NCBI GenBank assembly: GCA_937864045.1
Contig: CALMIF010000173.1
Location: forward strand, 1-38,124
Reading direction: 5' to 3'
DNA: 38,124 nt
Origin: an uncultured Aquabacterium sp.
Lineage (GTDB): Bacteria > Pseudomonadota > Gammaproteobacteria > Burkholderiales > Burkholderiaceae_C
Shown: positions 1 to 38,124 of the stretch, piece after piece
Numbering within the stretch: position 1 is the stretch's first letter
Layout: each line of letters begins with the position of its first letter
Made by a program: the position numbers and the translations under genes
The notes under the pieces: model-generated
Databases searched by the model: none
Told to the model about the DNA's origin: nothing
The model's input: only the letters and a program-made list of their open reading frames with translations

Positions 1-12
1 CCGAGGACAGAC

Positions 13-411
13 ATGAGCAATCCCTCCGACCTCAAGTTCCTGGTCGTCGACGACTTCTCCACCATGCGCCGCATCGTGCGCGGCCTGCTCAAGGAAATGG
101 GCTGCAACAACGTGGAGGAGGCCGAGGACGGCGCCATCGCGCTGCAGATGCTCAAGACCAACCGCTACGACTTCGTGGTCAGCGACATCAACATGCCGAA
201 CATGAACGGCTTCGACCTGCTCAAGGCGGTCAAGGCCGAAGAGAGCCTGAAGCACATCCCGGTGCTGATGGTGACCGCCGAGGCGCGCAAGGAGGACATC
301 CTGCTGGCCGCCCAGAGCGGTGCCGCCGGCTACGTGGTCAAGCCCTTCACCAAGGCCACGCTGGAGGAGAAGGTCACCAAGATCATGCAGAAGCTGGCGG
401 CCACGGCCTGA
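13..411 (+). CDS. cheY: Chemotaxis response regulator CheY
   Basis: Single-domain receiver of 132 residues that carries the phosphoryl signal from CheA to the flagellar switch protein FliM in the cytoplasm. All receiver landmarks are visible: the acidic pair D13/D14, the phospho-acceptor D58 in the SDINMP segment, T88, Y107 and K110 in the VVKPF motif. The length and the motifs around D13/D14 and K110 match enterobacterial CheY closely. The ATG is preceded by GAGGA at 3-7. The gene is 26 bp upstream of cheZ, so both are probably read from one transcript that starts outside the window. Identification is near certain. Confidence 0.98.
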
Positions 412-437
412 CGGCCGGGTCTTCCGAGGAGTCACCC

Positions 438-1070
438 ATGAAGATGGAAGACATCGCCGCGCTGGTGCCCGAGGAAGGCGTCGTCGCCTCGCCCGAGGTG
501 TTCCAGCAGATCGGCACGATCACCCGCCTGCTGCACGACACCATGCAGCAACTGGGCGTGATGCCCAAGCTGCAGGTGGCCGCCGACGGCATCCCCGACG
601 CGCGCAGCCGGCTGAGCTACATCGCCACCAAGACCGCCGCGGCGGCCGAGAAGGTGCTCAATTCGGTCGACCAGGCCAAGGCCGAGCACGCGGCCATCGC
701 CAGCGAGACCCGCGCGCTGGCCGCCGCGCTGGTGGCCGACCCGGTGAAGGCGGTGGCGTCTGGGGCGGTGTTCAACTTCGTCAACGACGTCGAGGCCCGC
801 ACCAAGGTCATCGACAGCCACCTGACCGACATCATGATGGCGCAGGACTTCCATGACCTGACCGGCCAGGTCGTGGCCAAGGTGGTGGGCCTGGCCAACG
901 AGCTGGAGGACAGCCTGGTCAAGCTGCTGGTGCAGGTGGTGCCGCCCGAGCAGCGCGAGAAGGTGGACCCCAACGTGCTGGCCGGCCCCGTGGTCAACCC
1001 CGAGGGCCGCACCGACGTGGTCACCAACCAGGGCGAGGTCGACGACCTGCTGGCCAGCCTGGGTTTCTAG
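438..1070 (+). CDS. cheZ: CheY-P phosphatase CheZ
   Basis: 210-residue protein that dephosphorylates CheY-P and so ends the motor-reversal signal. The catalytic Asp and Gln of the family fall at D140 and Q144 within the segment DFHDLTGQV, corresponding to D143/Q147 of E. coli CheZ. The C-terminus has the CheY-binding tail [10 protein letters not shown] after a flexible Pro/Asn-rich linker (about residues 169-197). The middle is Ala-rich and helical, as expected for the long CheZ hairpin. GAGGAG at 426-431 sits 6 nt before the ATG. In many betaproteobacterial flagellar loci flhB follows cheZ; here it lies 32 kb away. Confidence 0.97.
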
Positions 1071-1107
1071 GCACCGCGCGGCCGGACCGCTGCAACGCCG
1101 AGCAGGG

Positions 1108-1130
1108 CGCCCGCCGGGCGACTTTTTTTT
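1108..1130 (+). terminator. Intrinsic terminator after cheYZ
   Basis: A 5-bp GC stem (CGCCC 1108-1112, GGGCG 1116-1120) with a 3-nt loop is followed by AC and eight consecutive T (1123-1130). This is the only T8 run seen near a hairpin in this part of the window. It would end the cheY-cheZ transcript and separate it from the downstream mcp. Confidence 0.85.
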
Positions 1131-1237
1131 CATGGGCGCTGCGGGCGCGGGCTTCAGTCCGCGGCGGCCGCGTTCGATCACCGTGCTGCGAGGCCGCCGA
1201 TTCGCGGACGGCCCGCGATCCGGATCGGGAAACAACG

Positions 1238-2791
1238 ATGAACTTCCGTCAACTGACGCTGGCCCGTCGACTGGGCCTGAGCTTTGCCGTGCTGGTGCTG
1301 CTGTCGGTGCTGGGCAGCGGCCTGGGGCTGTACAAGATGGCCCAGATCGAGGCGGCCCTGGACGAGGTGGTCCAGGTGAACAACCGCAAGCTGTCGCTGC
1401 TGAACAAGATGTCCGAGCAGGTGCATGTGGTGGCGCGGGTGATCCGCTCGCTGGCGCTGATGACCGATCCGGCCGAGGAGCAGCAGGAAGTCAAGCTGGT
1501 CGAGACCGCCCGCGCCGAGTACGACAAGGCCTGGGCCGAGCTGCAGAAGCTGCCGGCCTCGGCCGAGGGCCAGAAGCTCCGCCAGACGATCGAGGCGGCG
1601 CTGGCCAAGGCGCGCCAGTCCAACGACCAGGCGATCAAGGCCGGCCTGGACAACGACTACGAGCTGGCCACCACGCTGATCCTGAAGAAGGCCGGCCCGG
1701 CGGCTGCCGAGTGGCAGGCCACGCTGAACGCCAACATTGCCTACCAGGAAGCCAACAACCTGAAGGCCCACCAGGAGTCGCAGGCGCGGTACGCCGCGGC
1801 ACGCAACCTGCTCACGGCCTTTGCCCTGCTGTCGCTCGTCGGCGCCGCGGTGCTGGCCACCCTGGTGGTGCGCAGCGTGATGGCCGACCTGGGCGGCGAG
1901 CCGGCCGACGCGCGGCGCGTGGCCGCCGCCATCGCCGATGGCGACCTGTCGGTGGCCGTGGCGGTGCGTGCGGGCGACACCCGCAGCGTGATGGTGGCGA
2001 TGCTGAGCATGCGCGAGCGCCTGGTCGAGCTGGTGGGCGCGGTGCGCCGCAGCAGCGACAGCATCGCCACCGGCTCGTCGGAGATCGCCACCGGCAACGC
2101 CGACCTGAGCCAGCGCACCGAGGAGCAGGCCAGCAACCTGCAGCAGACCGCGGCGTCGATGGAAGAGCTGACCGGCACCGTGCGCCACAACGCCGAGACC
2201 GCCAGCCAGGCCAACGCCCTGGCCGCCGGCGCGTCGGCCGCTGCGGCCAACGGTGGCCAGGTGGTGGGCCAGGTGGTGGCGACCATGCAGGACATCGCCG
2301 CGGCGTCCAAGCGCATCGGCGACATCATCGGCACCATCGATGGCATCGCTTTCCAGACCAACATCCTGGCGCTGAACGCGGCGGTGGAAGCCGCGCGCGC
2401 CGGTGAGCAGGGCCGCGGCTTCGCGGTGGTGGCCAGCGAAGTGCGCAGCCTGGCCCAGCGCAGCGCCGAGGCCGCCAGGGAGATCAAGCGCCTGATCGTC
2501 GCCAGCAGCGAAAAGGTGGAACTGGGCGCCCGCCAGGTGCACGACGCCGGCAGCTCGATGGACGACATCGTGCGCCAGGTGCAGCAGGTCAGCCAGCTGA
2601 TCAGCGAGATCGCCAATGCCACGGCCGAGCAGTCGCGCGGCATCGACCAGGTGGGCGAGGCCGTGGGCCAGCTCGACCAGGTGACGCAGCAGAACGCCGC
2701 CCTGGTGGAGCAGAGCGCCGCCGCCGCCGAGAGCCTGCGCCAGCAGGCCGGCCGGCTGGTCGAGGTGGTGGGTGGCTTCCGGACGAATTGA
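1238..2791 (+). CDS. Methyl-accepting chemotaxis protein
   Basis: 517-residue transmembrane chemoreceptor. TM1 is about residues 12-32. A periplasmic four-helix-bundle-type sensor spans about 35-188, and TM2 is about 190-212. A HAMP domain follows (about 213-268), then the coiled-coil signalling domain. The hairpin tip that binds CheA/CheW is clear at about 368-402 ([20 protein letters not shown], then [12 protein letters not shown]). Methylation-type helices flank it, for example around 290-315. The C-terminus ends in GGFRTN and lacks an NWETF-like pentapeptide for CheR/CheB docking. GGGA at 1227-1230 supports the start. The ligand cannot be told from sequence. It is bounded by terminators on both sides, so it is probably its own transcription unit. 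Confidence 0.95.
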
Positions 2792-2796
2792 GCCCA

Positions 2797-2959
2797 CCCC
2801 CGAAGCGCCTGCGGCGCTCCCCCCCAAGGGGGCTGAGCCCGCGCATGCAAGGTCCAGTGGACCTTGCGTGGCTGGCGAAGGGCCGGGCCTTGGCCCGGCG
2901 CGCCCTGCAAGGGCCGCCAGCGGCCCGGCGAAGCCGGTTCCGCGGCGACCGCTTGGTCA
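2797..2959. repeat. Compound hairpin-rich intergenic repeat, long copy
   Basis: Intergenic sequence made of successive inverted repeats: AGCGCC/GGCGCT (2804-2809 and 2813-2818), a C7-AA-G5 stretch, a near-perfect palindrome with 10-bp arms (2847-2867), and GCCGGGCC/GGCCCGGC (2882-2899). The first hairpin and the last segment (2913-2959) recur at 7275-7360, where the middle hairpins are missing. This shows a dispersed element with variable middle, not a gene. It fills most of the 328-bp gap between mcp and the GT41 gene. Confidence 0.8.
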
Positions 2960-2981
2960 AGTCGTGTCGCAACATTCACTG

Positions 2982-3008
2982 GCCGGGCTCTGCCCGGCTT
3001 TGTTGTTT
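2982..3008 (+). terminator. Intrinsic terminator after mcp
   Basis: A perfect 7-bp stem GCCGGGC (2982-2988) and GCCCGGC (2992-2998) with loop TCT is followed by TTTGTTGTTT. It closes the mcp transcript. The remaining bases to 3119 must hold the promoter and leader of the long downstream cluster; I see no confident promoter there. Confidence 0.82.
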
Positions 3009-3119
3009 CCGGGCGGGATAAGGCGGGTTGGCGGGCGCCTTTTCCAGCGGCTTGCCGGTCTCCCCGGCTCCTACGATGAACGCCGTGTCACGGCCCTGTG
3101 CGCCGTGCGCGGAGCCCGC

Positions 3120-4925
3120 ATGCCCGACGCCGTCCTGAATCCTCCCGCCGCCGCTGCTGACGCCCCCGTGCTGTCGCTGGCCGAACTCGTCAACGAGGCG
3201 CAGCGCCTGCAGTCGGGCGGCCGGGTCGACGCCGCCGTGGCGCTGTACCAGCACTGGCTGCAGCGCGGGCCGGTGGCCATGCGCCACGTGGCCTGGTTCA
3301 ACCTGGGCACCCTGCTGGGCGCGCTGCAGCGCCCGGCCGAGGCCGAGGCGGCCTACCGCGCGGCGATCGGCCTGCAGCCCGACTTTCCGCATGCCCGGCT
3401 GAACCTGGGCCACCTGCTCGAACGCGCAGGCCAGCATGACGCGGCCCTGGCCGAGTGGCGCGCCGTGGTCGATGCCCGCCCGGCGGCCGACCTGGTGGTG
3501 CACGCCTGGAACAACACCGGCCGCCTGCTGGAGCAGCTGCGCCGCTACCCCGAGGCCGAGGCCGCGCTGCGCGAGAGCCTGCAGCTCAACCCCGACCAGC
3601 CCAGCGTGGTGCAGCACTACGTGCACCTGCGGCAGAAGCAGTGCGCCTGGCCGATCTACCAGCCGGTGGGCGATGTGGGCCCCAACCGCCTGCTGCAGGG
3701 CACCAGCCTGCTGGCGATGATGGGCCTGTCCGACGACCCGGCGCTGCAGCTGCTGAGTGCCACCCGCTTCGCGCTGGAGCGCGTGCCCAAGGCGCCCCCG
3801 GTGCCGCTGCACCGGAGCCACCCGCCGCGCACCGGCAAGATCCGCATCGGCTACCTGTCGGGCGACCTGCACATGCATGCGGTGGGCCTGCTGTCGCCCG
3901 AGCTGTTCGAGCTGCACGACCGCAGCAAATTCGAGGTCTGGGCCTTCTGCTGGACGCCCGAGAGCGACCAGCCGCAGCGCCAGCGCATCCTCAAGGCCAT
4001 GGACCATGTGGTGCGCCTGGGCGGGGTGGACGACGCCACCGCCGCGCGCCTGATCGCCGAGGCCGGCATCGACGTGCTGGTCGACCTGCAGGCGCTGACC
4101 AGCGGTGCGCGGCCCGCCATCCTGGGCCACCGCGCCGCCCCGGTGCAGGTGAGCTACCTGGGGTTGCCCGGCACCTGCGGCCTGCCCGGGGTGGACTGGA
4201 TCATCGCCGACAACTACGTGCTGCCGCCCGAGGCCGAGCCCTACTACACCGAGCGCCCGCTGCGCCTGCCGCATTGCTACCAGGTCAGCGACCGCCAGCG
4301 CGCGGTGGCGCCGCGCCCGGCGCGCAGCACCTACGGCCTGCCCGAGGACAAGGTCGTCTACTGCTCGTTCAACAACAACCACAAGTTCACCGAGGAAGTC
4401 TTCGGTGCCTGGATGCGCATCCTGCAGCAGGTGCCCCACAGCGTGCTGTGGCTGCTGGCCGACAACGACACCTGCCGCGACAACATGCTGCGCACCGCCG
4501 CGGCGGCCGGCGTGGCGCCCGAGCGGCTGATCTTCGCCCCGCGCGTGGCGCCGCCCGAGTACCTGGCGCGCTTCCAGTGCGCCGACCTGGTGCTGGACAC
4601 TTTCCCGTTCAACGCCGGCACCACCGCCAGCGACTGCCTGTGGATGGGCACGCCCATCGTCACCCTGAGCGGGCGCAGCTACATCTCGCGCATGGCCGGC
4701 AGCCTGCTCACCGCGGTGGGCCTGCCCGAGCTGGCCACCGAAAGCCTGGCCGACTACGAGAAGCTGGCCGTGCGCCTGGGCCGCCAGCCGGCGCGCATCG
4801 CCTCGTACAAGCGGTATCTCGCCGAGCATGGCCGCAGCTCGCCGCTGTTCGACATGCCGCAGATCGTGCGCGACATCGAGGTCCACTTCGAACGCCTGGC
4901 GCTGCAGCACCGCGCCAACCCTTGA
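3120..4925 (+). CDS. TPR-containing GT41 (O-GlcNAc transferase-like) glycosyltransferase
   Basis: 601-residue cytoplasmic protein combining tetratricopeptide repeats (about residues 22-160, roughly four units, e.g. 55-88 and 89-122) with a GT41 catalytic domain (about 240-595). Catalytic-domain landmarks are IRIGYLSGDL then HMHAVGLL with H251/H253 in the place of the OGT active-site His, FNNNHKF with K422 in the place of the nucleotide-contacting Lys, and LDTFPFNAGTTASD (492-505). Relatives transfer GlcNAc or another UDP-sugar to Ser/Thr of protein acceptors, with TPRs binding the substrate. The start at 3120 follows GGAG at 3111-3114; an open frame reaches back to 2772 but runs through the terminator and repeat. 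It lies 29 bp ahead of the type I exporter, which suggests it modifies the exported protein. Donor and acceptor are unproven. Confidence 0.88.
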   Translation: MPDAVLNPPAAAADAPVLSLAELVNEAQRLQSGGRVDAAVALYQHWLQRGPVAMRHVAWFNLGTLLGALQRPAEAEAAYRAAIGLQPDFPHARLNLGHLLERAGQHDAALAEWRAVVDARPAADLVVHAWNNTGRLLEQLRRYPEAEAALRESLQLNPDQPSVVQHYVHLRQKQCAWPIYQPVGDVGPNRLLQGTSLLAMMGLSDDPALQLLSATRFALERVPKAPPVPLHRSHPPRTGKIRIGYLSGDLHMHAVGLLSPELFELHDRSKFEVWAFCWTPESDQPQRQRILKAMDHVVRLGGVDDATAARLIAEAGIDVLVDLQALTSGARPAILGHRAAPVQVSYLGLPGTCGLPGVDWIIADNYVLPPEAEPYYTERPLRLPHCYQVSDRQRAVAPRPARSTYGLPEDKVVYCSFNNNHKFTEEVFGAWMRILQQVPHSVLWLLADNDTCRDNMLRTAAAAGVAPERLIFAPRVAPPEYLARFQCADLVLDTFPFNAGTTASDCLWMGTPIVTLSGRSYISRMAGSLLTAVGLPELATESLADYEKLAVRLGRQPARIASYKRYLAEHGRSSPLFDMPQIVRDIEVHFERLALQHRANP

Positions 4926-4954
4926 ACCGCGCTGTTTCCTGAATCCACCTGCGC

Positions 4955-7267
4955 GTGTCCGCCCGCGACGATCCCTTCCTCGACGTGCCTGCCGGGCAGG
5001 GCGCAGCGCTGCCTGCGGCGCTGGAGCAGGACCCGCTGGCCCAGGCCCTGGTGTGGCTGACGCGCCACCACGGCCACGCGCGCTCGATCGCCTCGCTGCT
5101 GGAAGGCCAGCAGGTCAGCGGCCAGCTGGGCCCTGACCAGGCGGTGCGCGCGCTGCGCGAGGCGGGCTGGAACGCCGCCCTGGCGCAGCGGCCCATCGCC
5201 GAGTTCAGCGACCTGCTGCTGCCGGTGGTGCTGCTGCTGCGCACGGGCGACGCGGTGATCCTGCTGGCGCGCCGCGCGCAGGCGGCGGGCCCGGCGATCT
5301 GCACCGTCGTGATGCCTGGCGACGAGGCCGGCGAGGCACCGCAGGAGTTCACCGCCACCGAGGCCGAGCTGGCGGCCGAGTACGCCGGCATCGCCCTGGT
5401 GGCCACGCCACGCGCGGCGGCTGCGCCACGCACCGGCGCGGCCAGCGCCGACACCGCCGCGGCCCTGCGCGACCCGGGCAGCCACTGGCTGTGGGGCACG
5501 GTGCGGCGCTTCATTCCCCACTACCGGGCGGCGCTGCTGGCCGCGCTGCTGAGCAACACGCTGATGCTGGTGACCGGCACGGTCACCTCGGTCATCTACG
5601 ACAAGGTGATCCCGCACAAGGCCTTCGTCACGCTGTGGGCGCTGGCCGTGGCCGGTGCGCTGGCGCTGCTGTTCGACCTGGCCGCGCGCCAGCTGCGCGC
5701 CTACCTGATCGACCTGGCCGGCAAGAAGACCGACCTGCTGGTGGGCACGCGGCTGTTCCGCCAGAGCCTGGCGGTGCGCATGGAGCACCGGCCCGAATCG
5801 GCCGGCGCCTACAGCCACGTCGTCGGCCAGGTCGAGCTGGTGCGCGACTTCTTCAGCTCGGCCACGCTGTCGGCCATCAGCGACCTCCCGTTCATCGTCG
5901 TCTTCATCGGCATGACCTTCGTCATCGGCGGCCCGCTGGGCTGGGTGCTGGTGCTGGGCGTGCCGCTGATCGTCGGCGCGGCGGCGCTGATCCAGGGCGC
6001 GATGCGCCGCGCCACCGCGGCCAACATGCAGCAGCAGGCCGACCTGCACGGCCTGCTGGTCGAGGCCGTGGAGGGGCTGGAGGACATCAAGGCCACCGGC
6101 GCGCAGGGCCGCTTCCTGCACCAGTACGAGCAGTCGTCGGCCGCTGCTGTGGCCAGCCAGGTGCGTTCGCGCCGGCTGACCAGCCTGACGATGAACCTGT
6201 CGGGCATCAGCCAGCAGGCGATCACCCTGGTGATGCTGGTCTGGGGCGTGTACCTGATCGACGAGCGGGCGATCACCGGCGGCGCGCTGATGGGCGCGGT
6301 GATGTTCGCCACCCGGGCCGTGGCGCCGCTGACCTCGATCGTGATGCTGGCCACGCGCTGGCAGGGCGCGCGTGCGGCGATGCTGGCGCTGGACCGGGTG
6401 ATGGCCCAGCCCACCGAGCGCGAGCCCGGGCGCGACTACATCCCGGTGCAGGCCATGAGCGGGCGCATCGCGCTCAACGAGGTGTCCTTCGCCTACCCGC
6501 CGCGCAACGGCCAGGAGGCGCCGCGCGTGCTCAAGGGCATCAGCCTGCGCTTCGAGCCGGGCGAGCGGGTGGCCATCCTCGGGCGCATCGGCAGCGGCAA
6601 GAGCACCATCCTGCGCATCATCGGCGGGCTGTACCGGCCCAGCGAGGGCCTGGTCGACGTCGACGGCGTCGACCTGCGCCAGCTCGATCCCGGCGACTTC
6701 CGGCAGAAGGTGGGCTACGTGCCGCAGGACTCGCGCCTGTTCAACGGCACGCTGCGCGACAACGTGCTGCTGGGCCGGCCGGGGGCCGACGCCACGCGGC
6801 TGGCCGCCGTGGCCAGGCTGACCGGCCTGGCCCGCGTCGCCGAGAGCCACCCGCTGGGCTGGGACCTGCCGGTGGGCGAATCCGGCTCGCTGCTGTCGGG
6901 CGGCCAGCGCCAGCTGGTGGCGCTGACGCGCAGCCTGATCACCGAGCCCAAGGTGTTGCTGATGGACGAGCCCACCAGCTCGATGGACGCGCAGAGCGAG
7001 CTGGCCTTCCTGCGCCAGCTGCATGAATCGGCCCGCGGCTGCACGCTGATCATGGTGACGCACCGCCCGGCGGTGCTGGAGCTGGTGCAGCGCATCATCG
7101 TGGTCGATGCCGGCAAGGTCGTGATGGACGGGCCCAAGGCCCAGGTGCTGGCGGCGCTGTCAGGCGCGCGGCCGATGCCGCAGCCGGGGCAGGGTGGCGC
7201 ACCGGCGCCGACCAATGTGCACCGCCACCCCAGCACCCAGCCGGCCGACAGCAAGGCCGCGGTGTGA
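4955..7267 (+). CDS. Type I secretion ABC exporter (LapB/RtxB-like)
   Basis: 770-residue fused permease-ATPase that energises type I export across the inner membrane. The N-terminus (about 28-150) looks like the C39-peptidase-like domain of such exporters but lacks the catalytic Cys, so it should recognise rather than cleave its substrate. Membrane helices span about 185-470. The nucleotide-binding domain has Walker A GRIGSGKST (543-551), the signature LSGGQ (647-651), Walker B VLLMDE (667-672) and H703. The start is GTG with no clear Shine-Dalgarno sequence, 29 bp after the GT41 gene. Adaptor and outer membrane genes follow. The natural substrate is the giant protein encoded at 20559-33209, the only type I candidate in view (inference). 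Confidence 0.93.
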   Translation: MSARDDPFLDVPAGQGAALPAALEQDPLAQALVWLTRHHGHARSIASLLEGQQVSGQLGPDQAVRALREAGWNAALAQRPIAEFSDLLLPVVLLLRTGDAVILLARRAQAAGPAICTVVMPGDEAGEAPQEFTATEAELAAEYAGIALVATPRAAAAPRTGAASADTAAALRDPGSHWLWGTVRRFIPHYRAALLAALLSNTLMLVTGTVTSVIYDKVIPHKAFVTLWALAVAGALALLFDLAARQLRAYLIDLAGKKTDLLVGTRLFRQSLAVRMEHRPESAGAYSHVVGQVELVRDFFSSATLSAISDLPFIVVFIGMTFVIGGPLGWVLVLGVPLIVGAAALIQGAMRRATAANMQQQADLHGLLVEAVEGLEDIKATGAQGRFLHQYEQSSAAAVASQVRSRRLTSLTMNLSGISQQAITLVMLVWGVYLIDERAITGGALMGAVMFATRAVAPLTSIVMLATRWQGARAAMLALDRVMAQPTEREPGRDYIPVQAMSGRIALNEVSFAYPPRNGQEAPRVLKGISLRFEPGERVAILGRIGSGKSTILRIIGGLYRPSEGLVDVDGVDLRQLDPGDFRQKVGYVPQDSRLFNGTLRDNVLLGRPGADATRLAAVARLTGLARVAESHPLGWDLPVGESGSLLSGGQRQLVALTRSLITEPKVLLMDEPTSSMDAQSELAFLRQLHESARGCTLIMVTHRPAVLELVQRIIVVDAGKVVMDGPKAQVLAALSGARPMPQPGQGGAPAPTNVHRHPSTQPADSKAAV

Positions 7268-7274
7268 ACATGGC

Positions 7275-7360
7275 CCCCCCCCGAAGCGCCTTCGGCGCTC
7301 CCCCCGCGGGCGGCGCCGCCAGCGGCCCGGCTGAGCCGGTTCGGCGGCGACCGCTCGGTC
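7275..7360. repeat. Compound hairpin-rich intergenic repeat, short copy
   Basis: Second copy of the element at 2797-2959. It keeps the C-run plus AGCGCC-TTC-GGCGCT hairpin (7285-7299) and the distal segment (7315-7360, matching 2913-2959 with few changes) but lacks the middle palindromes. It lies inside the secretion operon, between exporter and adaptor, and ends only 20 bp before the adaptor start, so it is transcribed and could shape mRNA stability there. Confidence 0.78.
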
Positions 7361-7379
7361 CGGCCAAGCTTGCCGAGAC

Positions 7380-8597
7380 ATGAGCGCCGAGAAGCAACTG
7401 CGGCGCGACGACTTCGCGTTCCTGAGCCCGCTGCAGCAGGCGCAGCAGAACGAGTCGGCGCACATCGCCACCTGGTCGGTCTACCTGATGCTGCTGGCCC
7501 TGGTGGTGGCGATCGTGTGGTCGGCGCTGGCCCAGGTCGACATGATCACGCGCGCCGACAGCAAGGTGATCCCGGTGGGCCGCGAGCAGGTGATCGCCAG
7601 CCTGGAAGGCGGCATCCTGCGCGAGCTGAAGGTGCGCGAGGGCGAGGCCGTGGCGGCCGGCCAGGCGCTGGCCCTGCTGGACCCGACCCGGGTCGAGGCT
7701 CAGCAGAACGAGGGCCGCCTGCGCCGCCTGGCCCTGCTGGCCACCGTCGCCCGGCTGCAGGCCGAGGCCGCCGGCCGCATGCCGAACTGGCCGAAGGAGC
7801 TGGGCGAGGTGCCCGAGGTGGTCAAGGGGGAGTCCGCCTCGTTCGAGGCGCGGCGGCACGCGCTGGGCGAGGCCGTGGCCACCAACCAGCGCAACCAGGC
7901 GCTGCTGGAGCGCGAGCTGGCCCTGGCGCAGCAGTTCGCGGCCAAGGGGCTGATGAGCGAGGTCGAGGTGATGCGCCTGCGCCGCCAGGTCAACGACCTG
8001 GCCATGGGCACGCAGGAGCGCGTGAACCGCTTCCGCCAGGACGCCAGCGCCGAGCTGGTGAAGGCGCAGACCGAGCTGACGATGATGGGCGAGCAGCAGG
8101 TGGTGCGCGACGATGCGCTGCGCCGCGCCACCCTGACGTCGCCGGTGCGCGGCCTGGTCAAGAACATCCGCGCCAACACCGTGGGCGGCGTGGTGGCGGC
8201 CGGCGCGCCGGTGATGGAGATCGTGCCGGTCGACGAGCAGGTGCTGGTGGAGCTGCGCATCCGGCCGGCCGACATCGGTTTCGTGCGCGTCGGCCACCAG
8301 GTGGAGATCAAGCTGTCGGCCTACGACTTCACCGTCTACGGCAGCCTGCACGGCACGGTCGACACCTTGAGCCCCGACGCGATGAGCGATGCCGGCGCGC
8401 CGCCGGCCAACGGCGAGGCCAGCTGGTACCGCGCCCTGGTGCGCGCCGACGCCAGCCGCCTGAAGGCCGGCGGCAAGCCGCTGACGGTGCTGCCGGGCAT
8501 GGTCGGCTCGGCCGAGATCCGCACCGGGCGCCGCTCGGTGCTGAGCTTCCTGCTGCGGCCGATGATGAAGGCCACCGAAGCCTTCACCGAGCGCTGA
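7380..8597 (+). CDS. Type I secretion periplasmic adaptor, HlyD family
   Basis: 405-residue membrane fusion protein that bridges the ABC exporter and the outer membrane channel. It has one N-terminal membrane anchor (about residues 32-52), a lipoyl/barrel-sandwich half-motif at about 68-101 (SLEGGILRELKVREGE), a long coiled-coil hairpin (about 102-245), the second barrel-sandwich half at about 255-285 (ATLTSPVRGLVKNI) and a beta-barrel domain to about 370. The C-terminus RRSVLSFLLRPMMKA is typical of type I adaptors. The ATG at 7380 has only weak upstream pairing (GAG 7374-7376). Confidence 0.93.
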   Translation: MSAEKQLRRDDFAFLSPLQQAQQNESAHIATWSVYLMLLALVVAIVWSALAQVDMITRADSKVIPVGREQVIASLEGGILRELKVREGEAVAAGQALALLDPTRVEAQQNEGRLRRLALLATVARLQAEAAGRMPNWPKELGEVPEVVKGESASFEARRHALGEAVATNQRNQALLERELALAQQFAAKGLMSEVEVMRLRRQVNDLAMGTQERVNRFRQDASAELVKAQTELTMMGEQQVVRDDALRRATLTSPVRGLVKNIRANTVGGVVAAGAPVMEIVPVDEQVLVELRIRPADIGFVRVGHQVEIKLSAYDFTVYGSLHGTVDTLSPDAMSDAGAPPANGEASWYRALVRADASRLKAGGKPLTVLPGMVGSAEIRTGRRSVLSFLLRPMMKATEAFTER

Positions 8598-8655
8598 CGC
8601 CCGGCGCCCGCAGCCGTGACGGCGGCGGTGCTCGGCGCGGCGGGAAATGGCCGTC

Positions 8656-8670
8656 AAAGCGGTCCGCTTT
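8656..8670. other. 15-bp palindrome upstream of the tolC-type gene
   Basis: AAAGCGG-T-CCGCTTT, 7-bp arms around one base, in the 134-bp gap between adaptor and TolC genes. There is no T-tract after it, so it is not a standard terminator. It could be an operator or an mRNA processing hairpin. No function can be assigned. Confidence 0.35.
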
Positions 8671-8731
8671 CAGGCGATTGGCGGTGCGGCCGGCGGCGTC
8701 TACTAGGCGCTGAACTCCTCCGCCGCGCCCC

Positions 8732-10108
8732 GTGTCCTTCCTCCAGCCGCTCTTCCCACCGCTTGCCCGGCCGCTGCTGGCCGCCGCCGCGCTGCTGGCG
8801 TTGGCCGGCGCGGCCCGGGCCACCTGCCTGGACGAGGACAAGCTGGAGGCGCTGCCGCCGGCCGCGGCGCCCGAGGCCGCCACTGCGCCGGCGGCCACCG
8901 ACCCGCGCCGCAGCCTGCGCCAGCTGGTGGCCGATGCGCTGGCCCGCAGCCAGGGCATCGGCGCGGCGCGGCTGCTGGCCGAGGCCGCCGAGCAGGACGT
9001 GGGCGAGGCCGAGGCCGCCAAGAAGATGCAGGCCGGGCTCACCGCCAGCCTCAACCCCTGGCTGGAGAGTGCGCGCGGCGCCAACGGCAGCAGCCTGCAG
9101 GCGCGTGCCGGCATCAACCTCAGCCAGACGCTGTGGGACGGCGGCCGCGGCGACCGCCTGGTCGACTGGCGCCGCCAGCAGGCCGAGTCGGCCCGCCTGG
9201 GCATGCTGTCGACGCAGGAGCAGATCACGCTGGCGGCCACGTCGATGGCGCTGGAGCGCAGCCGGTTCCGGATGCAGGCGGTGATCCACGGCCAGAACGT
9301 GCGCAAGCTGGGCTGCCTGGTACAGGCGCTGGAGACCATCGCCGCGGCCGACAAGGGCCGCACCAGCGAGCTGGTGCAGGCGCGCAAGCAGCTGCAGCAG
9401 GCCGAGCTGCAGCAGGTGCAGTCGCAGAGCCAGGCGCGCCAGGTCGAGGCCCGGCTGCGGCGCATGGCCGGCGACGGCCTGCCCGGCACCGAGGGCATGG
9501 CCACGCTGCTGCTGGGCGTGCCCGACTTGCCCGGCGTGCTCAGCGCGGCCGAGCGCTCGGTCGACATCGGCCAGCTGGCGGCCAATGCCCGTGCGCTGAC
9601 CGAGATCGCCCGGGTGGTCGAGGCCGGCAACAAGCCCCAGGTCAGCTGGAACGTGGGCGGCAGCGCGCTGCTGGGCTCCGGCGGTGGCGGTGCCGGCAGC
9701 CGCAGCGCCAGCCTGTCCGCGGGCGTCACCGTCAGCGTGCCCATCCTCAACCCGGCCATCGAATACAGCAGCCAGGCCGCGCGCAAGCGCGCCGCCGCGG
9801 CCGAGCTGCAGCGCGCCGATGCGCTGGAGCAGCGCCGCCAGCGCATCGTCGACGTGCACGAGCAGGCCACCGCCGCCTTCGACCGCGTCCGGCGCGTGGG
9901 CCTGGTGCTGCGCGACAGCGACCGCCTGCGCAACTTCACGCTGCAGCAGTGGCAGCAGATGGGCCGCCGCTCGCTGTTCGACGTGCTGGCCGCCGAGACC
10001 GACCACTACAACCTGCGCGTGCAGTACGTCAACGCCCTGCACGACGGCCAGCAGATGAACGCCACGCTGATGTCCCTGGGCCTGGGCATCGGCGCCTGGC
10101 TGCAATGA
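8732..10108 (+). CDS. TolC-family outer membrane channel of the type I system
   Basis: 458-residue outer membrane efflux protein. The N-terminus is a Sec signal peptide with cleavage expected after ARA at residue 30. The rest shows the two-fold Ala/Gln/Arg-rich helical pattern of TolC proteins, with Gly/Ser-rich strand segments near 90-120 and 305-335. The start is GTG with no clear Shine-Dalgarno; the signal peptide fixes the frame and approximate start. The order ABC exporter, adaptor, TolC is that of a dedicated type I secretion operon. Its stop overlaps a possible ATG (10105) of the next gene. Confidence 0.9.
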   Translation: MSFLQPLFPPLARPLLAAAALLALAGAARATCLDEDKLEALPPAAAPEAATAPAATDPRRSLRQLVADALARSQGIGAARLLAEAAEQDVGEAEAAKKMQAGLTASLNPWLESARGANGSSLQARAGINLSQTLWDGGRGDRLVDWRRQQAESARLGMLSTQEQITLAATSMALERSRFRMQAVIHGQNVRKLGCLVQALETIAAADKGRTSELVQARKQLQQAELQQVQSQSQARQVEARLRRMAGDGLPGTEGMATLLLGVPDLPGVLSAAERSVDIGQLAANARALTEIARVVEAGNKPQVSWNVGGSALLGSGGGGAGSRSASLSAGVTVSVPILNPAIEYSSQAARKRAAAAELQRADALEQRRQRIVDVHEQATAAFDRVRRVGLVLRDSDRLRNFTLQQWQQMGRRSLFDVLAAETDHYNLRVQYVNALHDGQQMNATLMSLGLGIGAWLQ

Positions 10109-10122
10109 CGGAGAGCTCCCCG

Positions 10123-11358
10123 ATGAAACTCGCGATCGAAGGCTGGCGCGGCGTGAATCACTCGTTCGCGCTGGTCAACCAGTGCCAGATCCTGGAGCTG
10201 CTGCGCCAGCCCGGCCTGCAGCTGTTCCACCGCGACATGCCCTTCGCGATGGCGCACTGGAACGCCCAGTCCCACGATGCCGGCTTCGCACCGGAGGACT
10301 GCGCGCGCATCGCCGCGCTGCCCGATCCGCAGGGCCAGGCGGTGGATGCCATCTACCGCATCTGCTCGCCATTCCGCACCGGCGCCGAGGATGCGCAGCG
10401 CGCCGCCACGCCGACCATCCACTTCATGGTCACCGAGATGGGGCTGTCGGCCAGGAGCTTCGAGCCCGGTGCCGAGCATTCCGATGCCTTCACCCGCGAC
10501 GCCAACCTGATCGTCACGCCCACCCGCTGGTCGCGCGAGCGCCTGCTCGAATGGGGCTATGCGCCGGAGAAGGTGCACGTCGTCAGCCACGGCGTCAATG
10601 CCCAGACCTTCCGCCCGCTGCTGGCCGACGAGCGGGCCCTGAACCGCCGCAACCTCGGCTTCGACGACGGCCACTGCGTCTTCCTGAACCTGGGCGCGGC
10701 GATGTGGAACAAAGGCCTGGACGTGCTGCTGCTGGCCTATGCCACCCTGCGCCAGAAGCACCGCCACCTGCGCCTGGTGCTGAAGGACCAGCGCAACCTC
10801 TACGGCGTGGGCATGGACGGCACGATCAAGGCGCTGTGCCAGAGCCATCCGCAGCTGTTCACCGCCGAGGTGCTGGGCTCGATCTCGATGGTCACGGCCA
10901 ACCTGAGCCAGGCCCAGCTGCGCGCGCTCTACGCGATGGCCGACTGCTATGTGTCGCCCTACCGGGCCGAGGGCTTCAACCTGCCGGTGCTGGAGGCCAT
11001 CGCCTGCGGCACGCCGGTGATCGTGACCGACGGCGGCGCCACCGACGACTTCTGTTCGCCGGCGGTGGCGATGCGCATCGACAGCACGCCCCGCACCCTG
11101 GACGATCCCGCCGCCGGCCGGCTGGCCCGCTACCGCGAGCCCAGCCTCGATGCCACCGTGCAGGCCATGGACTGCGTGGCGCAGGGGCAGGGCATCCGCC
11201 GCGGCCTCGCGCTGGACGCCGCCTGCGCGGCCCTGGTGCGGGCCATGGGCTGGGCGCCCCCCGTGCAGCAGCTGCTGGCGCTGCTGCAGCAGCAGGCCGG
11301 TCGGCCCGTGCCGGCTGCCGCCCCCGCGCACCGGCCCGAGCCGGCGCTGGCCGACTGA
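10123..11358 (+). CDS. Glycosyltransferase family 4 protein
   Basis: 411-residue GT-B glycosyltransferase, expected to be cytoplasmic and to retain configuration. The C-terminal half holds the GT4 EX7E motif (E283 and E291 in AEGFNLPVLEAIACGTPVI). An N-terminal acceptor domain contains the VTPTRWSRERLLEWG segment typical of GT4 proteins. GGAGAG at 10110-10115 lies 7 nt before the chosen ATG; an in-frame ATG at 10105 overlapping the tolC stop would add six residues. The donor sugar is unknown. It follows the secretion genes directly, so it may extend a sugar on the exported protein, or act on an O-antigen-like glycan. Confidence 0.88.
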   Translation: MKLAIEGWRGVNHSFALVNQCQILELLRQPGLQLFHRDMPFAMAHWNAQSHDAGFAPEDCARIAALPDPQGQAVDAIYRICSPFRTGAEDAQRAATPTIHFMVTEMGLSARSFEPGAEHSDAFTRDANLIVTPTRWSRERLLEWGYAPEKVHVVSHGVNAQTFRPLLADERALNRRNLGFDDGHCVFLNLGAAMWNKGLDVLLLAYATLRQKHRHLRLVLKDQRNLYGVGMDGTIKALCQSHPQLFTAEVLGSISMVTANLSQAQLRALYAMADCYVSPYRAEGFNLPVLEAIACGTPVIVTDGGATDDFCSPAVAMRIDSTPRTLDDPAAGRLARYREPSLDATVQAMDCVAQGQGIRRGLALDAACAALVRAMGWAPPVQQLLALLQQQAGRPVPAAAPAHRPEPALAD

Positions 11359-11400
11359 GACCGCCTTCCTCTTCCCCCCCCACCGACTCAAGGATTTCCG

Positions 11401-12144
11401 ATGCTCGCTCAAGCCAAGCCCGGCCAGGCCCAGGTGCTGGATCTGCTCAAGCTGATCCGCCCCTGGACGATGCGCGCCAACCACAAGGTGCGCATCGGCA
11501 ACGCCTTCGACGGCGGCTATGTGCTGCCCTCGGCCATCGCCCAGTGCGACGCCGTGGTGTCGATCGGCGTCGGCCACGACGTCAGTTTCGACCATGTGCT
11601 GGCCGAACGCGGCGCCACCATCCTGCAGTACGACCACACGGTGCAGGGCCCGCCGACGCCGCATGCGCGGTTCCGCTTCCACAAGCTGGGCTGGGGCACC
11701 GAGACCGCGGGCCTGTTCGTCTCGTTCGCCGACATCCATGCGCAGATGCTGGCGCTGGGCGCGCACCACCCGATGCTGAAGTTCGACATCGAGGGTGCCG
11801 AGTACACCGCGCTGGAAGCCACCAGCGCCGACGACCTGGCGGCCTACGAGATCATCGCCTGCGAGGTGCACGACTTCGACCGCCTGAGCGACCCGGTGTT
11901 CTTCGCCGGCGTGCGCGCCGCCTTCGAGAAGCTCAACACCCACCACGTGCCCGTGCACCTGCATGCCAACAACTACCAGAGCGTGGTGCTGGTCGAGGGC
12001 GTGCCGATTCCCAAGGTGCTGGAAGTGGCCTTCCTGCGGCGCGACCTCGACAGCTTCACCAGCCTGTCGACCGACCCGATCCCCGGGCCGCTGGACCGGC
12101 CCAACCATCCGCGCCTGCCCGACATCTGCATGAATCCGTTCTGA
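11401..12144 (+). CDS. FkbM-type SAM-dependent methyltransferase
   Basis: 247-residue protein with SIGVGHD (54-60) as the SAM-binding glycine-rich loop, QYDHTV (76-81) and KFDIEGAE (127-134), the segment typical of FkbM methyltransferases. Family members O-methylate sugars or other small hydroxylated molecules. Here a sugar methylation step is the natural reading, capping or decorating the glycan made by the neighbouring transferases. AAGGA at 11390-11394 supports the start. Its stop overlaps the first possible ATG of the next gene (TGATG at 12142-12146). Confidence 0.82.
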   Translation: MLAQAKPGQAQVLDLLKLIRPWTMRANHKVRIGNAFDGGYVLPSAIAQCDAVVSIGVGHDVSFDHVLAERGATILQYDHTVQGPPTPHARFRFHKLGWGTETAGLFVSFADIHAQMLALGAHHPMLKFDIEGAEYTALEATSADDLAAYEIIACEVHDFDRLSDPVFFAGVRAAFEKLNTHHVPVHLHANNYQSVVLVEGVPIPKVLEVAFLRRDLDSFTSLSTDPIPGPLDRPNHPRLPDICMNPF

Positions 12145-12158
12145 TGCGGAGCGCTGCG

Positions 12159-13073
12159 ATGCGACGCCTGGTGATCTATTGCGACGGCGGTTTCGGCAAC
12201 CGCGTCAACGCCCTGGTGTCGGGGCTGGTGATGGCCCGGCTGCTGCAGTTCGAGCCGCTGGTGGTCTGGCCGGTCAACAACTGGTGCGGCGCGGCCTTCG
12301 GCGACCTGTTCGAGGACCGGCCCCCCGTGGTGGAGCGCGAACTCGTCAGCTTCATGCCCGAGCGCGGGCGCTACCAGTACCTGATCGTGGAGGACCGGCT
12401 GGGCCTGGCCGAGGCCTGGGTCTCGCCGCTGACCCTGGCCGGCCTGCCGGCGCTGCAGGCCGAGCTGGCACGCACGCCGCACGACGTCTTCTACTACACC
12501 GCGCTGATCCCGCCCTGCCTGCCGCCCGCCGAGATCGCCAGCCAGGTGCGCGCGCTGCACATCCGGCGCGACATCCTGGCCCGGGCGGAGGGCTTCCTGC
12601 GCACGCACCGGCTCGGCCGGCGCACCGGCGACTTCGTCGGCGTGCAGATCCGCAAGACCGACTTCGGCAGCGCCGGCGCCAACGATGCGCAGCTGTTCGA
12701 CCTGGTGCGCCAGGCGCCGCAGCAGCGCTTCTTCGTCTGCTCGGACGACAAGGACGTCGAGCAGCGCTTCGCCGCGCTGCCCAACGTGGTGGTCTTCGAC
12801 AAGCGGGCGCACGTCGCCAAGCGCGTCGACGGCGGCTGGAACGCGCTGAACACCGACCACAGCGGCCGTGCCTATGCCTTCAACGTCGAGCGCAGCGGCG
12901 CCAGCGTCGAGGACGCGCTGGTCGACCTGCTGATCCTGTCGCGCGCGCAGATCGTCAAGACGTCCAACAGCACTTTCCTGAACACCGCGCTGCTGTTGCA
13001 GCAGACCGGGGCCACGGCCGGCCTGGCCGCCGACCCGGCCGCTGCCGGCCAGCCCCTGGCCGAACCGGCCTGA
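12159..13073 (+). CDS. NodZ-like / fucosyltransferase-superfamily protein
   Basis: 304-residue protein with GGFGNR (10-15) near the N-terminus, VGVQIRKTD (160-168), CSDD (194-197) and SNSTF (269-273). These match the arrangement of the NodZ/alpha-1,6- and alpha-1,2-fucosyltransferase GT-B superfamily, where a basic motif binds GDP-sugar and the C-terminal SNSTF-type motif closes the site. The HxRxTD-like motif reads QIRKTD, so the first His is absent. GGAG at 12148-12151 favours the ATG at 12159; an ATG at 12144 overlaps the previous stop. No GDP-fucose pathway is in the window, so the donor is open. Confidence 0.65.
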   Translation: MRRLVIYCDGGFGNRVNALVSGLVMARLLQFEPLVVWPVNNWCGAAFGDLFEDRPPVVERELVSFMPERGRYQYLIVEDRLGLAEAWVSPLTLAGLPALQAELARTPHDVFYYTALIPPCLPPAEIASQVRALHIRRDILARAEGFLRTHRLGRRTGDFVGVQIRKTDFGSAGANDAQLFDLVRQAPQQRFFVCSDDKDVEQRFAALPNVVVFDKRAHVAKRVDGGWNALNTDHSGRAYAFNVERSGASVEDALVDLLILSRAQIVKTSNSTFLNTALLLQQTGATAGLAADPAAAGQPLAEPA

Positions 13074-13103
13074 CACCCCGCCCGGCGCCACGGAGCCCCC
13101 GCC

Positions 13104-13865
13104 ATGCCCCTCGTCTCCATCCTGGTCCCGGTCTACAACCGCGAGCACCTGATCGCCCGCACGCTGAAGTCGGCCCTGGCGCAGACGCTGGCCGACATCG
13201 AGGTGGTCGTGGTCGACAACCAGAGCACCGACCGCACGTTCGACGTCGTCGCCGCGATGGCCGAGCACGACAAGCGCGTCAGGCTGTACCGCAACGACGA
13301 GAACGTCGGCCCGGTGCGCAACTGGATCAAGTGCGCCGAACACGCGACCGCGCCCTACGCCAAGATCCTGTTCAGCGACGACCTGATCGCGCCGACCTAC
13401 CTCGAGAAGACGCTGCCGCACCTGCTGGCGCCGGACTGCGCCCTGGTCTACACGCCGGCGATGGTGGGCCACGAGGACTGGACCGGCGGCGTGCACTACC
13501 GCTCCTTCGTCAGCGACTGCAGGATCGCGCGCGACGCCTTCGTGCGGGTGGCCACGCACATGGAGCACTACACCCCGGTGTCGCCGGGCGCGGCCCTGTT
13601 CCGCACAGCCGACCTGCGCAAGCACATCCTGCAGGGCCTGCCCGGCGTGCAGGGCTACGACTTCCTGCGCTACGGCGCCGGCGTCGACTGGCTGATCTAC
13701 ACCCTGACGGCGCTGAACTACGCCCACGTGGCCTATGTCGCCGAGCCGCTGGTGTACTTCCACGCCCATGCCGGATCGATCTCGATCCACAACGAGGACA
13801 ACCAGGTGCCCACCGGCTACGCGCTGGCCAAGAAGTGGCTGTGCGCGACGGTCAAGGGCCTGTGA
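13104..13865 (+). CDS. Glycosyltransferase family 2 protein
   Basis: 253-residue GT-A transferase. VSILVPVYN (4-12) and VVVVDNQSTDRT (34-45) form the nucleotide-sugar site and SDD (91-93) is the metal-binding DXD equivalent. A single domain without membrane helices suggests a cytoplasmic enzyme that adds one sugar to a lipid- or protein-linked glycan. GGAG at 13092-13095 precedes the ATG. The stop overlaps a possible GTG start of the next gene at 13862, suggesting translational coupling. Donor and acceptor are not predictable from sequence. Confidence 0.88.
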   Translation: MPLVSILVPVYNREHLIARTLKSALAQTLADIEVVVVDNQSTDRTFDVVAAMAEHDKRVRLYRNDENVGPVRNWIKCAEHATAPYAKILFSDDLIAPTYLEKTLPHLLAPDCALVYTPAMVGHEDWTGGVHYRSFVSDCRIARDAFVRVATHMEHYTPVSPGAALFRTADLRKHILQGLPGVQGYDFLRYGAGVDWLIYTLTALNYAHVAYVAEPLVYFHAHAGSISIHNEDNQVPTGYALAKKWLCATVKGL

Positions 13866-13885
13866 CCCGCACCACCCCACGCACC

Positions 13886-14923
13886 ATGACCCACGTCCAA
13901 CTGCGCAACGGCAAGCACTTCCCCATCGTCGCCGGGCAGTCGATCCTCGACGCCGCCGAGGCCGCCGGCCTGGCGCTGGAGCACAGCTGCCGCAGTGGCC
14001 GCTGCGGCAGCTGCCGCACCACGGTGACGGCCGGCCGGACCGTGGCACTGCGCGCCGAGGAGGGGCTGACGCCCGACGAGGCCCGCGCCGGCACGGTGCT
14101 GAGCTGCGCCCGCGGCGCGCAGACCGACCTGCAGCTCGACCTGGACGACCTGGGCGCGCTGGCCGGCATCCGCCGCGCCACCGTGCCCTGCCGCATCCAC
14201 GCCCTGCAGCTGCTGGCGCCCGACGTGCTGCAGGTGCAGCTGCGCCTGCCGCCCACGGCCGCCTGGCGCCACCTGGCGGGCCAGCATGTGCAGGTCATCG
14301 CGCCCGGCGGCCTGCGCCGCGCCTATTCGCTGGCCAACGCCAGCGGCCCGGCGGGGCAGCCGGTGCTGCTGCTGCTGCACATCCGCCGCGTGCCCGGGGG
14401 CGCGATGAGCGGCTACTGGTTCGAGCGGGCGCGCCCCGGCGATCTGCTGCGCCTGGACGGGCCGCTGGGCAGCTTCTACCTGCGCGACTGCGCCGGCCGG
14501 GACCTGGTCTTACTCGCCACGGGCACCGGCTACGCGCCGATCGCGGCGATGCTGCAGGACCTGGCCGAGCGCCCGGCGGCGGCGCAGCCGCGGTCGCTGC
14601 AGCTGCTGTGGGGTGCCCGCCAGGCACGCGACCTGTATGCCGCGCCGCGCCACCCCGGCCTGCCGGGCCTGCAGTACACGCCGGTGCTCTCGCGCGCCGG
14701 CGCCGACTGGACCGGCGCGCGCGGCCATGTGCAGGACCTGCTGCTGCAGCAGCCGCACGAGTGGTCGCGCACCCAGGTCTATGCCTGCGGCAGCCCGGCC
14801 ATGGTGCAGGCCGCGCGTCAGCGCCTGCTGCAGGCGGGGCTGCCGGCGCAGTACTGCTTCACCGATGCCTTCGTCGCCTCGGACAGCCCGGCCGGCGCCG
14901 CCACCGCAGCCCTGCCGGCCTGA
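13886..14923 (+). CDS. CDP-6-deoxy-delta-3,4-glucoseen reductase (E3)
   Basis: 345-residue iron-sulfur flavoprotein (AscD/DdhD/RfbI type) that passes electrons from NAD(P)H to the RfbH-type dehydratase in 3-deoxygenation of CDP-4-keto-6-deoxyglucose. A plant-type 2Fe-2S domain is N-terminal with C35, C40, C43 and C74. A ferredoxin-reductase-like flavin site follows with RAYSLAN (145-151), and the pyridine nucleotide site has ATGTGYAPI (211-219). A GTG at 13862 could add eight residues. It heads the CDP-dideoxysugar block, five genes that complete the pathway being downstream. Confidence 0.92.
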   Translation: MTHVQLRNGKHFPIVAGQSILDAAEAAGLALEHSCRSGRCGSCRTTVTAGRTVALRAEEGLTPDEARAGTVLSCARGAQTDLQLDLDDLGALAGIRRATVPCRIHALQLLAPDVLQVQLRLPPTAAWRHLAGQHVQVIAPGGLRRAYSLANASGPAGQPVLLLLHIRRVPGGAMSGYWFERARPGDLLRLDGPLGSFYLRDCAGRDLVLLATGTGYAPIAAMLQDLAERPAAAQPRSLQLLWGARQARDLYAAPRHPGLPGLQYTPVLSRAGADWTGARGHVQDLLLQQPHEWSRTQVYACGSPAMVQAARQRLLQAGLPAQYCFTDAFVASDSPAGAATAALPA

Positions 14924-14970
14924 GCCGGCGCGCAGCGCATCCCCCCACACTAGCCAGAAAGAAGCCGACC

Positions 14971-15753
14971 ATGAAAGCCGTCATCCTTGCCGGGGGCCTG
15001 GGCACCCGCCTCAGTGAAGAGACCACGGTGCGCCCCAAGCCGATGGTGGCCATCGGCGGCAAGCCCATCCTCTGGCACATCCTGAAGATGTACTCGGCGC
15101 ACGGCGTCAACGACTTCGTGATCTGCTGCGGCTACATGGGCTACGTGATCAAGGAGTACTTCGCCAACTACTGCCTGCACATGTCGGACGTGACGTTCAA
15201 CATGCGCGACAACCAGATGGAGATCCACCGCCGCCGCGCCGAGCCCTGGAACGTGACCCTGGTCGACACCGGCGACCACTCGATGACCGGCGGCCGCCTG
15301 CTGCGCGTGGCCGACTACGTGCGCCACGAGAAGGAATTCTTCTTCACCTACGGCGACGGCGTGGGCGACATCGACATCACCGCGTCGCTGGCCTTCCACC
15401 GTGCGCACGGCAAGCAGGCCACGCTGACGGCGACCTTCCCGCCGGGCCGCTTCGGCGCCATCGACATCGTCGGCGGCCGCGTCAACAGCTTCAAGGAAAA
15501 GCCCAAGGGCGACGGCGCGATGATCAACGGCGGCTTCTTCGTGCTGTCGCCCGAGGTGCTGCGCCACATCGCCGGCGATGCCACGGTGTGGGAGCAGGAG
15601 CCGCTGAACCGCCTGGCCGAGGAGGGCCAGCTGATGGCCTACGAGCATTCGGGCTTCTGGCAGCCGATGGACACGCTGCGCGACAAGCACCTGCTCGAGG
15701 AGCTGTGGGCGCAGGGCAGGGCACCGTGGAAGATGTGGGACTGCGCCCGCTGA
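14971..15753 (+). CDS. rfbF: Glucose-1-phosphate cytidylyltransferase
   Basis: 260-residue enzyme forming CDP-glucose from CTP and glucose 1-phosphate, the entry step to CDP-3,6-dideoxyhexoses. The nucleotidyltransferase signature GGLGTRL (8-14) and RPKPM (21-25) are intact, with the substrate loops YGDG, EKPKGDG and NGGFFV downstream. Length and sequence pattern match Salmonella RfbF. The Shine-Dalgarno is weak (AAGAAG about 9 nt upstream). A hairpin overlaps its stop codon. Confidence 0.95.
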   Translation: MKAVILAGGLGTRLSEETTVRPKPMVAIGGKPILWHILKMYSAHGVNDFVICCGYMGYVIKEYFANYCLHMSDVTFNMRDNQMEIHRRRAEPWNVTLVDTGDHSMTGGRLLRVADYVRHEKEFFFTYGDGVGDIDITASLAFHRAHGKQATLTATFPPGRFGAIDIVGGRVNSFKEKPKGDGAMINGGFFVLSPEVLRHIAGDATVWEQEPLNRLAEEGQLMAYEHSGFWQPMDTLRDKHLLEELWAQGRAPWKMWDCAR

Positions 15754-15838
15754 GCGGGCGCGGGCTGCCACAGGCACTCGCCAGCTCCTCTGCCAGCGGC
15801 GGTTGAACGGTCCGGTCTGGGGCGCTTCCCCGCCCCAG
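15744..15838 (+). other. Two hairpins between rfbF and rfbG
   Basis: The first hairpin (CGCCCGCT 15744-15751, AGCGGGCG 15753-15760) spans the rfbF stop codon. The second (CTGGGGCG 15817-15824, CGCCCCAG 15831-15838) has a 6-nt loop and is followed by a TTCCGCGTTTT stretch, giving a weak terminator-like look. This 128-bp gap is one of the widest in the cluster. The hairpins may attenuate or protect the transcript. Confidence 0.45.
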
Positions 15839-15881
15839 TTCCGCGTTTTGGCCGCTGACCTGCGTGGCTAGACTGCCATGC

Positions 15882-17006
15882 ATGCATGCAGACTTCTGGA
15901 ATGGCAAGCGCGTCCTGATCACCGGCCACACCGGCTTCAAGGGCAGCTGGCTGGCATTGTGGCTGCAATCCCTGGGCGCCGAGGTGAGCGGCCTGGCATT
16001 GGCGCCGCCCACCAGCCCCAGCCTGTTCGAGCAGGCCGGTGTCGCCGACGGCATGACGTCCGTGCTGGGCGACATCCGCGACTTCGACAAGGTGCGCGCC
16101 GCGCTGCAGCGGCTGCAGCCGCAGATCGTGCTGCACCTGGCGGCCCAGCCCCTGGTGCGGCTGTCCTACCGCGAGCCGGTGGCCACCTTCGCCACCAACG
16201 TGATGGGCACGGTGCATGTGCTGGAGGCCGCCCGCGCCGCCGGCAGCGTGCGCGCGGTGGTCAACGTCACCACCGACAAGTGCTACGAGAACCGCGAGTG
16301 GGCCTGGGGCTACCGCGAGAACGAGCCGATGGGCGGCCACGACCCCTACAGCAGCAGCAAGGGCTGCTCGGAGCTGGTGACCGCGGCCTACCGCAGCGCC
16401 TTCATGGCCGCGGCGGGCATCGCCGTGGGTTCGGGCCGGGCCGGCAACGTCATCGGCGGCGGCGACTGGGCCCAGGACCGCCTGGTGCCCGACGCGCTGC
16501 GCGCCTTCGAGGCCGGCCGCCCGGTGGTGCTGCGCCATCCGCAGTCCACCCGCCCCTGGCAGCATGTGCTGGAGCCGCTGGACGGCTATCTGACGCTGGC
16601 CGAGCGGCTGTTCAGCGACGGCGCCCGCTTTGCCGAGGGCTGGAACTTCGGCCCTGCCGAGGACGACGTGCAGCCGGTGCAGTGGATCGTCGAGCGGCTG
16701 GCCGCCGGCTGGGGGCCCGGCGCCGCCTGGCAGCACCGGCCCGAGCCGGGTGCGGTGCACGAGGCGCACTGGCTGAAGCTGGACATCGCCAAGGCGCGCC
16801 AGGCGCTGGGCTGGCAGCCGCGCTGGCGCCTGGCCCACGCCCTGCAGCAGACGGTGCACTGGCACTGCGCCTGGCTGCGCGGCGAGCCGGCCCGCGCGCT
16901 GTGCCTGGCCCAGATCGCCCAGTACATGCAGGCCGCGCCTGCCGCGGAGCCGGCCATGCCGCCTGCCCGCCATCCGCAGCTGCCGCGCACGGCGCCTGCG
17001 CTTTGA
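15882..17006 (+). CDS. rfbG: CDP-glucose 4,6-dehydratase
   Basis: 374-residue extended short-chain dehydrogenase that converts CDP-glucose to CDP-4-keto-6-deoxyglucose. NAD-binding TGHTGFKG is at 14-21, the catalytic TDK at 131-133 and Y156/K160 in YSSSK. The opening ([17 protein letters not shown]) aligns with Salmonella RfbG from its start, which is why the ATG at 15882 is chosen over the in-frame GTG at 15864. No convincing Shine-Dalgarno is present. The C-terminal tail of about 25 residues is Pro/Ala-rich and probably dispensable. Confidence 0.95.
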
Positions 17007-17032
17007 ATGCCTTCCCGGACCACCACCGCCCC

Positions 17033-18358
17033 ATGAGCACAACCCCAACTCCCGAATCCCTGCGTGCCGAGATCGCCGGCCTGGTGCGCCAGTACGCGGG
17101 CCTGGCGCTGGCGCCGCAGCGGTTCGCGCCCGGGCAGTCGCCGGTGCCGGTGTCGGGCAAGGTCATCGGCGCGCGCGAGCTGGAGCTGATGGTCGAGGCC
17201 TCGCTCGACGGCTGGCTGACCGCCGGCCGCTTCAACGACGCCTTCGAGCAGCGCCTGGCGCAGTACCTGGGCGTCAAGCACCTGATGACGGTGAACTCGG
17301 GCTCGTCGGCCAACCTGGTGGCCTTCGCGACGCTGACCTCGCCCAAGCTGGGCGACCGCGCGATCCGCCCCGGCGACGAGGTGATCGGCGTGGCCGCGGG
17401 CTTTCCGACCACGGTCAACCCGATCATCCAGTGCGGCGCGGTGCCGGTCTTCGTCGACGTGGAGCTGGGCACCTACAACATCGACGCGGCGCTGATCGAG
17501 GCCGCGATCACGCCGCGCACACGGGCCATCATGCTGGCCCACACGCTGGGCAACCCGTTCAACCTGCGCGTCGTCACCGCGCTGTGCCGCAAGCACGGCC
17601 TGTGGCTGATCGAGGACTGCTGCGACGCGCTGGGCGCCACTTACGACGGCAAGCGCGTCGGCACTTTCGGCGACATCGGCACGCTCAGCTTCTACCCCGC
17701 GCACCACATCACGATGGGCGAGGGCGGAGCGGTGTTCACCAACAGCGGCGAGCTGAAGAAGATCGCCGAGTCGATGCGCGACTGGGGCCGCGACTGCTAC
17801 TGCGGCCCGGGCAAGGACAACACCTGCGGCCAGCGCTTCTGCCAGCAGCTGGGCAGCCTGCCCGCGGGCTACGACCACAAGTACACCTATTCGCACCTGG
17901 GCTACAACCTGAAGATCTCCGACATGCAGGCCGCCTGCGCGCTGGCGCAGATGGACCGGGTCGACGACTTCGTCGCCGCGCGCCGGGCCAACTTCGCCCA
18001 CCTGCACCAGCGGCTGCAGCGCTGCAGCGAGTTCCTGCTGCTGCCCGAGGCCACGGCGCATGCCGACCCGTCGTGGTTCGGCTTTGCGCTGACGCTGCGG
18101 CCCGAGGCCGGCGTGCAGCGCGTGGACCTGCTGAACTACCTGGACCAGCAGCGCATCGGCACGCGGCTGCTGTTTGCCGGCAACCTGGTGCGCCAGCCCT
18201 ACATGCAGGGCCGCAACTTCCGCATCAGCGGCACGCTGACCAACACCGACGAGGTGATGCACAACACCTTCTGGCTGGGCGTGTACCCGGGCCTGGGCAC
18301 CGAACAGCTGGACTTCATGGTCGACCGGCTGGAGGAATTCTTCGGCCTGAATTTCTGA
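17033..18358 (+). CDS. rfbH: CDP-4-keto-6-deoxyglucose 3-dehydratase (E1)
   Basis: 441-residue PMP-dependent, iron-sulfur enzyme that removes the C3 hydroxyl, working with the reductase at 13886. It has the DegT/AspC fold, but the PLP-binding Lys is replaced by His (H224 in [14 protein letters not shown]), the diagnostic change of E1 dehydratases. The 2Fe-2S ligands C255, C257, C265 and C270 lie in the [18 protein letters not shown] segment. This combination distinguishes RfbH from ordinary sugar aminotransferases. It is 26 bp after rfbG. Confidence 0.96.
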
Positions 18359-18381
18359 CGCCGCTGCGGACGGCGCGCACC

Positions 18382-19290
18382 ATGCGCATCCTGCTCACCG
18401 GCGGCAGCGGCTTCCTGGGCAGCGCCCTGGCGCGGCAACTGCACGCCGGCGGACACACGCTGTCGCTGCTGCTGCGCCCCCGCTCGTCGCTGGCGCGGCT
18501 GGGCGATGCCGCCGCCGGCATGGCGATCGGCCGCTGTGCCAGCGACGGCGACATCCTCGCCTTCGTCGCCGCGCAGCGGCCCGACGTGGTGCTGCACACC
18601 GCCTGCTGCTACGGCCGCCAGGGCGAGACGGCGCTGCAGCTGCTGGACGCCAACCTGCGCCTGGGCGTGCTGCTGCTGCAGGCGCTGCAGGCGGTGCATG
18701 CCGGCACGGCGCAGCGCGGGCTGCTGGTGCATGCCGCAAGCGCGTTGCCGCCGGGCGCGAACGCCTATGCGCTGAGCAAGGCGCAGTTCGCTGACTGGGG
18801 CCGGGCCGGCGCGCTGGCCGGCGGGCCGCGCTTCCTGAACCTGCTGCTGCAGCACATGTACGGCCCGGGCGACGATGCCGGCAAGTTCAGCACCCAGGTG
18901 CTGCGCGCCTGCCGCAGCCACCAGCCGGTGCTGGCGCTCACGGCCGGCACGCAGCGGCGCGACTTCATCCATGTGGACGACGTCGTCGGCGCCATCGACT
19001 GGCTGCTGCAGCCGGCGGTGCAGGCCCGGCTGGCGGATGCCGATGCGCTGGATCTCGGCTCGGGCGAGGCGCCGACCGTGCGCCACTTCGTCGAGACGGT
19101 GCATGCGCTGACGGCATCGCGCACCCGCCTCGATTTCGGCGCGATCCCGTACCGCCCCAACGAGGCCATGCACTGCCAGGCCGACCTCACCCGGCTGCGG
19201 TCGCTGGGCTGGACGCCGCGCCTGGGCCTGCGCGAGGGCCTGCAACAGACCCTGCGGGCCGAGACACCCCCTTGCGAGACCCTGCCATGA
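18382..19290 (+). CDS. rfbS: CDP-paratose synthase-like reductase
   Basis: 302-residue extended SDR reductase. GGSGFLG (7-13) binds the cofactor; S120, Y129 and K133 form the catalytic set. Segments such as TACCYGR (73-79), LPPGANAY, HMYGPGD, RDFIHVDDV and FGAIPYRPNE resemble Salmonella Typhi RfbS (CDP-paratose synthase) more than RfbJ (CDP-abequose synthase), judged from memory. It would reduce the C4 ketone of CDP-4-keto-3,6-dideoxyglucose to CDP-paratose. The downstream epimerase uses CDP-paratose, which supports the call. Its stop overlaps the next start (ATGA). Confidence 0.82.
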   Translation: MRILLTGGSGFLGSALARQLHAGGHTLSLLLRPRSSLARLGDAAAGMAIGRCASDGDILAFVAAQRPDVVLHTACCYGRQGETALQLLDANLRLGVLLLQALQAVHAGTAQRGLLVHAASALPPGANAYALSKAQFADWGRAGALAGGPRFLNLLLQHMYGPGDDAGKFSTQVLRACRSHQPVLALTAGTQRRDFIHVDDVVGAIDWLLQPAVQARLADADALDLGSGEAPTVRHFVETVHALTASRTRLDFGAIPYRPNEAMHCQADLTRLRSLGWTPRLGLREGLQQTLRAETPPCETLP

Positions 19291-20333
19291 AACTCCTGAT
19301 CACCGGCGGCTGCGGCTTCCTCGGCAGCAACCTGGCCGCGCATGCGCTGGCCCAGGGCATCGAGCTGTGCCTGTACGACAACCTGTACCGGCTCGGCTCG
19401 ACCGACAACCTGGCCTGGCTGCGTGGCCAGGGCCGCTTCGAGTTCGTGCACGGCGACACCCGCCATGCCGAGGAACTGGCCCGGGTGGTGCGCCGCTTCG
19501 CGCCGACGATGGTGTTCCACGTCGCCGGCCAGGTGGCGATGACCACCTCGATCGACAACCCGCGGCTGGACTTCGAGGTCAATGCGCTGGGCACCTTCAA
19601 CCTGCTGGAGGCGCTGCGCCTGCATGCGCCGCGGGCCGGTGTCATCTACTCGTCGACGAACAAGGTCTACGGCGACCTGGAGCAGTACCGCTACGAGACG
19701 ACGCCCACACGCTTTCGCTGCGTCGAGCACCCCGAGGGTTTCGACGAGCGCACGCCGCTGGACTTCCAGTCGCCCTACGGCTGCTCCAAGGGCGCGGCCG
19801 ACCAGTACATGCGCGACTACCACCGCATCTTCGGCCTGCAGACGGCGGTGTTCCGCCATTCGTCGATGTACGGCGGGCGCCAGTTCGCCACCGGCGACCA
19901 GGGCTGGATCGGCTGGTTCTGCCAGATGGCGGCCGAGACCGAGGCGCTGGCACGCAGCGGCCGCACGCGCGAGCCGTTCCGCATCGCCGGCACCGGCCGC
20001 CAGGTGCGCGACGTGTTGCACGCCGACGACATGGTGCGGCTGTACTTCGGCACCGCGGCGCGCATCGACGCGGTGGCCGGCCAGGCCTTCAACGTCGGCG
20101 GCGGCATCGCCAACAGCCTGTCGCTGCTGGAGCTGTTCGCGCTGCTGGAGGGCCTGATCGGCCGACCGCTGCGCCACGAAGCCGGCCCGCCGCGCGAGAG
20201 CGACCAGCGGGTCTTCGTCGCCGACATCCGCAAGATCGGCGCGGCCACCGGCTGGGCGCCGCAGGTCGGCGCCGCCGACGGCGTGGCCCGCATGCTCGAC
20301 TGGGTGCGCGGCAGCGTGCTGGCGCAGCCCTGA
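19287..20333 (+). CDS. rfbE: CDP-paratose/CDP-tyvelose 2-epimerase
   Basis: 348-residue SDR epimerase inverting C2 of CDP-paratose to give CDP-tyvelose. GGCGFLG (7-13) is the NAD site; YSSTNKVYGD (121-130) and Y164/K168 in SPYGCSK complete the active site. Long stretches (e.g. GQVAMTTSIDNP, FRHSSMYGGRQFAT, RESDQRVFVAD) agree with Salmonella RfbE as I recall it. Translation is coupled to rfbS through ATGA. A TTG at 19272 is a less likely alternative start. It is the last gene of the + strand cluster. Confidence 0.93.
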   Translation: MKLLITGGCGFLGSNLAAHALAQGIELCLYDNLYRLGSTDNLAWLRGQGRFEFVHGDTRHAEELARVVRRFAPTMVFHVAGQVAMTTSIDNPRLDFEVNALGTFNLLEALRLHAPRAGVIYSSTNKVYGDLEQYRYETTPTRFRCVEHPEGFDERTPLDFQSPYGCSKGAADQYMRDYHRIFGLQTAVFRHSSMYGGRQFATGDQGWIGWFCQMAAETEALARSGRTREPFRIAGTGRQVRDVLHADDMVRLYFGTAARIDAVAGQAFNVGGGIANSLSLLELFALLEGLIGRPLRHEAGPPRESDQRVFVADIRKIGAATGWAPQVGAADGVARMLDWVRGSVLAQP

Positions 20334-20386
20334 CCCGGCGCCGGCCGTGCCGCGGCGCGCGGCCATGACCTGATCCGACCCGATTG

Positions 20387-20410
20387 CCCCCGTTGCGTTG
20401 CGCACGGGGG
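20387..20410 (+). terminator. Probable terminator after the + strand cluster
   Basis: CCCCCGT (20387-20393) pairs with ACGGGGG (20404-20410), and an inner GCG/CGC extends the stem. Only CTTTCGG follows, so the U-tract is poor. Its place between convergent genes favours a terminator. Confidence 0.6.
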
Positions 20411-20473
20411 CTTTCGGTCGTCCCGCGCCCGAGCGGCGCGGCCGCGACGCTCCGCCCGCAAGTGCGCGCACCC

Positions 20474-20514
20474 AGAAAGAAGAAGGGCCCGGCGTGCTGG
20501 CGCACGGCGGGCCC
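20474..20514 (-). terminator. Intrinsic terminator of the giant gene
   Basis: Read on the - strand, GGGCCCG and CGGGCCC form a 7-bp stem, extended after one mismatch by CGTGC/GCACG around a GCCA loop, followed by TTCTTCTTTCT. It lies 45 bases past the stop codon and should end the 12.7-kb transcript before it meets the convergent cluster. Confidence 0.85.
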
Positions 20515-20558
20515 CGTGGGTCACCAGCCGCCCCGTTCGGGTGGCGGCCGGTATCCGG

Positions 20559-23500
20559 TCAGATCAGCGGCGTGCTGTTCTGCAGCCGCAGCAGCTCGTC
20601 GTCCAGGCTGGTCTGCTTCGGCGCCCCGGTTGCGGCTTCGGCCGGTGCGGCGGCCACCGTGGTCGTCGCTGCCGCGCCGCCCACCAGGTCGGTGTGCGCC
20701 GGGGCCAGCAGGTCCTCGATCTGCGGCACCGGGCTGCTCATGGCCTTGGTGAACCAGACGTCGGCCATCTCGTGGGTCTGGCCGTCGGTGGTCTTGTAGC
20801 CCGAGACCATGCCCACCAGGTTGCCGTGGTCGACGCGGTCGGACAGCGCGTAGTTCAGATCCAGCTCGGCCACGCCCATCTCGACCAGGCCCTTGAGCTC
20901 GCCGATGTCGGTCTTGCCGTCTTGGTTGGCGTCGACCCAGAGCTTGAGCTGGCCGAACGCGGCGTCGCTGGCGGTCAGCTTGCCGTCGTGGTTCTGGTCC
21001 AGCGCGGCCATCGCGGCGTAGCCGTTGCCGGCGCGTGAGCCGTCGGCCAGCTGCGTGGCCGAGCCGAACAGCTCGCGGCCGTCGCTGATCACGCCGTCGT
21101 GGTTCAGGTCGCGCACCAGCAGCGCATCGCCGCCCGCCACCCAGCCGACCTGGCTGGTCTTGCCGCTGGCGTTGAGGTCGAACTGCACGCCCTGGCTGGC
21201 CGCCAGCGTGGACACGCCGTTGCCGTCCAGGTCGATCACGATCGGCGACACGGCCGCCATCGCGTCGCGCTGGGGCTGGGTCATCGCCGTCTGCTGCGCG
21301 GCGGTGAAGGCCATCGACTGCACCGCCGACATGCCGGCGATGTCGGCCACGTCCAGCGCCTGCACCTGGGCGGTGGTCAGCGCGGCGATCTGGCCCACGG
21401 TCAGGCTGGCCGCCTGGTCGCCGGTCAGGGCCTGGATGTCGGCCGTCTCCAGCCAGGTGATCTGCTGGGTGGTCAGCCCGGCGATCTGCGTCAGCGTCAG
21501 CGCCTCGACCTCGGTGGTGGTCAGGGCGCGGATCTGGGCGCTTGTGAAGGCCTGCAGCTGCGGCACGCCGAAGTCGGTGATGTCCGCCGCACCCAGGGCC
21601 GCGATGTCGGCGGTCTCGATCGCCCGCACCTGGGCCGAGGTCAGCGCACCCATCTGCTCCCAGGTCATCGCCTTGAGGTCGGCGCTGTCCATCGCCGCGA
21701 AGTCGGCGCTGGCGAAGGCGCGGATCTGGGCGGTGCTGAGCGAGGCCAGGTCCAGGCTTTCCAGCTGCTGCACCTGGTGGGTGGTCAGCGCGCCGATCTG
21801 GGCCGTGGTGAGCTGCTGGAACTGGTAGTCCGTCAGCGCGTTCAGGTCCTCGGTGGTCAGGCCCGCGACCTGCGCCGTGGTCAGCCCGTGCAGCTGGGCC
21901 GCGCTGAGCGCCTGGAACTGGTCGCTGCCCATCGCCGCCAGCTGGCCGGTGCTCAACTGCGCGATCTGCGCGCTGCTCCAGCCGGCCAGGGCATCGATGC
22001 CGATGGCGCCGATGTCGGCCGTCTCGATCGCCCGCACCTGGGCCGTGGTCAGGGCGGCCAGCTGGTCGACGGTGAGCGCCGCGACGTCCGCGCTGTCCAT
22101 CGCCGCGATGGCAGCGGTGGTGATGGCGCGGATCTGCACCGCGCTCAGCGCCTGCAGGTCGGTGCTCTCCAGCTTGCTGACCTGGGCGGTGGTGATCGCG
22201 GCGATCTGCGCCGTGGTGAGCATCGCGAACTGGCCGGCGGTCAGCGCGTTCAGGTCGTCGCTGGCCAGGCTGGCGACCTGGGTGGTCGTCAGGCCCGCCA
22301 GCTGCGCGTCGCTGAGCGCCTGCCACTGGTTGCTGCCCAGGGCGCCCAGCTGGCCGGTGCCCAGCTGGCCGATCTGGCTGCCGCTCAGGCCGGCCAGCGC
22401 GTCGACCCCGATGGCGCCGATGTCGGCGGTCTCGATCGCCCGCAGCTGGCTGGAGGCCAGCGCCGCGAGCTGCTCGCCGGTCAGCGCGGCGATGTCCGCG
22501 CTGTCCATCGCGGCGATGGCGTTGCTGGTGATCGCCCGCACCTGCAGCGCGCTCAGCGCCGCCAGGTCGGTGGACTCCAGCTTGCTGATTTGCGCCGTGG
22601 TGATGGCCGCGATCTGCGCCGTGGTCAGGGCCTGGAACTGGCTGTCGCTCAGCGCGTTCAGGTCATCGGTGGCCAGCGTCGCGATCTGCGCCGTGGTCAG
22701 CGCCTGCAACTGGCCGGCGCCCAGGGCCTGCAGTGCCGACGAGCTGAGCGCGCCCAGCTGAACCGTGGTCAGCAGCGCCATCTGGGTGTTGCTGAGGCCG
22801 GCGATGGCGTCGCTGGTGATGCCGGCGAAGTCGGCGGCATCGATGGCGCGGATCTGGGCCGTGGAGAAGGCGCCCAGCTGCTCGCCGTTGAGCAGGGCCA
22901 GGTCGGCGCTGGTCAACGAGGTCATCAGCGCCGCGCTGAGGCCGCGCAGCTGCACCGCGCTCAGCGCCTGCACCTGGGCCGAGGTCAGGTTGTCGAGCTG
23001 GTCGCTGGCCAGCGCGCCGATCTGCGTGCTGCTGAAGGCGCCCAGGCTGTCGACCGCGATCACCGCCAGGTCACGCGTCTCCAGCGCCCGCATCTGGGCG
23101 GTGGTCAGCGCGGCCAGCTGGTCGGCCGTCAGCGCGGCCACGTCGGCGGTGTCCAGCGCCACGATGTTGGCCGTGGTGATGGCCCGCACCTGCGCCGCCG
23201 TCAGCGACGACAGGTCGGTGCTGGTCATGCTGCTGAGCTGCAGGCTGGTCAGGCCGGCGATCTGGGCCGTGCTCAGGCCCTGGAACTGGGTGTCGGTCAG
23301 CGTGTTCAGCGTGGTCGGGGTCAGCGCCGCCAGCGAGGCGACGGTGATGCCCTGCAGCTGCTCGGCGGTCAGCGCCTGCAGCTGGTCGCTGCCGAGGTTG
23401 CTGAACTGCGCCGTCGTCAGCGCGCCGATCTGCGCGCCGCTGAAGCCGGTGATCACGCCCGGGTCGATGGCGGCCAGGTCGGCCGTCTCGAAGGCGCGCA

Positions 23501-26500
23501 TCTGGCTGGTGCTGAACGCGCCCAGCTGCTCGGCCGTGAGGGCCTGCATGTCGGCCGTGTCGAGCGCCACCAGGTTGGCGGTGGTGATGGCCCGCAGCTG
23601 GGCGGCGGTCAGCGCGCTCAGGTCGTCGCTGGCCATGTTGCTGATCTGCGCGCTGGTGAGGCCGGCGATCTGCGCGGTGGTCAGGGCCTGGAACTGCGTG
23701 GCCGTCAGCGTGTTGAGGTTGCTGGTGCTCAGCGCGGTGATCTGCGCCACCGTCAGCCCGGCGAGCTGGCCGTCGGTGAAGGCCTGCATCTGGTTGCTGC
23801 CCAGCGCGGCCAGCTGGGCCGTGGTCAGCGCGCCCAGCTGGGCCGCCGTCAGGTTGGTGATGTTGGGCGCGCTGATGGCGCTGATGTCGGCGGTCTCGAT
23901 GGCCTGCAGCTGCGCCGCCGACAGGGCGGCCAGCTGGTCGCCGGTGAGGGTGGCGACGTCGGCACTGTCCATCGCGGCGATGTTCGCCACGGTGATGGCC
24001 CGCATCTGCGCGGCCGTCAGCGCGCTCAGGTCGGCCGTCTCCAGGCTGCTGATCTGCTCGGTCGACAGGCCGGCGATCTGCGCCGTGGTCAGCGACTGGA
24101 ACTGCAGCGCCGTCAGCCGGTTCAGGTCGGCGGTGCCCAGCGCGGCGATCTGGCCCGCGCTCATGCCCACGATCTGCTCGCCGGTCAGTGCTTGCAGCTG
24201 GGCCGAGCTGAGGTTGGTCAGCTGCTCGGTGGTCAGCGCGAAGATCTGCGCCGAGCCCAGCGCCGGAATGTTGGCGGTGCTGAGGCCGACCAGGTCGGCG
24301 GTCTCGATGGCACGGATCTGCACCGCGCTCAGCGCCTTCAGCTGGTCTTGCGTCAGCACGGCGATGTCGCCGCTGTCCATCGCGGCGATGTTGGCCGCGG
24401 TGATGGCGCGGACCTGCGCCGGCGTCAGGCCGGCCAGGTCGGCCGTCTCTAGGTTGCTGATCTGGGCGCTGCTCAGCGCGGCGATCTGCGCCGTGGTCAG
24501 CGCCTGGAACTGCGGCACCGTCAGCTTGTTCAGGTCGGCGGTGGACATCGACACCAGCTGCGGCGTCGTCAGGCCCTGCACCTGGGCGTCGGTCAGGGCC
24601 TGCAGCTGGGCGCTGCTCAGCGCGTCGAGCTGGCCGGTGGTCAGCGCGCCGATCTGGGCCGCGGTCAGGCTCTGCAGGCTGGCGGTGGAGATCGCGCCCA
24701 GGTCGGCGGTGTCGATCGCGCGCAGCTGGGCCGTGGTCAGCGCGGCCAGCTGGTCAGCGGTCAGCGCGCCGATGTCGCCGCTGTCCATCGCGGCGATGTT
24801 GTTCAGGCTGATCGCCCGCACCTGGGCGGCGGTCAGGCCGGTCAGGTCATCGGTGGCCAGGCTGCTGACCTGCAGGCTGGTCAGGCCGGCGATCTGCGCC
24901 GTGGTCAGGGCCTGGAACTGCGCCACCGTCAGCGTGTTCAGGTCGGCCGTGTTGAGCGAGGCGATCTGCGCCGTGGTCATGCCGCGCAGCTGGGTATCGG
25001 TCAGCGCGGTCAGGTGCGCCGTGCTCAGCGCATCGAGCTGGGCGCTGTTGAGCGCGGCGACCTGCACGCTGCTGAGCGTGGCGAAGTTGGCCGCGCTGAT
25101 GCCGCCGATGTCGCCGGTCTCGATGGCGCGCACCTGGGCGGTGGTCAGTGCCGCCAGCTGGTCGACCGTGAGGGCGGCCATGCCGGCGCTGTCCATCGCC
25201 GCGATGGCGCGGGTGCTGATCTGCGCCACCTGGGCGACGCTGAGCGCGGCCAGGTCGGTGGTCTGCAGGTTGGCCACCTGGTTGGTGGTCAGCGCGGCGA
25301 TCTGGGCCGTGGTCAGGGCCTGGAACTGGGTGTCGGTCAGGTCGTTGAGGTCGCTGCTGGCCAGCGCGGCGATCTGCGCCGTGCTGAGCGCACGCACCTG
25401 GCTGGCCGTCAGCGCCTGCATCTGCGCCGAGGTGAAGGCCGCCAGCTGGCTGGTGCCCAGCGCCGCCAGCTGGGCGCTGCCCATCGCGGCGATGGCGTCG
25501 GTGCTCAGGCCCGGCACGTCGCCGGTCTCGATCACCCGCACCTGCGCCGTGGTCAGCGCGACCACCTGGGTGGCGCCCAGGGCAGCCAGGTCGGCGCTGT
25601 CGAAGGCGGCGATGTTGCGGGTGGTGATCGCGGCGACCTGGGCCGTCCCCAGCGCGGCCAGGTCGGCGCTTTCCAGGTTGGCGGCCTGCGCGCTGGTCAG
25701 CGCGGCGATCTGCTCGGTCGTGAGGGTCTTGAACTGGTCGCTGGTGAACTGGTTCAGGTCGTCGGTGCTCAGCGCGGCGATCTGGGCCGTGCTCAGTGCG
25801 CGCAGCTGGGTGCTGCCCAGCGCCTGCATCGGGTCGGAGCCCAGCGCACCGAGCTGGCCGGTGGTCAGCGCCGCCAGCTGGGCGGTCGTCAGCGTGCCCA
25901 TCGCGTCGGTGCCCAGGCCGACGATGTCGGCGGTCTGGATCGCCCGCACCTGCTCGGTGGTCAGCGCGGTCACCTGGGCCGAGGTCAGCGCGGCGAAGTC
26001 GGCGCTGTCGAAGGCGACGAAGTGCGCCGTGCTCAGCGCGCGCAGCTGGGCGCCGCCGAGGGCGGCCAGGTCGCTGCTTTCCAGGTTGGCCGCCTGCAGC
26101 GTCGTCAGCGCGCCGATCTGCTCGGTGGTGAGGGCGGCGAACTGCTCGGTGGTCAGCGCGTTCAGGTCGCCGCTGGCGAGCTTGCCGATCTGCAGCGTGC
26201 TCAGGCCGCGCAGCGCGCTGGTGGCCAGGGCCTGCAGCTGGGCGCTGGTCATCGCGTCGAGCTGGCCGGTGGTCAGGGCCGCCAGCTGGCCGCTGCCCAG
26301 CAGGGCGACGGCGTCGGTGCCCAGGCCGGTGATGTCGGCGGTCTCGATGGCGCGCAGCTGGGCGCTGCCCAGCGCGCCGACCTGCGCCGTCGTCAGCGCG
26401 GCGATGTCGGCGCTGTCGAAGGCGGCGATGGCCCGGGTGCTCAGCGCGCCGACCTGGGCGCTGCTCAGCGCCTGGATCGAATCACTGGACAGGTTGACGG

Positions 26501-29500
26501 CCTGGGCGGTGGTCAGCGCCGCGATCTGCTCGCTGTCCAGGGCGCGCCACTGGGCGCTGGTCAGGCTGTTCAGGTCGTCGGTCGCCAGGGCCGCCACCTG
26601 CTCGGTGGTCAGGCCGCGCAGCTGGCCGGTGCTCAGCGCCTGCAGCTGGGCGGTGCTCAGCGCCGCAAGCTGGCCGGAGCTGAAGGCACCGAGCTGGCCG
26701 GCCGTGAGGCCGCGGATCGCGTCGGTGCTGAGGCCGGCGACGTCGGCGGTGTCGATGGCGCGGATCTGCGCCGTCGCGAAGCCGCCGATCTGGGTGGAGG
26801 TCAGCGCGCCGAAGTCGGCGCTGTCCATCGCGACGATGGCGCGGGTGCTGATCGCGGCGATCTGGGCCGTGCTCAGCACGGCCAGGTCCTCGCTCTGCAG
26901 GTTGGCCACCTGCGTCGTCGTCATCGCGGCGATCTGCTCGGCGCCCAGGGCCTTGAACTGGGCCGTGGTCAGGGTGTTGAGGTCGCTGCTGTCCAGGCTG
27001 GCGATCTGGGCCGTGCCCAGGGCGCGCACCTGGGCCGTTCCCAGGGCCTGCAGCTGGTCGCTGCCCAGGGCGGCCAGCTGGCCGGTGCCCAGGGCCTCGA
27101 TCTGCACCGCGGTCATGTTGCGCAGCGCGTCGGTGCTCAGGCCGCCGATGTCGGCGCTGTCGATGGCGCGCACCTGGCCGGTGGTCAGCGCCTGGATCTG
27201 GTTGGAGCCGATCGCGGCCAGGTCGGCGCTGTCCATCGCGGCGATGCCGCGGGTGGTGATCGCCGCCAGCTGGGCGGTGCCCAGCGCGTTCAGGTCGCTG
27301 CTTTCCAGGTTGGCGACCTGGTTGGTCGTGAGCGCGCCGATCTGCTCGGCCGACAGGCCGCGGAACTGGCTGGTGGTCAGCGTGTTCAGGTCGTCGGAGG
27401 ACAGGGCGGCGATCTGGCCCGTGCCCAGGCCGCGCAGCTGCAGCGTGGTCAGCGCCTGCAGCTGGTCGCTGCCCAGGGCACCGAGCTGGCCGGTGGTCAG
27501 CGCGCCGAGCTGGGCGCTGTTGAGCGCCCGCAGGGCCTCGGTGGTGATGGCGGCGACGTCGGCGGTGTCGATGGCGCGAAGCTGCGCGCTGGACAGCGCG
27601 GCCAGCTGGGCCGAGCCGATCACCGCGATGTCAGCGCTGTCGAAGGCGGCGATGTTGCGCGTGCCGATCGCCTGCATCTGTGCCGGCGTCAGCGCGGCCA
27701 GGTCGGCGCTCTCCAGGCTCACCGCCTGGGCCGTGGTCAGCGCGGCGATCTGGTCGGTGGTCAGCGCGCGGAACTGCGCCGTGCCCAGCGCGTTCAGGTC
27801 GTCGCTGACCAGGCTGGCGATCTGGCTCGTCGTCAGGCCCTTCAGCGCCGACGTGGCCAGCGCGCCCAGCTGGTCGCTGCCCAGGGCGCCGAGCTGGCCG
27901 GTGGTCAGCGCGCCGAGGTGGCCGCTGCCCAGCGTGGCGAGCGCATCGGTGGCCAGGCCGACCAGGTCGACGGTGTCGATGGCGCGCAGCTGCTCGGTGA
28001 GCAGGGCGCCGACTTGGGCCGAGCTCATCGCGGCGAAGTCGGCGCTGTCGAAGGCGGCGATCGAGCGGGTGGTCAGCGCGCGGATCTGCGCGCTGGTCAG
28101 CGCGGCCAGGTCCTCGCTCTGCAGGTTGGCGGCCTGGGCGGTGCCCAGGGCGGCAAGCTGCGCGGCGGTCAGGGCGCGGAACTGCGCCGTGCCCAGTGCG
28201 TTCAGGTCGGTCGAATCCAGCGAGGCCACCTGGCTGGTGGACAGGCCGGCGACGCCGGCCGTGGTCAGCGCCTGCAGCTGGGCCGATGTCAGCGCCGCCA
28301 GCTGCGCGGTGGTCAGCGCGGCCACCTGCGCCACGCCCATCGCGCGCACCGCGTCGGTCGACAGGCCGTCCAGGTCGACGGTGTCGATGGCGCGGACCTG
28401 CGCGGTGCTCAGCGCGGCGACCTGGGCCGAGCCCAGGGCCGCGAAGTCGGCGCTGTCGAAGGCGGCGATGCTGCGCGTGCTCAGCGCGGCCATCTGGCCG
28501 GTGCTCAGCGCGGCCAGGTCGGTGCTCTGCAGGTTGGCGGCCTGCGCCGAGCTCAGGGCGCCGATCTGGGTCGAGGTGAGCAGGCGGAACTGGTCGCTGC
28601 TCAGCGCGTTCAGGTCGTCGGTGCCCAGGCTGGCGATCTGCGCCGTGGTCAGCGCACGCAGCTGGTTGCTGCCGAGCGCGGCGACCTGGTTGGAAGCCAG
28701 CGCATCGAGCTGGGCCGTGGTCAGCGCGCCGATCTGGCCGGTGGTCAGCGCCTTCAGCGCATCGGTGGTGATGGTGCTGACGTCGCCGGTCTCGATGACG
28801 CGCAGCTGGTCGGAGCTCAGCGCGCCGAGCTGGGCCGAGCTGAGCACGGCGAGGTCGGCGCTGTCGAAGGCGGCGATCTGGCGCGTGCTCAGCGCCTTGA
28901 TCTGGGCGGTGCTCAGCGCGGCCAGGTCGTCGCTGGCGAGGTTGGCGACCTGGTCGGTCGTCAGCGCGGCGATCTGCGCGGTCGTCAGCGCGCGGATCTG
29001 GCTGGTCGTCAGCGTCGCCAGGTCATCGCTTGCCAGGTTGGCGATCTGGCTGGTCGTCAGGCCGCGGATCTGGCCGGTGGCGATCTGCTGCAGCTGCGCC
29101 GTGGTCAGCGCACCCAGCTGGGCGGTGCTCAGCCCGGCCAGCTGGCCGCTGCTGAGCGCGGCCACGGCGTCGGTGCCCAGGCCGACGATGTCGGCGACGT
29201 CGATGGCGCGGATCTGGGCGCTCGTCAGCGACGCGACCTGGGCCGAGCCGAGCACGGCCAGGTCGTTGCTGTCGAAGGCGACGATGCTGGCGGTGCTCAG
29301 CGCCCGCACCTGGCCCGAGGTCAGCGCGGCGAGGTCGGCGCTCTCCAGGTTGGCGGCCTGCGCGGTCGTCAGCGCGGCGATCTGCGCCGAGCCGAGGGCG
29401 CGGAACTGGTCGCTGCCCAGCGCGTTCAGGTCGCCGCTGGACAGGCTGGCCACCTGCGCGGTGGTCAGCGCACGCAGCTGCGCGCTGTTGAGCGCCTGCA

Positions 29501-32500
29501 GCTGGCCGGCGCTCAGCGCGTCGAGCTGGGCGGTGGTCAGCGTGGCGACCTGCTCGCCGGTCAGCGCGCCCAGGTTGTCGGTGGACAGTCCGGACAGGTC
29601 GCCGGTGTCGATTGGGCGCAGCTGGGTGCTGGTCAGCGCGGCCAGCTGGGCGGTGGTCAGGGCGGCGATGTCGTTGCTGTCGAACGACGCGATGCCGGCG
29701 GTGGTGAGCGCGCGGATCTGCGCCGTGCTCAGCGCGGCCAGGTCGGCGCTGTCCAGGTTGGACACCTGGAAGGTCGTCAGCGCGGCGATCTGGCCCGAGC
29801 TCAGCGCGCGGAACTGGTCGCTGGTCAGCGCGTTGAGGTCGGCGGTGGTCAGGCTGGCGATCTGGGCCGTGCCCAGGCCGCGCAGCTGGTTGGGGGCGAT
29901 GGCCTGCCACTGGCTGGCGCTGAGCGCGGCGAGCTGGGCGCTGTCCAGCGCGGCCAGCTGGCCGCTGCCCAGGCCCTGCAGCGCGGTGGTGCCGAAGCCG
30001 GCGAAGTCGACCGCGTCGATGGCGCGCAGCTGGCTGCTGCCGAAGGCGGCCAGCTGGGCCGAGCTGAGCGCGGCGGTGTCGTTGCTGTCCAGCGCGGCCA
30101 GGCCGGCCGTGGCCAGCGCGCGGATCTGGCCGGTGGTCAGGGCCGCCAGGTCCTCGGTCTGCAGGTTGGCAACCTGCTGGGTGTTCAGCGCGCCGATCTG
30201 GGCCGAGCTCAGCGCCTGGAACTGCTCGCTGGTCAGCGTGTCCAGGTCGCTCGTGCCCAGGGAGGCGATCTGCGCCGTGGTCAGCCCGCGCAGCTGGGCG
30301 CTGCTCAGCGATTGCAGCGCGGTGGAGGTCAGCGCGTCGAGCTGGCCGGTGGTCAGCGCGCCCAGCTGGGCCGAGTTCAGGCCTCCGATGGTGCTGGTGC
30401 CGAAGGACGAGACATCGGTGGTCTCGATGACGCGCAGCTGCTGCGAGGTCAGCGCCACCAGCTGGGCCGAGGTCAGCGCGGCGATGTCGGCGCTGTCCAT
30501 CGCGGCCAGGGCCCGGGTCGACAGCCAGCGCACCTGCTCGGTGCTCAGCGCGGCGAGGTCGGCGCTTTCCAGGTTGGCGGCCTGCGCGGTGGTCAGCGCG
30601 GCGATCTGGGCCGAGGCCAGCAGCCGGAGCTGGTCGCTGGTCAGGGTGTTGAGGTCCTCGGTGGACAGGCCGGCGATCTGGGCCGTGGTCAGCGCACGCA
30701 GCTGGGCGGTGCCCAGCGCCTGCAGCTGGTTGCTGCCCAGGGCGGCCAGCTGGGCCGTCGTCAGCGCGCTGATCTGGCCGCTGCCCAGGCCGGCCAGCGC
30801 GGTGGTGCCGATGGCCGAGATGTCGGCCGTCTCGATGGCGCGCACCTGGGCGGTGCTCAGCGCGGCGAGCTGCTGCGAGGTGAGGGCGGCGACGTCGTCG
30901 CTGTCCAGGCCGGCGATGGCGCTGCTGTTCAGGCTGCGCAATTGGGCACTGCTCAGCGCGGCCAGGTCGGCCGACTCGAGGTTGGGCAGCTGCACGCTGG
31001 TCAGCGCGCCGATCTGGGCGCTGGTCAGCGCCCGGAACTGGTCGCTGCCCAGGCTGTTGAGGTGGTCGGTGGCCAGCGAGGCGATCTGCGCCGTCGTCAG
31101 GCCGCGCAGCTGGGCATTGCTCAGCTGCGTCAGCTGGTCGGTGCTCAGCGCCGCCAGCTGGGCGGTGGTCAGCGCGCCGATCTGGCCGCTGCCCAGGCCG
31201 GCCAGCGCGTCGCTGCCCAGCGCGCCCAGGTCGGCGGTGTCGATGGCCTTGATCTGGGTGCTCGACAGCGCCGCCAGCTGCTGCGAGCTCAGCGTGCCGA
31301 TCTCGGTGCTGCTCAGCGCCGCGATCGCGGCCGTGCCCAGCGCGCGGATCTGCCCGGTGCTCAGCGCGGCCAGGTCCTCGGTCTGCAGGTTGGCGATCTG
31401 GCGCGTGGTCAGCGCCGCGATCTGCGCCGAGGTCAGGGCCCGGAACTGGTCGCTGCCCAGGCTGTTGAGGTTGTCGGTGGACAGGCTGGCGATCTGGGCC
31501 GTGCCCAGGCCGCGCAGCTGGGCGCTGCTCATGCCGATCAGCTGGTCGGAGCCCAGGGCGCCGAGCTGGCCGTTGCTCAGCGCGCTGACCTGGGCACTGC
31601 TCAGGCCGGCCAGGGCGTCGGTGCCGATGGCGGCGAGGTCGCCGCTGTCGATGGCGCGCCACTGGGTCGAGGTCAGTGCGCCCAGCTGGGCCGAGCTGAG
31701 GATGGCGATCTGCGCGCTGTCCAGCGCGGCCAGGCCGGCGCTACTCAGGCTGCGGATCTGCGCGGTGGTCAGCGCGGCCAGGTCCTCGGTGGTGAGGTTG
31801 CGGACCTGGGCCGTCGTCAGCGCGCCGACCTGGCCGGTCGACAGCAGGCGGAACTGGTCGCTGGTCAGCGCGTTCAGGGCGCTGGTGGCCAAGCCCGAGA
31901 CCTGGGCGGTGCCCAGGCCGCGCAGCTGTGCCGCGCCCAGGGCCTGCCACTGGTCGGAGCCCAGCGCGGCGAGCTGGGCGCTGGTCATGACCGCCAGCTG
32001 GCCGCTGCCCAGCTGGCTCAGCGCCTCGGTGCCGATGGCGGCGATGTCCTCGCTGGAGATGGCGCGCACCTGCGCGGTGGCCAGCGCGGCCAGCTGGCGC
32101 GGGCTCAGCGCGGCGATGTCGGCGCTGTCCATCGCGGCGATGCCGGCGGTGGTGATGGCGCGCAGCTGGGCGCTGCTGAGCACCGCCAGGTCGGCGCTGT
32201 CCAGGTTGGCGATCTGCGCCGTGGTGAGCGCGGCGATCTGGTTGCTGCCCAGGGCGGTGAACTGCGCGGTGGTCAGCGTGTTCAGCGCGCTGCTGCCCAG
32301 CGCGGCCAGCTGGGCGGCGCCGATGCCGCGCACCTGGGCGGTGCTGAGCACCTGCAGCTGGTCCGAGCCCAGCGCCTGCAGCTGGGCCGAGCTGAGCATC
32401 GCGATCGACGCGGTGCCCAGCGCGGCCAGCGCCTCCGTGCCGACGGCGGCGAGGTCGGCGGCGTCGATGGCGCGCACCTGCACCGAGGTCAGCGACGCCA

Positions 32501-33209
32501 GCTGGGCAGGCGTCAGCGCGGCGATGTCGGCGCTGTCCATCGCGGCGATGCCGCGGGTGCTGATCGCGCGCAGCTGGGTCTGGCTCAGCGCGACCAGGTC
32601 GCTGCTCTCCATGTTGGCCAGCTGGGTGGTGGACAGCGCGGCGATCTGCGCCGTGCCCAGCGCCTGCACCTGGCCCTCGGTCAGGCTGTTGAAGTCGTCC
32701 GACGACAGGCTCCCGAGCTGGGTGGTCGTCAGCGCACGCACCTGCTGGGTGGCGAACTGCTGCAGCTGCACCTCGGTCAGGCCAGCGAGCTGGGCCGAGC
32801 TCAGGCCGGTGACCTGCGCCGTGGTCAGCGCGGTGATGCGGTCGATGTTGAACGAGGCCAGCACCGAGGCGTCCAGCGCCCGGATCTGCGCCGAGCTGAG
32901 CGCCTGGAACTGGTCGCCGCTGAAGTTGGCGAGATCCTCCGCATCCAGCCCGGCCACGCCCGCCGCACTGATCGCCCGGATCTGGGCCGTGTTCATTACG
33001 CCGAAGTCGGTGGCGTCCATCGCCCGCAGCTGGCTGGAACTCAGCGCGGCCAGGCCGAGCGCCGGGATCGCGGGAATCTGCGCCGCCGTGAGCGCCGTGA
33101 TCTGCTCGGGCGTGAACACGGACCAGTCCGTGGCCTTCAGCGCTGCGATCTGCGCCGTGGTCATGGCGGCGATCTCGGCAGGGGTCAGGGTCTGGATGGT
33201 GGAGGCCAT
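20559..33209 (-). CDS. Giant octad-repeat protein with C-terminal calcium-binding type I secretion module
   Basis: 4216 residues, about 0.4 MDa. Residues 1-7 are followed by 497 unbroken 8-residue repeats (8-3983) of pattern L-[TSG]-[TS]-x-[QDE]-[LIVF]-x-[AGNS]. The tail (3984-4216) has IDLDGNG, then EF-hand-like loops at about 4034-4046, 4071-4082 and 4093-4104, and ends LDDELLRLQNSTPLI. Similar DLDGNG/ELFG modules close many large type I secreted proteins (from memory). No Sec signal, membrane helix, RTX nonapeptide or cysteine was found. Ser/Thr occur about twice per octad and acidic residues exceed basic ones. The start at 33209 follows AAGGA (33219-33223 on the + strand); an upstream ATG at 33299 would add 30 non-repeat residues. 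It is probably an exported surface or matrix protein linked to motility. The repeat family is not one I can name and the fold is unknown. Confidence 0.9.
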   Translation of the reverse strand: MASTIQTLTPAEIAAMTTAQIAALKATDWSVFTPEQITALTAAQIPAIPALGLAALSSSQLRAMDATDFGVMNTAQIRAISAAGVAGLDAEDLANFSGDQFQALSSAQIRALDASVLASFNIDRITALTTAQVTGLSSAQLAGLTEVQLQQFATQQVRALTTTQLGSLSSDDFNSLTEGQVQALGTAQIAALSTTQLANMESSDLVALSQTQLRAISTRGIAAMDSADIAALTPAQLASLTSVQVRAIDAADLAAVGTEALAALGTASIAMLSSAQLQALGSDQLQVLSTAQVRGIGAAQLAALGSSALNTLTTAQFTALGSNQIAALTTAQIANLDSADLAVLSSAQLRAITTAGIAAMDSADIAALSPRQLAALATAQVRAISSEDIAAIGTEALSQLGSGQLAVMTSAQLAALGSDQWQALGAAQLRGLGTAQVSGLATSALNALTSDQFRLLSTGQVGALTTAQVRNLTTEDLAALTTAQIRSLSSAGLAALDSAQIAILSSAQLGALTSTQWRAIDSGDLAAIGTDALAGLSSAQVSALSNGQLGALGSDQLIGMSSAQLRGLGTAQIASLSTDNLNSLGSDQFRALTSAQIAALTTRQIANLQTEDLAALSTGQIRALGTAAIAALSSTEIGTLSSQQLAALSSTQIKAIDTADLGALGSDALAGLGSGQIGALTTAQLAALSTDQLTQLSNAQLRGLTTAQIASLATDHLNSLGSDQFRALTSAQIGALTSVQLPNLESADLAALSSAQLRSLNSSAIAGLDSDDVAALTSQQLAALSTAQVRAIETADISAIGTTALAGLGSGQISALTTAQLAALGSNQLQALGTAQLRALTTAQIAGLSTEDLNTLTSDQLRLLASAQIAALTTAQAANLESADLAALSTEQVRWLSTRALAAMDSADIAALTSAQLVALTSQQLRVIETTDVSSFGTSTIGGLNSAQLGALTTGQLDALTSTALQSLSSAQLRGLTTAQIASLGTSDLDTLTSEQFQALSSAQIGALNTQQVANLQTEDLAALTTGQIRALATAGLAALDSNDTAALSSAQLAAFGSSQLRAIDAVDFAGFGTTALQGLGSGQLAALDSAQLAALSASQWQAIAPNQLRGLGTAQIASLTTADLNALTSDQFRALSSGQIAALTTFQVSNLDSADLAALSTAQIRALTTAGIASFDSNDIAALTTAQLAALTSTQLRPIDTGDLSGLSTDNLGALTGEQVATLTTAQLDALSAGQLQALNSAQLRALTTAQVASLSSGDLNALGSDQFRALGSAQIAALTTAQAANLESADLAALTSGQVRALSTASIVAFDSNDLAVLGSAQVASLTSAQIRAIDVADIVGLGTDAVAALSSGQLAGLSTAQLGALTTAQLQQIATGQIRGLTTSQIANLASDDLATLTTSQIRALTTAQIAALTTDQVANLASDDLAALSTAQIKALSTRQIAAFDSADLAVLSSAQLGALSSDQLRVIETGDVSTITTDALKALTTGQIGALTTAQLDALASNQVAALGSNQLRALTTAQIASLGTDDLNALSSDQFRLLTSTQIGALSSAQAANLQSTDLAALSTGQMAALSTRSIAAFDSADFAALGSAQVAALSTAQVRAIDTVDLDGLSTDAVRAMGVAQVAALTTAQLAALTSAQLQALTTAGVAGLSTSQVASLDSTDLNALGTAQFRALTAAQLAALGTAQAANLQSEDLAALTSAQIRALTTRSIAAFDSADFAAMSSAQVGALLTEQLRAIDTVDLVGLATDALATLGSGHLGALTTGQLGALGSDQLGALATSALKGLTTSQIASLVSDDLNALGTAQFRALTTDQIAALTTAQAVSLESADLAALTPAQMQAIGTRNIAAFDSADIAVIGSAQLAALSSAQLRAIDTADVAAITTEALRALNSAQLGALTTGQLGALGSDQLQALTTLQLRGLGTGQIAALSSDDLNTLTTSQFRGLSAEQIGALTTNQVANLESSDLNALGTAQLAAITTRGIAAMDSADLAAIGSNQIQALTTGQVRAIDSADIGGLSTDALRNMTAVQIEALGTGQLAALGSDQLQALGTAQVRALGTAQIASLDSSDLNTLTTAQFKALGAEQIAAMTTTQVANLQSEDLAVLSTAQIAAISTRAIVAMDSADFGALTSTQIGGFATAQIRAIDTADVAGLSTDAIRGLTAGQLGAFSSGQLAALSTAQLQALSTGQLRGLTTEQVAALATDDLNSLTSAQWRALDSEQIAALTTAQAVNLSSDSIQALSSAQVGALSTRAIAAFDSADIAALTTAQVGALGSAQLRAIETADITGLGTDAVALLGSGQLAALTTGQLDAMTSAQLQALATSALRGLSTLQIGKLASGDLNALTTEQFAALTTEQIGALTTLQAANLESSDLAALGGAQLRALSTAHFVAFDSADFAALTSAQVTALTTEQVRAIQTADIVGLGTDAMGTLTTAQLAALTTGQLGALGSDPMQALGSTQLRALSTAQIAALSTDDLNQFTSDQFKTLTTEQIAALTSAQAANLESADLAALGTAQVAAITTRNIAAFDSADLAALGATQVVALTTAQVRVIETGDVPGLSTDAIAAMGSAQLAALGTSQLAAFTSAQMQALTASQVRALSTAQIAALASSDLNDLTDTQFQALTTAQIAALTTNQVANLQTTDLAALSVAQVAQISTRAIAAMDSAGMAALTVDQLAALTTAQVRAIETGDIGGISAANFATLSSVQVAALNSAQLDALSTAHLTALTDTQLRGMTTAQIASLNTADLNTLTVAQFQALTTAQIAGLTSLQVSSLATDDLTGLTAAQVRAISLNNIAAMDSGDIGALTADQLAALTTAQLRAIDTADLGAISTASLQSLTAAQIGALTTGQLDALSSAQLQALTDAQVQGLTTPQLVSMSTADLNKLTVPQFQALTTAQIAALSSAQISNLETADLAGLTPAQVRAITAANIAAMDSGDIAVLTQDQLKALSAVQIRAIETADLVGLSTANIPALGSAQIFALTTEQLTNLSSAQLQALTGEQIVGMSAGQIAALGTADLNRLTALQFQSLTTAQIAGLSTEQISSLETADLSALTAAQMRAITVANIAAMDSADVATLTGDQLAALSAAQLQAIETADISAISAPNITNLTAAQLGALTTAQLAALGSNQMQAFTDGQLAGLTVAQITALSTSNLNTLTATQFQALTTAQIAGLTSAQISNMASDDLSALTAAQLRAITTANLVALDTADMQALTAEQLGAFSTSQMRAFETADLAAIDPGVITGFSGAQIGALTTAQFSNLGSDQLQALTAEQLQGITVASLAALTPTTLNTLTDTQFQGLSTAQIAGLTSLQLSSMTSTDLSSLTAAQVRAITTANIVALDTADVAALTADQLAALTTAQMRALETRDLAVIAVDSLGAFSSTQIGALASDQLDNLTSAQVQALSAVQLRGLSAALMTSLTSADLALLNGEQLGAFSTAQIRAIDAADFAGITSDAIAGLSNTQMALLTTVQLGALSSSALQALGAGQLQALTTAQIATLATDDLNALSDSQFQALTTAQIAAITTAQISKLESTDLAALSALQVRAITSNAIAAMDSADIAALTGEQLAALASSQLRAIETADIGAIGVDALAGLSGSQIGQLGTGQLGALGSNQWQALSDAQLAGLTTTQVASLASDDLNALTAGQFAMLTTAQIAAITTAQVSKLESTDLQALSAVQIRAITTAAIAAMDSADVAALTVDQLAALTTAQVRAIETADIGAIGIDALAGWSSAQIAQLSTGQLAAMGSDQFQALSAAQLHGLTTAQVAGLTTEDLNALTDYQFQQLTTAQIGALTTHQVQQLESLDLASLSTAQIRAFASADFAAMDSADLKAMTWEQMGALTSAQVRAIETADIAALGAADITDFGVPQLQAFTSAQIRALTTTEVEALTLTQIAGLTTQQITWLETADIQALTGDQAASLTVGQIAALTTAQVQALDVADIAGMSAVQSMAFTAAQQTAMTQPQRDAMAAVSPIVIDLDGNGVSTLAASQGVQFDLNASGKTSQVGWVAGGDALLVRDLNHDGVISDGRELFGSATQLADGSRAGNGYAAMAALDQNHDGKLTASDAAFGQLKLWVDANQDGKTDIGELKGLVEMGVAELDLNYALSDRVDHGNLVGMVSGYKTTDGQTHEMADVWFTKAMSSPVPQIEDLLAPAHTDLVGGAAATTTVAAAPAEAATGAPKQTSLDDELLRLQNSTPLI
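21261..33188 (-). repeat. 497 tandem 24-bp (8-codon) repeats
   Basis: The repeat region is 11928 bp, exactly 497 x 24. Parsing the whole protein by eye gave 24 leading octads, 23 full 17-octad units, one 13-octad unit, one 14-octad unit, three further full units and 4 closing octads, which sums to 497. Every octad keeps a hydrophobic residue at position 1 and nearly all at position 6. Position 2 or 3 Ser/Thr with Gln/Asp/Glu at position 5 resembles a helix capping box, so short helices are one structural option; a solenoid of short strands is another. Confidence 0.92.
23229..32612 (-). repeat. 23 consecutive 408-bp super-repeats (17 octads, 136 residues each)
   Basis: Within each unit octads have position-specific identities. 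Octads 1, 4, 7 and 14 are acidic ([ED]-S-x-D type), octad 3 usually lacks Gln at position 5, octad 8 carries Ala there, octad 12 ends in Gly, octad 15 has Phe or Trp at position 6, and octad 17 ends in Asn or Ser. The DNA period is visible directly: the complement of the acidic octad-4 motif recurs near 25585, 25993, 26401 and 26809. Three more full units lie at 21357-22580. Synonymous codons differ between units, so the copies are not recent identical duplications. Confidence 0.9.
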
Positions 33210-33323
33210 GGTCTTCGTTCCTTCGGCGCGGAAAATGGGGTGCGTGTGCAGCGATGGCGGGCGGCGTTGCTGCAGCAGCCCGGGCAGGGCGCGGACCACG
33301 GCTTCGACGCGTAACTCGTCTGC

Positions 33324-33350
33324 TTATCGGGAACGACGGCCAGGACTTAA
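33324..33350 (-). promoter_or_regulatory. Sigma-28-like promoter for the giant gene
   Basis: On the - strand the sequence reads TTAAGTCC-N11-CCCGATAA (-35 at 33343-33350, -10 at 33324-33331). The FliA consensus is TAAAGTTT-N11-GCCGATAA; the -10 matches 7 of 8 and the -35 5 of 8, with exact spacing. Transcription would begin near 33317, giving a leader of about 108 nt. The 317-bp gap 33210-33526 between the divergent genes holds this site and its partner at 33411-33437. Confidence 0.68.
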
Positions 33351-33410
33351 GCCGAGGCCCGTCCACGCAGACGCAATTCCGTCAATTCACGTTGCCTGCC
33401 AGCTTGAGGC

Positions 33411-33437
33411 TTCAGCTTTTGCGCAAGCTGCCGATAA
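33411..33437 (+). promoter_or_regulatory. Sigma-28-like promoter for flhB-flhA-flhF
   Basis: TTCAGCTT-N11-GCCGATAA, with an exact consensus -10 (33430-33437), exact spacing and 5 of 8 matches at -35. It lies about 90 bp before flhB and points towards it. The spacer carries a short inverted repeat (AGCTT/AAGCT, 33414-33429). A housekeeping or FlhDC-dependent promoter may exist as well; none was identified. Confidence 0.68.
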
Positions 33438-33526
33438 CGCCGGGATTGGCGATGCTTTTCCGGTCCACCGCGGTGCGACCGGCCGGCACCATGCCTGGGC
33501 GCTGACGGATTCCCGTCGGTGCTGGC

Positions 33527-34687
33527 ATGAGTGCCCGCTTCGCCATGGCCGACGCCCAGGACCGCAACCTCCCCGCCTCAGAGAAGAAGATCCGCAAGGC
33601 CCGCAGCGAGGGCCAGGTGGCGCGTTCGCGCGACCTGGGCCACCTGCTGGCCGTGGGCGGTGGCGGCGCGCTGCTGGTGCTGGCGCTGCCACGCCTGACC
33701 GACTGGGTGGCCCGCCTGCTGGCCACCGGCCTGCGTTTCGACCTGCAGGCGCTGTCACAAACCGATGCAATGACGCGCCAGCTCGGCGCGCTGACCTGGG
33801 CCTGGATGGCGGTGCTGGTGCCGCTGGGCGCGGTCGCCACCAGCTTCGCCGTGGGCGGGGCGCTGGCCTCGGGCGGCTGGAACTTCACCCTCAAGCCGCT
33901 GGCGCCGAATTTCGGCAAGCTCAATCCGCTGGCCGGCCTGGGCCGCATGGTCTCGGGCCAGCACCTGGGCGACCTGGCCAAGGCCTGCTTCCTGGCGCTG
34001 GTGCTGGGCGTGGTGGGCGCCTTCTGGCTGTGGCTGCACCACGGCAGCTTCCAGAGCGCGCTGGCCATGCCCCTGCCCACCGCCCTGGCCCACACCGGCG
34101 GGGCCCTGCTCGACGGCCTGACCGGCCTGGTGGTGGTGCTGGCGCTGTTCGCCGGCATCGACGTGCCGCTGCAGCGCCGCATGCTGGCCAACCGGCTGAA
34201 GATGAGCCACCAGGAGGTCAAGCAGGAGCACAAGGAGGCCGAGGGCAACGTCGAGGTCAAGGGCCGCATCAAGGCGCGCATGCGCGAGATGGCCAGGAAG
34301 CGCATGCTGGCCGCCGTGCCCAAGGCCGACCTGGTGGTGATGAACCCCACCCACTACGCCGTGGCGCTGAAGTACGACGAGGGCCGCATGGCCGCCCCGC
34401 GCGTGGTGGCCAAGGGCGCCGACCTGCTGGCGCTGAAGATCCGCGACCTGGCGAAGGAGCACCAGGTGCCGGTGCTGCAGGCCGCCCCGCTGGCGCGCGC
34501 GCTGTACGCCCACACCGAGGTCGACCACGAGATCCCCGCCCGCCTGTTCGCCGCCGTGGCGCAGGTGCTGGCCTATGTCTACCAGCTGCGCGCCGCGATG
34601 GCCGGCCGCGGCCCCGCGCCGGCCGACCTGCCCAGCATCGACGTGCCGCCGGACCTCGATCCGCACAACGAGGCCGCGCCCGCCTGA
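33527..34687 (+). CDS. flhB: Flagellar type III export switch protein FlhB
   Basis: 386-residue inner membrane component of the flagellar export gate that switches substrate class from hook to filament proteins. It has four membrane segments (about 38-58, 90-115, 148-172, 195-215) and a cytoplasmic C-terminal domain with the autocleavage motif NPTH at 273-276. The N-terminal LPASEKKIRKARSEGQV segment is typical. A second in-frame ATG at 33545 (MADAQ) may be the true start; both have weak Shine-Dalgarno sequences. It is 11 bp ahead of flhA. Confidence 0.96.
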   Translation: MSARFAMADAQDRNLPASEKKIRKARSEGQVARSRDLGHLLAVGGGGALLVLALPRLTDWVARLLATGLRFDLQALSQTDAMTRQLGALTWAWMAVLVPLGAVATSFAVGGALASGGWNFTLKPLAPNFGKLNPLAGLGRMVSGQHLGDLAKACFLALVLGVVGAFWLWLHHGSFQSALAMPLPTALAHTGGALLDGLTGLVVVLALFAGIDVPLQRRMLANRLKMSHQEVKQEHKEAEGNVEVKGRIKARMREMARKRMLAAVPKADLVVMNPTHYAVALKYDEGRMAAPRVVAKGADLLALKIRDLAKEHQVPVLQAAPLARALYAHTEVDHEIPARLFAAVAQVLAYVYQLRAAMAGRGPAPADLPSIDVPPDLDPHNEAAPA

Positions 34688-34698
34688 GCCCCTGAACC

Positions 34699-36843
34699 AT
34701 GAATCCTCTGCTTCAACAGTTCAAGGCGCTGTTCGACGGCCTGGCCGGCCACCCCGCCGCCCAGCAGGCGGCCGCGAAGGTCGGCCTGAGCCTGCCCATC
34801 CTGCGCAGCCTGGGCGCGCCCATCTTCATCGTGCTGGTGCTGGCGATGATGGTGCTGCCGCTGCCGCCCTGGATGCTGGACCTGCTGTTCACCTTCAACA
34901 TCGCGATGGCGCTGATGGTGATGATGGTGGCCTCGCAGATGGTGCGCCCGCTGGACTTCGCCGCCTTCCCGGCGGTGCTGCTGGTCACCACGCTGCTGCG
35001 CCTGAGCCTGAACGTGGCCTCCACCCGCGTGGTGCTGATGGAAGGCCACACCGGCGCCGGCGCCGCGGGCAAGGTGATCGAGAGCTTCGGCCACTTCCTG
35101 ATCGGCGGCAACTTCGCGGTCGGCCTGATCGTCTTCGCCGTGCTGGTGGTGATCAACTTCATCGTCGTCACCAAGGGTGCCGAGCGCATCGCCGAGGTCG
35201 GCGCGCGCTTCACCCTGGATGCGATGCCCGGCAAGCAGATGGCGATCGACGCCGACCTGAACGCCGGCCTGATCGACGAGAAGGAAGCCAAGCGCCGCCG
35301 CCTCGAAGTGGGCGAGGAGGCCGACTTCTTCGGCTCCATGGACGGCGCCAGCAAGTTCGTGCGCGGCGACGCCATCGCCGGCATGCTGATCCTGGTCATC
35401 AACATCGTCGGCGGCTTCCTGATCGGCGTCATCAGCCACAACCTGAGTGCCGGCGACGCCGCCAACCACTACGTGCTGCTGGCCGTGGGCGATGCCCTGG
35501 TGGCGCAGATCCCGGGCCTGCTGATCTCGGTGGCTGCGGCGATGGTCGTCAGCCGCGTGGGCAAGGAGCAGAACATCGGCAGCCAGATCGGCGCCCAGGT
35601 GTTCGGCAGCAGCAAGGCGCTGGGCATCACCGCGGGCATCGTCGGCACGCTGGGGCTGATCCCGGGCATGCCCAACCTGGTGTTCCTGTTGATCGCCGGT
35701 GCCCTGGGCGCCCTGGCCTGGGGCCTCAAGCGGCGCGACAAGCTGGCCGCCGAGGCGCCGCCCGCGCCGCCACCCGACGCCCAGCCCGCCAATGCCGAGG
35801 CCAACTGGGACGACCTGGTGCCGGTGGACACCCTGGGCCTGGAGGTGGGCTACCGGCTGATCGCCCTGGTCGACAAGACCCGCGTGTCCGGCGGCAGCGA
35901 CCTGCTCAGCCGCATCAAGGGCGTGCGCAAGAAGTTCGCTGCCGAGGTGGGTTTCCTGCCGCCGGCGGTGCACATCCGCGACAACCTGGAGCTCAAGCCC
36001 AGCGCCTACCGCGTGCTGCTGCGCGGCGCCGTGGTGGGCGAGGGCGAGGCCTACCCGGGCATGCTGCTGGCCATCAACCCGGGCGGCGCCAGCATCAAGC
36101 TGCCGGGCACCGCCACCACCGATCCGGCCTTCGGCCTGCCCGCCACCTGGATTGAGGAGCGCCAGCGCGAAATGGCCCAAATGAATGGGTTCACCGTCGT
36201 TGATTGCGCGACCGTCGTGGCGACCCATCTTTCACACTTGATGCAAGTGAACGCAGCACGCCTGCTGGGCCGGGTGGAGACCCAGCAGCTCGTGGAGCAC
36301 GTCACGAAGCAGGCCCCCAAGCTCATCGAGGACGTGATTCCCAAAATGGTCGGCATCGCCACATTGCAGAAGGTGCTGCAGCTGCTGCTCGACGAGGGCG
36401 TGCACATCCGCGACATGCGCTCCATCGTCGAGTGCGTGGCCGAGAACGCGGCCCAGGTCACCGACCCGGTCGAGCTGGCCCGCCGCATCCGCGTGCACCT
36501 GGCGCCGGTGATCGTGCAGCAGATCTACGGGCCGACCAAGGAGCTGGACGTGATCGCCCTGGAGCCCGAGCTGGAGCGCCTGGTCACCCAGGCCCTGACC
36601 AGCCCGCACGGCGCGGCGCTGGACCCCGGCGTGGCCGACACCCTCACCCGCGAGGCCGCCAACACCGCCAAGAAGCAGGAAGACCTGGGCCAGCCCGCCT
36701 GCCTGCTGGTGCCCGACCCGATCCGCGTCCCCATGGCGCGGCTGCTCAAGCGCGCAGCGCCCCGCCTGAAGGTGCTGGGCCACAGCGAGATTCCTGAGAC
36801 CCATTCGATCCGCATCGGCAACATCATCGGGAGCGCCGCATGA
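34699..36843 (+). CDS. flhA: Flagellar type III export gate protein FlhA
   Basis: 714-residue export gate ring protein. The N-terminal half (to about 330) carries eight membrane segments and the conserved FHIPEP-family loop with RLSLNVASTRVVL, AMPGKQMAIDADLNAG and the acidic EEADFFGSMDGASKFVRGDAIAG region. The C-terminal cytoplasmic domain (about 370-714) docks chaperone-substrate complexes. Length is normal for the family. Its stop overlaps the flhF start (ATGA). Confidence 0.97.
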   Translation: MNPLLQQFKALFDGLAGHPAAQQAAAKVGLSLPILRSLGAPIFIVLVLAMMVLPLPPWMLDLLFTFNIAMALMVMMVASQMVRPLDFAAFPAVLLVTTLLRLSLNVASTRVVLMEGHTGAGAAGKVIESFGHFLIGGNFAVGLIVFAVLVVINFIVVTKGAERIAEVGARFTLDAMPGKQMAIDADLNAGLIDEKEAKRRRLEVGEEADFFGSMDGASKFVRGDAIAGMLILVINIVGGFLIGVISHNLSAGDAANHYVLLAVGDALVAQIPGLLISVAAAMVVSRVGKEQNIGSQIGAQVFGSSKALGITAGIVGTLGLIPGMPNLVFLLIAGALGALAWGLKRRDKLAAEAPPAPPPDAQPANAEANWDDLVPVDTLGLEVGYRLIALVDKTRVSGGSDLLSRIKGVRKKFAAEVGFLPPAVHIRDNLELKPSAYRVLLRGAVVGEGEAYPGMLLAINPGGASIKLPGTATTDPAFGLPATWIEERQREMAQMNGFTVVDCATVVATHLSHLMQVNAARLLGRVETQQLVEHVTKQAPKLIEDVIPKMVGIATLQKVLQLLLDEGVHIRDMRSIVECVAENAAQVTDPVELARRIRVHLAPVIVQQIYGPTKELDVIALEPELERLVTQALTSPHGAALDPGVADTLTREAANTAKKQEDLGQPACLLVPDPIRVPMARLLKRAAPRLKVLGHSEIPETHSIRIGNIIGSAA

Positions 36844-38124
36844 ACGTGAAACGGTTCACTGCAAGGACAGCGCGCGAAGCCCTGGCCCAGGTGCGCGAGG
36901 CGCTGGGCGAGGATGCGGTGGTGCTGTCGACCAAGCCCGCGGCCGACGGCGTGGAAGTGCTGGCGATGGCCCCCGAGGGACTGGCCCGCCTGGAGCAGGC
37001 CGCCGCCCAGGTGCCGGCCGCCCGGCCAGTGGCGCCGCCCGCGCCGCCGCTGGCCGCACCGGCAGCGGCCGTGCCTGCGGCCCCCGCCGCGCCGCGCCCG
37101 ATGAGCCTGGCCGAGCGCATCGCCGCGCGCGGCGAGCGCCTGGAGGCACGCGCGCAGGAGCGCATCGAGCCCGGGCTGTTCAGTGACGGCGGCGCTGCCG
37201 GCCCGGCGCCGGACAACGCGGTCGAGCGCGACGTCGAGACCCTGGGCATGAGCACGCTGACCTTCCAGGACTATGTGCGCGAGCGCATGCTCAAGCGCCG
37301 CCAGGCCGAGCTGGCGCAGCAGCCGCCGGCCACGCTGCAGCAGCGGGTGGCCGCGCAGGCGGCGGCCCAGGCCGCAGCGGCCAAGCCTCCGCAGGCCACC
37401 GCCGAGCCCGCCGCGGCTTCGCTGCGCGTGGTGCCCCGGGCCGAGCGCCGCGCCGAGGCCGCTGCCGTGCCGCCGCTGCGCGAGCGCATCAACCCGGCCG
37501 CTGCCCGCCACGAGATCCCCGTGCTGCGCGACGAGCTGCGCCTGCCCGCCACGCCTGCCGCCGGCCGCCACGACCTGCTGGGCCCGGCCGGTGCCCGCGA
37601 GATCCGCGACATCCGCGATGCCCGCGTCGCCCGTGACGGCCGCGACGGTCGCACCCGCCCGGCGCTGGAGCTGGCCGACGACGGCGCCCGCGCTGCCGCC
37701 AGCGACGAGGCGCTGAGCGGCCTGCGCGACGAGATGCAGGCCATGCGCAGCCTGATCGACGAGCGCTTCGGCATGCTGGCCTTCATGGAGCGGCTGCAGC
37801 GCGACCCGCGCCAGGCCACGCTGTCGCAGGCGCTGTTCGACGCCGGCCTGTCGCCGGCCCTGGTGCGCCGCCTGGTGCAGGGCCTGCCCGCCACCGCCGC
37901 CGACCCGATGGCCTGGGCCGCCGACGTGCTGCAGCGCAACGTGCGCACCGACGAACAGGACGCCCCGCTGGAGGACCACGACGGCGTGCTCGCGCTGATC
38001 GGCCCCACCGGCGTGGGCAAGACCACCAGCACGGCCAAGCTGGCGGCGGCCTTCGCCATGAAGCATGGTGCCGCCAACCTGGGCCTGATCACGCTGGACG
38101 CCTACCGCGTGGCCGCCCACGAGC
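36840..38124 (+). CDS. flhF: Flagellar SRP-like GTPase FlhF (3' end outside window)
   Basis: 428 complete codons with no stop, running off the window. FlhF sets flagellar position and number at the pole. An N-terminal B domain (about 1-60, MNVKRFTARTAREALAQVRE) is followed by a long low-complexity linker rich in Ala, Pro and Arg (about 60-290, with a run of RD-rich repeats near 258-275). The NG domain then begins, with the P-loop GPTGVGKTT at 388-396 and DAYR from 420. The rest of the GTPase domain is missing only because the window ends. A polar flagellum is implied. Confidence 0.96.
   Translation, partial: MNVKRFTARTAREALAQVREALGEDAVVLSTKPAADGVEVLAMAPEGLARLEQAAAQVPAARPVAPPAPPLAAPAAAVPAAPAAPRPMSLAERIAARGERLEARAQERIEPGLFSDGGAAGPAPDNAVERDVETLGMSTLTFQDYVRERMLKRRQAELAQQPPATLQQRVAAQAAAQAAAAKPPQATAEPAAASLRVVPRAERRAEAAAVPPLRERINPAAARHEIPVLRDELRLPATPAAGRHDLLGPAGAREIRDIRDARVARDGRDGRTRPALELADDGARAAASDEALSGLRDEMQAMRSLIDERFGMLAFMERLQRDPRQATLSQALFDAGLSPALVRRLVQGLPATAADPMAWAADVLQRNVRTDEQDAPLEDHDGVLALIGPTGVGKTTSTAKLAAAFAMKHGAANLGLITLDAYRVAAHE

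Follow-up and report, generated by a model that had tools for sequence, protein, structure and literature searches.

A giant ALTTAQ octad-repeat protein encoded between chemotaxis and flagellar genes in Aquabacterium: predicted fold, gene partners and a flagellar-type promoter motif

Introduction

Giant surface proteins exported by type I secretion systems (T1SS) are a known kind, which includes the LapA/BapA-type giant adhesins with their LapB-type T1SS. The protein described here resembles the latter in being giant and repetitive and in having an LssB/LapB-type ABC transporter in its locus, but differs from them in its predicted helical octads, which start at residue 8, in its GT41 glycosyltransferase partner and in its flagellar-type promoter motif. 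The repeat itself is already catalogued in Pfam as PF20080 (ALTTAQ_rpt), and no function or fold was found for it in the literature searched. To the known family name, the present analysis adds a predicted fold, gene partners and a promoter motif; as far as our searches of the literature go, the rule for the superhelix, the pairing with GT41 and the flagellar promoter motif are new. Relatives of the protein are labelled 'heme utilization protein', 'ICE nucleation protein' or 'hypothetical protein' in plasmid records. One of them, annotated as an ICE nucleation protein on plasmid pA of C. sphaeroides (R. sphaeroides) 2.4.1, likewise shares a single locus with GT41, ABC transporter and HlyD genes, but has 1561 aa and lacks both the C-terminal module and an upstream sigma-28-type motif.

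The analysed stretch of DNA (38,124 nucleotides of contig CALMIF010000173.1 from an uncultured Aquabacterium sp., hereafter the window) encodes a 4216-residue octad protein. The reading that we lean towards is that this protein is a glycosylated, type-I-exported superhelical rod, made together with the late flagellar genes and likely serving as a surface tether. If this were true, PF20080 would be given a fold and a regulon, together with an enzyme that modifies it and an exporter, and swimming and surface attachment would be joined in one regulon. It would also connect the O-glycosylation of proteins with type I secretion across alpha-, beta- and gammaproteobacteria and supply a model from nature for building very long helical rods.

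Results and discussion

Octad repeat and coding frame

The gene and its repeat array were located as follows.
20559..33209, minus strand: giant octad (ALTTAQ) protein gene, ORF from ATG, 4216 aa; Pfam PF20080, 2415 bits
21261..33188, minus strand: 497-octad array, residues 8-3983, with a 17-octad superrepeat and 3.40-octad periodicity; AlphaFold2 pLDDT 94 (three units)

The encoded protein has a mass of 422.5 kDa and a pI of 4.05, and would be 30 aa longer if an upstream GTG served as the start. As the original prediction had described, residues 8-3983 consist of 497 tandem octads in a single unbroken register, and the 4216-aa protein contains no Cys. The column counts agreed with the pattern that it had proposed for positions 1, 2-3, 5 and 6, with L/I/M/F at position 1 in 495/497 octads, T/S/G/D at position 2 in 423/497, T/S at position 3 in 393/497, Q/D at position 5 in 419/497 and L/I/V/F/M at position 6 in 478/497 (consensus L-[ST]-[ST]-x-[QD]-[LI]-x-A). 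The octads contain 856 Ser/Thr residues. Identity at a lag of 8 residues was 0.31, compared with a mean of 0.113 and a maximum of 0.125 in 1000 shuffles, and the 17-octad unit noted earlier was recovered as a higher-order repeat of 136 aa, with an identity of 0.55 at that lag, spanning most of the array.

When 25 units were compared, 37% of the single-base codon differences were synonymous in the octad frame versus 17-26% in the other five frames. Because synonymous differences between units were richest in its frame, the octad ORF is a real coding frame; the overlapping long ORFs of 3976 and 2766 aa on the opposite strand were taken as its shadows.

The original prediction had regarded the repeat as unassigned. 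This did not hold, because the octads are Pfam PF20080 (2415.1 bits against a curated cut-off of 26.4, in 158 stretches), and the claim is further undercut by a designed-type octad protein of like pattern in the PDB. The profile search that it had proposed thus returned a family name, to which a predicted fold can now be added, and not a family whose fold and function are established in the literature searched. The strongest clues to function, the GT41 partner and the flagellar-type promoter motif, were no part of the original prediction. In keeping with its statement that the repeat is neither RTX nor Ig-like, among six Pfam families at E 0.1 there were no RTX calcium-binding nonapeptide or Ig-like repeats. 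The best PDB sequence match, HeliScrew4 (9zem, E 6.8e-25), was compared by name and sequence, from which we judge it to be a designed protein. It shares tandem octads of like pattern across approximately 106 residues, but is a 120-residue chain, often with Pro at position 3, whereas the natural array has 497 octads with 17-octad superrepeats.

Two minor features of the arrays were also recorded. In 15 of 17 octad arrays (the window array and its relatives), Asn sequons fell short of the mean of the shuffles, and by eye the Asn of octad 7 was often followed by Glu or Gln.

Predicted fold and superhelical period

Structure prediction of two to three units, as suggested at the outset, was performed on three. 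For this triple unit, with 22 aligned in-window triple units as input, AlphaFold2 returned confident helices (pLDDT 94.0, pTM 0.79), with 51 helices in 51 octads, so that each octad is predicted to form one short N-capped helix. In helix-capping terms, and with the helix limits taken from the model, each octad would be a capped mini-helix in which position 2 acts as the N-cap, positions 2 and 5 form a capping box and positions 1 and 6 form a hydrophobic staple. The best Foldseek match of the model was mesothelin (E 3.5e-4), with a TM-score over the model of only 0.2-0.3, and mesothelin was absent from the best 60 of 93 sequence matches.

Octad identity was examined spectrally for periods between 2.05 and 9 octads. 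Of 23 arrays, which came from alpha-, beta- and gammaproteobacteria, 21 had their strongest peak at 3.38-3.43 octads; the exceptions were the two arrays of one genome (G027a and G027b). Since same-genus arrays share descent, the six arrays from outside the genus carry most of the weight. In these alpha- and gammaproteobacterial arrays, the two leading lags were 34 and 24 octads in Cereibacter, 27 and 17 in Pseudomonas, 17 and 34 in Rhodovastum, 27 and 10 in Rhizobium, 17 and 34 in Pseudorhizobium, and 24 and 14 in Niveispirillum. Expressed in turns of 3.4 octads, lags of 10, 14, 17, 24, 27 and 34 octads correspond to 2.9, 4.1, 5, 7.1, 7.9 and 10 turns, respectively, and superrepeats of 10, 17, 24, 27 and 34 octads thereby approximate whole turns. 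Over 425 octads of the window array, acidity had a phase of -16 degrees and basicity a phase of 138 degrees. The fifth harmonic held 56% of the acidity variance over the 17 columns (p 0.0013, column permutation).

The simplest account of these periodicities is a superhelix advancing by approximately 106 degrees per octad, with 27 residues per turn and oppositely charged faces. Given about 106 degrees between consecutive octads, 17 octads would make five turns, and with acidic and basic residues concentrated on opposite sides, the rods may be able to bundle. We consider it very probable, on the strength of the model, that the short helices of the array build up a long superhelical rod. The whole rod would comprise about 146 turns and measure 130-145 nm, assuming a rise of 0.9-1.0 nm per turn. 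The long regular extracellular rod that was originally envisaged is thereby supported as likely, by the AlphaFold2 model (pLDDT 94) together with the type-I-associated C-terminal module.

C-terminal module

Two features follow the octad array.
20754..21245, minus strand: SPM-like calcium-type module, residues 3989-4152; 6sjw, E 2.9e-38
20562..20612, minus strand: C-terminal tail with an acidic patch and PLI end, a possible type I signal; like the tails in relatives

The similarity of residues 3989-4152 to the FrpC self-processing module (6sjw, 6sjx) extends over nearly the whole module and substantiates the earlier description of a type I-like C-terminal module. The C-terminal tails were alike in 14 of 17 octad ORFs, the remaining three being fragments, and two of the 17 were fragments in which the module is missing. 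In Cereibacter, Rhizobium (two proteins), Rhodovastum and Pseudorhizobium, the octad proteins have no such module and end in octads.

A match of this strength (E 2.9e-38), combined with the retention of most calcium positions, would suit a clip-and-link RTX-type protein, whose module cleaves itself and cross-links to surface proteins. The calcium positions were mostly kept across the octad-protein modules, and when the four-site calcium positions were compared, the sole change in the window protein was D423 to N. Against this reading, Ser-Pro replaces the Asp-Pro clip site of FrpC in the octad protein, and Ser occupies the D478 position. The scissile Asp was replaced by Ser or Thr in all 15 readable octad proteins (window protein included), and the D478 position was not Asp in any of the 11 aligned proteins. 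In FrpC, clipping takes place at the D414-P415 bond (PMC7078468). Because the Asp-Pro is missing, the module is expected not to clip or cross-link, and we regard clip-and-link processing as extremely unlikely. In the preferred reading, that of an exported rod, the calcium-type module would fold outside the cell.

Gene neighbourhood, glycosyltransferase and exporter

The remaining genes recognised in the window were the following.
13-411, cheZ side, left border: cheY-like response regulator; its 132-aa homologue in relatives is a response regulator
438..1070, plus strand: cheZ, left border of the island; PF04344
1238..2791, plus strand: methyl-accepting chemotaxis protein (MCP); PF00015
3120..4925, plus strand: TPR and GT41 (O-GlcNAc-transferase-like) glycosyltransferase; PF13844, 1.8e-73
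4955..7267, plus strand: type I secretion ABC transporter, LssB/LapB type; TIGR03375, 729 bits, cut-off 693
7380..8597, plus strand: HlyD-type membrane fusion protein; TIGR01843, 310 bits, cut-off 209
8732..10108, plus strand: TolC-type outer-membrane protein; PF02321, TIGR01844 under its cut-off
10117..11358, plus strand: GT4 glycosyltransferase; PF00534
13104..13865, plus strand: GT2 glycosyltransferase; PF00535
14968..18358, plus strand: CDP-glucose route (glucose-1-P cytidylyltransferase, CDP-glucose 4,6-dehydratase, RfbH); TIGR02623, TIGR02622 and NF011936 over cut-off
33545..36843, plus strand: flhB and flhA at the right (flagellar) border, pointing away from the octad gene; flhA, PF00771

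The window thus reads cheY-cheZ-MCP-GT41-ABC-HlyD-TolC-glycosyltransferases-CDP-sugar genes, the octad gene on the opposite strand, and flhB-flhA-flhF; we take flhB, and flhF at 36840 after flhA, to be such from resemblance and gene order. The octad gene lay beside flhB and divergent from it in all 11 same-genus regions in which the octad start side was fetched. In a twelfth region (G005:C76) the octad start was missing and the neighbourhood was different. The cheZ-flhB gap in other genera measured 92-230 bp (G027, G031, G040, G047) or 1.7 kb (G032), and in G025 the two genes were on separate contigs, with cheZ sharing a contig with the GT41-T1SS-octad set. The simplest account is that, in this genus, the island was inserted between cheZ and flhB.

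Octads and a GT41 orthologue co-occurred strongly among 79 relatives (both in 22, octads only in 2, GT41 only in 1, neither in 54; Fisher 3e-16, with an orthologue threshold of at least 60% identity that was fixed after the table had been seen). The relatives with octads only were G031 and G043, and that with GT41 only was G017, a fragmented assembly. For relatives outside the genus, the respective numbers were 5, 2, 0 and 52 (4e-6). A point against a specific pairing is that some GT41 homologue was present at E 1e-60 in 40 of 80 genomes. An ABC gene followed directly on GT41 at 74 of the 80 named GT41 loci, three of the other six being contig ends, and PF20080 was detected in 24/24 of the genomes picked from these loci and tested. 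The distances between the partners varied, and the looser arrangements count against the preferred reading. The octad gene was far from flhB and within about 5 kb of GT41-ABC-HlyD-TolC in G027, G032 and G040, and such a close set occurred in one of 18 further octad stretches (G025). GT41 was accompanied by distant ABC and HlyD homologues in G005:C76 and Massilia, stood alone in G031, and was on a different contig from the octads, or more than 80 kb away from them, in G002, G003 and G015; G096 had HlyD and TolC about 20 kb away.

A plasmid collection contained 56 records matching the octad repeat, of which eight loci, including two near-identical Rhizobium loci, were opened. GT41 adjoined the octad gene in seven and was 4 kb off in the eighth (Niveispirillum), and T1SS genes lay within the opened stretch in four. 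The GT41 pairing is therefore wider than the T1SS pairing (8/8 versus 4/8 plasmid loci). Judged from this genetic pairing, the GT41 enzyme of the adjacent gene probably adds a glycan to the octad protein, and the island's LapB-type system is a strong candidate for its exporter.

The GT41 enzyme could instead glycosylate flagellin and leave the octad protein unglycosylated. BCAL0111 of B. cenocepacia reportedly glycosylates flagellin, and the island sits inside a flagellar/chemotaxis cluster. A table in the B. cenocepacia source lists BCAL0111, an O-linked N-acetylglucosamine transferase, together with flagellar genes (PMC3502180). However, GT41 is also close to the octad gene in R. sphaeroides, Rhizobium and Roseateles, whose loci have no flagellar gene annotated or found nearby, and flagellin as the recipient in place of the octad protein seems quite unlikely.

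The CDP-glucose route would make a 3,6-dideoxyhexose, for which the rod, flagellin or LPS are candidate recipients. Besides the CDP-glucose enzymes, positions 13889-20333 contain a reductase-like and two epimerase-like genes, all below cut-offs. A 309-aa protein encoded within the glycan block (12144-13073) had no Pfam or NCBIfam match, and G027 and G005 have homologues of it close to their octad loci.

Two tandem octad ORFs, each with its own C-terminal module and mostly pairing one short with one long ORF, were seen in Roseateles, Mitsuaria, Rhizobacter and G027 (loci L190-L191, L192-L193, L230-L231, L232-L233, L235 and L045-L046). Octad or module genes also lay near GT41 outside the main clade, in Massilia (L238-L239) and Hydrogenophaga (L157).

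Promoter motif and association with flagellar genes

One further feature was identified upstream of the octad gene.
33324..33350, minus strand: sigma-28-type promoter motif TTAAGT-N13-CCCGATAA, at -141 to -115 bp relative to the octad ATG

The motif TTAAGT-N13-CCCGATAA matched once in the window and in none of 100 shuffles. It belongs to a conserved block of the octad-flhB spacer, which reads T[CT]AAGT-N13/14-CCCGATA[AT] on the octad strand. The motif score was 13-14 of 14 in all 10 readable same-genus octad genes, from 11 flhB-adjacent loci, versus 31 of 5304 sequence pieces, a number that includes the octad sites themselves. A related exact motif occurred at 22 places in six genomes of the genus and at none in the reversed control. 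The genes behind it were CheY-like (5), FliS (4), FliD (1), CheW (1), MCP (1), octad (1), HD-type (3), GGDEF (1), DUF1631 (2) and DUF4394 (1), with nothing recognised in two cases, so that 12 of the 21 non-octad places preceded flagellar or chemotaxis genes. In other genera, the octad genes (n = 11) scored 11-13, the value of 11 being obtained for G040, G047 and both Rhizobacter loci. Here CTCAAGTT was exact in 7/11 loci, and both halves (CTCAAGTT then CCGAAA) were present in 5/11. The spaced motif CTCAAGTT-N11/13-CCGAAA was found at six places in five other-genus genomes, in front of three octad and three fliS genes, compared with four control hits in the same genomes. As both motifs were derived from octad upstream regions, their octad matches arise partly by construction, and independent support therefore comes from the non-octad genes found (12/21 and the three fliS genes of 3/3). 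Judged from the promoter motif rather than from a mapped start site, the octad gene is very probably controlled by sigma-28.

The flagellar gene flhA was present in 24/24 octad-bearing and 37/55 other relatives (Fisher 8e-4, phylogeny uncorrected). The octad gene has flagellar export genes in its vicinity in Rhodovastum, flagellins and flgE in Pseudorhizobium, and MCPs in P. asturiensis, and a 124-kb R. sphaeroides plasmid carries fliC-flaF-flbT and the rhamnose operon (PMC12363192). Against a flagellar link, the R. sphaeroides octad gene has no such motif upstream, and no flagellar genes were found near the Rhizobium octad loci. The Rhodovastum and Pseudorhizobium loci, which have no T1SS in the opened stretch, the position beside flhB in the genus and the late-flagellar-type motif would all suit an octad protein that is a flagellar part exported by the flagellar type III apparatus, with the T1SS serving a different substrate. 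However, the FrpC-like module and the acidic-hydrophobic tail suit type I substrates, R. sphaeroides and both Pseudomonas plasmids have T1SS genes in their octad loci, and the GT41-ABC order (74/80 loci), with PF20080 in all 24 such genomes tested, also speaks against type III export, which we consider very unlikely.

Because the gene carries a late-flagellar-type promoter motif, swimming cells are likely to make the octad protein, and the rod, likely exported by the type I system, could then serve them as a surface tether. No adhesion domain was found in the protein, and this role is proposed tentatively. The rods might instead pack side by side as a glycosylated S-layer-like or sheath coat on the cell or flagellum. 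The opposite acidic and basic phases, the O-antigen-type CDP-sugar genes in the island (as at the Caulobacter RsaA locus) and the late-flagellar-type motif are in keeping with a coat. Octad protein lengths of about 1100 to 6700 aa between species would be odd for a lattice subunit, and no S-layer or anchor domain was among the Pfam matches; a coat is thus judged unlikely. Returning to the tether, its boldest form would make ALTTAQ proteins a new appendage class, a single-chain glycosylated alpha-helical screw of up to hundreds of turns with a dedicated GT41 and type I exporter, co-expressed with the flagellar filament, its charged faces zipping rods together as the landing gear of a swimmer. 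This is speculative and, taken as a whole, rather doubtful.

Genome G014, from the same genus, yielded no hit for any of flhA, flhB, cheZ, GT41 and octads, which would fit a joint loss of motility and rod. Among the non-octad genes behind the late flagellar motif in the genus, those encoding DUF1631 (twice) and DUF4394 (loci L199, L215 and L205) are possibly unnoticed members of the late flagellar regulon.
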